The translations under genes were made by a program, and so were the position numbers. Positions 1 to 64,000 of a stretch of DNA of 64,000 bases are shown here, piece after piece. Source of the stretch: Rhabdophis nuchalis (lineage: Eukaryota; Chordata; Lepidosauria; Squamata; Natricidae); NCBI GenBank assembly GCA_039707465.1, contig CM077644.1, positions 187,798,462-187,862,461 of the forward strand. The letters are read 5' to 3'. The notes beneath the pieces were generated by a model that worked only from the letters and a program-made list of their open reading frames with translations, had not been told where the DNA came from and searched no databases. How positions within the stretch are numbered: position 1 is the stretch's first letter; each line of letters opens with the position of its first letter.

Positions 1-2639
1 AAAAGATTAAAGAATCTACATATAAATGGCAATCAGTACCTCATTAACTATTCTTCAGGAAGTACTGCATTTGCAAATGCTCTGTCCATCTGATCATGTC
101 TTTTCTCTTATTCTTGAATAAAGATAATGCATTGTATCTTATCCATATTAACTCCCTCCTTAAAAGACTGGGAAATTTTCCACTGACTACACACAATAAA
201 TTCAATCCATCCCAAAGTTCATATTAAATGAGGCCACCATAAATACCAGAACATATGCAGTCTATTCAGCCAATTTTCCTAGAACCAGGACAGTTTGTTC
301 ATTTCTGTCTAAACTTTCTTCTAACATTCACATCTTTTTTAAGCTGCAAAGTGAGTTCCTGTACGAAATGAGGATTTTAATATGTAAATATATTTCAATT
401 GATTTTTAAGAGTCAGGAATGTGTAAATGAATGAAATAAAACAAAAATACATCTGCTATTCTATATTATAGATCTCTCAAATTACATCTTTTATATATTA
501 TACCATAAAACACTGTTTAGAAGGGATTTAATTCAAATGTATTTCATTGACCTAATTTATGTCATTCATGTAATTACATAGCTGATGTTTTTATGTCACT
601 GTCAAATTACATCATCTATATCAAATTATTTCATCGCTATTGCTATCGCTATCGCTATTGCTATTGCTCTATAATTATAAAAATGATGAAAATTGATGAA
701 ACTGTTCAAAAAATTATTCAATCACGTAAATTGCCCCAAATAACATATGTCAAATTAATTCTCCAGAATACTTCAGGAACAATTGACTTTATTCTTCAAT
801 ATAAAATTTTGTTCATTGAGGTTAGGGTTAAGGCAATCCACTGAATCAAAATTTTACTGTATGTGAAATAATTTATAATATAATTTTCTTCTCAGTTAAT
901 TGAATCTTCTTTCAGCTTTGTTCACATTCATTTACTCTAATGTGTATTTTAGTGTTATTCCTATAATACTAGGAGTAAATGGACTGATCACATATAGTAG
1001 GGAGATAGTAAATATGCATTTTAATGGACAAAATTATTTTAAAATAATTATTTATTTTGCTGTGATGTTAAAGTTCATAGTACTCTGATTAATCTTAATC
1101 CCTTTTCTATTTTGTCACTCATTGAAGATGAAACAAGTATTTTAGCAATCTCTATTTTATAATATTGTCTCAAAATTCTTCATACATACTTTTCCTAACT
1201 AACCTGATATTGTCAATTCAGCTTCAGATATTTGAATATTTGCTTCCTTTGTTACTTAAGGATTGCAAAGTTTTTTATCTCTCAAAAGTTGCATATAATT
1301 CATAACCGAAATATACGATTGAATCGGTTGAGCTCTTTAAAATCTTTGTGTTACCTTTGCATATTTGGGGGCGAAATTTGCAAAATTATGGTCTGGCAGG
1401 AAACAGCTATTGCTTTCCACTTGTCTACCAAAGAAAATGAATATTCATACAATTTATAAAATCACCCTGTAACTGTGGCTTGGCAGTGCATCAACTGGTA
1501 GATTAGTTTATGCCATAGTTTAACTAACCTCAGTAATCACAAAAGAAGACAACACTAGACATAATTTTTAAGCTGAGGAAGAAAAAAACATGCCACTCAG
1601 AACAATTATGAACAAATGAAGAGTATTATTCCCATATGGTTTACTTTAATGCAGTAGATAAGTAGTATATTTTTTTAAGAGAGAAAAATGTCAAAATATT
1701 AATTTTTAAAATGTTAATTGAATTGTATTATTGTAGTATTGTCTTTTTTGTTATTAATGTTTTTAGATTTTACTTTTATTTTTTCATTGTTGGAAACTAA
1801 AAAACAAGAAGCACTTTGATTTCTGAGTATTTATTGCTGGAAGGGTAATGTACTGTAATAGAATCTTGAAAGCTTGTCAAAGCAATTCTTCCATTCAAAT
1901 TATATCTACCATAATTAAGGCAGAACTGTTTTGAATTTCATTCTCATGCTTTCCTCCTTTGGACTAGGTGAAAAAAAGGTGTCTTTTTTTCAAAATATCT
2001 GTTTCCTATTCCTATTCCCTTTTGTTAGATATTTTATCACAAATCTTTAAGGTCCTCATTGAAGCCAAGAAATCTGTTGATAGGGATATTTACAAATTAA
2101 GCCTTTCCATTGGCTTAGGTGCTTATCACTAAAACAACTCCTTGAGTGGAGATATTAACAAACAACACAGTCTCTTGCTGCATATATTTACAATTAGAAC
2201 AGTTTCCTGAAAAAAAGCTTTCAAGGAAAGGCAGCTTCTTATCAGCCCTGATTATAATCAATGTTTAACCTATCCCACTAAGGTGGAAACGAACTACTGA
2301 CCTTTTCCCTTATGGGGGATTCTCATGACACTACCTTCTGAACTAACAGGCTTGTCACAACTCATCTAATTTTGCTTCTGTTCTATAGTAACTGGCCATA
2401 AGTCACTACCTGTACTATATATTATGCAGCATTCCAATATTAAAGACTATACTGAAATAACTGTATATGATGCAAACCAAAACTAATGTTAACTATGAAT
2501 TGATAGCTCATCTTCTAGCCAACCCTGGGCAGCTTCCAATCAAAAATTAAAATAATATATAAAATCATAGTAACATTATAAAACTAAACAGATTAAAACA
2601 TTAAAATATTAAAAACAAGCAAAGTGCTAAATCAAGTTA
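1..2639. other. No gene seen (probable distal part of ADAMTS19 intron 2)
   Basis: This AT-rich stretch has only short open frames on both strands, with no family motif and no convincing splice-bounded exon. It lies downstream of ADAMTS19 exon 2 on the coding (minus) strand, so it is most simply intronic. The intronic placement is inferred, because no later exon of the gene was found in the window. Confidence 0.5.
632..669. repeat. Hexanucleotide (GCTATT/GCTATC)n tract
   Basis: Six imperfect GCTATY units run in tandem. The same hexamer forms the 3' tail of Sauria-type SINEs, so this may be the remains of a SINE tail. No SINE body can be seen next to it. Confidence 0.6.
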
Positions 2640-3110
2640 ATAATGTTCAATAATCCAATCATATCCAGCACTTATGGGAGGTGGCAGGTCTTCAAATCTT
2701 TATGGAAGCCTAAGAAGGTAGAGCACTGCCAAACATTAGGGAGCAGAATGTTTCATAGGGCAGAGGTTAGCAATGAAAAAGGCAAGCTTCCTAGCTCCCT
2801 TCAAATGGCCAAATTTAGGGGAAGGCATTAGGAATGTGCCCACCTTATCTGACCTGTGAGACCATCTATTGGAAAGGTGATCCCATAGATAACCTGGCTT
2901 TGTGCCACATATGACTTTAAAGGTGATGACCAGCACCTCAAATTACATCTGGAAAGAAATTGGAAACCAGTGCAGTTCATGCAACAAATTGGAACATCTA
3001 TGGGATCTCATTATTGTGCAAACTGCTGCATTCTGGACTAGTTGAAGTTATCTGGCGGTCTTCAAGGGCAGCCCCAGGTAGAATGTGCTATGAGGAGGAT
3101 TAAACTTTTT
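2640..3110 (-). mobile_element. Old, decayed L2-type LINE 3' fragment
   Basis: Read on the minus strand, the piece at 2736-2936 has the C-terminal motif VLVITFK followed by GPGYLWDHLS-like residues. This aligns with the conserved post-RT region of the younger L2 copies here (VLVIIFKALHGSGPSYLRDR). The neighbouring text about the sample-like segment 'CCAGTGCAG' and 'GCTGCATTCTGGAC' also matches younger copies at 3874-3960. Multiple stops and indels make it a fossil, older than the other copies in the window. Confidence 0.7.
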
Positions 3111-3341
3111 CTTCCTCCTTGATTTGTTTACAAGCTGGGGGTAAAATACACCAGACAATCAATAAACGTCAAATATACAGTATAATATTTATTCATCTAA
3201 AGTTGTTAAATTGCTTTGGATGGGCAGTCATACAGAACAGTTCCTGGCATCTCTTTTTATAAGGTTTTGTAGTTTGGAGATTTAGCCTATCATTATCAAT
3301 CGAGTGGCATGTGTTAGTTTATTACAAATATTTCTTTATAT

Positions 3342-3359
3342 GGGGGGGGGGGGGTGTAT

Positions 3360-3392
<33 letters not shown>
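3342..3392. repeat. G-run plus (TAGA)n microsatellite at an L2 3' end
   Basis: A 13-base G run at 3342-3354 is followed by about eight TAGA units (3359-3392). The tract abuts the 3' end of the minus-strand L2 copy at 3390, so it may have grown from the element's tail. GATA-type repeats are common in snakes (Bkm satellite). Confidence 0.85.
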
Positions 3393-3393
<1 letters not shown>

Positions 3394-5705
3394 TTATTTT
3401 TCTATACCGCGTCCTCTCCCCTGGGGGACTCGGAGCGGTGCACAGGGAAAAATTAAAACAAACATAAAATATATACATAAATAAATACAATAAAAACAGA
3501 TTAAATCAACTGTCCCTGCACTAAAATCCCCATTTTTAAAATTAACATTCCCTAACCCCTGAGGTAGAGACTAACCTAGGCCGGCCAAGCAGAAGAAGTG
3601 AGTTTTTAATTTCTGACGGAAGGAGCGGAGGTACGTAGTTGTTCTAATGTCGGGGGGAAGGTCGTCCACAGAGAAGGCCCTTCCCCTGGGCGTCGCCCGC
3701 TGACAAAGTCTAGTGGACGGCACCTGGAGAAGTCCCTTTCTGTGGGAGCGAATCGGCCGGGAGGATGTATGGGGCAGAATCCGATCCCGCAGATAGCTAG
3801 GTGCCGAGCCATGGAGCGCTTTAAAGATGAGAACTAGCACCTTGAAGCGCACCCGAAAGACGACAGGTAGCCAGTGCAGCTCGCGCAAGAGCAGTGTTAC
3901 ATGGGTATACCTTGCGGTACCCATTATTGCTCGCGCGGCTGCATTCTGGACCAGCTGAAGTCCTCGGGTGCACCTCAAGGGGAACCCCATGTAAAGAGAG
4001 TTACAATAGTCCAGTCGGGATGTCACGAGAGCATGAGTGACTGTGCGAAGGGCATCCCGATCCAATAGGGGGCGCAACTGGCGAACCAGGCGAACCTGGT
4101 AAAACGCCCTCCTGGCCACGGCTGTCACTTGATCTTCCATGGACAGCCGGGCATCCAGGAGGACACCCAAGTTGCGCACCCCATCCACAGGGGCAAGATG
4201 TTCGCCCCCTATGGCCAGCGATGGGATCAGCTGGTTGAATCGGGCAGCCGGAAACCACAGCCACTCGGTCTTGGTCGGGTTGAGCCTGAGTCCGTTACTT
4301 CCCATCCAGATCCGTACGGCTTCCAGGCACTGGCACATCACCGCTACGGCATCGTTGGGGTGGTTTGGGGTAGATATATACAGCTGAGTATCATCAGCGT
4401 AGAGATGGTACTCTACCCCAAAACCATGGATGATCTCACCCAGCGGCTTCATATATGTGTTGAACAGGAGAGGCGAGAGGACCGACCCCTGAGGCACCCC
4501 ACATGTGAGGGGTCTCGAGGTCGACCTCTGCTCTCCTGCCAACACAAATTGCGATCGGCCAGAGAGGTAGGAGGAGAACCACCGTAAAACGGTGCCTCCC
4601 ACTCCCAACCCCCCCAGCCGATGCAATAGGATACCATGGTCGATGGTATCGAAAGCCGCCAAGAGGTCTAATAGGACCAGGATGGAGGAACAACCCCCAT
4701 CTCTGGCCCTCCAGAGATCATCGACCAACGCGACCAATGCCATCTCGGTGCTATGCCCGGGCCGAAAGCCGGACTGGCGTGGGTCTAGATAATCAACTTC
4801 CTGCAGGTGACGGGGAAACTGTTGTGCCACCACACTCTCAACAACCTTCGCCAAAAAGGGAAGGTTGGAGACTGGACGATAGTTGGTTAATAAAGCTGGA
4901 TCCAAAGAGGGCTTCTTAAGGAGGGGCCTCACCATAGCCTCTTTTAGGGAAGCAGGTAAGGAACCCTCACTTAAGGATGCGTTGACAACCTCTTGGAGCC
5001 AGCCTCGTGTCACCTCCCAGGATGCCAGTACAAGCCAGGAGGGACACGGGTCCAATAAACATGTGGTGGCTCGCAATCGCCCACGTAACCTGTCCATATC
5101 CTCGGAAGTAACAGAGTCGAACTCCTCCCAAACAAGATCTGTCCCGTGGCATCCCACTGGGCCATCAATGGAGGCTAACTCATTCTGTATCTGAGCGATT
5201 TTCTCCTGCAGAAAAATCACAAATTCCTCTGCTCTACCCTGTAGCGGGGCTTCCCGCACCCTCTGTTGAAGGAGGGAGCGGGTCACCCTAAACAGGGCGG
5301 CAGGGCGGTTTTCTGCGGATGCTATGAGAGTGGCACAATGATGACGTTTGGCCACTCTCAGTGCCACAATGTAAGTCCGTAAATGGGCTCTTACCTGTGT
5401 CCGGTCAGATTCGAACGGGTAGACCTCCATCTTCTCTCTAGGCATCTCTTGCGGCGTTTCATCACCCCCAGCTCCTCGGTAAACCAAGGAGCCAGGGTGG
5501 CTCGCCGCCGCAAGAGAGGCCGCAAGGGCGCGACCCGATCCAAGGCTCCCGTGGTCGCAATATTCCATGCGGCCACGAGGTCCTCCATCGGGGCGCGGGT
5601 CAGGGGTACAGGAAGTGGCCCAAGCGCCGTCTGGAACCCATCAGGGTCCATCAGGCGCCTGGGGCAGAACCAAATAGGTGACTCAGGTTCCGCCTCCCCA
5701 CGGAA
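3390..5705 (-). mobile_element. L2-type non-LTR retrotransposon, 5'-truncated, with long open RT frame
   Basis: The minus strand encodes the end of the endonuclease linker, a reverse transcriptase and the conserved L2 C-terminal domain, then a short 3'UTR ending in a GC-rich hairpin and an AATAAA-like, TATC-repeat tail. The RT motifs [22 protein letters not shown] and YADDTQLYIS identify the L2/CR1 group, and the C-terminal RSHREGLL and ALWNDLPP-type motifs favour L2. Homology stops near 5705, where the longer copy at 22248 continues into its endonuclease, so this copy is 5'-truncated. It sits end to end with an ORF1-only element at 5741. Confidence 0.88.
3571..5568 (-). CDS. L2-type reverse transcriptase ORF (665 codons, open)
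   Basis: This polyprotein fragment copies element RNA into DNA at a nicked target (target-primed reverse transcription). Residues about 1-100 are the linker after the endonuclease. The RT core spans roughly 200-480, with the first catalytic Asp in AFDTIDHG near residue 303 and the YADD pair near 388-391. The C-terminal domain follows, to the stop at 3571. The frame is open throughout, unusual among copies in this window. The true N-terminus is missing: the first Met is only the first in the open frame, and upstream homology at 5391-5651 is in another frame, so a frameshift lies near 5400-5450. A late motif reads AFSVDDLPPD where other copies have AFSVAGPALWNDLPPD, showing an in-frame deletion. 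It is probably inactive because it lacks an endonuclease. Confidence 0.85.
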   Translation of the reverse strand: MEYCDHGSLGSGRALAASLAAASHPGSLVYRGAGGDETPQEMPREKMEVYPFESDRTQVRAHLRTYIVALRVAKRHHCATLIASAENRPAALFRVTRSLLQQRVREAPLQGRAEEFVIFLQEKIAQIQNELASIDGPVGCHGTDLVWEEFDSVTSEDMDRLRGRLRATTCLLDPCPSWLVLASWEVTRGWLQEVVNASLSEGSLPASLKEAMVRPLLKKPSLDPALLTNYRPVSNLPFLAKVVESVVAQQFPRHLQEVDYLDPRQSGFRPGHSTEMALVALVDDLWRARDGGCSSILVLLDLLAAFDTIDHGILLHRLGGLGVGGTVLRWFSSYLSGRSQFVLAGEQRSTSRPLTCGVPQGSVLSPLLFNTYMKPLGEIIHGFGVEYHLYADDTQLYISTPNHPNDAVAVMCQCLEAVRIWMGSNGLRLNPTKTEWLWFPAARFNQLIPSLAIGGEHLAPVDGVRNLGVLLDARLSMEDQVTAVARRAFYQVRLVRQLRPLLDRDALRTVTHALVTSRLDYCNSLYMGFPLRCTRGLQLVQNAAARAIMGTARYTHVTLLLRELHWLPVVFRVRFKVLVLIFKALHGSAPSYLRDRILPHTSSRPIRSHRKGLLQVPSTRLCQRATPRGRAFSVDDLPPDIRTTTYLRSFRQKLKTHFFCLAGLG

Positions 5706-5740
5706 ATGCCTTCCTATTTATGTTACAGACATGATTTTTT

Positions 5741-6671
5741 TTTTTTAATTGAAAAAGTTTTATTGGTTTTACATTTTTTAACAGGATAGGGTAATGGTTA
5801 CAAAGAAATTTTGAGAGCATTCACGTTAGAGTCGTCGGACCTTCCGAGACCTCAAAATACACAATAAAAAAGTTATCATAGAAAACATTTTCCATACCAC
5901 TACAAGATGAAAGCAAGTACATTTACCAAAATTCTCCGTTCCATGCTGTCAGACATTTACAAAAAGTCCAGATAGAAATATTATGCAAAGTTGTTCAAGA
6001 AAAATCAAGGCAAAGTTATTTTTTTGATCTAAGTCTTTTGGCTATTGTATCTTCTTTCTCTCCTCCCTGGCCCCCCGTGGGCAGGGCCGTGGCCCCCTCC
6101 GTCCCCCCTGGATCTTCCCCCAGGATAGAGGAATGTTTTTTAAAAAAGGCTTCCGCCTCAGCAAGTGTTTTAATCCTCACTCTTCCTCCTTCCCAGAACA
6201 CCAGCATCCCTTCAGGCGTCATCCACTTGAACCAAATCCCGTGATCAAACAAGGTTTTAGACAAGAAAGAAAATTTCTTTCTTGAATCTCTAATTTTTCT
6301 AGGGATCTGCTTCAAGATAGTGACCGTTTTTCGTTGATAAGTTAAAGGTTTCTCTCTCTGCGCTTTCAGGATTTCCTCTCTGGTTGACCTTCTAACAAAT
6401 TTCACATGTATCTCTCTAGGCACTTCATTTATCCTGGCATATGCTGAATTAATTCTGTAGGCTAGGTCAATGTCCCCCCTGATCTCATCCTTAGGTTTTT
6501 GTAAATAGTCTGCTAAAATTGTGCTCATAAGACCAGGGAGGCATTCACCAGATTCCTCAGAAACATTTTGAAATCTCAAAAAGTATGTCATTCTTTCCAT
6601 ATCCATCCTAGACACATGCCCATATATTTCCACAACCTCATTAGTAACATTTTTAATGTTTAATGTTTAAT
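5741..6671 (-). mobile_element. ORF1-only L1-derived (HAL1-like) element, copy 1, 5'-truncated
   Basis: On the minus strand the element carries the C-terminal two-thirds of an L1-type ORF1, then a 3'UTR of about 270 bp ending AATAAAACTTTTTCAATT and an A-run. No ORF2 sequence lies between the ORF1 stop and the tail. A 15-bp target-site duplication, CAGACATGATTTTTT, flanks it at 5726-5740 and 6672-6686, typical of L1-style target-primed insertion. Its 3'UTR aligns along its length with the copies ending at 50402 and 51973. The 5' end is truncated inside the ORF1 coiled-coil region. Confidence 0.85.
6016..6633 (-). CDS. L1 ORF1p-like RNA-binding protein, N-terminally truncated
   Basis: The product resembles the L1 ORF1 protein, which coats element RNA and acts as a nucleic-acid chaperone. 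The visible 205 residues start at the end of the coiled coil. They continue through an RRM-like domain (ERMTYFLRFQNVSEE near residues 14-28, then EIHVKFVRRSTREEILKAQR) and the C-terminal domain (ILKQIPRKIR, FDHGIWFKW, EGMLVFWEGGRVRIKT), ending in a Gly-rich then basic tail. The frame is open to its stop at 6016. The Met used here is internal; the frame runs on to the truncation point near 6671. It differs from the intact copy at 49280 by scattered substitutions only. Confidence 0.82.
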   Translation of the reverse strand: MEIYGHVSRMDMERMTYFLRFQNVSEESGECLPGLMSTILADYLQKPKDEIRGDIDLAYRINSAYARINEVPREIHVKFVRRSTREEILKAQREKPLTYQRKTVTILKQIPRKIRDSRKKFSFLSKTLFDHGIWFKWMTPEGMLVFWEGGRVRIKTLAEAEAFFKKHSSILGEDPGGTEGATALPTGGQGGEKEDTIAKRLRSKK

Positions 6672-6777
6672 CAGACATGATTTTTTAACTAGAGTTAAAA
6701 TAGAGATGTTTTTGTATGCATAAATTATTTTTCCTTTACATGGTTTTGCTATATGCTATCTCTTTTGTTTCTAATGA

Positions 6778-7872
6778 AGTAATCAGAATAGAATAACAGA
6801 GTTGGAAGGGACCTTGGAGGTCTTCTAGTCCAACACCCTGCCTAGGCAGGAAACCCTACACCACTTCAGACAAACGGTTATCCAACATCATCTTTAAAAC
6901 TTCCAGTGTTGGAGCATTCACAACTTCTGGAGGCAAGTTGTTCCAGCTTAATTATTCTGTCAGGAAATTTCTCCTCAGTTCTAAATTGCTTCTCTCCTTG
7001 ATTAGTTTCCAGCCATTGCTTCTTGTTCTATCCTCAGGTGCTTTGGGGAATAGTTTGACTCCCTCTTTCTTCTTTGTAGCAACCCCTGAAATATTGGAAC
7101 ACTGCTGTCATGTTTTCCTTAGTCCTTCTTATATTTTCCTTAGTCCTTCTTTTCATTAAACTAGACGTACCCAGTTTCTCCAACCATTCTTCATATGTTT
7201 TAGCCTCCAGTCCCCCAATCATCTTTGTTGCTCTTCTCTGCATTCTTTCTAGAGTCTGCACATCTTTTTTACATCGTGGCGACCAAAACTGAATGCAGTA
7301 TTCCAAATGTGGCCTTACCAAGACGTTGTAAAGTGGTATTAAAATTTCACATGATCTTGATTCTATCCTTCTGTTTATGCAGCCTAGAACTGTGTTGGCT
7401 TTTTTGGCAGCTGCTGCACCCTGCTGACTCATATTTAAATGGTTATCCACTAGGATTCCAAGATCCCTCTCAGTTACTACTATTGAGCAAGGTACCACCT
7501 ATACTGTACCTGTGCATTTTGTTTTTCTTGCCTAAATGTAGAACCTTACTTTTTTCACCATTGAATTTCATTTTATTAGATAGCGCCCAGTGTTCAAGTT
7601 TGTCAAGATCCTTTTGTATCTTAAGCCTATCTTCTGGAGTGTTGGCTATTCCTGCCAGCTTTGTGTCATCTGCAAATTTGATGAGTTCCCCGTTTTTCCC
7701 CTCATCCGAATCATTGATGAAGATGTTGAAGAGTACTGGGCCTAAAACAGAGCCTTGGGGTATTCCACTGGATACTTCCCTCCATGTAGATGCAGTTCCA
7801 TTGAGGACTACACATTGAGTGCAGTTGGTCAGCCAGTTGGTTATTACTTTGTTTACTTCTAGGTGTTCGCTG
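6778..7872 (-). mobile_element. CR1 LINE 3' half with RT fragment
   Basis: Minus-strand translation gives an RT fragment with GIPQGSVLGPVLFNIF and the catalytic FADDTKLAG, then the CR1 C-terminal region ([30 protein letters not shown]) and the typical CR1 3'UTR, read on the plus strand as GTTGGAAGGGACCTTGGAGG. The 3' end carries the ATTCTATTCTG-type short repeat characteristic of CR1. The copy is 5'-truncated near 7872 and contains a duplicated stretch near 7115-7150. RT uses FADD, unlike the YADD of the L2-type copies, so this is a separate lineage. Confidence 0.9.
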
Positions 7873-9221
7873 ATTCATTGCTTTTATACAATGGCATTAC
7901 TAAATTTAAATTTATTGTAAACATATGAGAAAAATATTCCAACAACATGATCAAAAAGACCAATATGCATTAACAATGTACAACAATTAGGACAAACTGC
8001 TTGCAAATACATACATATTACTAAACCTAATACAAAAATATATGTAATAGCAGAAACCAACATGAAACAGACCTTTTTAAACATTCACAAACTGACATAG
8101 AAATAAAAATAGAATTAAGAAACAGATAAATAAGAAAAAGAGTTTTAGATTATATAATTTATACATTCATGCATAGCCCTAGCTCTACCCTGACTCTTTA
8201 TCCCTCTTGAGGCTTTTATTTCTAGAGATACAGATTTGTGATCCTTTGTCTTCTCATTAAAATTGGGGATAAGGAAGGAAAAAGATCAGTTTCACAAAGT
8301 TTAAACAAATAATTGGTTTTAAAAATCTGCAAATAACAAAAACATCCAATAATTCATGTAGGCTTTATTATAATATCCAAATTGTTATCTCTCACAATAA
8401 TCAAATTCAACCACTACTGCAACCTTATAATGTATGATAAGGCATATACACACAGATAGATGGAATGAGATGACTTTGTTTATACAATAATGTGTCATTG
8501 GTATATGATGCCGGAGTAATCATTAGTTATTATTAATGTATCAAACATAGTTTGATACAGAGAATTTTAAAGATTCATATTCAACTGAAACATGAACATT
8601 TCCTCTTAGAATTCATGGATAAACAGTTAGAAAAAAGTCATGGGATATTATTTCAGTGTATGATCACAGTAGCGAGATTACTGTATACATAGAAATGAAA
8701 GGTTTAACACTTTCCACTATAGAGCAATGGCTGGTGACAAGTTTTGCTGAAATGAATAAATTAACTCCTGTGATTAGAGAAAAGATATTAACGATACCTA
8801 TTGCCAACTGGAAGCTTCTTATGAACTTTTTGAGTAAAAATGAAAAAAATATACTAGTGACATGATTTTGATATTTATATAGGATAATTATAAAAAATAT
8901 AGTAATAGATTTTAACTTTAGGAACTGAAATTAAAATATATCTGTATTATACTGCTGTAAAGAATATCAAGTTAATATTTTATACTTTCTTTCTTTTCTA
9001 TTTTTTTTTAAATCCTTTTCTTAAACCTTTTGGGTTTTTTCCCCTTATTTCTTTCTTTTATTTTTCTTACTTTCCATTAATTTGTGGTAGTTTTTATCCT
9101 CTCGCTTTAAAGTTTTAATAAAAATAGATATGAAAAAAGCAATGACCTGGTTTTGCCTCTCATCCCAGTGCTTCCCATGAGGTAGTCTCCAAAACTGTCT
9201 TCTCACAACCATTATTTTATC
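7873..9221. other. No gene or repeat recognised
   Basis: AT-rich DNA. A 69-codon open frame at 8656-8865 (plus) has no recognisable motif and no splice context, and is treated as chance. Confidence 0.5.
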
Positions 9222-11448
9222 ACACGATAAAATCGATCAGATTCGGGACGGGTTAGCCTCCGACTGGACTGGTTCAGACGAGCTGACGGAGGCAGGTCTT
9301 GAGAATGTCATCTGGGAGGAGTTCGATCCTGTGACTCCTGAGGACATGGACAGGATGCTGGGGCGGCTGAACACCACCACATGTTTATTGGACCTGTTTC
9401 CCTCCTGGTTGGTATTGGCCTCACGGGAGGTTACACGAGGCTGGCTCCAGGGAATTACTAACGCTTCTTTGAGTGAGGGGTTCCGCCTTGAAAGAGACGG
9501 TGGTGAGGCCCCTCCTCAAGAAGCCCTCTCTGGATCCGGCTGTTTTGGCTAACTATCGTCCTGTCTCCAACCTTCACTTTATCGCGAAGGTTGTTGAGAG
9601 TGTGGTGGCACGACAGCTCCCTCAGCACCTGGATGAAGCTGTCTACTGGACTCGAACCAGTCCAGCTTTCAGCCTGGGTACAGCACGGAGACGGCATTGG
9701 TCGCGTTGGTCGATGATCTCTGGAGGGCTCGGGATAGAGGTTGTTCATCTATCCTGGTCCTACTAGATCTCTCAGCGGCTTTCGATACCATCGACCATGG
9801 TATCATGCTGCACCGGTTGAGGGGGTTGGGAGTGGGGGGCACCGTTTTATGATGGTTCTCTTCCTAGCTCTCTGACCGGTCGCAGTTTGTGTTGGCAGGG
9901 GGGCAGAGGTCGACATCAAGGGGCCTCACTTGTGGGGTCCCACAGGGGTCGGTCCTCTCGCCCCTTTTGTTCAACATTTATATGAAGCCGTTGGGCGAGA
10001 TCATCCATGGTTTTGGGGTAGAGTTCCACCAGTACGCTGATGACACTCAGCTGTACATCTCTACCCCAGACCACCCCAACGATGCCGTAGAAGTGATGTC
10101 CCGGTGTCTGGAGGCCGTGCGAGTCTGGATGGAGAGGAACAGGCTCCGACTCAACCCATGCAAGACCGAGTGGTTGTGGCTTCCGGCATCATGGTATAGT
10201 CAGTTGATGCCATCTCTGACTATTGGGGACGAGACATTGGCTCCCACAGAGAGGGCTCGCAACTTGGGTGTCCTCCTGGATTCTCGGCTGTCCCTAGAAG
10301 ACGTGACAGCCGTGGCTAGGGGGGCTTTCTATCAGGTTCGCCTAATACGCCAGTTGCATCCCTTTCTGGATCGTGACGCCTTATGCGTCTTACTCAAGCC
10401 CTCGTCACCTCCCGTCAGGACTATTGCAACGCTCTCTACATGGGGCTTCCCTTGAGGTGCACCCAGAGGCTCCAGTTGGTTCAGAATGCGGCCGCGTGGG
10501 GGATTCTGGGAGCCTCTAGATCAGTGATGGCAAACCTATTGCACGGGTGCCACAGGTGGCACGCGGAACCATTTCTTAGGGCACGCGAGACGTTGCCCTG
10601 TGAGCTCCAGCGCGCATGTGTGCACTGGCCAGCTGATTTAGGTCTTCTTTTGGGGCCGTTTTTCACCCTCTGGAGGCTTCAGGGAAGCTCCTGAAGCCTC
10701 TGGAAGTGGGGAGAGAAGGCTGTTTTCACTCTCCCAAGGCTCATAGAAAGCCTCTGGAACCTGGGAAGGGCGAAAAAAGCATGCCAAAAGCAGGGGCTCA
10801 TGCACATAGAATTATGGCTGTGGCATGCCCACGCACGACCCCCCTGTGCTCCCCCCACTTTTGGCATGCGAGCCAAAAAAGGTTAGCCATCACTGTTCTT
10901 GATGCTCCCATGTGACACCTCTCCTGCGTGAGCTGCACTGGCTGCCTGTGGTTTTCCGGATGCGCTTCAAGGTACTCGTGACCATCTTTAAAGCGCTCCA
11001 TGGCAAGGGACCTGGTTACCTGCAAGACCGCCTCCTGCTGCCAAATACCTCCCACCAACCAGTTCGCGCCCACAGAGAGGGCCTCCTCAGGGTGCCGTCG
11101 GCCAAACAATGCCGGCTGGCGACCCCCAGGGGGAGAGCCTTCTCTGTGGCAGCTCCTGCCCTCTGGAATGACCTACCCCCTGGGCTAAGGACTATCTCAG
11201 ACCTACATCTCTTCCGTCGGGCCCTGAAGACGCATTTATTCTGCGCTGCTGGCCTGTCGTAGTTTTAAAGGGATTTTAAATAGCGATTTTAGTATGGGAT
11301 TTTAAAGATGTAAGCCATTTATTTAATACCTTTTAACACATTGTTTTAGATTTTGTATCACTTATTTTATTATGGCTGTACACCACCCTGAGTCCCGAAA
11401 GGGAGAAGGGCGGTATAGAAATCAAATAAACTTCAACTTCAACTTCAT
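9222..11448 (+). mobile_element. L2-type LINE, 5'-truncated and decayed, split by a hAT MITE
   Basis: Plus-strand pieces cover the pre-RT linker (WEEFDPVTPEDMDRM), RT core (YADDTQLYISTPDHP near 10030-10075) and C-terminal domain (TPLLRELHWLPVVFRMRFKV after 10910). At least four frameshifts or stops break the frame. The 3' end has the family hairpin (GAGTCCCGAAAGGGA) and ends in a (CAACTT)n-like tail. A 374-bp hAT MITE at 10522-10895 interrupts the C-terminal domain, so it inserted after the LINE. Confidence 0.88.
10522..10895. mobile_element. hAT-type MITE nested in an L2 copy
   Basis: The terminal inverted repeats CAGTGATGGCAAACCT and AGGTTAGCCATCACTG match at 15 of 16 positions. Imperfect 8-bp duplications flank them (CTCTAGAT / TTCTTGAT, 6 of 8). 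Removing the insert rejoins the L2 C-terminal domain. The internal GC-rich sequence has no transposase, so the element is non-autonomous. Confidence 0.82.
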
Positions 11449-11732
11449 TTGGGGGTTGAGAGAAACAAGTATAATATTATCAGCCCCTTTACTCCAAGAA
11501 AACCTGTCTAGTACCAATTTAACCCTTTCAGAATCTATGCCCCATAGTGGAATTTCTCACACTCAGTACAGAGGGGGAAAAAAAGATACCACAGAGGTAC
11601 TCCCAAAGTGACAGGAACAAAGGATTACAACGGTCTCTAATTATTCCTGTCTCTTGTAGCCACTACGCAGCCACTACCCAGAATTTTTTGAAATGTCTTA
11701 TTTAAAAAACTATGACTTCTTATCTGTTAAAT

Positions 11733-11958
11733 CAGTGGTAGTCAACCTGGCCCCTACTGCCCACTAGTGGGCATTCCAGCTTTCATTGTGGGTGGTAGGA
11801 GTTTTGTCCGATCCTGAAGCACTTTCCTTTTTTCTAATTTAATTGACTTCCTACTTTATAAATCACCATTACTGTGAAACCGGTGGGCGGTTAGAAAATT
11901 TTACTACTCACAGAGATACAAAAGTGGGCGGTAGGTTTAAAAAGATTGACTACCCCTG
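11733..11958. mobile_element. hAT-type MITE (226 bp)
   Basis: Ends CAGTGGTAGTCAACCT and AGATTGACTACCCCTG are inverted repeats. A perfect 8-bp duplication TGTTAAAT flanks them at 11725-11732 and 11959-11966. There is no coding capacity. Confidence 0.88.
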
Positions 11959-12115
11959 TGTTAAATGATCCAGTCCATAGACTTCTGCTCTATACAACTG
12001 GGGTCAAATTCACTTTTCAGCGCTAAAGAAAACCAGTAAATTTACTCTAAAGCACTACATATTAATAAAATGTAGTAACATTAATTACTGTATAGCCAAG
12101 TACTTCATATACCAA

Positions 12116-12468
12116 GAGAGGGCCTTCTCTGTGGCAGGCCCGACCCTCTGGAATGACCTTCCCCCCGACATTAGAACGACCACGGACCTCCGCTCCTTCC
12201 GCCAGAAACTCAAAACCCACTTGTTTCATCTAGCCAGCCTGGCCTAATTCCAGCTTTCCGACCTCAGTTTGTATTTTTTAATTCTGTGATTTGGTTTTAA
12301 GGTTAAGTTTTTAATTTTTATAAATTTGTACAGGGGTTTATTTAATTCGATTTTAGTTATATGTATTATTGATTGTAATGGTTTTAATTTGTACCTGTAC
12401 ACCGCCCCCAGTCCCTTCGGGGAGAGGGGGTGGTCTAGAAGTCCAATAAATAATAATAATAATAATAA
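12116..12468 (+). mobile_element. L2-type LINE 3' end (5'-truncated)
   Basis: The segment begins in the C-terminal coding region (GGCCTTCTCTGTGGCAGGCC, then CTCTGGAATGACCTTCC), passes the ORF end near 12246 and the family 3'UTR, and ends with the hairpin (AGTCCCTTCGGGGAGAGGGG) and a (TAA)n tail at 12447-12468. Confidence 0.85.
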
Positions 12469-13537
12469 CTTGCAACTTTAAAATGACATTCTTGTCTTCA
12501 AAATCCATAAGAGAATGCTTTTTCTTGCCTTTCATGCCAATTGGGCAAAGAAAGAAGAGATGAGGTAGCTGGATATGGCTAAGGAAGTTATCTTTAGTGT
12601 ACACAATATTTTTCTGGCATATGCCTCTGTATTTTGATAAAATAATGTATTTTCAAACTCAACATGTCGATATAATTGTTCTACTGGGGATCAGCTCCAT
12701 TCACATGAATGGGATGCATTCTAGCAGAACTAAAAGTAATTCAGCCAAAACCTATTTAGAAGTAGAGAATTTTGCCTCAATGGAAAGAAGATAAAACATG
12801 TATTTGTCAGGTCTGAATATACAACCATCCAAACTTTTGACTAGAGGGAATAAATCCTATATCATGACTGAGTAGCAAAACAAAAAGTTCAGAAAACAGC
12901 TCAAAAAGCCAACACCAAAATAAAGAAGACAGCTGCCTGACAGCTGTTTTTGTCAAGGAAATCATTTCACTTGTTTGTAAAATTTCCTGAGGCAAAAAAT
13001 TAGATAACTGGCAGTTCTTTAGTGATTACACCAATGTTCCAAAAGTCAGTTAAATTATAAACTTATCACAAACAATGCCAATTTTATGTGGTGGCAATAA
13101 CAAATGACAAGTCGCACAAGGAATAATTAACACATGAATGTTCAACATTAGAAACAAGCACACTTGTTCCTCTATTGCAACTTACAGAGAGCCATTTGCT
13201 GACTATCTGTAGTCCAACCCTTGGTTTCACTCAAGCAGTCTTAGCCTGACTTGACCTAATTTTAGGTTGAAGATCTGGTAAGAATCCAAAGAAGCACAGC
13301 TGAGGTAATTAAACTGTTGGAAGACCATCACATTTTAAAAATGAAGTAAGTTATGAAGTTGCTCAGGGTACATTTCTAATATTCTAAATATTAGATGCAT
13401 ACAAATTGTGATTTAAGGATTGGGTGAACCTCCCCAAAAGTGACCAAACATTTAAATTTCAAACAATATTTAAAGAGACAAGGCATCAGCCAATTAAAGC
13501 CAAAGAAATATAGCTATTATGAAAAGGAGCTTCAATC
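12469..13537. other. No gene recognised
   Basis: Only short random open frames occur here; no repeat family was identified. Confidence 0.5.
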
Positions 13538-13553
13538 AACAATTTTGTTAAGT

Positions 13554-13559
13554 GTGCTC

Positions 13560-13600
<41 letters not shown>
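13554..13600 (+). pseudogene. 3'-truncated U6 snRNA retrocopy
   Basis: The 47 bases begin GTGCTCGCTTCGGCAGCACA and continue through ATTGGAACGATACAGAGA, which is the 5' end of vertebrate U6 snRNA without a visible substitution. The rest of U6 (AGATTAGCATGGCC onwards) is absent. Identical 15-bp sequences ACAATTTTGTTAAGT lie directly on both sides (13539-13553, 13601-13615), marking a target-site duplication. There is no poly(A). Without the 3' part and without an upstream PSE/TATA arrangement it cannot act as a U6 gene. It was most likely made by LINE machinery acting on U6 RNA. Confidence 0.92.
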
Positions 13601-13601
<1 letters not shown>

Positions 13602-13996
13602 CAATTTTGTTAAGTAAAAAAGGCTGCTTTTCAACAGTTTTTTTATAATTTAAAATGCTTAGATGCTAAGCAATATATAAAAGATTTCCTCCTGATGGAA
13701 AGCATCAGAACAAATGCTAAATAAAAAGTGTCATATTATAGACACTTTTTACTTGAAGTGAAAAGTCACAACAAACTTTGAATTTGCTATGTGGAAATGC
13801 AAAATATGAAATAATCTGATGCAAAGATGCAAGACTTCAGCCTGTGTATTTGAGTTTTTGAGTGGCCTCTCGCAGGCTACATATTCAAAAAGAATAATAA
13901 ATATAAGCAGGGAGATAAATTAAGATTATTTTAATTTTAATGAAGATTAAATCAAAATTTGATTTAAATTTAAATTTCATTTGTTAAAAAACTATA

Positions 13997-14566
13997 TAAT
14001 AATAATAATAATAATTTTAATACTTATAAACCGCTCCCTCTCCCCATGGGGACTCGGGGCGGTGCACAGGTAGAATAAAAACAATAAAAAATATACAAAC
14101 AGTTCTAAAACCAAATTAAACTTAACCTGTGCTAAAATTCCCATAAAACTAACTATGCTAAAAGCTACCCAATAAAAACCCCAAGACAGGGAGACTATCC
14201 CAGGCCGGCCAGACAGAAAAAGTGAGTTTTTAATTTAAGACGGAAGGAGCGGAGGTCCGTGGTCGTTCTAATATCGGGGGGAAGGTCGTTCCAGAGGGCC
14301 GGGCCCACCACAGAGAGAGCCCTTCCCCTGGGCGTCGCCCGCTGACAGAGTCTAGTGGACGGCACCCGGAGAAGTCCCTCTCTGTGGGAGCGAATCGGCC
14401 GTGAGGATGTATGAGGCAGGATCCGATCCCGCAGATAGCTAGGTCCCGAGCCATGGAGCGCTTTAAAGATGATAATTAACACCTTGAAGTGCACCCGGAA
14501 GACGACAGGTAGCCAGTGCAGCTCGCGCAAGAGCGGTGTTACGTGGGTAGACCTTGCGGTCCCCAT
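13997..14566 (-). mobile_element. L2-type LINE 3' fragment
   Basis: On the minus strand the open piece 14195-14560 encodes the C-terminal domain (TPLLRELHWLPVVFRVHFKV, SHREGLLRVPSTRLCQRATP, GPALWNDLPPDIRTTTDLRS) up to the stop. The 3'UTR, the hairpin with a CCCCATGGGG core at 14043-14052, and a (TTA)n tail follow. The frame is intact in this part, so the copy is fairly young. It is 5'-truncated at about 14566. Confidence 0.88.
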
Positions 14567-14581
14567 AATTAATATAATTAT

Positions 14582-14660
14582 TAATTTTTTGTTTATGAAA
14601 TTTATTTGCCACCCATCTAGCCACAAGGTGACCAGGCAGTTTACAAGCTTAAAAGCAAAA
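14582..14660 (-). mobile_element. Old LINE 3' tail fragment
   Basis: On the minus strand the sequence passes through a degenerate GC stem (CTGCCTGGTCACC, then GATGGGTGGCAAATAAAT). This resembles the end of an older L2/CR1-type element. It is short and family assignment is weak. Confidence 0.4.
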
Positions 14661-14779
14661 CATCTATAAAATGTGTATTTGTGTATCTATATGTATGTAT
14701 GTATGTACACACACAAGTATATAGTAATAATTAAATTATAAATTATTGTAAAGAAAGGGGAAAGGAAGTAACAAGATAT

Positions 14780-16737
14780 GCAGGTTGAGGTTGTGACTCT
14801 TGATAGCCCTCTTTTAAGGAAGAGCACCTAGTGTGCTTGCTCAGGGAAATTAAGGATTCCATGAGGGAATCTGCACAATTTCTCCAAGCTGGATGGTCGG
14901 ATCCAGCAGGAAAGGGAACATGTCAGCGACCTGAGATGATCAGCCACCCGGACATGACAGCTTATGCAGCATTGGACATGCGAAGGGGCTGAGCCCCGGA
15001 TGTTCTAAAGCAGGGGGAACTCCAGGCACCTAGTTGGAAGTAACTGGAATCCTACTCAAGGACACAGTGTGTCTTGAAACTCACCTTGAATGGGTGAATG
15101 CATTGTCACTGGCACTTTGGTCTTGTGCAATGCATTCTGAAGGAGGGAATGAGGTTATCAGGGAATGAGGGAATGTGGTTATTTCCTTTTGAAATGATGT
15201 TTGGGAGGCCAACAGTAGTAGGTGCTAATTTGAAAGATCACATATGGCACCTAGTCAATTAGGGGCCTCATGGGTGAACCAAATGGTGAGAGAATTAAAC
15301 CAACAAATACAAGGAATCCAAAAATATTGTGTGTCCCTCAGTCTACCATGTCTAGTCACCTCTAGTCATAATATTCAGGTGGTAAACAGATTATGGGTAA
15401 AACGGTGGAAAGCGAACAATTTGACAATTGGGAGGCAGACCAGGTTGAGGCCCAACATTTAGTGCTTGAAGAAGCACCCCCTATAACTGTCCTACCGGCA
15501 ATGGGCAGGCTACATACGGGCCAGAAGAGGCCCTACTGAAATCACCCCTGGAAGCTGATTTCTCGACGTACGGCCGAAGATTTGGAGGAGGAAGACAACA
15601 TTCTATTTATTAGATATAAGACATATTAGAAAGTTCGAGCACCTGTCAGGGAAAGGCAAGCCAAATATTCGTAGTCATAACTGCATTATCTCTTGCTTTA
15701 GTGAGTGCGCTTGCCCTTATTGTGATTTGTTGTATTGGATATTCATTCTTTTGGGATTGCCTCTTCTTTGGAAAGACGGGTACTGTATCTTTGAGAAACC
15801 AGGGAGTGGGCTCTCTGTAGTACTGTGTTAGTCCTAGGGCTCTGGACATTGTATGTTACGAACAAGAGGTGGTTTTGTGGAATGCCTAAGACTGATATTG
15901 CCCTTCCCCAAATCATAAATAACCCCCGCCTTCTCCCTAATGTGGTGATTCTGTAGGTTAAGAGAGTTGTGTTTGGCGACGTTTTGTTAAAGGACAATTA
16001 TTGGTTTTGGCTGTTATTGGCAAAGGGCCTGTTAAATGACAAGGTCCTGAATATTAGTTCCCAATGTTGTGTGGATGCCTGAACGACCCCCTTGCCCTTG
16101 AAGGAGGTTCTGAGGATGTTGAGAACCCCAAGGAACAGGGCGGGATCAGGTCAAAGGGTGTGGACGCTTTGGGACAGGTGCGTTCCTGCAAAAGGTGCAT
16201 CATCTATGCATGGGGAGGGAATGGTAGGCCAAACCCAAGACCAAAGGTCAAGCATTTGACCATCCTGGTATCAACTGAGAAAAGATGCATATATGTTCAA
16301 AATATTGGAACTGGGTCCAGTCTGACCCTGTCTTGGGTCAAAATTGTTGAGTGTGTTTGTCTACTGGCCCTTCATCTTACAATGCTGTTCCAGATGGATG
16401 AAACGGGAAAAGTCATTAAACAACTAGCCATTAATGTGCAGCAGTTTTGTTGGCCAGGAGGGATCTCGCCTCTGCCTTTGGCTCCTGGTTCCCCTAATTG
16501 CCAGGCCTCCAGGCCATGGTCACTCTCATTGGGCTTATTGCTGCAGGCTGTGTCATTCTCCCTTGTATCCTCCCTATTTTTGTATGAACCATTTCAAACG
16601 CTGTTTCCTTATTGGTAGAGGAGAATGCTAAGGTTAGGGCAATGGCTATATCGTATTGGCTACAGAAGGTCCAAACTTTAACATTTGTGAAACTCCACTG
16701 TAATCTTTTGATTATGGTGGACTTCCAAAGGGGGGAA
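14780..16737 (+). mobile_element. Internal remnant of an endogenous retrovirus (3' part, env-like)
   Basis: This lies directly upstream of an LTR and ends in a polypurine tract AAAGGGGGGAA (16727-16737), the plus-strand primer site of retroviruses. The reading frames are broken by many stops and shifts. Two hydrophobic stretches are visible in plus-strand frames. One near 15655-15765 resembles an N-terminal membrane segment. One near 16518-16590 is followed by a polar tail and fits an Env transmembrane anchor close to the 3' end. A 184-codon open piece at 16064-16618 overlaps the region in another frame and is not a host gene. No gag, protease or RT motif and no 5' LTR were found, so the 5' half is missing. 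Genus is not assignable from what is seen. Confidence 0.6.
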
Positions 16738-17260
16738 TGTGGCAGAGGGGCCAGGGACCCCAATTCCTGGACCCTGGGTTAACCCTGACCCCTTGGGAGA
16801 TTTGCCTGCTTGCCCTTTGGGCAGCTTGGGCAAGATGTGTGGGTGTACTTCTCTGTTCTTAAAAGTTCTCAAAGTATTACAAATATTGCTGAAACTTTGC
16901 TTCAAGAGATGGAAAGAGGAAGTAACTGGGGGGAGAAGGGGAGGTGTAAACCCTATATTGGAACTATAGTTGGCATTAAACAAATGACTATGCATTTATA
17001 GGACACGTATTAATTTTTGCTATTAACTTCTGTTTCTGTACTATTCCAAAGTTAACTTCTGCTTTTATCCATATGTGTTTCTGTATTAAGGACGAAGGTA
17101 TAAAACTAACTCCCTGGGCGTTGCCCAGGCAGTTCAGTCTTCAGTGCGAGAGCACTCTGAACTCTTGACATGTCAATAAATCCTGTTTCTCTATTACCTT
17201 TGTGGTCTCTCGTTCCTTCGTTAGAACCAGTCTGTGGTGTGCCTGGTTTTTGCCGCTACA
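16738..17260 (+). mobile_element. Retroviral LTR (523 bp)
   Basis: The LTR starts TGTGGCAG directly after a polypurine tract and ends CCGCTACA, so it has the canonical TG...CA ends in an imperfect inverted repeat. It contains a TATA box (17099-17106) and, 70 bp on, an AATAAA signal (17175-17180), with a GT/T-rich stretch after it. This gives a U3-R-U5 layout with a U3 of about 390 bp. Two hairpins lie between TATA and AATAAA. No second LTR copy is present in the window. Confidence 0.82.
17099..17180 (+). promoter_or_regulatory. LTR core promoter and polyadenylation signal
   Basis: TATAAAAC at 17099-17106 is followed by the hairpins CTGGGC-GTT-GCCCAG (17114-17128) and AGTTCAG...CTGAACT (17131-17163), then AATAAA at 17175-17180. 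Transcription would start about 25-30 bp after TATA, placing the second hairpin at or near the start of R. Confidence 0.75.
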
Positions 17261-18193
17261 AGGTGAGATCTGCTATTAGTCCAGCAACACCCCCACTGAC
17301 AATTTCCCACAGGGCCCCCAAGCCAACTGGCATAGCCAGGTTTGCAGGTCCTTAAAAAATTTGGTGGTGGTCAAGGGTTCTAAGAGCCTAATCCCTACAT
17401 ATAAAACTGAGATCTCTGAAAATGTGCTTCTGTTCATTAAATACGTAGGTTTCTTATTTATCAAAACATTTTCAAGCCATTTAAATTAAATCATTAGTCC
17501 ATTCTGTTTTTAATTTATTAAAAAATAAGCACCTAACAACTTAAATATTATTTTGTTTTATAAATTAGTTATGGAAAAAGCATAGATTTTTATATAATTT
17601 GGGCAATAATTCATTTAAAAAAGAAAAAAACATCAGAATAATTTACACAAAATTATCTTTATATAGGCATAATTTGGATATGATGATATAAAAAAATAAA
17701 ATGTTAACCTATTTTAATAGCCTTTCAAAATATTGGAGAAATGCTGCCACCATCTGAGCACATATAAAAAATTAAAATAAAAAAACATGAAATTAGTATG
17801 AATTCTAAACATTATATTCCATTTTTCCCTAGAACTAAAAACTAAGTTAAGTAGCCCTGCCCTCCAAATAGAAAAATCTTTCTTTTCCTAATATATGTAT
17901 ACAATGTATACAAATTTAATAAACTAACTAACTAACTAACTAGACCTCATTTTTATAATCTCCTGAACTCTCCTTGGCCATATTGCCAAAGTTTGATGGT
18001 GAATTGACAGGCGCAATAAAAGTATAGTATAAATAGGAGATATTACATTAACAAATGAGTGTGAATAAAATCCCCTACACCCATACAATTTTTTTAAAAA
18101 AAATTCCAACTTCAACCAAATGTATTATGTGTTCATGTCCATTATACATTGCTCGCAAATGTAAATAATGTTTAACATTTTACCTTAGGAATA
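17261..18193. other. No gene recognised; short (AACT)n at 17920-17942
   Basis: Flank of the LTR, AT-rich, with a small AACT tandem repeat and no coding signal. Confidence 0.5.
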
Positions 18194-18562
18194 CAGGTAG
18201 TCCTTGAATTACTACCACAATTGAGACCATTTCTGCTGCTAAGCAAAACAGTTATTAAGTGAGTTTTGACCCATCTTATGTCCTTTCTTGCCACAGTAGT
18301 TAAGTGAATCATTGCAGTTGTTAAGTAAGTAACATCGTTGTTAAGTGAATCTGGTTTCCTTATTGACTTTGCTTATCAGACAGTGGCAAAAAATGATCGC
18401 ATGGCCCTAGGTTACTGCAACCCTCATAAATGTGAGACAGTTGCCAAGTGTATAAATTTTGCTCACCTGACCAGAGGGATGCTGCAATGATTGTAAGTGT
18501 TAAAACTGCCACAAGTCACTTTTTGCAGTTGTAACTTCAAACACTCATCAACTGAACTTTTT
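18194..18562 (+). mobile_element. Non-autonomous DNA transposon (probably hAT), partial
   Basis: It begins with the terminal-repeat-like CAGGTAGTCCTTGAATTAC and continues through repeated TTAAGTGA motifs. The body matches that at 30911-31290 through shared TGTTAAGTGAATCTGG and CTTTGCTTRTCAGA segments. The 3' terminal repeat is missing or decayed. An isolated matching end (GAGGACTACCTG) occurs at 63379-63409. Confidence 0.65.
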
Positions 18563-21500
18563 ACTCTTTTTCTACACTGTATAAAATGTTGCTCATCTTG
18601 AAAACACCTAGTTAGTCTATAATATTTAACCTTGATTATTTGATTGTATTTTTTTCTGGTTCAAATGTGCAACCTCTTGTTTCTAATTTTAATGTTGCTT
18701 CTTACTTCATTTATCTTACCTTTTGCTTTGCTAAGTCTTTTCTCTTTCTCCTTCAGTTATCACTGACTCCTCCCATATACATACATATACATACATACAT
18801 ACATGCATACAGAGAAAGAGAGAAAGACAGAGAGACAGAGACAGAGAACTGTACATACATATTCTTTTTCCAAAACTTTTTCCCATAATCTTACTTTGCC
18901 TCTCTTAAGGTGTATGCCAATTGCTCACAAATAAAGCAAGGAACAGTACTTTTTTGTGCTTTACAAAAGGTATTGAATATGTTTTTATGGCTTGTACTTC
19001 AAAGTGACACTTTATTCTCATTTATTTCATACATCTTTTCCTATTTTTTAAATATATGCATTTTGGCTTCTGCTCTTGCTTTCTCTCTGACCATATATGC
19101 CCCTTAGTCTATACTTTTTGATCTACATTAGATACTTTTGCAGCCAATTCTCATGATGTGCCTAAATGTTAAATGAAAGCTCGCTAATTTTTATCAAATT
19201 GCTTCCAGCTAATTTTGATTTCTCTCCTTTTTGTGAGCTTTCTCATTTCATTATATTCCTCTTTTTTACTGCAATCTTGTAAGTTTGTTTAATTTGCATT
19301 GCCTACTTCTTGAGTCATTGTACTTAAAAACTGGTTCTACGTAATTATCTGTTACTGATATATAAACTGAAACCAATGATGACAAATGGAAATATGAGTT
19401 TATGTGTTTTATATATTTAATGATAATGCTAGAAGTTATGTTAAATCAATTCAACTCTCAGTAAGCAATAAAGTTTACATCTGTGTCACTTTAGATCCTT
19501 AAAGTTATTCCCTGAATTTACAGGCAAGATAAATCTGTTTCTGTTTATATTTGATATTTCTACTGAAGTCCATGTACCTACCCTTTTTGAGGTAAATCTA
19601 ATAGTGCCTGTCTAAACATATCTATCTGAACTTAAACAAGTGATAAATTAAAGTAAACAAAGAAAAAGCCTTTTGAACTCTGTGGCCTTTCAGTAAAAAA
19701 GATAACTCATTCAATTTCCATGCCCTCATGAACAAAGTTTTGTCTTGGAATTTTTACAACTGCAGACGTTTTCATAAAAGTTATATGCCAATATTTACTA
19801 TTCTAAGAAAAAACAGTCCCTCTAAAGAATTACTAATGTTGGACAGAGAAACAATTTCATCTTTTTATAATCCCTGGATAATACTTTTAATGGATTATCC
19901 CTGGATAATCTTTTAATAATCCCTGGATATTACATATTTATTTAATCCTCTTTTATAGCCAAATGGTATTTGTTCAGTTCTTTTGATCAATGTATTATAT
20001 TTTATGTTCTTTATTTTAATAGAAAATGTATTCTTAAACTAGTTGAGATTACAATGTCAAGGTACATATGTACAATTTTTAATAACATGTGCTATATATA
20101 CCTCAACGTATTTAAGAGAAATTGAAATGTATCCATCTCATTTGCAGGAGGGAAAAAAACTGGATAAAAGCAAAATCAAGACATTAAATTAGATCAGGTA
20201 ATATTTTGTAAAATTCTATAAATACAGCAACTTCCCATGTGGATCTCTATTGTCATAAGCAACACCAACAAATATGATAGTATATAAAAATTATCCAATC
20301 TATTACTTCTTTAACACATGCAATTTGTGGGACAATTGCAGCCCTTCCAGCAACTCAAGATCATCTTGATGTAATTTAGCAACAAAATGATAATTTCTCG
20401 ATGGAGTAATTTTCAACTTAGTGAAATGATTCTATGAAGCCAGCACAATCCTCCCTACATTTAAAATCTCTCAAGTCAAGTGAAACTGACCATGAAAAAA
20501 TTGTTATCCATTCTAGAAGGGCTCAGGCCATCCAATTTGAATGGAAGGAAGCTTAAACCTAACAACTTTTGTACATAACTAGAACAAAGCATAAGGTATT
20601 TTGGTCTTGTATAGCATTGTATCCATAGTCTAGGAAACCTTTTTTTAAAAGGCCCCATGTAAAAATGCTCTCAAATAATGAAATGCATTCCATAGTTTTG
20701 AATGATATTAGTATATCTTTCTCCCCAAGCTAAATAGTATGAATCTAAACAACCAAACTAAACCACAGGTCTACATTTTATCTAATTTTCTTTATAAACT
20801 TTATCAAATCTGGCAATTCCACAAGACTTAGTAAGAATAAATTGAAATAACTCAGTTCCCACAAAACATTGGCAAGCTATATTCAATGTTCTTCGGGAGA
20901 AACCTAACTCTGAAATACAAGCCAATGATGTCTTCATAGCTTTATTCATAGCTTTATTCTACAGATTACATCCAGCAAACCACAAGAAGCAGGAAATGTT
21001 CATTTTAAATACCATTGGCGCACTTCAGGCTCAAAGCCACTGTCAGCAACATCCTTATTCTATATATTTACATTAATAACCCTAAATAGAAACAGTAACT
21101 GCTTTCTTTTAAATCAATCCATAATTTTGCATTTCTTCTGTTTCTAGGATTTTAGCCTTTCTATCTACTTACCTGTACACTTTATGCAGTCAAGGGACCT
21201 GTACTATTCTTATTGGATCTAATTCTAATTTTCCTTAAATCTGCTAAAATCATATTAAAAATGTCTGCCAGCACCAAATATCTATCTACGAAACCAGGAT
21301 TTTGGAGCACATGAAAGTGGTCACAGAATCCCACAGTATCTTGCCTTACATATAAGCACAGTTTGGTATTAAGTACAAGAGCTTTAGATTGATAAGTTTC
21401 CTACTCTAGTTGATCATTAGAAGACTGGAAGCTTTAATAAGAATTTCTCATTATATCCAGACCAGAAATTTTAATGTTAAGAAATCAAAACTATCCATCT

Positions 21501-22247
21501 TAATTTAAAAGTTTCATAAAGCACAGTTAACTCTTATGTTCTCAGACATCCCCCCTTGTAATAATAACATAAGAGCAAACTTGATGTGAAAAACAGGCGT
21601 TGATGGAAGGTTAAACATTCCCAGGCTACATTCTTAACCTCAAATGCAGTATCCCTAGACTTAAAAGAAGAATAGAAGCTGGCAGAATAAGGTACACATT
21701 ATTTATTACATCTAATTTAGCTTTATATCTAAAGAAAAACATTAATAAATAATTTGCAAATACAATATAGCGTCTTTACATTGTATTATTTTATGGTATA
21801 TACTGAAAAGGTAATCTGGAATTAAAGAAAAGTAACAGAAATAGAGCACTTGGATCATAGTGATTCCTGCATTTAAGCAGTTATACAAGCAAAGAAGAGT
21901 GTCAGTACTCCTCAATAATGGGTATAATTTAAAAAATAAATAGAAACTTAATGTGTGTATTGTTCAAGCAGTGAATTTCCCTGCCTGCAAGGGAGGGGGG
22001 GGAGATCAGAATTAGTCATATTAACTGGTTCTCATGCAAATAATTTCTTAGGAATTGGATGGGTTTTCTGAGGTCATATTCATACAAATCAGTTTCTCCA
22101 ACACTAATGTTCTCCAGAAGTATTAAATTATAGCTCCTGTAGTCGCCATAGCTTTATTGCAGTTTAACAAGGATGAAAGACACCAAGTTGGGGGAAACTG
22201 ATATGCACATTTATATCCATTTAGCTAATAACTGCTAATCCCATTCA
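18563..22247. other. No gene recognised
   Basis: AT-rich DNA with a CATA/GAGA-rich simple tract at 18774-18850 and small tandem duplications (TAATCCCTGGATA units near 19870-19930; ATAGCTTTATTC twice near 20937-20961). No conserved open frame is present. Confidence 0.5.
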
Positions 22248-22254
22248 ATCGGTC

Positions 22255-23224
22255 ATGGGGAGGGGCAGGGGCAGCGGGAGACAGGATGTCCACCGCAGGT
22301 TGGGGGACTGGGGCCGCTGGTTACGAGCAGTCACTTGCCCAAACCCCCTGTGCTCCACTCGTGGGCTAGGCGGTCAGGGACCACAGAGCCAGGGCCCCAG
22401 GCTGATGTTCTGCAATGCCAGGTCCGTGGTGAACAAAGCCCCCCTCATTAATGACCTTGTGTCAGAGGGGGACCCAGACCTGGTGGGAATTACGGAGACC
22501 TGGTTGGGCCCCGAGGGCGGTTTACCCCTCGTGGAAATGTGCTCACCAGGCTACCGTGCATTTCATCAGCCTCGGGTCCTAGGCAGGGGTGGGGATGGTG
22601 GTTATTGTTAAGGAAGGTCTCAATCTGAGGGAGACCACTGTCCCACAGACGACCGGCTGTGAGTCCCTCTACGTGAAGTGGGGCCTAGGGAGGCAGTTGG
22701 GCTTGCTGATTGTATACCTGGCTCCCCGCTATGTAACAGCAGCCCTGCCTGAGCTGCTCAAGGTGATCGCCGAGATGGCGGTTGAGACCCCCAGACTGGT
22801 AGTCATGGGGGATTTCAACCTGCCATCGGCGGGCGAAACATCCGAGGCAGCTCAGGAGTTCATGGCTTCCATGACCGCCATGGACCTGACCCAAGTAGTT
22901 CAGGGCCCCACTCACGAGGGGGAACACACGCTGGATCTCATTTTTGTCTCTGGGCAGTGGAGAAGTGATCTTGGAACAGGGGATTTAGCCATTGTACCCT
23001 TGTCATGGACAGAACACTCTCTCATTCGGATGGACTTTCCAACCGTCACAACCCACCGCGGGGAGGCGGAACCGGAGATATCGAGATGGTTCCGCCCCAG
23101 GCGCCTGATGGACCCTGAAAGGTTCCAGAGGGAGCTTGGGCCAATACCTGTGTCTTTGCCCCGCGACTCGACTGAGAACCTAGTGGCCGCATGGTATAGT
23201 GCGGCCACGGGGGCCTTGGACTGA
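22255..23224 (+). pseudogene. L2 apurinic endonuclease domain (broken)
   Basis: The endonuclease nicks target DNA to prime reverse transcription. Two frames carry its motifs in order: FCNARSVVNK and DPDLVGITETWL in the first, then LIVYLAPRY, VVMGDFNLPSAG and a TEHSLIRMDF segment in the second. The last corresponds to the SDH-type catalytic motif with Asp replaced by Glu, so activity would be doubtful even with the frame restored. The frame changes near 22590 in a G-rich stretch, and a TGA stop at 23222 ends the second piece. Confidence 0.85.
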
Positions 23225-23233
23225 GTCGCGCCC

Positions 23234-25220
23234 TTGCAGCCTCTCACACGGCGTCGAATCACCCAGGCTCCCTGGTTTACCGAGGAGCTGCGGGAGATGA
23301 AACGCCACAAGAGACGCCTAGAGAGTAAGTGGAGATCCTCTCGCTCCGAAGCTGACCGAACACTAGTAAGAGACCATATTAGGACTTACATAGTGGCGAT
23401 GAGAGTGACGAAACGCGAATATTGTGCTACCCTTATCGCATTCGCGGATAACCGCCCTGCCACCCTGTTTGGGGTGACCCGCTCCCTCCGTGCAAAGGGG
23501 TCGCAGGAAGCCCCTTTGCACGGTCAAGCAGAGAAATTTGGAGTCTATCTGCAGGATAAAATCACTCAGATTCGGAACGAGTTGCCCTCCACTGAAAGTA
23601 GTCCAGTTGGTTTGTCCGATGCTGGTCTTGAGACAACATCTTGGGAGGAGTTTGACCTTGTTACTACCGAGGATATGGACAGGTTGTTGAGGAGCCTTAG
23701 GGCCACCACATGTTTATTGGACCTGTGTCCCTCCTGGCTTGTACTGGCATCCTGGGAGGTGACACAAGGCTGGCTCCAGGACATTGTGAACGCGTCTTTG
23801 AGTGAGGGGTTCTTACCTACCGCCTTGAAAGAGGCAATGGTGATACCTCTCCTCAAAAAGCCTTCCCTGGACCCAGCATTGTTGCAAAATTACCGTCTGG
23901 TCTCCAACCTTCACTTTCTTGCGAAGGTTGTAGAGAGTGTGATGGCTCAACAGTTTCCTCGACACCTGGAGGAAGTTGATTATCTAGATCCGCGCCAGTC
24001 CGGCTTCCGGCCCGGTCACAGCACTGAGACAGCATTGGTCGCATTGGTGGATGATCTCTGGAGGGCACGGGATAGAGGTTGCTCCTCTATCCTGGTCCTA
24101 TTAGACCTCTCAGCGGCTTTTGATACCATCGACCATGGTATCTTATTGCACCGACTGGGGGGGGTTGGGGGTGGGAGGCACCGTTTTACGGTGGTTCTCG
24201 TCCTACCTCTCTGGTCGGTCGCAATGGGTGTTGGCAGGAGGGCAGAGGTCAGCCCCAAGGCCCCTCTTATGTGAGGTTCCTCAGGGGTCGGTCCTCTCGC
24301 CCCTTCTGTTCAACACCTATATGAAGCCGCTGGGCGAGATCATCCGTGGTTTTGGGGTGGAACACCACCTGTACGCTGATGATACTCAGTTGTACATATC
24401 CACCCCAAACCATCTCAACGATGCCGTCGAGGTGCTGTCCCAGTGTCTGGAGGCCGTACAGGTTTGGATGGGGAGTAACAAACTCAAGCTCAACCCATCC
24501 AAGACCGAGTGGCTGTGGTTTCTGGCACCCCGGTTCAGCCAGATAAGTCCAACACTGGCCATTGGGGGCGAACAACTGGCCCCCGTGGAGAGGGCGCGCA
24601 ACTTGGGTGTCCTTCTGGATTCCCGGCTGTCCATGGAGGACCATGTGACGGCCGTGGCCAGGGGGGTGTTTTATCAAGTACGCTTGATACGCCAGTGTCG
24701 CCCCTTACTGGACCGGGTGGCCCTTCGCACAGTCACTCAAGCACTCGTGACATCCCGGCTGTACTACTGTAACGCTCTCTACATGGTGCTGCCCTTGAGG
24801 TGCACTCGAAGGTTACAGTTAGTCCAGAATGCGGCCGCGCAGGTGATTATGGGTGCCTCAAGGCAATCCCACATAACACCTCTCCTGCGCGAGCTGCACT
24901 GGCTAACTGTGGCCTTTCGGGTGCGCTTCAAGGTGCTGACGACCATCTTCAAATCGCTCCATGGCTCGGGGCCTAGCTACATACGAGACCGCCTCCTGCC
25001 CATTACATCCCTTCGACCGATCCACTCCCACAGAGAGGGCCTTCTCCGGGTACCGTCGGCCAGGCAATGCCTGTTGGCGACGCCTAGGGGAAGGGCCTTC
25101 TCTGTGGCGGGCCCAGCCCTCTGGAACGACCTACCCCCCAAACTACGCACTATCTCGGACCTCCGCCTCTTCCGCCAGCATCTCAAGACTTATTTATTCC
25201 AACAAGCCGGCCTAGCATAA
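23234..25220 (+). pseudogene. L2 reverse transcriptase and C-terminal domain (one frameshift)
   Basis: The first frame (to 24274) carries the linker ([20 protein letters not shown]) and RT motifs up to [14 protein letters not shown]. It shifts in a run of eight Gs near 24160, and the second frame (to 25220) carries GSVLSPLLFNTYMKPLGE, LYADDTQLYIS, DSRLSMEDHVTAVARG and TPLLRELHWLTVAFRVRFKV. Catalytic Asp residues are all present. Apart from the shift the domain is intact over about 660 codons. Confidence 0.88.
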
Positions 25221-25417
25221 CCCCAGTTTTCTGACTTTTAAATGTGTATAAATTTTAAATTCTTAGGGTTTTATAATGGGTTTTAGCACAGGATACAATT
25301 TAATAGTTTTTTAATAATATATTTTTGTATTTTGTATGGTTTTTAATATTGCCTGTGCGCCGCCCTGGGTCCTTGCAAGGAGAAGGGCGGAGTATAAATT
25401 TAATAAAATAAAATAAT

Positions 25418-26013
25418 ATCTGATCTAAGTCTTCTAGATGTGCAGTACAATGGCCATATGATTTTCTAAAATCCAACTACTAGAACAACAAACCATTTTC
25501 TGTAAATTCCTTGCAACATAGTTCTAAGCAACTGTAACCATGCCAACATGTTGAAAACAAGCTAATCTATGCTATATTGTGGAAGTCACTAGAAGATCTA
25601 TGAGGCTGAGTTTGAACATCAGATACCAGATCCAAACTAAAGGAACTAGTCATCCTGCGTTATGCCCTGATTGAGTGCTTCAAAATACACCTAGAAATGT
25701 AATGAATAGATGTTTTCATTCTATGAGTGATACAGTTTGTGATCATTATAGACCTGGAAAGAAGCAGACTGAGGAAGGTTGTTCCAGAAATTTGATCAGA
25801 AAACTTCAAATATCCTTAAGCATAGGTTCAGGCTAAAGGTCCACTTTAATTTTTTTACAGTGATGGAACTAATGGAAAATAAATAAGATCTTCATATAGT
25901 ATAATTAAATAATAATTAAAGTATATCAAAAAACTTGAGCATAAAAAGTATATAAACATAAATAGCTACAGATGTGTAATAGGAATAACTACTATCTACG
26001 TTTACTTAATGAG
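25418..26013. other. No gene recognised (probable ADAMTS19 intron 2)
   Basis: AT-rich sequence between an L2 copy and a SINE, with no coding signal on either strand. Confidence 0.5.
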
Positions 26014-26212
26014 AGGCACTTTGTGTAGTACTTAGAGCACAAGGCTAGAAACTGGGTTCTAGCCCCACCATAGGCACAAAACCACCTGGGTTTCTCTGAG
26101 CCAGGCATTCTTTTTCTAGTAAGCTAGCCCTAATAAGCTATCAATGGCAAACAACTTCTGAAAACATTGGCAAGAAAATAGCACGAACTTGTCAGCATTA
26201 ACTCAAAAGCAC
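26014..26212 (+). mobile_element. tRNA-derived SINE
   Basis: The tRNA-like head (TGTGTAGTACTTAGAGCAC, GGGTTCTAGCCCC as a degenerate B box) is followed by the body GGCAAACAACTTCTGAAAAC and TTGGCAAGAAAA. The same body is seen at 34837 and, inverted, the same head at 31690. It lies in intron 2 of ADAMTS19, antisense to the gene. Confidence 0.7.
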
Positions 26213-26556
26213 AAAATAAACAAATGTTTATTTGATATCACTTGTCCAATAGATTTAACATTAAAATGGATGAGGCTCAAATCAAGAACTTCTGTATGCT
26301 TATAATAGTGAAGGTGAAATTAACAATTACAAAACCATGTCTTAAATTTAAAATTAGGATGAAGTGCTTTCCTTATTTTAGTGATATAGAACTTTGAACA
26401 CTGAAAAAGAAAATGGCAAAGAAAAATTAAAGTAAATAATAACTGGAGTAACATGGAAGTATTATGAAAAAGAACAGATATGGAACAATAACAGTGGGAA
26501 GTAAATTTTACTGCAAAGAGCAGATGAAATACAGGTGAAGGGGAAAAAATACTCAC
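26213..26556 (-). other. ADAMTS19 intron 2, donor end
   Basis: The intron begins with GTGAGT at 26556 on the minus strand. Reading through without splicing would add about 79 codons before a stop near 26320, with no family resemblance, which supports splicing here. Confidence 0.8.
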
Positions 26557-27146
26557 CAAACCACCACAAGTGCTAAAGGAAGCAAAGGATCCAGGATAAT
26601 GCAGCACAGATCCACTATAGTAACAGGCTCTCTCTGTTTGTGTGTGGATCAAATTTGGGGTACTCTTTTCATTCAATAGTCGTTCCTCCACTGCAAAACC
26701 TGGTGCTAAGAAGCGACTGTCCCTCTTAAGCAGCAGATAGAGCTCCTGAGCGAAAGCTGGTATTCTCAGCAACATCTCATCCTCATCTTCTGAAGGAGAT
26801 GCATATGGATGGGATGGTTGCTGAGAAGTACCATTAGATCCCTGAGGAAGTGGAGACCAGTGATAGAAATCCTGAGATTCATATTCATCCTCTGAAGTTT
26901 CCCGAACTGGCAGTTGCTGGTGCTGGTGGTCAAATGAGGAGGAAACTGAGCGGATCTCACGAGAACTGCCTACTCCCTGAGTGGATGCAGAGGTAGCATT
27001 AATATTGCTGCTGCTATTCCCACAGTTACCATCAAGACTGCAGCTGCCTCCTGCACCACTCCCTCCAGTGGATTCCTGTTGGCTTCTACTCCACAGGGCT
27101 GGGTAAACAATCTCCCACTCTTCAAAATCTCCGAGAGGTTGCAGAC
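26557..27146 (-). CDS. ADAMTS19: ADAMTS19 exon 2 (prodomain)
   Basis: ADAMTS19 is a secreted zinc metalloproteinase with thrombospondin repeats. This exon encodes residues 29-225 of the predicted protein, most of the propeptide that is later cut off. It has a 3' splice site (TTTTTGCAG before 27146) and a donor (GTGAGT at 26556-26551). It is 590 nt long, completes the codon split with exon 1 and ends in phase 0. Recognisable family sequence: EEWEIVYPALW (37-47), GSSREIRSV, LLRIPAFAQELYLLLKRDSR (about 154-173), FLAPGFAVEER, then CYYSGSVLHYPGSFASFSTC (203-222), which closely follows human ADAMTS19. Between these lies a low-complexity Gly/Ser/Asn stretch and an acidic stretch (SEDEDE), also variable in the family. 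Metalloprotease and later exons are not in the window as far as can be seen. Confidence 0.93.
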
Positions 27147-29510
27147 CTGCAAAAATTCACATAGACTGAAATTTACACTCTAAATTGTTCCCAACTGTAA
27201 AAGTTGCCATAAATGTACACCAGATTTAGGACCCATCAGTGTAATTTTAATACATCAAAATGACGTAACAGCATTGATCCATACTGCAGTTACCAATATA
27301 AAATCAGTTTTCCTATGTACTCATGGCTGAAAATGTTATTTTTACATATACTGTATGTTGCATTTATATTTTAGTTTTTGTTAGCTGCCCAGAGTAGAAT
27401 TGATGAGATGAGTGATTATGTATGTATGTATGTATGTATGTATGTATGTATGTATGTATGTACATATGTAACTAAAGGTGTGCATACATATGTACAAAAT
27501 ACCTGCTGAAGACTATGTGCTTTTCTCTTATTCTCTCTCTCTTTGTATGTATGTATGTGTGTGTGTATGTATGTGTATGTATGTATATGTGTATATATAC
27601 TTGTGTCCCTTGTTTATTTATTTATCAGCTCAAAACCTAACACAGACAGATAGATAGATAGAGAGACAGACAGACAGACAGACAGACATTCAATATTGTG
27701 TTAAAGATTTATTTATTTATTTATTTATTTATTTCTACAATGTGTCCCTATTTCAATATAAAAAGATATTTTTAGAAATGTGTAAATAAAGCTTGAAGAG
27801 TATCCACAGCTTCTAATTGAATTAAAAGATAGGCATCTCATTTTACCCATTTGAACAATTGTAGTCAAATAATGTGGTAAGGAACAGTAGTAGTCTTTCC
27901 CAATGTGATGTCCCTATGTTACTGGCTGAGATTTACAGGCCACCATCCATACTCGACTGGGAAAGGCTGTTAGAAGTCCCAACTAACTAGTCAGTCAAAA
28001 TCTCTCCAGTATCATCAGAAGTAGCCTATCTTTCAATCTAAGCATCTTCAGCATAAGGATAGTTATAGGTTTAAGTGGCTGAACACCCAGGAGTTTTTCC
28101 TACAATATCAAGTAGGAACAAATATGCTCAAATTTGTAATTAAAAGGCAGAGACTACAGAAATATTTGCCAAGCATCTATGTAAGGGCAATAATAAAAAG
28201 TTAAGATGCCACCTGATGGCCGAGAAAGAAGTAAGAGAGAAGGGAAAATTGATTTACTCAAACTTTTATTTGTTTCACCAAAACAAGCATCCTACATAGA
28301 TTAGGATTATGGGTAAAAAACAACTGTGTAAAAAACATATAATCTTTTGTTGTATATTCCATTCCTAAATTAAAGTATTTCACTGATTAGGCAATAAGAA
28401 TTCAGTAGGAATATGAATGACAGTAGAAATTCTGGAGCATCATATGTATAAATACAGTTATAAATTTATAATTCAAAACTAATTTGTTGTACATTCCATA
28501 CAAATATATTTAGTGACTTGAAACTTCTGTAAATTGTGGATTTGTGCACACACAAAAATTGCTCTATGTGGAAATCTTTGATATTTAATATTTGAAGTGC
28601 TTAAGAAATTTAAAAAACTGAAATAACCCAATGAAAATGTCAGCACACTGCATGCAGATATAGAAAAATTATTCTCTTGCTGATATTGGAACAGTCCCAA
28701 AGAAATAATGCATTTTATTACTATTTGACCTTAGTTATTCTATATTTTAAATCAGACAATATTGCCTCAAAAGACTATAAGATCTGTTTCTTCAGCAAAG
28801 GCAAATAAGACTTAGTTTTGCTTCTAACTAAGGCAAGTAAGATTGGCAAACAGATAGAAATTGATCCATCAAGTACAGATCCTATATATTTCAAATGTTG
28901 TAGGCTTTTGGGGTGTATTTAATCTTTAATGGGCAATTTTTGCCACTTTGAGTTATTTATCAAATAAATAAATAATTTGGGGTGTATGAGAACTAAAACT
29001 TCATAAACATTCTCATGCAGATGTGGACCAAGTAGCTCATCCTAATGGAATAAGAAGATACTCAGCCTGATTACACTCTGCAGAAACAGAGACATATCCT
29101 TGTAAAGCATGTCCTGCCAAGATGCTGCTGAATGTTGTTTGATCCTAAAGAACACTTTGGCAGTGACTTGAAGAAAAACAGTTAAATCTAAGTTTACTGT
29201 TCAATATCAGAGCAGCATTCTCAAGCTGCAGCCAAATTATTTCTGAGTGTGTGCAGGATGTCTTATAAATTATATCCTTCTCTAGCAGTGTGTAAGTATT
29301 TGATAGATGGATAGGTTGCACCGAAATTTGTATTTAAGACCTTCTACTCTACAAACTAGCAATAATGATACATTTCTGTGCGACCCCTTTGTGTCACTGT
29401 AGTTCCTTATTACCTTGGGCAAGGCTCTTGGCCATCACCTGGGGCCAGAAATCTCCGAAGCAAGGAGAGAGGTTCCGATTATTGAGCAAACACGAAGTAC
29501 TGGAACTCAC
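27147..29510 (-). other. ADAMTS19 intron 1 (2364 bp)
   Basis: It is bounded by a donor GTGAGT at 29510-29505 and an acceptor TTTTTGCAG ending at 27147, both on the minus strand. It contains a dense microsatellite cluster at 27411-27737 and otherwise no recognisable gene or complete repeat. Confidence 0.88.
27380..27737. repeat. Microsatellite cluster: (TATG)n, (ACAG)n, (TTTA)n
   Basis: TATG units fill 27418-27461 and recur as imperfect GTAT/GTGT tracts at 27545-27600. GATA/ACAG units fill about 27644-27688 and TTTA units 27710-27735. The first tract is preceded by TTGTTAGCTGCCCAGAGT, which looks like an old LINE 3' end, so the TATG run may have grown from a retroelement tail. Confidence 0.85.
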
Positions 29511-29595
29511 CTGAAGTGATCCGATCTGACAGGAAGCACAGCTGATAAAAGATGCAGCAAAGGTGGCTCAGCCGCCTGCCCCTTTTCGTCTCCAT
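29511..29595 (-). CDS. ADAMTS19: ADAMTS19 exon 1 coding part (signal peptide)
   Basis: The first 28 codons and one base of the 29th run from the ATG at 29595 to the donor CAG|GTGAGT after 29511. The peptide starts METKRGRR and continues with a hydrophobic core LSHLCCIFYQLCFLS, a signal peptide that would direct the protease to the secretory pathway. The core aligns with the human ADAMTS19 N-terminus (short, Cys-rich, ending YQLGFLS), which supports both the identity and this start. Joining to exon 2 gives ITS-G-LQPLGDFEEWEIV with the frame kept. The frame stays open upstream to another ATG at 30189, but that extension is low complexity and is treated as 5'UTR. Intron 1 is 2364 bp. Confidence 0.9.
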
Positions 29596-30560
29596 CCACG
29601 CCGCGGAGGTGGGCAGGGGGGACGACCAAAGCACCCCCTTTTCTCTCTCGGCGCTTTTTTTTTTTTTTTTTTTGAGGAACTTTGCAAAAACCGAGGAAAA
29701 AGTTGCTCGCGCAAGACGCCGAGCCTGCAAAGCCTCCCTCCTTCCTTCAGTTTGTGGGAGGAGAGCAGAGAAAATAGCGGGCTCGGCAAGCCTCTTAGCA
29801 GCAGCAACAGCAGGAGCAGCAACAGCAAAGGCAGCTCCGCAGTGGCACCAACCTCGAGCCTCTCCGCTCCGGTTCCCGAGCAGAGTGAAAGCTGAAGCCC
29901 CGACAAGGGAAGCCACCTCAGGGGGCCGAGTCAGGCGGCAGCCATGCCAGCAAAGGTCAACAGAAGAGGGCAGACCGGCTTGAAGGAAGCCCAAAGAACC
30001 GTGCGAGAGAGAGAGAAGGCGCAACTTGCTTTGGTGGAGAAGCCGGGCGCGGAGCGGACAGGCAGAGAGAAGGAGGGAGGGAGCGAGAGAGGGAGGGACG
30101 GCCACGCGCAGCAGCGGCGGCAGCAGCAGCACCAACAGCAGCAGCGGAGAGGTGGTGGCGCGCACACACACAACACACACACAACACACACGCCCAATCC
30201 CGGCAGTGGACGGTGGGCTAGCGGCGAGGAGCTCTCCCTGGGTGGGAAGTGGATGGAAGAGGACTCAAAGGAGAACGAGCGGGTTCCCCAAACTCCTGCC
30301 ACTCGCTCCTGATTGGCTGCTCTGGCGTTTCTTATTTGCATACCTCTTATTTCTTCCCCTCCCCCCCTTTTGTCCTTCCCTGGGAAGGTCTGAGGGCTTG
30401 AGCCGCAGGTAAGTATTGGAGGCAGAATGGTGGACGAAGTCTTGGCCCTGGCGTCGTCCGGCGCAAGAAATCCAAGGGCCGAAGCAACGTCCCGTGAGAC
30501 TGAACGAGAATGGAAGATGAATTGTGAATTCGAAGCAGAACTTCCACTTATAGCCACAGT
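29596..30560 (-). promoter_or_regulatory. CpG-rich promoter and 5'UTR of ADAMTS19
   Basis: This segment is visibly GC- and CpG-rich against AT-rich surroundings, as in a CpG-island promoter. It holds a T-run (29656-29673), imperfect CAG/CAGCAA trinucleotide stretches (29799-29836, 30108-30147) and a CA repeat (30163-30191), all of which would be in the 5'UTR of a transcript starting near the CCAAT box. Long open frames here on both strands arise from lack of AT-rich stops and repeats, and none has a family motif. Such islands often also drive a divergent non-coding transcript; that is inference only. Confidence 0.75.
30312..30341 (-). promoter_or_regulatory. Octamer and CCAAT box in proximal ADAMTS19 promoter
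   Basis: On the minus strand ATGCAAAT (30341-30334), the exact POU/octamer motif, is followed 17 bp downstream by CCAAT (30316-30312) within AGCCAATCAGG, a good NF-Y site. A CCAAT box usually sits 60-100 bp before the start, predicting transcription from about 30215-30255 and a 5'UTR of about 620-660 nt. No TATA box was seen at the matching distance. Confidence 0.55.
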
Positions 30561-30910
30561 TTTGTTCCAAAGGTATCAACCTTGTGTATCATGCTTTCCG
30601 CTATGTATTCAAGATGGACAGTGATTAATATTAATATGCATATGTTAGGGTATAGCTATATACATATGTATGCATATAGCATATCTAAATGTATGTTATG
30701 TATGTGCACACTTTCAGAGCAGGCAACAGAATTTCATTTTTAATGTGTGCCAGAGTCCCACAGGAAAAAAAAAATGACTATAAAGATTATCTTATTAGCA
30801 AAAATACTTGCTAATTTTGCTTTACCAAAGGCTCTGTGAGTTATGCTTCTACCTGTCATGCTTGCACAAATCCAATTTTCTCAAAAGGAACTGGAATCTT
30901 TTGTCCTTCT
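30561..30910. other. No gene recognised
   Basis: The sequence returns to AT-rich intergenic DNA with a TATG/CATA-rich patch at 30640-30710. Confidence 0.5.
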
Positions 30911-31290
30911 CAGACAATGGGTAGATCTCAACAACCAAAATTGAGCCCAACTTTTCTGTTGTGAGACATTGTTTAAGTGACTGGCTCCATTTTATAACCT
31001 TTCTTGCCACATTTGTTAAGTGGATCACTGTAATTGATATGTTAGTAATTTGGCTGTTAAGTGAATCTGGCTTCCACATTAACTTTGCTTGTCAGAAGGT
31101 CGCAAAAGGTGATCATATAACCTTGGGACACAGCAGTGGTCATAAATATGAACTAGTTGCCAAGCATCTGAATTTCAATCACATGATCACGGGGCTGGTG
31201 CAAAGGTGATAACTGAGGAAAACGATCATGTCACATTTTCCAGTGCCGTTGTAACTTTGAATGGCCACTAAGACTAACTGCACTTCTAAA
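30911..31290 (+). mobile_element. Non-autonomous DNA transposon (same family as 18194)
   Basis: The body shares AATTGAGCCCAA, CCTTTCTTGCCACA, TGTTAAGTGAATCTGGCTTC and GTTGCCAAGCATCTGAAT with the 18194 copy or its family consensus, in the same order. Terminal inverted repeats are decayed, so the limits are approximate. Confidence 0.62.
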
Positions 31291-31689
31291 TGCAACACAA
31301 TCTTTCCTGCAGGTATACCTTTTATAGGTTAAAAATTCACCATAACTCTTGATGTCCATTCTTCTATAAGCAATATCAGCCTTCTATAAGCAATATCTTC
31401 TAAAATGGCAATATGCAAAGAACAGCATTGTTGTTAGGTTCATATTATATATTGTTTCCAGGAGAATGAAAATTGTCCATGATTACATAAGTAAATGTAT
31501 GTGGAATAAATGTAAATACGAAAGAAAATTTAAACTTGCAGAACTGGGCAGTCATTCTGCCATAGTGTTTTGATACATGGTCTTGACACACATTTATGTT
31601 CACCCCACCTTGAATAACTTTATAAATAACTGAAGGTAGAAAACATACTTAATCTTCCTTCCTCCTCTTAACTTCCTCTCAACAAGCAC
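31291..31689. other. No gene recognised
   Basis: AT-rich with a duplicated CTTCTATAAGCAATATC near 31362-31399; no coding signal. Confidence 0.5.
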
Positions 31690-31823
31690 CCTGTTGGTTG
31701 GGATGAGAGACACAATGACTGGTTCAGGTCACCCAGGTGGCTTTCCTGCCAAAGGAAGGACTAGAACTTCCAGTCTCCTGGTTTCTAGCTTGGTGCCTTA
31801 ATTGCTACACCAAAGTGGCTTTA
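31690..31823 (-). mobile_element. tRNA-derived SINE, 5' part, minus strand
   Basis: On the minus strand the head reads TTGGTGTAGCAATTAAGGCAC (A-box region), then ACCAGGAGACTGGAAGTTC and TAGTCC (B-box region), then CAGGAAAGCCACCTGGGTGA. The same order is seen in the SINEs at 26014 and 34837. The 3' part is missing. Confidence 0.7.
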
Positions 31824-34551
31824 TACTAAACTTCTAATAATACCATTAACTCAATATGTATTAGAAAATCTTATATATTTGTCATTAGGCTTCTATATCA
31901 TATGTACTTCAAAATAATTTGTAATGCTGAAGTGTACATATGAATATACACATCTAATACATAGCTAGGTTCTTGTCCTGGCCTGGACAATGACCCTCTT
32001 TTTTATTTTGATATGTCTCTATCTTTTCAGACATATTATTCACTAGGCCAGTTTCTCCAGTACTATACCAGCTCTATTTAGGTTCAATAAAACATAAAAC
32101 CCCACAGGCCACTCAGTATATACCTTTAGAAATGCAACAAAACTGTAACAAACTAAAGATGTTTTATTCAGGAAAACATCAGGATTCAGAAGCAAGCTTT
32201 CACCGCATCCTGACTGGTTTAATACAGTATTTAATATTTCTTTATTAGAGGCAATTTCTATCTCATTTTTCCCCTCCAGGAGCTGAAGACAAGATACACT
32301 ATGCTCTTTCTTCCCATATTTTTCCTTAAATAAACCTGCCCAATAGTTAAGTTGAGAGAGAGTGAATCGACCACATGCATTCCCTTGGGTTTGGAGATCA
32401 TAGCCTGGATGTCCTCAGTCCAACAATTCAGATTTTCAAATTATTGAACATGAAGCAGGGCAAGAGAGGTTGTAAGCAAAAAGTTGAAGGGCATAACATT
32501 TTTTTTACAAATCTAATCATGTTTGCACAGACAAAACTTGATTGGTGTCAAGCTTCACTCCAGGCCTTGATGTCTGGTTTGCCCATGCAAATTTGCAAAG
32601 CTTGATAACCCCATAGGTATGTAGATTAACCTTTAATTAATAAAATTGGGTGGTATATTGATTTCTTGCCCAACCTTGACCTTAGTGAAACCTCAATAGT
32701 TTTATGCATCAGGAAAGAAGGAAGGAGATAACTTCTTTTTTGTTAATTTAATATATAAAAAACTGACTCTTGGGGTAAATATAACTGATTAAATTTAAAA
32801 GAGAAAAAAGATCATTTCCTCATTAATAAGTTATCAAAGTAATAAGTATAAAGTTGATATTTAAACAAGCAATCTTGTTTCTAATTTAAAAAGTATCTTC
32901 ACAATATGGAACTACATTGCTTAAAAGTTAACTTCCGATCCCTATTTTCAATGAAAATTTAAAATATTCAAAAAAGATTTATATCAAATACAGCAATTTT
33001 TAACAATCAATCATTAATGAAAAATTACCATAACACATTTCCTCTGGTGGTATTCAAACTTTGATCTTTCAAAGCAAGCAAACTATATTTTTGCAAATAA
33101 GGTGTGAGATTAAAACAAGAATGTTGCTTTCTTAAGCAATAACACAATAGTAATTTGAATGGTTATCACACCAAATAATTCATTGTGTGCTTATGTTCAT
33201 AACTTTAGAAAAAGATGAGCATGTTTTTAAAGGTTTTACAGCAACAAGAATCATGGAGATTAAAAAAAGTAAAAACATATTTGGAAAAAATATTGCTAAT
33301 CTTCATAAAGCTCTCATCTAAATTTGCATCCCAAAAAAGTCAGAGCCACTAAAATCAATTAAATACATTTCTGAAGAATCTGGCCAGTATAGAATTGCAC
33401 TGTAAGCCTGTATTAAAAAGAGTGACTCTTCTGTCAATAAGCATGGATGTAAGACATGATCCCAAGGTTGTGATCCCAATCTTTATTTTTACCATAGCTT
33501 GCAAACACTTTTGTTAAAAAAGCTTCATATATAAACAAAACTTACATTGAGAGATAATCTATCTGAAATTCACAACAAAAGCAGGAGTGTTTTTAACCCG
33601 CTTTGTGTGAACTGAGCAGGGGGACTAAGCTCCAAATTTCCAGCTGAAAGCTTTCTAAAGATGATAATGACATCATGTGTAACTTTGCTACATGTTTAAT
33701 CAACTAAGCTGCTTGCTTTCTGTGCTCAAAAGCACACCTTAATGTGCTTTTGAATAAGCAGCTAAGATAGAATGTGTTGTTGATAACACTAAGCTCTGAA
33801 TTTGGGCTGGTCCATACATGCCCTACAGGAAATTATTCTTTAGTGATTTTAAACTATTGCATGCTGTTTCCAGAGCTACTAAAAGTATTGAAAGGCATGT
33901 GCAAACGTATTTCAGACAGCGCTCCCTCAAGAAATTTTGGCAGCCACCATTCAAATCATAGTGTTGTCCACAAATACATCTTCCGTCAGAAACTGTGTCT
34001 AAATATAATTGCAATAGTGTCCCTCTGGCCTTTGACTATAGTTGTTGGGGAGGGTAACAGTTCATACTATATTAAACCCAGATTATTTCCATAGAATACT
34101 AGGGTGAAATTGGTTGGCAGATAGAAACCTTGTTAGCTGCACATTTAAGCATTTACAAATCAATGACATTTGTGATAACTGCAGGCCAAGCAAACCTCTG
34201 ATCACAAGATTAGGAAAATTTTAAGGAGCTATTAAATGTGACACACACACAGCCAGTTTGTGTAGTGATTAAGCTTTGGGTTATAATGCTTTCAATAACA
34301 TGTTTTAAAAACATCTTACCTTTGTTTTTGGGGGAAAGTACTGGTTTATATAAATATAATTGTACAACCATAGCTAAATTTTTCGGATGATAACATTTTC
34401 TTCTAGCATTGAATAATAAATGTGTGGCCCCTTTCATTCAGTGGGTTGAAGACCTGATTGCACTTGCCATCAATGAGAATAATGCCTATACTGTAGATTA
34501 CATTTTATATGGGCAATATAATGAAATATGGGATTCATTTATACAAAATAC

Positions 34552-34583
<32 letters not shown>

Positions 34584-34836
34584 ATACATACTTGAATAAT
34601 TGTGTTAGATAACTATATGTAGAATTTGTGTGTGTGTAAATTGTATATAGAATTGCTAAAATGATATATTTATCTTTTTCTTTCCTTTAAAAGCACTTTC
34701 TATATGAGTCTTTTCACAATGCATATATTTTTCTTTTGGGGTTTGGCTTTTTGTTTTCCATTTTTGATTGCTAGCCTGAAAGAAAAAAAATGAATACATT
34801 TAAAAAGGCACAAAAAAAGAATGCATTTAAAAAGCA
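31824..34836. other. No gene recognised; (TTA)n at 34551-34580
   Basis: Long AT-rich intergenic stretch. Open frames of 63-106 codons (for example 33774-34094 plus) have no motif and no splice support. Two near-identical GAATRCATTTAAAAAG pieces lie at about 34790 and 34820. Confidence 0.5.
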
Positions 34837-35058
34837 CTGGAGACTGAGTTCTATACCTGCCCTGAGCATGAAGCCAGGTGGGTGATCTTGACTCAGTCAC
34901 TCTCTCTTAGCTGGAGGAAAGTGGCCATCACAAATCACTTTTGAAAAACCTTGCCAAGAAAACTGCAAGGACTCATCCAGGCAGTTGCCAGGATGTCAGT
35001 CAGCACTGACTTGGAAGCAGGGTCCCCCTCTCCAGTGTCACAAACAATTGAAAGACTA
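34837..35058 (+). mobile_element. tRNA-derived SINE, head truncated
   Basis: The sequence CTGGAGACTGAGTTCTATAC is followed by GAAGCCAGGTGGGTGATCTT, CAGTCACTCTCTCTTAGC, CTTGCCAAGAAAACTGCAAG and GTCAGCACTGACTTGGAAG. This is the body of the SINE family seen at 26014. The tRNA-like A box is missing. Confidence 0.7.
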
Positions 35059-36956
35059 ATCAGGTATAGGAATTATTGTATTTATATAGCAATAGCTGTG
35101 CTGCCTTTCCAATGGATATGCACCAGCTGAGGTAGCTTATAGCATTTTAAGTTATATAAATTTAAAAGACAATGTATATTCCCATAGATAAAGCAAGATG
35201 AGGTACAGACTTCATCTTATAAAAGTACTAGTCTCACCTATACCCAGTGTCTAAATTCATGAGAATATATCACATACAGCCAATGGTTTCCCATATCTCT
35301 CAAAACTATGGTTTCTTTCAACCATGTTTTGTGGAACAAGCTACGTTGGTCTGCCTCACACACATACACCATGCTTTGCAACCCATGGTGACTGAATTCA
35401 CATAGCAGATATCATATTATAATCTGGCATGACATGTGAATCCAGGCATGATGAACAATAACAATTTCCTAGGGACCAATCCACGGTTCTGAATAGTAGC
35501 AATATAGTGCCAGAGTTTGGAAGATTGTTTTTAAAAACTACAGATAATTTTATAATTTTCTCTTCTTGGTCAGTAATTATTCTATCTAATGGTCTATAAA
35601 AGACTAGACTTTACATTTTAAATTACTACTTAAGGTACATATACATCACACATCAAGATTTATGAAAAAATAACAGAAGAAATTTTGTCTGCTTGAATTT
35701 TGCTTGCTACTTTAGGAAAGCATCTCAAATTAGAAACAGAAGCACTTCTAGTTTCTAAAAAACCTTGAAAACAAATACGCCATGTAAAATTCAAGTGAGA
35801 CTTTATGGAAGTTCATCTTGGATAAATAGAGCACATGTAGTACTCTTTTGAAAGTTAAAAAAAATCATTCAGAAAAAAAATCTCCACTTGAATTGTTAAT
35901 ATTCATTATCAATTAACTCATTAAAGGCTTCTTCTATACTAACAAAGAGCTTATCCAAAATGTATCTTCCAATTGTGCTTCAAAGTGCTTTATTTAGTGA
36001 AGTTTGCTAAATAATAACTAAATTAAGAAATAGTAAAGTTGCTGTCAAAACTGTTATAAGTTTAATGTTTCAAATCAAATGTTTCAATATACAAAAATAG
36101 TCGGGCATACATAAAATACGCAGTGTTAAAAGGCACTGAGACCTTATTTACAAGCCTTCCAGGCTTATGCAGTAGAGTTTAAATAACACAGTGGGATATT
36201 CTCTCTGTAAATAACACATAACGAAAGTCATGCTGTGAAGTTAATCTAAGACTTTGCAGGTGGCAAATGCCCATTTAAAAAAAACACAAAACCAAACCCA
36301 TATTTCTAAAAGTGCATCATTTTTACAGTAGGTCTGTAGAACTTAGATGCAGTGTATCCTTTTTGTTTTATAAAACCTTCAGGTTCCAATTGTATAGCCA
36401 AATATCTATGAGTGATGGATTTCTGACTGTTCATACCACGAGCCAAGCTATTCATATTAAAAACCTTAAAGCTATTCCTTAGCTAAACTTGGCTAGACTT
36501 TTGGACTGTTCCTCTTGCTGGTCTTTAAGATATTTCTGCATATTTTAGCTAATTACAGTAAATGTCTAGTTTGCAAAATACTTATTTAAAGTCCGGATGG
36601 GAGTATAAACATTGACATCTACCTTCCATCATGGCTTTCAGTAATTGAGGCTTTCAATGTACTGCTTTTTAAAAAGATAAATATAGAATAGATTACCAGG
36701 CTTAATTATATCTATGGTACCCTCCTTATAATAGAAGAGTACTAATGAGTTGGGGCAGATTTTAGCCAGTTGCAACCACAGGCCACTTTTATCAAAAGCA
36801 TAGTCGCATTGTTATAGACAAATAAAACAGGATATCTAACTTAGAATCTGCCTAGCAAATCTGCACCCCCATCAATTAATAAACCAATATTGTGCAGTAC
36901 ACTGATCACATAGTCAGTAATCAAATGTTTGAAGAAATATAAAGCTAAATATGAAG
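35059..36956. other. No gene recognised
   Basis: AT-rich intergenic sequence without repeats or frames that I can assign. Confidence 0.5.
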
Positions 36957-36964
36957 TTTTATAT

Positions 36965-37341
36965 CAGGGGTGTCAAATTCAAAGCCCAGAGTCGAGATCC
37001 AGCTCACGGGATGCTTGGATCTGGCCCACAGGGCCACCCTGGAAATAGCCAAGGACCAGCCCATGGTGCCTTTGTCAGCAAAAATGGAGCTCATCAGGAG
37101 GGCTGCATGGTGGCCTTTGCGAATTCCATTTTTGCTGGCAGAGGGTTGCAGGAGGCTGTTGTAGCCGAAAATGCAGCATTTTCTCTGGAAGAGCGCTTGG
37201 GCCACCACAAGTGCCCCCTCCCATGAGTGACATTGAGCTGACCATACCCACCCTGGCTATGCTCCCTCCACCCCACACACCCCTATGAGGTCAAAAACAA
37301 CCCTGATGCAGCCTTCAATGAAATTGCATTTGACACCCCTG
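36965..37341. mobile_element. hAT-type MITE (377 bp)
   Basis: Ends CAGGGGTGTCAAATTCAAA and GCATTTGACACCCCTG are inverted repeats. A perfect 8-bp duplication TTTTATAT flanks the element (36957-36964, 37342-37349). The GC-rich interior has open frames on both strands that are by-products of composition; there is no transposase. Confidence 0.92.
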
Positions 37342-37349
37342 TTTTATAT

Positions 37350-38404
37350 AAATCCTGAAGAAGCATGGATGGCTTGCAAAGATAGGAAGAGATGAAGAAT
37401 TGGGATACACAGTTTTCAGAAAAAGTGTTTCAAGTCTAGGATAAGTGCATTCATTGTACCTTTGGGTGGTTTTTTAAAGGAAGTGACTTCTTTCAAGCGC
37501 TGCCAACATAAAGTAAACATGTCCATTGTAGATTCAAAACACTTTTCCTCACATCCATAAATCAGCCACATCAATATAAAAGAGAACAAGAAAACATTGA
37601 ATGTTACAAAGAGGACAGCTTCCTGCAACATTTAGTGAGACAAAGTGATTCCCTGTTAGCAGACTTCTCTGAAAGATTCTCTAGCATTAACTTGAAATAA
37701 TTTAATTTCTATCAAAATTTAAAAATAAATAAATGTTTTAAAACACACTCTAAGGGAGTGGCAAGAGACTCCAAGAGACATTATTACTTTACTTAAAGCA
37801 AATAGAAATAGCCATTTTATCTCTGGCTTTACTTTAGAAGGTTCTTGCTCTATCTTTAAATCCATGCCTTCTAGCTATACTGGGAAAACACAGGAGATGG
37901 ACAATGTTTCATTTAATTACAGGCTCCTAAGATAGAGAAGGTATTCTATAATTACTGAGATCCAAAACTAGGAAATGTAAGTTGAAAGCCTGCTGACAGG
38001 CATTTAGTGCTCTAGATAAATTAGTTAATGTGAGCAAAGAGCTTTCGAAGATTACATTTTACATGCTAAGTACTATTATTATCGTATAAAATTTAAAAGG
38101 TTGTCCTGAAGGAAAATCTACTCGATTAGTTGTCTCAAAGTACTTCTGTAAAAAGTTGTAGTTTGTTTCAGGTTAGAACTGGCTACTTTATATTATCTCT
38201 TCCTCCCCCCCCCCCCCCCCCTGTAAAATATAACATTTTTTATCATTTGATATAATTTATTTAAATTAATAAATAAAACATGAACATTGAACAAGTAGAA
38301 CAGGACTTCAATAAATATACTGAACAAACACAGATTGCCCAGAATAATAAAAAATATTTTGTATTAATGGCTTAATTTTTTAAAAAATGAAATAGGGTGT
38401 AAAA
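37350..38404. other. No gene recognised; C17 homopolymer at 38205-38221
   Basis: AT-rich intergenic DNA with a run of 17 Cs following TATTATCTCTTCCT. Confidence 0.5.
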
Positions 38405-38494
38405 CAGGCCATGACCACCCTAGTTCCACGAAGGGAAAAAACATTGCCATGTCTCACATAATGGTAATGTGACACAGCGAGTTTGACACCCATG
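38405..38494. mobile_element. hAT MITE 3' end fragment
   Basis: It ends GCGAGTTTGACACCCATG, matching the terminal repeat of the MITE at 36965 with one or two changes. The other end is missing. Confidence 0.4.
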
Positions 38495-38893
38495 ATGTAA
38501 AAAGTTTTACTTCAAGCTTTTCTCATGAACATTATAGCTAGTGTTTACATTGCCATTTTTATAACTTTATTTTGTTTTTTGATCTGCTTAAATTTTAATA
38601 TTTTCATTATAAGTTGCCTTGTCTGGTAAGCTGTAGAAAATACTAAAATAAATGAAATAAATAAAGAGTTGGTGTTTATCTGCTCACCTCTTTCTCCCAT
38701 TACTGTTTTTAGAAATCGAATTTGAGCGTTCCATTGTATTGCCCTGTTGACTGTTTTGACACTGATGGTTATGGAATGTGACCTTTGGACTGTTGTGATC
38801 TGGTTTGATCCAATCCTTACATGAAATCCAGTACAACTGCCAAGTTGGGCACTTGATCCTTCTTCGGTTTGTTCCTTTCCTTTGCTTTTAGAG

Positions 38894-39028
38894 CAGGGGT
38901 CTCCAACCTTTGCAACTTTAAGTCTGAAGGACTTCAGCTCCCAGAATTCTCCAGCCAGCAAAGCTGGCTGGAGAATTCTGGGAGCTGAAGTCCTTCAGAC
39001 TTAAAGTTGCAAAGGTTGGAGACCCCTG
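38894..39028. mobile_element. Perfectly palindromic hAT MITE (135 bp)
   Basis: Two 66-bp arms are exact reverse complements, separated by AAA at 38960-38962. The outer ends are CAGGGGTCTCCAACC and GGTTGGAGACCCCTG, typical of hAT termini. The flanking 8-mers are TTTTAGAG and CTTTAGAG, a near-perfect duplication. No mismatch has accumulated in either arm, which suggests a recent insertion. RNA from either strand would form a long hairpin. Confidence 0.93.
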
Positions 39029-39166
39029 CTTTAGAGGAAAGAGAGGAAAAGGAGAAATAAAACAAGACAAGATCTCCCTTTTTTTTGTTTTAAATAAAAA
39101 TATAGTTATAGAAATGAACTAAGTCTCATACCAGTGGTCCAATCTGAATAATCAATTTGACTAGGT

Positions 39167-39396
39167 CAGTGATGGAGTGCTCAAAGTGCACGCCCCACCC
39201 AAACTGCAAGGTATGGGTGCAGGCGCGCATGTGCCCCGCAAATGCGTGGCAGAGACACAAAGACCAGCTGGCTGATGGGAGGTGCATGCACATGCATGGC
39301 AGACACCCAGAACAGAGCTGGGTGATGGCGTGTATGCCCACAGAGAGGGCTCTTCGTGCCACATCTCACATGCGTGCCATAGGATCGCCACCACTG
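39167..39396. mobile_element. hAT-type MITE (230 bp)
   Basis: Ends CAGTGATGG and CGCCACCACTG are inverted repeats. The flanks GACTAGGT (39159-39166) and GCCTAGGT (39397-39404) match at 7 of 8. The terminal GCCATAGGATCGCCACCACTG-like end links it to the family of the MITE at 10522. Plus- and minus-strand open frames here are chance. Confidence 0.8.
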
Positions 39397-39404
39397 GCCT
39401 AGGT

Positions 39405-40517
39405 CAATGTCAATTTTGTATACCTTAAGGCAGTTCCAGATTGTACTATTGAATTTAGTGCTGATTTTCAGAAATACAGTTTTCTGTCTACATTGGAGGT
39501 TTTTTTGTCTGTAAAGATATTGAACAAGTGAGGTAAACTTTCATATTTTGCACTTGAATATTATCTGATTCCCTCACCACAAAGCAAAAGATGTGGCTGA
39601 AAAAAATGGCCTGCCTTGCTGCATCACTAAACTTTTTGTAACTCAATGCTAAAAGTACATTAGCAATAACACCATTGATTATTATGATACTCAAACTTAT
39701 TCTTGGGTTGTATTATGGCCATAAAATATATTGCCTTCTTTCCTAATGTTACAGTCTAGGCAGTTTTTTTCTGATGATTTTCCATCCAAATACTAACACC
39801 AACTCTGCTTAACTTCCTAGGTCAGAATAGTTTGGCCAGATGCTGAAGCTCTCTTAATCCATTATTATTCTTGCTAAATTAAATGTTTTGAGCCCTGAAA
39901 TAGAAGACGGATTCACTGGCCAGTCTTCGTGTATGTTATGACTTTTTCCCGACCATCATCTACAATCATTGGCTGTAGTATTAGCAGGAAACCTCTGCTG
40001 TGCTAGGAGGCAATCACCAGACACTTCCCACTGATTTCTGTATGTGTCTGTGTTTGTGTTTTACTTAATGTGGACCGCTCATTTGTATACATAAAACTAA
40101 CTTCAGAGTAAGCTCAGCTCAGGTCTAATCAGTTCAATTAAGATTATCCTTCTTGGACAAGGCACATCTGCCAGTGTATAGTTTTTGCCACCAGTTGACA
40201 GAATTGATAACGATAATCATATTAGGTTGATATAATCTCCCTATTCCAATCCAGTGAGCATCACATTGAAATAAGATGGCACTGAATGTTGAAGTTCAGG
40301 AAGTGTATGCATTTGCCATGGTTTTAAGCAACTTTTTTCTTACTATGTTTGCTTCAAAAGGCTCAAGAGTTTTCCTATTTTCCTATGTTTTATTTTAAGT
40401 ATCTTAGTTGAAATATGTTATATTCAAATCATTTGTGACACCTATATCCTGACTGAAATTCATTGAGGGCAATTGGGCTGAAAAATAGTCTGCATATATT
40501 GTATAAATATAATTAAA
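39405..40517. other. No gene recognised
   Basis: AT-rich intergenic DNA; no open frame of interest on either strand. Confidence 0.5.
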
Positions 40518-40883
40518 AGTACACTTCGGACTTCACTTCCGGCTTCCGGAGGCAACGGACAGGTCTCTGACTCGTCCGCCGCCTGTTTCTCCAATGGTGC
40601 CTTCGGGCGCTCAGGGGCTTTGCAAAAGAGCCCCCTAACCGGACAGACGGCTTGCGGGACACCCCTACCCAGACAGCTGTCGGGGGGGCGTACTCGCCTC
40701 GTCCCAGGAGTTGGGGAACAAAATGCGGGGGCAAGTGTCCCTTTTGCCTATGGAGCGCCGGAACAACAGAAAATGAAGAAGAAGGCTGAAATCCGGGGCT
40801 GCAGGAAGCACAGAGGCTCTGTGGTCTGCTGTGTGGTTAGTGAGTTGATTTTGAGATTTTGATGCCTTCAGTTCTTTTAAGAA

Positions 40884-41520
40884 AATAATAATAATAATAT
40901 TTAATATTTATAAAACCGCACCCTCTCCCCACAGGGACTCGGGGCGGTGCACAGGTAGAATAAAAACAATAAATACATACAAACAATTCTAAAAACAAAT
41001 TAAACATAACCTGCGCTAAAATTCCCCATTAAAACTAAACAGTCCTAATTTCCCAGTAAAAACCCCTAAGACAGAGAGACTTATCCTAGGCCAGCCAGAC
41101 AGAAAAAGTGAGTTTTTAATTTAAGACGGAAGGAGTGGAGGTCCGTGGTCGTCCTAATATCGGGGGGAAGGTCGTTCCAGAGGGCCGGGCCCGCCACAGA
41201 GATAGCCCTTCCCCTGGGTGTCGCCCGCTGACAATGTCTAGTGGACGGCACCCGGAGAAGTCCCTCTCTGTGGGAGCGAATCGGCCGTGAGGATGTATGA
41301 GGCAGGATCCGATCCCGCAGATAGCTAGGTCCCGAGCCATGGAGCGCTTTAAAGATGATAATTAACACCTTGAAGCGCACCCGGAAGACGACAGGTAGCC
41401 AGTGCAGCTCGCGCAAGAGCGGTGTTACATGGGTAAACCTAGCGGTTCCCATAATTGCTCGCGCGGCTGCGTTCTGGACTAGCTGAAGTCTCCGGGTGCA
41501 CCTCAAGGGGAGCCCCATGT
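40884..41520 (-). mobile_element. L2-type LINE 3' fragment nested in ORF1-only copy 2
   Basis: The minus-strand frame 41081-41518 is open and encodes 145 residues of the C-terminal domain (MGLPLRCTRRLQLVQNAAAR to the stop, including PSYLRDRILPHTSSRPIRSH). It is followed by the 3'UTR, the hairpin at 40917-40950 and a (TTA)n tail. It is very close to the fragment at 13997, so the two are likely of similar young age. Its insertion splits the 5'UTR of the ORF1-only element. Confidence 0.88.
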
Positions 41521-42017
41521 AGAAGAATGGAGGGGGAGTTTGGAAAAGAGAAAAAACCCCTGAGATTAAGCTCTATTTTAAAATCCTCCCCGGGTTCGGG
41601 AAGAGGCAAAAAACAACATCCGATTTTGAATAAGTGAAACTGAAGTCTATTGAATGTGGATTAGCCGTTGTTACTTAGTATCTGAGTTTCGCTGCAAGAG
41701 AAATGACTTTCACTAGTTCTGCCTGACCACCAAAGGGCGGGGAAACATGGCGCTTCTTTGCTCCCAGCTGAGAACTTTATCTTTTCCCTCACTGTTACAA
41801 GCTTGGAAAATTTACTGAAAAACCAATGCAAGTGACTTTTGGGGTTTCTCCCAACGTGTGCCTTCTTTTATATCAGAACTGATTATAAAAACTTTTTCTC
41901 CCTGGAATTTAAGCGGATTCTTTTTAACTTTGGACACTGACTTTTCCTTTTCTTGGATCTCACGAGCTCCTCGCCCTGCGGACGCCATATTAGTGTCAAG
42001 AACTTAAAACTCTCATT

Positions 42018-42690
42018 ATGGAAATGCTACAATCAATAGAGGGAATTCTCCAAAGCATAATGGAAGAAATAACAGAGATTCGGAAGGACAGGTTAAGATC
42101 AAAATCTGAGCTTTTGGAGATGCAAGGGACACTAGTGGGAAACAAACAAAAAATTGAAGGGGGGAAGGGGGGGTAGCGGAGATGGGGGGAAAGATAAAGG
42201 AGTCACAAAAAGAATTAATAGATTTTGATGGCTGTATGTTTAAAATCCATTTTGAAAGAATGCCTTACAATTTAGCATATCCCAGAACAAATGATGTATC
42301 CAGAGAGAGATATATTAAACATGTAAGAGGGCTGACAAGGGAAGAGACCCCGAGAGCACGGCACAATAGTTTATTGATATATGAGCTAAAAGAACTTGCC
42401 AGTCTGAAACAGGTCTCGAAAAATATACCAGACAATAAGAATTATTCCTTCTTATTGGAAAAAAAATTACTATATAAAAATGGGATCTGCGACAGATGGT
42501 TCATGTCTGAAGGAATGTTGGTGCTCTGGGAGGGGGGGAGAGTAAGAATTAAAACAATTGAAGAGGCGCAAGCCTTTTTCTTTTTCAAAAAAATAATATG
42601 CCTCAATCCTGGAGGAAGAAAATGGGGGAACGGGAGGGGCCATGGCACCACCCACTGGTGGGACGGAGGATGAGGATACAATATTTGCAA
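42018..42690 (+). pseudogene. Broken ORF1p of HAL1-like copy 2
   Basis: From an ATG at 42018 the frame encodes a coiled-coil-like start (MEMLQSIEGILQSIMEEITE). It breaks in G-runs near 42158-42192 and resumes from 42182 with an altered RRM region (FERMPYNLAYPRTND in place of FERMSLFLRFQNIPE-type sequence). The C-terminal domain is well kept (LKQVSKNIPDNKNYSFLLEK, SEGMLVLWEGGRVRIKT). Part of the RRM is deleted compared with the intact copy at 49280, so it cannot make a normal protein. Confidence 0.75.
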
Positions 42691-42977
42691 GACTCAGATT
42701 ACAAAAATGATTTCCTTTAATATACTGTAACTTTTTCTTTCGGATGTTTTGTAGAAACAATTTATTGAATGCATGAATTTTATGAAATGATACATATGTA
42801 ACTCCTGCCACCTTAAATAGAAAAATAATTAATCTTTGTATGAAGCCTTGGAGGCGGCCTGCACCTCCGATATGGATGCCTCTAAAATGTTCTTTTACAC
42901 CCTATATACCTTTTCCCTGTAAAAAAATGTTAAAACCAATAAAACTTTTTTTGCACAAAAAAAAAAGAGTACACTTC

Positions 42978-43811
42978 AAATTACAAATCAAAGGAATCTT
43001 ACGTCTTAGTAGATAATGTATATATTAAACTATTACTCTTCTAAAATATGTTTCTGTATCAACAAGAGATTTGCTGTTGATGTTGTTAAAAACTAAACTA
43101 AACAATTGATGAGAAAAATAATAATTTGACTAAAAGATCTCAGAACTGGAGACTGAAAGAGGGTAGTAGAAATATTCTTTTGATTCTCTGCTCACTCACC
43201 TGAAAAAAAAAGGGAATGATTTCTTGTTGGCTTCTTCATTGGGTTAGTTGTTCACACATTCTCATAGATGTCTTTCTTCCCATTCTTGAAACTGGAAGAA
43301 AGTATTGTCAACACTTCTGCCCCCACAGTGATCCTGCAAGGGATATTGTAGTCTGCTGTGAGGAAGCAGGAGACAACCTCCCCTCCCCTCTCTTTTATAT
43401 GTCTGTGTTAAAGGGCCAGACATACTTCATACCACCACTTGTCTTTGATATTGGTAATTTTTCTCCCCCTCACACTGTCTCTCACCTCCTCCCTTGTTCA
43501 AAGAATTATCTGATTATAGAAAAGTAGTGATTTGTTTGAGGGGGAGGGAAACAACACTAGTAACTAATTGGAAAAAAACCCTAAAGCATTTGAATTATCT
43601 GAAAATCTTGCCTGGGCAAAAAAAATGAATTTATTTCAAATCAAAATAATAAAGCCAATGCAGGGCTTGTGATCCAATAAGGTTTTAAGAGTTATAACGC
43701 CATTGCTGAGTTCTCTTGTGCCTATTTACCTACATCTGCAGGAAGAAGAAAACTCCTGGAAGAGTCACTGGTAAACCAGAAAAGGAGAAGGGGAAAGGAA
43801 GTTTTACAAAA
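42978..43811. other. No gene recognised
   Basis: AT-rich with one 103-codon open frame at 43216-43527 that shows no motif. Confidence 0.5.
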
Positions 43812-44330
43812 TACAGAATAACAGTGTTGGAAGGTACCTTGCCAATTGCACAGTAACAGATAGGACAGCACTCCAGAGGATTAATATCATTGCCCAGAGG
43901 GTCATTGTTTTCCCTTTCCTCTCTTTGGAAGAGCTTTATAGCTCCTGCTGCCTTAAGAAAGCTCAAAACTTTCTTAAAGATTCATCTCATCCTGGGCCCC
44001 CTTTTTTTGAACTATTACCATCTGGCAGACGGTACAGGATAATAAAAACAAGGACAAATAGGCTGAAAAACAGCTTCTATCGTAAGGCAATAATCATATT
44101 GAATTCTATGGTATAGTGCAATATTGGGTTTTCAATTTCAATGATATAGAATGTAAAGGATGTATGTTTGTGTTTTTATCTTTATAGTTCTAACATACAC
44201 TGAAGAGAGCATTTAATTTCGTTGTACTATGTGCAATGACAATAAAGTAAACTAATTAATTAACTAACCTTGAAGGACTTCTAGTCTAGCCACCTGCTCA
44301 AGTCTGCCACCCAATCTGAGGGGCTGGACC
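43812..44330 (-). mobile_element. CR1 3'-end fragment split by another LINE tail
   Basis: Plus-strand ACAGAATAACAGTGTTGGAA at 43812 and CTTGAAGGACTTCTAGTCTA at 44269 are the two halves of the CR1 3'UTR, as seen uninterrupted at 6790-6835. ACCTTG occurs at both junctions (43836-43841, 44267-44272) as a short duplication. Confidence 0.7.
43842..44266 (+). mobile_element. 3' end of a further non-LTR retrotransposon (Rex1-like?)
   Basis: A 64-codon plus-strand frame (43925-44116) has the motif FELLPSGRRYRIIKTRTNRL followed by KNSFYRKAI. This is the C-terminal end of a fish/reptile non-LTR element, distinct from CR1 and L2. The tail TTTCGTTGTACTATGTGCAA then TGACAATAAAGTAAACTAA ends the insert. 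Family assignment to Rex1/Babar is from memory of the motif and is uncertain. Confidence 0.6.
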
Positions 44331-46000
44331 ATCATTTGATACTGCATCATCAAAAAATTTTAATAATATTAAAAATATAAAAATTATTTTTCTTAATATA
44401 AAATACAAAAATATGCATGAGGTTTTCTTGACAAACGGTGGCTTATCATTGCTTTTAACGTTATTAAAGTGATCCCTAACCTTTAGCATTTTGCTACACC
44501 TATATTTGCTATAGGTGTCAACTTGCTTTAGAAACATAGGTGAGGCACCTTCATGTTTGGGTGATCCTGCTGGGAATATAAACTCTTGGCATCCACTTCT
44601 AGCATTCTTCATTCATTCCCTTCGCTGCTTTAAAGAGAAAGTTAACAAATAGTGTAAATAGAAATTATCAGAATGTCCTAGAAATGTATTTATAAAAGTG
44701 TTATTTAGTTGGTGACAAATGTCCTTATAAAAATGACAATAAAGAAGAACAAGGGCCATGGTTTCTATTGTGCCCATGCCTTAGGAACAATATCATACTT
44801 TAAAAGGAATTGTCTTTTATTTCCTTTCAAAATAGCTGAGGGGAAGGACATTCAAATGAGATAATTAAATTAAAGCTCTCTTAAATTTAGAAGTCAAAAT
44901 TTGGTATAAATATGAAACTGTTTTGGGAGCTCAAGTTTAATTGCTTATAAATACAGTATATCCTGTGAGAGGGCAACAGTTTTGGTTTGACCTGGGTCTA
45001 AAATCCTTTTTATTAAGGCTAATTTAGCTTGATGTGGCCTTAGTTATATAATAACATCACTGGAAAATCCATAATTTCCTTTGGGTTGCTTTTTCCCAGG
45101 AAGATTTGAAATTAACTAGCAGTATTACAGGATTGTGGAACACTTTCAGGCAATAAATAAAAATATTTATCCAAAGACTGAATTCAAGTTTACTGCCTCC
45201 TTTATACCGCATTTTCAGACACAGCAGGTAACCTGGAAGATGCTTTTTAAGAATTTAATTTGGACTCTCTAGGATAGCTATGTTGTTATATGGTTCCTAG
45301 TTCTATCTTGTTTAGCAGTAGCACTCAGGCTTTAAGCTACAAACAGCTGAATTGCAGCAGATGTGCTCCTTGTGCAAAATGAAATAAATGCATAGCTGAC
45401 CCTGATCTCTGCATTTCAGGATACATGATCTAAGTGAGCAGTTCAGCTTCAGGAAAAGCTCACTTATCTGTATTCACTTTAGACTTAATATATAGTAGGG
45501 AAAGAACATCAAGTACTTTCAGACTTACATTTGAAAGCCTTTAATTCATGTTAAGTGGTAACACTGCTCTTCTTCCTCAAGGCAGTCTGGCTTAATAAAG
45601 TTATTTATCATGCTTCCAGAAGGTAAGTCTGCTTGCAACTGCTGGAGTGGGTAAGGAAAGGTTTTAATTTTGAGAAGCTCTGATCCAAATCTCAAATCAG
45701 CTGTAGGGTTTGTTTAATCTGTAACTCTATACCTTCTTACCTCGGAGCACAATTCCTCATAAACTAAGTGATCTTAATTTATGAAAGAATGGATTCTCTC
45801 TTATCTTCACTTCATTGCTTAGAAGAAAGGCAGATGTAAATATGAATAGTAGTTAGCAGAATGAAGCAAAATATTTATACTAAGTTGGTCTTTTCACAAG
45901 GTTATGTCAGTAATTAAAGGTAAATTCCGATATTTCCCATGATCTTGAAAACAGATTTCTATATCTATTGCCTCAAAGAGAAAATATAGCTACCACCTAC
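44331..46000. other. No gene recognised
   Basis: AT-rich intergenic sequence; no frame or repeat was assigned. Confidence 0.5.
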
Positions 46001-46352
46001 TTAAAGGTAAAGATAAAAGTTCCCCTTGCACATATGTGCTAGTTGTTCCTAGCTCTAGGGGGCAGTGATCATCTCAGTTTCTAAGCCAAAGAGCCAACGC
46101 TGTCTGACGACATCTCCATGTTCATGTGTCCGGCATGACTAAATGTTGAAGGCGCACAGAATGCTGTTAATTTCCCACCAAAGTGGTCCCTATTTGCATG
46201 TTTTAATGTGCTTTTGAACTGCTAGGTTGGCACAAGCTGGGGCAAGTAACGTGAAGTCACTCCGCTACACAGCACTAGGGATTTGAACCGCTGAACTGCC
46301 AACCTTTCTGATCGACAAGCTCAGCATCTTAGCCACTGAGCTATCATGTCCC
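46001..46352 (-). mobile_element. tRNA-derived squamate SINE, full length, minus strand
   Basis: On the minus strand the element starts GGGACATGATAGCTCAGTGG, with an A box (TAGCTCAGTGGCTAAGATG) and B box (GGTTCAAATCC). A long body follows (CAAGTTACTTGCCCCAGC reading inwards; GTCATGCCGGACACATGAAC). It ends near TAAAGGTAAAG at 46001. Structure and length (352 bp) fit a tRNA-headed SINE common in squamates. Confidence 0.8.
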
Positions 46353-46371
46353 TTACCACTTACTTACAGTA

Positions 46372-46525
46372 CAGAAGTGGGCTGCCAATTTTTTTACTAC
46401 TGGTTCGGGCGTGCACTCACACTTCTGCATATGCGCATAAGCTTCCGGGCGGATGAGCAGAGCCTCCCACCGCTGCTATTACTAGTTCAGCCAATCTGGG
46501 CCAAACCGGCAGCAACCCACCTCTG
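46372..46525. mobile_element. hAT-type MITE (154 bp)
   Basis: Ends CAGAAGTGGGCTGC and GCAGCAACCCACCTCTG are inverted repeats. A perfect 8-bp duplication TTACAGTA flanks the element (46364-46371, 46526-46533). It is the same family as the element at 61945. Confidence 0.9.
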
Positions 46526-46533
46526 TTACAGTA

Positions 46534-47183
46534 TACTAAAAATGTTATTTTTTTCTCTCTTATATTATTTGTTATTTATTAAAGCCAACCTGCTTGCTCA
46601 AAAATATTTCCCTGGTGTTTTGTTTTCTATTTTGATTGTAGTTAAACCTGATATTTCTCCCATTTAGGTCAATTGGTGAAAGAATATCAACACATTGCAC
46701 ACCCAGCAGAAGTGTATGTAATATATTTGGTAGTTTCCCAAAATGAGTTACAGTCAGATGTTTACTTTTTCATATTTAAAAGTTTGAGCAAAGAATTCCA
46801 GCTGTGAGATACCCGGAAAAATCCAGCTGCACCGCTTTAAAGGGGAGATGGATGTTTGTAAGAGCTGCCCGCTTTTCCTTTCAATCAATTACCATAACAA
46901 ATTACTGGATATATGCCAGGAAAGATACAAAAGCTCAATGTGCAGCATTGTTTTGGATTTTGTGAACTGTTACATTTGAAGCCTGTCCTAGATAAAACCC
47001 AGATGGGGGGGAAAGAAAAGAACAGCTGGCATTGCTTTTTTCTTGCAGAAATGATAGCAATTCAATTTTCTCCAATAAAGTGTATTAGTGCTTGGTTCTT
47101 AGAAGGGTATTTGAGGACTGGAGGAACCTGGAAATCAACTTCATTGTAACCATCAACATCCAGGGCTTTTCTTATACTACAGG
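46534..47183. other. No gene recognised
   Basis: AT-rich intergenic sequence between a MITE and an L2 copy. Confidence 0.5.
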
Positions 47184-48426
47184 TATTTATTTATTTATTT
47201 TATTAGATTTCTAGTCCGCCCCCTCTCCCCGAAAGGACTCGGGGCGGTATACAGGTAAAATTAAAACTACTAAAACCATAACAATACATACAAAGTTAAA
47301 ATCAAATTAAATAGTGTTCTGTACAAATTTATAAAAGTTAAAACTAGACACAAAAAACCGAATAAAATAATTTAAAATTACAGACTGGGGCGAGAAGCAT
47401 GAAGTTAGGCCAAGTCGGCTAGATGGAACAGGTGAGTTTTGAGTTTCTGTCAAAAGGAGCGGAGGTCCGTGGTCGTTCTGATATCAGGGGGAAGGTCATT
47501 CCAAAAGGTCGGGCCCATCACAGAGAAGGCCCTTCCCCTGGGTGTTGCCCGCTCGCATTGCCTAGTGGACGGCACCTGGAGAAGACCCTCTCTGTGAGAG
47601 CGAATCGGCCGAAGGGATGTATGGAGCAGGATATGATCCCGCAAATAACTAGGTCCTTTGCCATGGAGCGCTTTAAAGATGATGACCAACACCTTGAAAT
47701 GCACCCGAAAGGCCACAGGCAGCCAGTGCAGTCTGCGCAGGAGCGGTGTTACGTGGGAGTATCTGGTAACTCCCAGAACTGCCCGCGCGGCCGCATTTTG
47801 GACCAGCTGCAGCCTTCGAGTGCATCTCAAGGGGAGTCCCATGTAGAGAGCATTACAGTAGTCTAGATGGGACGTCACAAGCGCATGAGTGACTGTGCGA
47901 AGGGCATCCCGGTCCAATAAGGGACGCAACTGGCGCACCAGACGGACCTGGTGGAACGCTCCCCTGGCCACGGCTGTCACATGGTCCTCCATTGACAGCC
48001 GGGCACCTAGGAGGATGCCCAAGTTGCGTGCCCGATCCACGGGGGCCAGATGTTCACCCCCAATGGCCAGTGATGGAATCAACTGGTTGAACCGGGGCGC
48101 CGGTAGCCACAGCCACTCAATCTTGGACGGGTTGAGCTTGAGTCTGTTCCTTCCCATCCAGATCCGTACGGCTTCCAGACACCAGGACATCACTTCGACG
48201 GCATCATTGGGGTGGTTTAGGGTAGAGATGTATAGCTGAGTATCATCAGCATACAGATGGTAATCTACCCCAAAACCACAGATGATTTCGCCCAGCGGCT
48301 TCATATATGTATTGAACAGAAGAGGCAAGAGGACCAACCCCTGAAGCACCCCACAAGTGAGAGACCTCAAGGTCGACCTCTGCCCCCCTGCCAATACAAA
48401 TTGCGATCAACAGGAGAGGTAGGAGG

Positions 48427-50402
48427 GCTTCCGGCTCCGGCGGCGACGGGCGAACTTAGGGTTCGCTCGCCGCTTTGTTCCTTTTCCCGCCCCCCCACGG
48501 GGGCGAGAAGCCCCTTGTTTGGGGCTTCTCCCGTAAAGCCGGCTCGACAGGGAAGCCCCCCCCCCACGGCAGTGGGGCGAGCGACCCTGCTCCTCGGCTT
48601 AGGCGGAAGAGGACATGCTGCGGGGGGTCTTCCCTTCGCCAAAGGTTGGCGGCACCATTTAATACTATGAAGAGAGACGATCGGAAGAGTCGGGAGGCTT
48701 TTCGGGACCTCAGCTGCGAGCGGAGAGTGAGCGTTTAAAACTTTTTTTCCTGTACTGTCAGCCGGGCTGAAAGGGACTGGAGGGGGGTGTTTGTTTCCAA
48801 CCCCCCCCCCCTTGGACTAAAAGCGGCACTCGGAAATGCCTCGTTGAGAGGAATCGGAAACTTTTAATCTGGATGGTCTTTAACAAGGGAAAGTACTTTG
48901 CGGCTTGTTGCAATTATGTTTCTAGGTCTGGCTGAAACAGTTTCTTTTTTGCTTTTTAACCGCTTTCTCCCTCGGGCTCTGAGTTTGGGCGGAAAATGGC
49001 TTCTCTTTGTCCCCGACTGACTATGACCTATGGAAAATTACCAGTGTCTCTTTGTGATTTGGACTTCCTCTAATTATTGATGAAGAATTTTCTTTTTTTG
49101 GATTTGTGTTTTCCTTTCTGGATTGCCTTCGTTATTATACCTATGGAGTTGGAAAAGTGTTTCTCTACTGGTTTCTGAATTTTGCAGCTATACAACTTTA
49201 AGAACTTTGGACTCCTGATCTGCCTACCAGCCCCACCCTAAAAACGCCATTTTATTGGCACGGATTTTAACAGCTAAACATGGCACAAGAAGAAACGCTG
49301 GCACGCCTTGAACAAAGAATGACTGCCCTTGAATCTGTTATACAAAATTTGGTATTAGAAATTAAGGCCCAGAGGGCAGAAAATGTCAACTTTAAAAAGG
49401 AATTATTGGACACTCGAAAACAAGTGCTTGAGAATACACAGAAGAATGAAGAATTGAAAGGGGGGCTGGAGGGGGCTAAGGGAGAGATTAAAAATGTTTC
49501 TAATGAGGTTGTGGAAATAAATGGGCACGTGACTAGGATAGATATGGAAAGGATGACATATTTTTTGAGATTTCAGAATGTTTCTGAGACGGATGGTGAA
49601 TGTCTCCCTGATCTTATGAGTACAATTATTGCAGACTATTTACATAAACCTAAAGATGAGATCAGAGGGGACATTGACCTAGTCTACAGAATTAATTCTG
49701 CATATGCCAGGATGAATGAAGTACCCAGAGAGATACATGTAAAATTTGTTAGAAGGTCAACCAGAGAGGAGATCTTGAAGGCGCAAAGAGGGAGTCCTAT
49801 GATTTACCAACAAAAGGAGGTTACCATCTTGAAGCAGATTCCAAGAAAGATTAGAGAAGCTAGAAGGAAATTTTCCTTCTTGTCTAAAACATTGTTTGAT
49901 CATGGGATCTGGTTCAAGTGGGTGATACCCGAAGGGATGCTGGTGTTCTGGGAAGGAGATAGAGTGAAGATTAAAACAGTTGCTGAGGCGGAAGCCTTTC
50001 TTAAAAAACATTCCTCTGTCCTGGGAGAAGATCCAGGGGGGGCAGGGGGAGCCATGGCCCCGTCCGCTGGGGGCCCGGGGGAGAAGGGGGAAGATACAAT
50101 TGCCAAGAGACTTAGATCTAAAAAATAACTTTGCCCTTGTTTTTTTTTGAGTAATATTGTATGATATTTGTAATCTGGATTTTTGTAATTGACTGAGAGT
50201 ATATAATTGAAAAATTTAGGAATATGTACTTGCTCCCAGCTTGTAGTGTTATGTGAAATGTTTTTTTTTTCTTTCTTTTTAATAATGTAACTTGAGGTAC
50301 CGGAGGAGCCGAAGACTTTGACGTGACTACTCTCAAAATTTCTATGTAACCCTTACCCTACCCCACAAAAAATGTAAACTCAATAAAACTTTTTCAATAT
50401 AA
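48427..50402 (+). mobile_element. ORF1-only L1-derived (HAL1-like) element, copy 3, full length and intact
   Basis: The 1976-bp insertion is defined exactly by an 18-bp duplication AACAGGAGAGGTAGGAGG (48409-48426, 50403-50420) in the RT of an L2. It has a CpG-rich 5'UTR of about 850 bp, one intact ORF1 (49280-50128), a 3'UTR of about 270 bp, AATAAA at 50382-50387 and an end TTTTTCAATATAA. ORF2 is absent, and there is no junk where it might have been: the 3'UTR matches that of copies 1 and 4. The 5' end CTTCCGGCTCCGGCGGCGAC resembles that of copy 2, showing a family-defined start. It must be moved in trans, because it has no RT or endonuclease. Confidence 0.92.
49280..50128 (+). CDS. L1 ORF1p-like protein, intact (282 aa)
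   Basis: The product is predicted to form trimers on RNA and act as a chaperone in retrotransposition, as L1 ORF1p does. Residues about 1-80 are a coiled coil rich in E/K/L/N heptads (LARLEQRMTALESVIQNLVL). The RRM-like domain spans about 88-165 (RMTYFLRFQNVSETDGECLP, then REIHVKFVRRSTREEILKAQ). The C-terminal domain covers about 170-245 (VTILKQIPRKIREARRKFSF, FDHGIWFKW, EGMLVFWEGDRVKIKT). The tail is Gly/Pro-rich and ends KRLRSKK. The ATG at 49280 is the first in the frame and begins the coiled coil. Human L1 ORF1p is 338 residues, so this is shorter, mainly in the coiled coil. No stop or shift is present. No ORF2 follows. Confidence 0.9.
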   Translation: MAQEETLARLEQRMTALESVIQNLVLEIKAQRAENVNFKKELLDTRKQVLENTQKNEELKGGLEGAKGEIKNVSNEVVEINGHVTRIDMERMTYFLRFQNVSETDGECLPDLMSTIIADYLHKPKDEIRGDIDLVYRINSAYARMNEVPREIHVKFVRRSTREEILKAQRGSPMIYQQKEVTILKQIPRKIREARRKFSFLSKTLFDHGIWFKWVIPEGMLVFWEGDRVKIKTVAEAEAFLKKHSSVLGEDPGGAGGAMAPSAGGPGEKGEDTIAKRLRSKK

Positions 50403-50758
50403 AACAGGAGAGGTAGGAGGAGAACCACCGTAAAATGGTGCCCCTCACCTCCAACCCCTCCAGTCGATGCAATAGGATACCATGGTCGATGGTATCAAAA
50501 GACGCCGAGAGGTCTAATAGGACCAGGATGGAGGAACAACCCCCATCTCTGGCCCTCCAGAGATCATCCACCAACGCGACCAATGCCGTTTCCGTGCTGT
50601 GACCGGGCCGGAAGCCGGACTGGCGCGGGTCCAGATAATCAATTTCCTCCAGGTGACGTGGAAACTGTTGTGCCACCACACTCTCTACAACCTTCGCCAA
50701 AAAGTGAAGGTTGGAGACCGGATGATAATTTACTAACAATGCTGGGTCCAGGGAAGGC

Positions 50759-51008
50759 ACAGAGATTGATTTATGTTATGTGATCCAGAAAAAAAAATCA
50801 TATCAAGAAGCAAATATAGGAAACATCAGGTTTTCTCTGATCTTTCTGAGCTCTGAGCTAGCCAATATGAATATCAATCACTGCCAGCTGAACTGCTGAT
50901 TTTAGGCTGTGAACATCTGTCTCCTAAGAACTAAAAATGGCCCACTAGTGAGCAGTTCGGTCTCACCGGAAAAACACTTAATCTCTCCCCTGGTATAGCC
51001 AACAAAAT
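50759..51008. other. No gene; direct repeat arm at 50956-50980
   Basis: It contains TTCGGTCTCACCGGAAAAAC, a near-copy of which lies at 51289-51314 (ACCGGTCTCACGGGAATAAC). Confidence 0.5.
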
Positions 51009-51150
51009 GAGGAGAGCCTGTGGCTTAGAGGTTAATACATCTACCAATATATGCAAGTAGCCCCGGTTCAAATCCCAGAAGGATATGGCTAGCTGATGAG
51101 AGCTAAATAGCTTGAAATAGATCTATATTAGTGTCCCTTTATTTCTTTGC
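51009..51150 (+). mobile_element. tRNA-derived SINE (different family)
   Basis: An A box TGGCTTAGAGGTTA (51021-51034) and a B box GGTTCAAATCC (51065-51075) are spaced as in tRNA promoters, followed by a non-tRNA body (GGATATGGCTAGCTGATGAG) and a T-rich end. It cannot fold as a complete tRNA, so it is a SINE and not a tRNA gene. Confidence 0.6.
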
Positions 51151-51959
51151 CAGTAAAACATAAATTCAACACAAAAATAGTTTGTCACAAAAGCAACTCC
51201 CTGCAAGGGCTCCTGGATTGGGGCTGAAAGGTGAAAGCGGAAGCAACATGCTCTGTCTCATAATTGAGTAGACCAGGTTGCCCTGCTAGACCGGTCTCAC
51301 GGGAATAACACTTAGTGAGAAGTTCATACCATCAAAATACCAATGATAACAATTGTGATCATGTTGATGTCAGAAATATACCCATAAGAACAAATCAATT
51401 ACATATATTGATTATATACTGTGTAATTGATTTGTTTCCTATTATAGGTATAAAAAACAGGAAGGCAGTAGATTTGAATTGTAACAGTAACACAGAATAG
51501 AGCTAACTAGCTGCTTTTTAAAATAATTATATTGAAATCTATGGAGATTCTGAGTCACCCAGGTCATGGTTGTCCCAAAGGTGCTTTGGGACAATTTTAT
51601 TGAAGATTACAATTAAAAAGATAAAAACTAATACAAACTAAAAAAAAATTAAACAAAAAAATAGAAAAGCATAAAAGAAAAATAGAAAAAAATAAATAAA
51701 TAAAAATAAGTAAATAAAAGAAAAAAATATGTAAAGAAATGACTTCTTCACAATATATGTTAATAATATATTATCTTGTCTTGAAATACAACATATGATC
51801 TCTCCAGTCCATAAATCATTTCATATCTTTAATCAAATCTTGAAAGCCTTGTCATTTAGTCCTACTCACCAAAATTCCATTAACGATTATCAACGATAAA
51901 ATATCTATTTTAACCTTGATCAAATAAGCCACCTTTATGTTTCTTCCTTTAACTTTTAA
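51151..51959. other. No gene recognised; A-rich tract at 51640-51730
   Basis: This includes the second direct-repeat arm at 51289-51314 and a long A-rich, TAAA-like tract; no coding signal. Confidence 0.5.
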
Positions 51960-51972
51960 CAATCTTGATTTT

Positions 51973-52600
51973 TTTTTCTTTTTTTGAAAAAGTTTTATTG
52001 GTTTTTACAATTTTCCAAAGGGTAAGGTAGGGGTTACAGAAACATTTTGAGAACCTTTGCGTCAGAGTCCTTGGCCCTTCCCAGGCTACATAATAAAACA
52101 TTGGTAAGAAAATTTATCAAAAAATACTACAAGATAAAGATAGGTGAATACATCATACATTTCCCATTCTACGCTGGCAGACTTGTACAAACATCCTGGT
52201 ACAAAAAGGTTAAAAAAAAATTAATAAAAAAAGAAAAAAAGCAAGCAAAGTCATTTTTTGGATCTAAGCCTCTTGGCAATTGTATCTTCTTTTTCTCCCT
52301 CCTGGCCCCCAGTGGGCGGGGCCATGCCCCCCCTGCTCCCCCTGGATCTTCCCCCACGACAGAGGAGTGTTTTTTAAGAAAGGCTTCCGCCTCAACAATT
52401 GTTTTAATCCTTACTCTTCCTCCTTCCCAGAACACCAGCATCCCTTCGGGCATCGCCCACTTGAACCAAATCCCGTGATCAAACAATTTTTTGGATAAGA
52501 AGGAATACCTCCTTCTCATCTCCCTAATCTTTTTTGGGATCTGCTTCAAGATGACGACAACCTTTTGTTGGTAAATTAATGGCCCTCCTCTCTGCGCCTT
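51973..52600 (-). mobile_element. ORF1-only L1-derived (HAL1-like) element, copy 4, 5'-truncated
   Basis: The minus strand encodes the ORF1p C-terminal domain (VILKQIPKKIREMRRRYSFL, FDHGIWFKWAMPEGMLVFWE, GGRVRIKTIVEAEAFLKKHS), with a frameshift near the Gly-rich tail (about 52300). The shared 3'UTR and AATAAAACTTTTTC plus an A-rich end follow. A 13-bp duplication CAATCTTGATTTT flanks it (51960-51972, 52601-52613). It is truncated in the RRM. The 3'UTR passes directly from ORF1 with no ORF2. Confidence 0.85.
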
Positions 52601-52613
52601 CAATCTTGATTTT

Positions 52614-53142
52614 CAATCCTTTCAAATAATATCTTTGAACTTATCATTTTTTCTTTGTCTCTTATTATAAAATCTTTCAAAATGTGAATAGGTTAGTTTT
52701 GTAAATCCAATGTAGAAAAATCATCCTAGTCATTCTTTTGGTATATTATTTGAAGGAAGACTTTCCAAAAATATACTTCAATTTTTTAATGACTCTCACA
52801 CATATTTTTGTTGCTTTCAAAATATGCTCATGATCATATAGAAACACTTCATAATCCTCATGCCATTTTTAACTGTCATGTCTTAGATATTTTCCCCTCT
52901 CTTGACAGGTGATGTGATTTGATCATGTGATCCTGAACTTGGCTTGACTCTGAGTTTGAATCAGTATGCTAAGTGAATTACAAGCTAAATGTTCATGATG
53001 ACAAAACATCAAACTAGTTGAAAATGAAAAACAAAATTAGACCTATTCTCAGACGACAGTATTGATCAGTCTTCAAATACTTGGTTTACAATAAGGACTC
53101 CCATTGTTATATTAAGAGTAGTTCTTGTTTATCCTGCATAAG
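52614..53142. other. No gene recognised
   Basis: AT-rich intergenic DNA. Confidence 0.5.
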
Positions 53143-53369
53143 AGCTGAGGTGGCACAGAGGTTAGAGTGCAGCACTACAGGCTACTTCAGCTGACTGCTA
53201 GCTGCAGTTCACCGGTTTGAATCTCACTGGCTCAATGATGACTCAGCCTTCCATCCTTCCGAGGTCGGTAAAATGAAGACTCAGATTGTTGCAGGCAATA
53301 TGCTGACTCTGTAAACTGCTTAAAGAGGGCTGTAAAAGCACTATATAAGTGTAAGCACTATTGCTATAA
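53143..53369 (+). mobile_element. Sauria-type SINE (BovB-partner SINE)
   Basis: The tRNA head (GAGGTGGCACAGAGGTTAGA as A box, CCGGTTTGAATCTC as B box) is followed by CAGCCTTCCATCCTTCCGAG, GGTAAAATGAAGACTCAGAT and the 3' end CACTATATAAGTGTAAGCAC then TATTGCTATAATT. This is the characteristic Sauria SINE layout in squamates, whose 3' end is shared with BovB LINEs and is mobilised by them. It appears full length. Confidence 0.85.
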
Positions 53370-53513
53370 TTATTTAAATATGCAATGGAATAAATGCCAA
53401 GATAGCTCAAAAATATTTTTTAATTTGTTCCCATCCTTGAGAGAATTTAGAATTCAGAAGGCCAGCATTAACATTCTTGTAGAATCTTTCAAGTATGCTG
53501 GACAACAATTTCA

Positions 53514-54445
53514 TTTTAAAAGAATTTATTGGTTTTTACAAAATAATATTGGGAAAAGGGTATAGGAAAAAACGTTACATTTTAGTAGCTTCATGCCAGA
53601 GCTGGCGGTCCCCCCCAAACTTCATCATAGTACAGATTTTAGTTTAAAAAAAAAAAAGACAAGCACAATAACAAATACATTGCATATTTTCTATGTTCAT
53701 TCTTGTTTTTCCTTACCATCAATCATTATAAGATTCAAATAAATTTTTTGAATAGTATCATTTTTGAGACCTAAGTCTTTTGGCTATTGATTCTTCCCCC
53801 CCCCCCGTCATCGGGAGGGGCCGCCGCCCCCACTGTTCCTCCTTCATCGTCCCCTAGGAATATGGAGTATTTTTGAGAAAAAGCATTTGCCTCTTCTAAA
53901 GTTTTGATTCTAATTCTACTCCCTTCCCACAAAACCAACATCCCTTCTGGTAACAACCATTTGAACCAGATCCCTTTTTTAAATAGTTTCTTAGATAGGA
54001 AGGAATAATTCCTTCTCATATCTCTAATTTTCTTTGGGATTTGCTTCAAAATGATTATCTCATTGTCTTGGTATTTCAAAGGCCCTCCCCTTTGGGCTCT
54101 CAGAATCTCCTCCCTCATGGACTTCCTTAAAAATTTTACATGGACTTCTCTTGGGACATTATGTGTCGTTGCATATGCCGAATTGATTCTATAAACCAGA
54201 TCAATATCCCATGTAATTTTTCTTTATTTTTTTGAAGATAATCCGCTAATATTGTAATCATAATATCTTTGAAATCTTCTGCATCTGACTCTGGTATGTT
54301 TTGAAATCTAAGAAAAAGTGACATTCTTTCAAACTCCAATTTTGAAATATAATTCCCTAATTCTAAACTTTCTTTTTGTATTCCCTTTACCTCATTTCCC
54401 ATCCCAGCCACCCCTCCTTCCAACACCTCTATTCTTTGTTTGTTA
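53514..54445 (-). mobile_element. ORF1-only L1-derived (HAL1-like) element, copy 5, 5'-truncated
   Basis: Two minus-strand pieces carry ORF1p. 54136-54426 has the end of the coiled coil and the start of the RRM (FERMSLFLRFQNIPESDAED). 53771-54118 has the rest (EEILRAQRGGPLKYQDNEII, IPKKIRDMRRNYSFLSKKLF, PEGMLVLWEGSRIRIKT). A frameshift near 54120-54230 separates them. The 3'UTR follows at once and ends with AATAAATTCTTTTAAAA. The flanks GCTGGACAACAATTTCA (53497-53513) and GCTGGACAATTTCA (54446-54459) are a duplication with a 3-nt difference. Sequence is intermediate between copies 1/3/4 and copy 2, so at least two subfamilies exist. Confidence 0.83.
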
Positions 54446-54626
54446 GCTGGACAATTTCAGTTAGCCTTGATAAAATTTGATAGGAATTGTAGTCAATCAC
54501 ATCTAAATGCTTGCCTTTTTAAGATCCTAGCAAATAATATGAAATGAAATCACAAAGAATCAAAACAAAGGCAAATAGCAGTAGTAGTTAGATCTATATA
54601 CTACTTCATAGTGATATACAGCATTT

Positions 54627-55277
54627 TGTCATGGATTCACTACTGGGCCTCTCTCCAGATGCAAGTTCAGAGGAAGAGGGTGAGTTTGAGTCTGCAGAGG
54701 AAAGTGCAGAGTAGAGTATTGGTCAGGATTGGGGCTCAGAGAGTGCTAGCCTGATAGAGCAGCCTCAGCTGGGTCAATTGGATGAGCAACAGGCTGAGGC
54801 TGAGGGAGGTAAACCACAGCTATAGCAAATTGGCCAGAAGGCTCCAGGAGAGGACTGGGGTGTGGCTGCTACCCATTAGCATTGAAAAGAAAGTAGAGTC
54901 CATACCTCCTCCTGATCCAAGGACATGTAGAACGGAGAGAATACAGGCACAATGCTGGTCAGGTAGACTACTGATGAGGAGGCAATCTTGCCTCTCATGA
55001 AGGGCTGCACTGACTTTGTCTACTTGATCTTGCTCTGAGGACTTAAATATTGCTGGAGCAACATGCCCAGTTCTGTGTCTTGTGTGCTCCTGCTGTGTAT
55101 CCTACCCTTTCAAATTGTGAGCTGCCTTCCTGGACTTTATGTGTGCCTGTTGGACTCAGTTATTCAGTGACTCTTGCTGTGCTGAGCCCAGAATCTGATA
55201 GTCCTGTGCAACAGGACTATATTCTGAGGACCTGTTTGGGGGGTTTAAATAAACACCTGTAGAACTCTTGCTGCACA
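54627..55277 (+). mobile_element. Probable solo LTR (about 651 bp)
   Basis: It begins TGTCATGG and ends TGCACA, giving TG...CA ends. It carries a TTAAATA motif near 55043 as a possible TATA element and, late, TTTAAATAAACACCTG with an AATAAA signal at about 55249, then a GT-rich tail. No polypurine tract, coding region or clear flanking duplication was found, so the assignment rests on layout only. Confidence 0.45.
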
Positions 55278-55439
55278 GTATATTGTGAGCAATGCACATC
55301 TCTAAGCAATTTATAAACATATTACCCCAATAATCTGGGTCCTCATTTTACCAACCTTGAAACGGACAGACTGCTAGGAGTTCGCAGGGGTTTGGGAGAG
55401 CCTCTAGCTAAGGATCTGTTCAGTTTGGAGCACCCCCAA

Positions 55440-55717
55440 TCCCACTCCTTGCTGGCCCTGCCTACCCGACTCCTCCCAGGAGTCCCTACTTGGCCTGTTT
55501 TGGATGCAGGTAAGTGCAGGGCGCACGCAGAGGCTTGGGGAGGGCGGAAAACGGATCTACCAGAACTTCAGAAGAGGGCCTCCAGAGCCTGGGGAGGGCA
55601 AAAGCGCCCCCCCCCACTTGTGGTAACGGAGGCCAACTAGGCCACACCGACCATGGCCACGCCCACCTAGCAACCAGGCATACAACCCCTTGCTAAAATT
55701 TTTGAAGCCCACCCCTG
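55440..55717. mobile_element. hAT MITE fragment
   Basis: A GC-rich block ends GAAGCCCACCCCTG, which matches the terminal repeats of the MITEs at 46372 and 61945. The opposite end is lost or unclear. Confidence 0.45.
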
Positions 55718-55726
55718 CCTTGGAAC

Positions 55727-55810
55727 GATGGAATTTCAATAACTGTAGAATCAGCATAAAAAAATTGGCAAAAGTGAAGGGGGGGCTGAATACTTTCTGA
55801 ATGCACTGTA
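55727..55810. mobile_element. Tc1/mariner terminal fragment (84 bp)
   Basis: Read on the minus strand, TACAGTGCATTCAGAAAGTA followed by TTCAGCCCCCCTTCACTTTT is the well-known outer end of a Tc1-like element. It is cut off after about 84 bp, with no transposase. Confidence 0.7.
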
Positions 55811-56156
55811 GGTTCACCAGTCAATGAGCCCTTGAAAAACTCTGGATAATCTTCAGGCAAATCTTCAGAAATCTTGCTTTGAAGCAACAGTGACTGTAGA
55901 CATAGCCATCTTATCCCATCCTAATATCTTTGTTTTCAACAGGCATTTTAATCAAACGACACTATCAGAAGACTTTATTGTTGTCTTCATTGTAGGGGGG
56001 AAATGCCTTTCAGATTAAAAACTGCTGAAGGCACGCATAAACTCTGAAATGTGTTCAATTTAAATAACCAGTATACAGTACATGAAACCAGCAGACTAGA
56101 ATATTTACAGCAGTAAACTGACTTTCTTTGTTCATGAGCAAACAGAAAGGAAAGTC

Positions 56157-56157
56157 A

Positions 56158-56254
<97 letters not shown>
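56157..56254. repeat. (TGTC)n-(TATC)n compound microsatellite
   Basis: About nine TGTC units (56158-56193) pass into about fifteen TATC units (56194-56254). The TATC/GATA part is the Bkm-type motif frequent in snakes. Confidence 0.95.
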
Positions 56255-56959
56255 GATATATCTATTTTATTCTTAGACATGTTCAAAACGTCATCATTCT
56301 ATTCGCACTAACACAATAACTAAAATCCTCCATTTTTCATGCAAATTTGTTACTGTAACAAGACACGCAAATATGCCGCAGTGGAATAATCAAACACAAT
56401 CTGGCTTTGTTTATATGAGATATATTAAGCTGTGTTTTCCAGGAAAGAATGGCATTCCCTGTGGATGTATATCATGATCACAGACTTCTGATTAATGACC
56501 ATGGAGAATATGAGTGGAGATTTGCTACAAGGGGAGGGGGGGTCATACAGAGTACACACGTTAAAGTTGACTCTGCACCACAACGGCTTACAAAGATCGC
56601 AGTCTTCATTGTGTGTGTCCCCCCCCTCTCTCTGGAATGGGTACCCTACCATTGTTTCAACATTCTATGATTGAATCATCTTTTCCCTAGATGCTATATA
56701 ATCAAGATGGAAAAAAAGGTAATAAATATTTCTAGAGGAGAAAACTCTTCTGTTCTATTGGACATCTTCCTATTGAGCCAGAATTAGAGGATCCAAATTT
56801 GTTGTGTTCCTGAAGTCCTAGGAAAAGGAGAAAAGGAGAGAATGCCAAGTTTTTGACATGGTGGCAGCCATTTAATGAAATGACTAAAATCAGTGGGACA
56901 TAAGGCTGTGAAGCAAATGGTCTCTTTGGAAATACCTTTTAAAGATACTTAAGATGCAT
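56255..56959. other. No gene assigned; open frame of unknown nature at 56449-56670
   Basis: The 73-codon plus-strand frame begins MAFPVDVYHDHRLLINDHGE just after a TTTTCCAG that could be a splice acceptor. It is not a family I recognise, and its second half runs through a G7 and a C7 run. It is probably chance or a decayed element. Confidence 0.35.
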
Positions 56960-57917
56960 GAATAATAATAATAATAATATTAATTTATAACCCGCTCTCT
57001 CTCCCCGAAGGGACTCGAGGCGGGGCACAGGGAATTAAAAAACAATTAAAACAGACAGAATACAAAGTTAAAAACAAATTAAACTGGCCCTGCGCTAAAA
57101 ACTGCTATAAAACTAAAACTATCCCTAAAAACCCCTAAAACAATTTTAAAAATTTAAATTACCCTAGGCCAGCCAAGCAGAAGAAGTGTGTTTTTAGTTT
57201 CTGTCGGAAGGAGCGAAGGTCCGTGGTTCTGATTTCGGGGGGAAGGTCATTCCAGAGGGTCGGGCCCACCACAGAGAAGGCCCTTCCCCTGGGCGTTGCC
57301 CGCTGGCATAGCCTAGTGGATGGCACCCAGAGAAGTCTCTCTGTGGGAGCGAATCGGCCACAGGGATGTATGGGGCAGGATGCGATCCTGCAGATAGCTA
57401 GGTCCCGTGCCATGGAGCACTTTGAAGATGATAACCAATACCTTGAAGCGCACCCAAAAGACAACAGGCAGCCAATGCAGTTCGCGCAGGAGCGGTGTTA
57501 CATGGGAGAACCTGGAGGTTCCCATAACTGCCTGTGCGGCTGCATTCTGGACAAGCTGAAGCCTTCGGGTGCACCTCAAGGGGAGCCCCATGTAGAGAGC
57601 ATTGCATAGTCCAGTCGGAATGTCATGAGGGCATGAGTGACTGTGCAAAGGGCACCCCGATCCAATAGGGGACGCAACTGGCGGACCAGGCGAACCTGGT
57701 AAAATGCCCTCCTGGCCACGGCTGTCACTTGATCTTCCATGGACAGCCGTGCATCAAGGAGGACGCCCAAGTTGCGTGCCCCATCCACAGGGGTTAGATG
57801 TTCATCCCCTATGGCCAGTGATGGAGTCAACTGGTTGTACCGAGATGCCGGGAACCACAGCCACTCAGTCTTGGACAGGTTGAGTCTGAGTCTGTTACTT
57901 CCCATCCAGGCCCGTAT
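56960..57917 (-). mobile_element. L2-type LINE 3' fragment, frame-shifted
   Basis: Minus-strand pieces at 57576-57932, 57313-57648 and 57159-57464 carry, in order, DARLSMEDQVTAVARRAFYQ, PLRCTRRLQLVQNAAAQAVM and the SVVGPTLWNDLPPEIR end. Two frameshifts separate them. The 3'UTR, hairpin (near 56990-57030) and (TTA)n tail at 56960-56978 follow. It is 5'-truncated after the YADD region. Confidence 0.86.
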
Positions 57918-59289
57918 AAATTTCGAGAACAATAGTACAGGGTCTTTTAAAATATGTCGTAATGTTATTTAAAAACAACTATAAATTATGGTTAGCCAGG
58001 TTATGATCTCCGATTTATTACCAATTTCTAGCCGAGAGCTCAGCTATAAAAGGTGGTTTGCTAAAAGGCCACAGCACAATAACCTGGGAAAACACTAAGT
58101 GTAAGCATAATTGAGAGGTTTTATAAGAATCATATGAGCAATGAAATATGTAAGCTGAAGACACGGGAGGTCTAAATTGTTCATGCATTAAAACTGCAGT
58201 TGAAAATAAGGTCCATAAATTAAACATATGCCAGCCATATCAATTGTGGAATTAAACGTTTCTTTCGAGTCAAGCTTAACTTCTAGTGAGTTCACGGACA
58301 CACCCGTGCAATTTTCTTGGCATTAATACAGAAGTAGCCTTCTTTTCGTATGTTTTCATGACTTCCTAATTTTCCCTATATTTATGGCCTTTCTTGAAGG
58401 GCTCCCATCTGGGTGTGACCCTGCCTAACTTTTTGAGAACAACCAAGTCTGGCATAATGAAATATGAAAGCATTCTTGAAAAAAAACCTAAATTGTAGAA
58501 TTTAAATTGTTTAATAAATAATATATGAACCATGATCCCAAGGAGGGAATGGACCTAGCAATCAAATGTATGTTGGCTATTTTATTTTGATTAAATGATA
58601 ATGAAGATGAAAATAAAAATAAAAATGGCAGTTGAGCTTTGGATGACACAATTGTGTCAGTGATTTTCCTAGGGATTCTGAAACTTTCAAAAAAATACCG
58701 TTGCTCTATAAAATGATTAATGAATAAAACTAATAATCTCATTTGCATTATAGTTGCAAGAAATAAATGTGCCACATTCTTTTAGTAATTACATTTTCAT
58801 TTATGCATCACATAAAACTCTAATAGAATCCCACACATTTTTGGCATGACTTATTTCCAGTTGTTGTTTTAGTTTTCTCAGCTTAATACTCTCAGCACAC
58901 AATGTTTTCTGGAAAAAAACAGTGAAGCTTTTTTTTTCAAGTTACAAAAACACTTTTGAAACCAGAATTTTCATAGTATTTCTTTTATTTAGGGTTATTT
59001 TTGACAGGACTATAGTAGATTAGATCATTTAACTTTTGCCTTCTATCCACAAAACACTTTTGTTCTGAAAAGCTAGAAATTTAAATTAATGAATAGAAAT
59101 AGGGAATTACACTAATGCATATGTTTTTGCAAAGCTCTGATAAATATATTTGTGTAGGTCAGTGGAAATACAAATATTTCAAAGAGAAGCTGAACCCACG
59201 TATTAATGATCATTATGAATGGATCATGAATATTTGATCACATTGTGTATTGAATAGTGAAGACTCCACAACTCCAATCTTGCTGTTGT
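57918..59289. other. No gene recognised
   Basis: AT-rich intergenic DNA with no assignable repeat. Confidence 0.5.
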
Positions 59290-61560
59290 TTGATTATGTT
59301 TCATTCAGCTGGTGCTGGATTTTATTAATTACACAGATTTACTCTGGATGACCTATCCTCAGCCTGATACTTTAGGCCTTCCAAAGGTGCATTCATTGTT
59401 GCTATAATTATGTCCATACATCTTGCCTCCTTCCATCTTTCTAAACATTATAGATTTCTTTAAAAAAATCTTCATATAGTGATTTTATATCATGTGATTT
59501 CATATAATGTCAGCTCTTCATATAATGTGTCCAAAGTATGAGAATTTGAGCCTGGTCATTTACGCCTTGAGTAAGAACTTTTGAGTTCATCTGTTCAGTG
59601 ATAAAATAGTTTGTTTTCTTGGCTATCTATGGTATTCTGAAGTCTTCTCCAAAAAACCAAGTTCAAAAGCATCCATACTCTTTCTATCTTGATTCTTCAA
59701 CGTCTAACTTTGACTTTCATAGAGTATTCTAAGGAAAGCTATTTCTTGAACCATTCTTTATAGGCATAGGCGCATCCTGTCATCTGAATATTTTTTTCAA
59801 AGCCTTCATTGCTGGTCAATCCTAAAAGGTAAGAACTACCACCACCACCCATTTCACTAACTTCATTATCATTTTTAAGGCTAATTTTTGTACCTGTTGT
59901 CATCACCTTTATATTTAAACTTAGTCCAATATTTTAATGTGTTCTTCAACATTATTGGTGCTCGCAAATTATTTGTGTTTTTAATGTAGGTTATTGATAT
60001 TTCTTCTCTAATTTTAAAAGCACATTTATCTTCAAAACCCATTTCCCATTTCAGCATAAACACTGAATAAATGAGTATTCAGTCTTGTCTCACTCGATGT
60101 CTGTGGAGAGTCCGTGGAGATTCTTACTCTTTTTCCAACCTGAAGCCAGTCTATTTTGCTATGCTCTATCCAGTCTATGACTTCCTAGTCCATGTATAGG
60201 ATAAGGCTCTCTTAATTAGCTGGTGTGCATAAACAATAGTTTCTGGTGTTCTTCAGCTTTTTGTAAAGCCAATTTCATCTGGCATCCCCGCTTTCATATA
60301 GGACTATAATTAGTGTTGGGTGATCCTGAGAATGATTTTGCTAACAAGTGAAATTAAGAATATTGTATGATAGTTTGTGTAATCTGCATAATGATACCAA
60401 AAAAGAGATGCTTTTTGGTATCATTATGCAGATTGACCTCTTCCAAACTGCTGACCACTATGTTCTCCAGATTTTCTGGCATATATTGGTTGAACTTTTA
60501 CATATTCTTGTTCTGTTGCTTGACATATTTCTGTCAACATTCCTCAATTTCTTTTTACAGTTTGGTAATGATTGCAGTGCTGATCTAATTTCATCTTCTA
60601 GCATTAGAAGTTTCGGCAAGTATGAAGTATCTTTCAAGACATCTTAGATTTTGGCTTCTCTACCGGTTAGAATGTTAGTATACTCCTTTCATTCTTTTTG
60701 GAATCAGTTACTATTTTTTCATTAGCATACTCATTCAAGGTTGGAGCCTTTTTTCTGAGCCTACAGATCTTTTGGAAAACTTTCCTTGTTTTTCCAGGCT
60801 TATTTCTGCCTTCAGTGTCTTTACAGATGTAATTGATTCTTGTCTCTTCTGAAGGCCCTCTAAAATTCTTTGTTAATTTCCTTTATGGGATTCCTTGACA
60901 TTAACTTCTTTCTTTGACAATTTCCATGTCTGTTCTGACTTCTAGTTTGCTTTCCTCTGTTTCTTGGTCTTTGGCAGTCTTTTTTCAGATTCATCCTTAA
61001 CAAGTTTCTTACATTTCATTTCACAGTTCCTCTGCTTCCCTATCCACGAAGTTCAGAACTTTAAAGCAATTCCTGATGTTTTCTTTGTCCATGCATGGAA
61101 TACATCTACAATCACATATGGATACAAAATGGGCTTAATCTACTGTTTTACCTAGGCTTGGAACTTACACATATAGGCAGTTGGTGATGTATTCTGCAGT
61201 CAGTCCTTTGCCATTTCTTTGCTGTTATAACTGAGATGTTCTACTTCGTTGCATAAATAATATGGTCAATTTGATTTCTTTCACCTGGTGATGTCTATGC
61301 ATATTGGTCCTATTTTACCTCTTTGAAAACTGTGTAGGCAATCAAGAAACTTTAGAGTGGCAAACATTTAAGTCATTCTGCTTAATTTCTTAATTTAATC
61401 TTTCCCAAGCCATACAGCTATCCTAGGCCAACTACATTTGGCATTCCAGTCTCCAAGGAGCATATCATGCTTACATGTTCTGTCAATTTCACATTGAAAT
61501 TGATCATTAAACTACAACCTCTTTTTCTCCATCCATTAGTGGTTACAGCATAAAACCAGA
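59290..61560 (-). mobile_element. Decayed RTE/BovB-type LINE
   Basis: Read on the minus strand with many frame changes, the endonuclease motif MLLGDWNAK lies at about 61437-61463 and a RNQIDHII-like motif at about 61255-61290, followed by a TDCRIHHQLPI segment that corresponds to the GADCGSDH region of RTE elements. A YAEM segment and a NINNLH segment near 59990-60060 flank where the RT YADD would be. At about 59500-59700 FELGFLEKT and YFGHII segments match the RTE C-terminal region. The order EN, RT, C-terminus is right for one element. All frames are broken, so it is old and inactive. BovB spreads between squamates and mammals by horizontal transfer, but this copy is too decayed to place. 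Confidence 0.72.
60381..60434. repeat. 23-bp perfect inverted repeat in the BovB remnant
   Basis: AATCTGCATAATGATACC + AAAAA and its exact reverse complement (60412-60434) are separated by 8 bp. Normal BovB has no such hairpin, so it probably arose from a local inverted duplication in this copy. Confidence 0.85.
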
Positions 61561-61936
61561 TCATTCACAGCTTAATGGACTTGTGGAAAGTCCAAAATTA
61601 AAGAAAAAACAATAATGAAGAAAGTCAATATATTAGCTGGGTTCATGAGTCAATCCTTTGAATTTCAGATCAGATTCTTTGGCCCAAACTGACCTGTGCT
61701 GAACTACAAACATGGTTGGCAGGAACCTATGCAACAAGTAGCGACTATAGTATTACAGGTCCAATAGAAACACAGGTAAAAATACCCTGCAATAAAAGAG
61801 CTAGTCTATGATAGGCCCTGAGGGGCAAGATTTATAGTCTGGATTATTTTGTGTAAAGCTGTATGAAAATGTTAGGAACTATTCAGGAGAGACTTTTTAA
61901 GAACATAACCTAACAGGAAGCTTTAAGTAAATCAAG
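61561..61936. other. No gene recognised
   Basis: AT-rich; possibly the far 5' part of the BovB remnant, but no motif can be read. Confidence 0.4.
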
Positions 61937-61944
61937 ATTGTAGC

Positions 61945-62199
61945 CAGAGGTGGGCTGCACTTATGTTCATAAGCAGTTAGCTGGTTGTGCGCATGCATGC
62001 TAGCTTTGCTCGCACATGCCCCTTTGGGAATAAAGTGGAGCTTCAGAAGCAGGTAACCAATTCAGGCAGTTCTGGTGAGTAAAGCAGGGGTGCTGCGAAA
62101 TTCAGTTGGGCAACGAAATCAAAGGGAATGAGCCCGAAAGTTAGTTATAAATGGATAGCTTAACCTGAATCTGTGCGACCATGCAGCAGCCCACCACTG
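61945..62199. mobile_element. hAT-type MITE (255 bp)
   Basis: Ends CAGAGGTGGGCTGC and GCAGCCCACCACTG are inverted repeats. The flanks ATTGTAGC (61937-61944) and ATTATATC (62200-62207) match at 6 of 8. It shares ends with the element at 46372 but has a different, longer interior. Confidence 0.82.
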
Positions 62200-62641
62200 A
62201 TTATATCTCAGAAGAAATGTTGCTGGTAAATGAAGTACAACAGTATCATAATCTCAGAGGACTTGAAAAAAGCTCTAAGAAATCCAACAAAATAGACAGT
62301 ACTGGAATTGATTGTTGAATGATCGTGATGCTTATGATAAAAATAACCATTTTTGTAAAGCAAATAAAAGAGGAAAAATTAGTATCTCTCTCCTTACAGC
62401 AATGACAAGTTGCTGCAATTTGTTACAGATAAGAAGAAATTGCTCTAGGAAGAGCAGCCGGCTGTGTAAAGCTATATAACTATTGCATAAATAAAATTGT
62501 TTCCTTTACAAAATAAGAAATAGTGCTGCTTCTCAGAAAAATCAGAACAATTATCCAGCTAATACCTCTATCAGCATCCTTGAGCAATGTTCAAGGTCCG
62601 AAGCCCTGAGGGGACTGAGCATTAAAGGCTAAGCGTTCCAT

Positions 62642-62642
62642 C

Positions 62643-62702
<60 letters not shown>

Positions 62703-62704
62703 TC
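62642..62704. repeat. (TTTC)n microsatellite
   Basis: About fifteen TTTC units follow CGTTCCATC. Confidence 0.97.
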
Positions 62705-63029
62705 CTTCCTTTAGCTAAGTCACCATTTTAGTTTTTTGCACTGTTGGCAAAATAGGACCATTAAAATTAAATTTAAAAATCTCTAAATTCTGCTCCGAAT
62801 GCTGTTCTGAAATCAATGGTGCTAACCACATTTTCTATGAGATAAGCCCCTTAGGTTTGCTGGTATAGAAGCAGACCCATCAAAGAACAATTTGCATGGT
62901 CTTCCCTGAAATCTGGAGATAGCTCTGATTACTTCCCAAAGCATTCCTTAGAGAGGTACCGACTTTGAAGGTATAAGTATAATAGTATAAATACCAACTT
63001 TAAAGGAAAACTAAGATTACCGAGCTAGA
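62705..63029. other. No gene recognised
   Basis: AT-rich intergenic sequence with a duplicated AGTATAATAGTATAAATACC patch near 62975-62996. Confidence 0.5.
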
Positions 63030-63340
63030 TTACATTGTGGCAGCCTCTCAAAGAGCGGGGGTCAATTTATTTCCCAAAGTACTAGAGGGCAGGACAAGAA
63101 ACAATGGATGGAAACTAATCAAAGAGAGAAGCAACCTGGACTTAGGGAGAAAGTTCCTAAAGAAGGACAATTAACCAGTGGAACAGCTTGCCTTTGGATG
63201 TTTTGGTTGCTTCATCACTGGAAGTTTTTAAAAAAAGACTGGACAGTCAGTCACTTGTCTTAAATGATATAGGATCTCCTGCTTGACTAGAAGATCTCCA
63301 ACATCCTTTCCATCTCTATTCTGATTCTAAAGTCTTTTAA
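63030..63340 (+). mobile_element. CR1 LINE 3' end, plus strand
   Basis: Plus-strand translation in one frame gives NQWNSLPLDVLVASSLEVFK after a KREATW-type piece, the CR1 C-terminus. The 3'UTR GATATAGGATCTCCTGCTTG and CTAGAAGATCTCCAACATCC and the end TCTATTCTGATTCT follow. It is the opposite strand to the CR1 copy at 6778 and is 5'-truncated. Confidence 0.8.
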
Positions 63341-63378
63341 GAAATTGCTGAGACACATTTTGCAGTGGAAGTGCTAGT

Positions 63379-63409
63379 TCCATTGTGTCTGTAAATTGAG
63401 GACTACCTG
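63379..63409. mobile_element. End fragment of the 18194-type DNA transposon
   Basis: GTAAATTGAGGACTACCTG is the reverse complement of the terminal repeat beginning CAGGTAGTCCTTGAATTAC at 18194, with few changes. Confidence 0.55.
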
Positions 63410-64000
63410 CAATACAGAATCTTCAGGCTTTTGTATTTCTGGTCTTCGTATGTCTTGACGCCTTATAGATATTATCAATCTGCATTATGCAGTATACACT
63501 TTGGTCTTCAATGCAGCCTTTCTCAACCAATTGGGAACTAAAGGAATAAGACCAATATGTTTTGATGTAATGCCTTAGCAACTTAAAAAACATAGCATTG
63601 CCTATGATGGATCATCAATTTTTTTAGGTAAAAAGAAAATACATTTATTTAGTACCCTTTGCCTTAAGATGATGATGTAATTTCACTCCTCAAAGAACAT
63701 TGTAAAGAACTAGAGATAGATACCTGAAAATCCTAGCAACTATAAACTTAAATGTTCCTAAACAGTTTCAAAGTTCAATTCTCTTAATATTTATCCTTCA
63801 GACTTCCCTATAAATCAGAAACTAGGAATAAATTGTAACCATAACTACACAACCAGGGTGTAAAGCCCATTGAATAAAAGAGGAACTGCTTGTTAAAAAA
63901 TCCTGCCTGGAAATGCAGTTTTGAGGCTTTGCAGTTCTTTTGTCTAAATATTATGGAAAAAAAATTTAAATTTGGTTTTAGCACAGGAGAGGAGTGTTTA
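63410..64000. other. No gene recognised
   Basis: AT-rich intergenic DNA to the window end. Confidence 0.5.

Follow-up and report, generated by a model that had tools for sequence, protein, structure and literature searches.

In the window, a stretch of 64,000 nucleotides from Rhabdophis nuchalis, we found copies of what is in all probability (about 0.88) an L1-derived non-LTR retrotransposon lineage of squamates that carries ORF1 only (a half-L1) and would be mobilised by ORF2p supplied in trans. The unit consists of a 5'UTR, ORF1 and a 3'UTR of about 0.27 kb, and it occurs as young copies and as independent insertions flanked by target-site duplications (TSDs) and ending in A-rich tails. At least three families of such ORF1-only elements, A, B and C, are present in this one genome, and the half-L1 state seems to have lasted long enough for a split into several families, with recent copying. 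The assembly searched was that of the source genome (GCA_039707465.1, 1.92 Gb).

Copies in the window

The following features were assigned:

5743..6657, minus strand: 5'-truncated family A-related copy, ORF1 to 3'UTR, 84% identical; TSD CAGACATGATTTTT
40528..42967, plus strand: full-length family B element with 5'UTR, remnant ORF1 and its own 3'UTR ending CCAATAAAACTTTTTT; TSD AGTACACTTC
about 40893..41520, minus strand: 3' fragment of a CR1/L2-like LINE that sits inside the family B element and has no counterpart in three sister copies
48409..48426, no strand: left TSD AACAGGAGAGGTAGGAGG, from flank comparison
48427..50402, plus strand: full-length family A element, ORF1-only, with an 18-bp TSD on both sides
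48427..49279, plus strand: 5'UTR, starting CTTCCGG..CTCCGGCGGCGACGGG, from the sequence
49280..50128, plus strand: ORF1, 282 codons and stop, with coiled coil, RRM and C-terminal domain of L1 ORF1p, from frame, profile and model
50129..50402, plus strand: 3'UTR with AATAAA and terminal CAATAAAACTTTTTCAATATAA, directly 3' of ORF1, from the junction pattern
50403..50420, no strand: right TSD (copy of AACAGGAGAGGTAGGAGG), from flank comparison
51984..52603, minus strand: 5'-truncated older copy, ORF1 C-terminus and 3'UTR (short 3' piece), 77% identical; TSD CAATCTTGATTTT
53514..54445 (end approximate), minus strand: 5'-truncated ORF1-only copy of still greater age, with 70% identity across its ORF1 part

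The initial annotation had described five copies of a single family, with an L1 ORF1p-like frame and a 3'UTR of about 240-300 bp common to all. All five were recovered by BLAST of 48427-50407 together with tblastn of its ORF1. As had been claimed, TSDs flank every copy, the one at 53514 being imperfect (GCTGGACAA..TTTCA, with 3 extra bases on one side), and no ORF2 was seen after the ORF1 part in any of them. ORF1-type sequence is indeed present in all five, but an intact start-to-stop ORF1 only in one (49280-50128); the 5743-6657 copy has 205 open codons, and the ORF1 part of the 53514-54445 copy is readable only by using two frames. Likewise, the common 3'UTR extends over its full length in the 48427, 5743 and 51984 copies but not in those at 40528 and 53514, whose BLAST matches to the 48427 element end inside ORF1 and which visibly have only the CCAATAAA-type end in common with it. 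Because the window copies fall in several lineages, with at least three families in the genome, the diversity had been understated, while the integrity of ORF1 and the sharing of the 3'UTR had been overstated.

Family A and the ORF1-to-3'UTR junction

Eight top matches of the family A element were fetched, the window copy included. Seven of them have a common 5' end at element position 1-3, with 98.7-99.3% identity for the six other than the window copy, and the eighth (L006) begins at element position 756. The 282-codon ORF1 is kept in seven of the eight loci, and TSDs were found at all eight, four by script and four by eye from the flanks. With these TSDs, the A-rich tails and many dispersed copies, the element shows retrotransposition as a unit. 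Its 5'-end pattern occurs at 1,077 genomic sites with up to 3 mismatches, against none for the reversed control.

The pattern spanning the junction from the ORF1 stop to the 3'UTR was detected at 10,019 genomic sites with up to 3 mismatches of 28 and at none in the reversed control, and the junction seen in the window is therefore beyond chance; this count, which allows mismatches, is on a different scale from the 3,565 sites of the L1 RT motif, which allows none. The 23-mer CAATAAAACTTTTTCAATATAAA of the 3'UTR has 7,642 exact genomic sites. A sample picked by the 3'UTR only comprised 42 exact sites on C1:1-116.15 Mb, out of 1,021 in the genome. According to the junction-site list, the exact junction is present at 34 of these, and the remaining eight were fetched; seven have ORF1 and a junction bearing one change, while L053 is N-masked upstream, yet keeps AAAAAATAACTTTGCC. 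Overall, the ORF1 end lies upstream at 42 of 42 sites and ORF2 at none. The junction had been attributed to the master element and the layout likened to HAL1, and this count of copies with and without ORF2, proposed at the time, bears out both; the contrary outcome, that most copies would carry ORF2 between the ORF1 stop and the 3'UTR, was not what the 42 sites gave.

ORF1p identity and search for ORF2

The ORF1p is of the L1 type, as tblastn matched it to the ORF1 of ORF2-bearing L1s with E values down to 5e-43, and a profile built from alignment A1, four rows of which are L1 ORF1ps, matched LINE-1 ORF1p structures (E 8.6e-9 to 5e-7). The predicted model contains a 91-residue helix, an RRM and a C-terminal domain (mean pLDDT 81, pTM 0.55). 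Searches with the single sequence yielded no significant Pfam family, and in the PDB LINE-1 ORF1p ranked first at a non-significant E of 0.3-0.5.

An ORF2 endonuclease in sense after ORF1 gave no match in 34 loci, comprising 22 of families A, B and C (two window copies among them) and 12 further ones; the same probes matched eight of eight L1 loci, three of which were the probe sources. A 17-residue endonuclease match in L104 was taken as noise (E 0.99). The arrangement of an autonomous L1, with ORF2 downstream of ORF1, was absent from the loci examined, and the junction, the 42 sites and the 34 loci together place the master element with the HAL1 type, in which ORF1 passes straight into the 3'UTR. 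No ORF2-bearing L1 sharing the 5'UTR, ORF1 or 3'UTR of family A was present in 30 RT-motif loci of 3 kb (0/30 matching the element), nine downstream and five upstream stretches, and no ORF2-bearing parent of A, B or C was found among the loci examined, which for the P0003 search were 20 of 138 scored matches.

Families, selection and descent

In the family B element, the remnant ORF1 at about 42020-42710 has 42 RRM residues deleted and a broken frame, both of which are common to its sister copies; its best genomic matches are at 98%. In the sister copies L068, L069 and L071, element position 363 is followed at once by position 992 or thereabouts, without the CR1/L2-like insert, which we assigned to the minus strand because its LINE-type frame (41081-41518) runs in this direction.

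Substitution ratios show purifying selection on the ORF1s of families A and C. Between A and C, dN/dS was 0.13-0.19 at dS 2.0-2.9, where synonymous sites are near saturation, and values below 1 could partly stem from a period when both had ORF2. Within family A, the ORF1 at 49280-50128 gave 0.26 against the intact member L070 (pair L001-L070), and five of the eight family C loci gave 0.13-0.21 among themselves; the ORF2-era effect would reach these values as well if losses of ORF2 had been numerous. Near-identical family A copies gave 0.27-0.54 on just 3-5 changes each, too few to be informative. Upkeep of ORF1 by selection appears less clear for family B, with dN/dS of 0.39-0.49 in the comparison with its nearest relative; pairs of family B copies, which differ by 7-15 changes, gave 0.33-6.4. 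Because family B against family A (0.16-0.27) falls in the same range as A against A, relaxation in B is drawn solely from the comparison with the L002 inner copy.

The comparison of ORF1p with L1s of the same genome, as suggested in the initial annotation, set the window lineage apart: a branch with support 99/97 separates 11 ORF1-only rows from six ORF2-bearing L1s. In these trees, whose L1 rows all come from this genome, the ORF1p stands beside those L1s, and a lineage other than the mammalian one, as the initial annotation had suggested, is probable. External relatives, known as ORF1 sequence alone, were P0001-P0003, P0004-P0008 and P0009-P0014, the last group being in no tree. P0003-P0005 are sister to the ORF1-only clade, and P0006-P0008 lie outside its branch. 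With P0003-P0005 as outsiders, the ORF1-only branch received 97/96 in one tree and 89/94, not starred, in another; with P0001 counted in, 12 rows stood against 10 others (89/94, not starred). An AU test rejected the 11 ORF1-only rows as a clade (p about 1e-57) because P0001 nests inside. P0001 was counted as an ORF1-only row in the first tree, which also included row L068q; this row was left out of the two later trees for its long branch, and the last tree was also without L1_F1 and P0008.

A more far-reaching reading of the history of these families, at somewhat less than even odds, is one ancient self-standing squamate lineage, which would have lost ORF2 once and outlived its parent L1. Its families would have formed by switching or tuning their 3' ends to whichever L1 gives ORF2p, and the lineage would now outnumber the L1s on which it relies and have spawned a smaller parasite family, B, without working ORF1p, resulting in a three-tier dependence chain. 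Repeated loss of ORF2, with A, B and C each derived by deletion from a different L1 and lasting only briefly, their parents being extinct or unsampled, we regard as unlikely, although mammalian HAL1s arose several times according to PMC5753468. Each genome search scored 40 to 150 candidates, so parents could be missed, and P0003-P0005 are known from ORF1 rather than from an element layout. Repeated loss is opposed by the layout and the CCAATAAA-type end, intact or decayed, that, where readable, recur in A, B and C as well as in the window copies and the 12 further loci, by the CTTCCGG-type starts in A, B and two of eight C loci, by the position of all ORF1-only rows on one side of the 99/97 branch, and by the lack of an ORF2-bearing member among the examined loci.

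Candidate source of ORF2p

The autonomous L1s of the same genome (F1, F4, F5, L074/L075 and L077) have an ORF1p of the same kind as the ORF1-only lineage but, unlike it, contain ORF2. Their ORF1 frames, where fully seen, measure 360-401 codons from stop to stop, and the part of their ORF1p that aligns with that of family A is 28-40% identical to it. Family F5 has CTTCCGG upstream of ORF1, as family A does, and the final 17 bases before the tail of F1, AATAAAACTTTTTCAAT, are those of family A; the 5'UTRs of F1 and F5 and the L1 3'UTRs read showed no other similarity. F1 was the only one of seven readable L1 ends (11 downstream stretches fetched) to share its 3' end with family A, where F2 and F3 among the seven are close relatives and six of the 17 shared bases represent the poly(A) signal. 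This common end makes F1 the likeliest candidate donor of ORF2p. Copies of F1 picked by the tail alone are 73-97% alike, and it is therefore doubtful whether F1 is of an age as recent as that of family A. L1 loci at C1:2-17 Mb show very high identity, which we do not take as a sign of recent L1 activity because several of them, about 30 kb apart, are alike across the whole 3 kb, a pattern that fits segmental duplication.

In the cycle we propose for the half-L1 lineage, transcription of the element would start from the 5'UTR that it carries, ORF1p would coat in cis the RNA that encodes it, and the ORF2p (endonuclease/reverse transcriptase) of a co-resident L1 would copy the element by target-primed reverse transcription, F1 possibly supplying this protein via the 17-base end. 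Because family B was amplified with its RRM deleted and its frame broken, it presumably borrows ORF1p too and may represent the next step. That CR1/L2 or BovB, LINEs outside the L1 clade, mobilise the copies instead of L1 appears improbable. The copies show AATAAA, A-rich tails and TSDs of 10-20 bp, all of them L1-like; moreover, the exact 17-base end is common to them and an L1 family. On the other side stand the CR1/L2-like LINEs with long RT frames that surround the window copies and the abundance of BovB in squamates, as given in PMC6050309. An ordinary L1 with frequent internal deletion, whose ORF2-less copies would be splicing or template-switch products, could draw on the coexisting L1 families with ORF1 and ORF2 and on F1-tailed copies with little recognisable ORF2 (L087, L088, L094, L095), but is contradicted by the 42 sites without ORF2 and made highly improbable by one junction recurring at 10,019 sites, by the 30 RT-motif loci without a match, and by the L1s examined, none of which exceeds about 40% identity in ORF1 or resembles the 3'UTR further than its last 20-33 bases.

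Relation to known elements

Mammalian HAL1 is defined as an L1-derived ORF1 without ORF2 and had repeated origins in mammals (PMC5753468); the squamate element is likewise L1-derived, multi-copy and non-autonomous, with ORF1 but no ORF2. It differs from HAL1 in its squamate host and in an ORF1p that groups beside same-genome L1s, and further features to be set against HAL1 are families at dS 2.0-2.9, no ORF2-bearing parent among the loci examined, and one family (B) that went on to lose a working ORF1. HeT-A of Drosophila, a telomere-specific, gag-only non-LTR element of the Jockey clade, is a lasting lineage that codes for a gag-like protein alone and depends on the reverse transcriptase of another element. 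The squamate lineage would resemble it in lasting with a gag-like protein only, but is dispersed with TSDs. Among the paper titles listed, none dealt with a half-L1 of reptiles (Repbase and Dfam lay outside this search), and no paper joining HAL1, snake, LINE and retrotransposon was found.

Half-L1s would thus not be just a mammalian oddity, because a squamate genome has thousands of copies in several families with recent copying. The role of ORF1p for RNA in cis becomes directly testable in this clade, since the two proteins appear to have long been apart, with ORF1p kept under selection without ORF2, and families A and C (with ORF1p) versus B (without) are natural material for asking when ORF1p is needed. 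The 17-base end defines a candidate donor-recipient pair. Annotation may list thousands of these copies under broken L1s. Related annotated genes in Ahaetulla, Pantherophis, Erythrolamprus and Crotalus, seen as genes rather than as element layouts, bear names such as 'uncharacterized protein'.

Layout of the ORF1-only copies in the window

The window belongs to a 1.92-Gb assembly of 348 contigs. BLAST with the element at 48427-50402 and tblastn with its ORF1 recovered all five ORF1-only copies reported in the initial annotation. The target-site duplications claimed for every copy do flank all five, one of them in imperfect form. Three copies are 5'-truncated, and the remaining two represent families A and B:

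48427-50402 (+): complete family A element, consisting of an 853 bp 5'UTR, ORF1 and a 274 bp 3'UTR with the end CAATAAAACTTTTTCAATATAA
49280-50128 (+): ORF1 of this element, 282 codons
40528-42967 (+): full-length family B element, of a lineage other than the 48427 copy

A CR1/L2-like fragment lies inside the 5'UTR of the family B element and is absent from its sister copies L068, L069 and L071. CTTCCGG-type starts were found in families A and B and in two of eight loci of a third family, C (see below), and CTTCCGG also occurs upstream of ORF1 in F5, an L1 family of the same genome. Near the 5' termini of A and B it resembles an ETS site; any role as a promoter element would be a guess. The 5'UTRs of A and B also have in common an ACGCCATWTTA-like word just before the ORF1 start (about 49240 and 41985), which resembles a YY1 site. 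Adjoining the copy at 5743-6657 (-) is a 665-codon open frame (3571-5568, -) of the GVPQGSVLSP type with an RVT_1 domain (E 3e-34), which we take to be a long CR1/L2-like reverse transcriptase; related frames occur elsewhere in the window.

The ORF1-to-3'UTR junction

A 28-base pattern spanning the ORF1 stop and the 3'UTR start matched 10,019 genomic sites with up to 3 mismatches, while the reversed control matched none. For a sample independent of ORF1, copies were picked by a 28-mer of the 3'UTR with 1,021 exact genomic matches, and we checked the 42 located on C1 up to 116.15 Mb, which is the reach of the 100 exact junction sites listed. The exact junction was present at 34 of these sites, as judged from the list of junction matches rather than from fetched DNA. 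The other eight were fetched. In seven of them ORF1 is present and the junction carries a single change; the eighth is N-masked upstream, yet keeps AAAAAATAACTTTGCC. Altogether, the ORF1 end is kept at 42/42 sites selected by their 3'UTR, and copies with and without ORF2 before the 3'UTR number 0 and 42 in this C1 sample. This bears out the initial proposal that the junction belongs to the master element. An exact match to the 5' end lies within 3.9 kb of 22 of the 42 sites, in one case at an enlarged distance; therefore, roughly half or more of this young set would seem to retain the 5' end, whose pattern occurs at 1,077 sites genome-wide (up to 3 mismatches).

Age and selection in families A and C

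Eight fetched best matches of family A, including the window copy and picked for similarity, were 98.7-100% identical to the latter, and the seven 3'UTR-picked copies readable upstream showed 97.2-99.3% identity over about 430 bp. The 282-codon ORF1 is kept in seven of the eight best matches. Compared with the window ORF1, the intact ORF1 of locus L070 gave a dN/dS of 0.26 (dS 0.70) and the 205-codon frame of 5743-6657 gave 0.23 (dS 0.42), a value that includes decay after insertion; near-identical copies gave 0.27-0.54 from 3-5 changes, which are too few to use. The family A copy in L002 is seemingly nested in a family B-type element, that in L003, read by eye, seemingly lies within another ORF1-only-looking 5'UTR, and that in L008 sits probably in an antisense L1. 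Gag-like frames adjoin element copies in L070 (3-623, -, with a CCHC zinc knuckle) and L071 (251-1084, +) and are probably LTR retrotransposons.

A search with the distant ORF1 relative P0003 yielded 32,124 first-look candidates, of which 138 were scored and 20 of these examined. The top eight (L078-L085) constitute family C, with ORF1p 47-53% identical to that of A in the tblastn match. In seven of them ORF1 leads to a 3'UTR, some 250 bp long, with CCAATAAAACTTTT at its end in intact or decayed form; in L079 other sequence cuts the element near the ORF1 end. The family C junction pattern occurs at 361 sites (up to 3 mismatches). Within C, dN/dS was 0.13-0.21 (five of eight loci used); between C and A it was 0.13-0.19 at a dS of 2.0-2.9, which is near saturation. 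The other 12 matches (39-46% identity to P0003) show an ORF1 end, a 3'UTR and a CCAATAAA-type end, with AATAAA mutated in two.

Family B carries a broken ORF1

Family B comprises L067, which is the window copy at 40528, and L068-L072. The five copies that were aligned all lack 42 residues of the RRM core, and the inner copy of L002 carries the same deletion. The start is readable in four copies: the frames of L067, L068 and L072 stop at one common position within a G-run, and that of L069 is shifted independently just ahead of it. The best genomic matches of family B are 98% alike, so the family seems to have amplified in recent times although its own ORF1 no longer works. The dN/dS values were 0.16-0.27 for B versus A and 0.39-0.49 for B versus the L002 inner copy; comparisons among the B copies, each with 7-15 changes, scattered between 0.33 and 6.4.

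Relation to ORF2-bearing L1s

The genome contains many L1 families, with 3,565 exact sites of an L1-type reverse transcriptase motif, and ORF1 followed by ORF2 was read in F1 (L048), F5 (L065), F4 (L073), L074, L075 and L077. The ORF1p of these six ORF2-bearing L1s are 28-40% identical to that of family A over the matching part. In the tree, one branch (99/97) splits 11 ORF1-only rows from these six L1s; after the two longest branches had been removed and the ORF1 relative P0001 added to the ORF1-only side, 12 rows were separated from five L1s (99/98). When the sister rows P0003-P0005 (P0004 from Ahaetulla prasina) were counted as outsiders, the ORF1-only rows plus P0001 received 97/96 with all rows and 89/94, not starred, with long branches removed. 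Named relatives of the ORF1 proteins are annotated in the snakes Ahaetulla, Crotalus, Erythrolamprus and Pantherophis and in the lizards Sphaerodactylus and Phrynocephalus, a distribution in keeping with a squamate host, perhaps a snake.

Three endonuclease peptides used as ORF2 probes detected 8/8 L1 loci, three being the probe sources, and revealed no endonuclease in sense after ORF1 in 34 ORF1-only loci (22 of families A, B and C including both full-length window copies, and 12 with about 0.8 kb downstream). Matches in L008 run opposite in strand to the family A copy there and lie past the 3' end of that copy; a weak match in L081 lies upstream of ORF1, and one match in L104 had an E value of 0.99. 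No ORF2-bearing parent of the ORF1-only clade was found among the loci examined. L1 loci at about 2-17 Mb of C1 (L011-L016, L025, L029, L031, L049, L051) are spaced by about 30 kb and near-identical over 3 kb; they are perhaps part of a segmentally duplicated receptor cluster, some having neighbouring exons that we take to resemble vomeronasal type 2 receptors.

Comparison with mammalian HAL1

A part of PMC5753468 describes HAL1 as a non-autonomous L1 derivative with ORF1p as sole product and several origins within mammals, and a passage of PMC8535693 mentions HAL1 activity in rat. The successful LINEs named there for reptiles are CR1, BovB and L2, as likewise for squamates in a passage of PMC6050309. 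Like HAL1, the squamate elements are L1-derived and ORF1-only in layout, and the HAL1-like reading holds with the corrections made here. Among the 40 HAL1/half-L1 papers listed, out of 158, no title was on reptiles, nor did any paper combine HAL1 with snake, LINE and retrotransposon, Repbase and Dfam being outside these searches. What exceeds the original observation is the depth of the squamate lineage: as read from the sequences, there are several families, purifying selection on ORF1 without ORF2, and a broken-ORF1 offshoot that still amplified.

ORF1p and proposed mobilisation

The ORF1p model, built from a 17-row alignment (mean pLDDT 81), predicts a helix at 2-92, an RRM at about 95-185 and a C-terminal domain to about 243. 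The ORF1p profile, which has L1 rows among its members, matches LINE-1 ORF1p structures, and the modelled protein is built like L1 ORF1p. Endonuclease and reverse transcriptase for movement would have to come from another element. A 3' end was readable in 7 of 11 L1 downstream stretches fetched (F1, F2, F3, F4, F5, F6, F9), and only F1 has AATAAAACTTTTTCAAT before the A-rich tail, identical to 17 bases of family A; its 3'UTR is otherwise unrelated. The family A end has 7,642 exact 23-mer sites and the F1 end 996 sites (up to 1 mismatch). An F1-type ORF2p may thus recruit family A RNA via its 3' end, with ORF1p provided in cis, and family B would borrow both ORF1p and ORF2p. Copies with the F1 3'UTR end at L087 (C1:66.27 Mb), L088 (C1:73.62 Mb), L094 (C2:45.61 Mb) and L095 (C2:63.87 Mb) show no more of the F1 ORF2 than 15-19 recognisable residues from its end, have sequence in common upstream of these residues, and are possibly an internally deleted F1 derivative.
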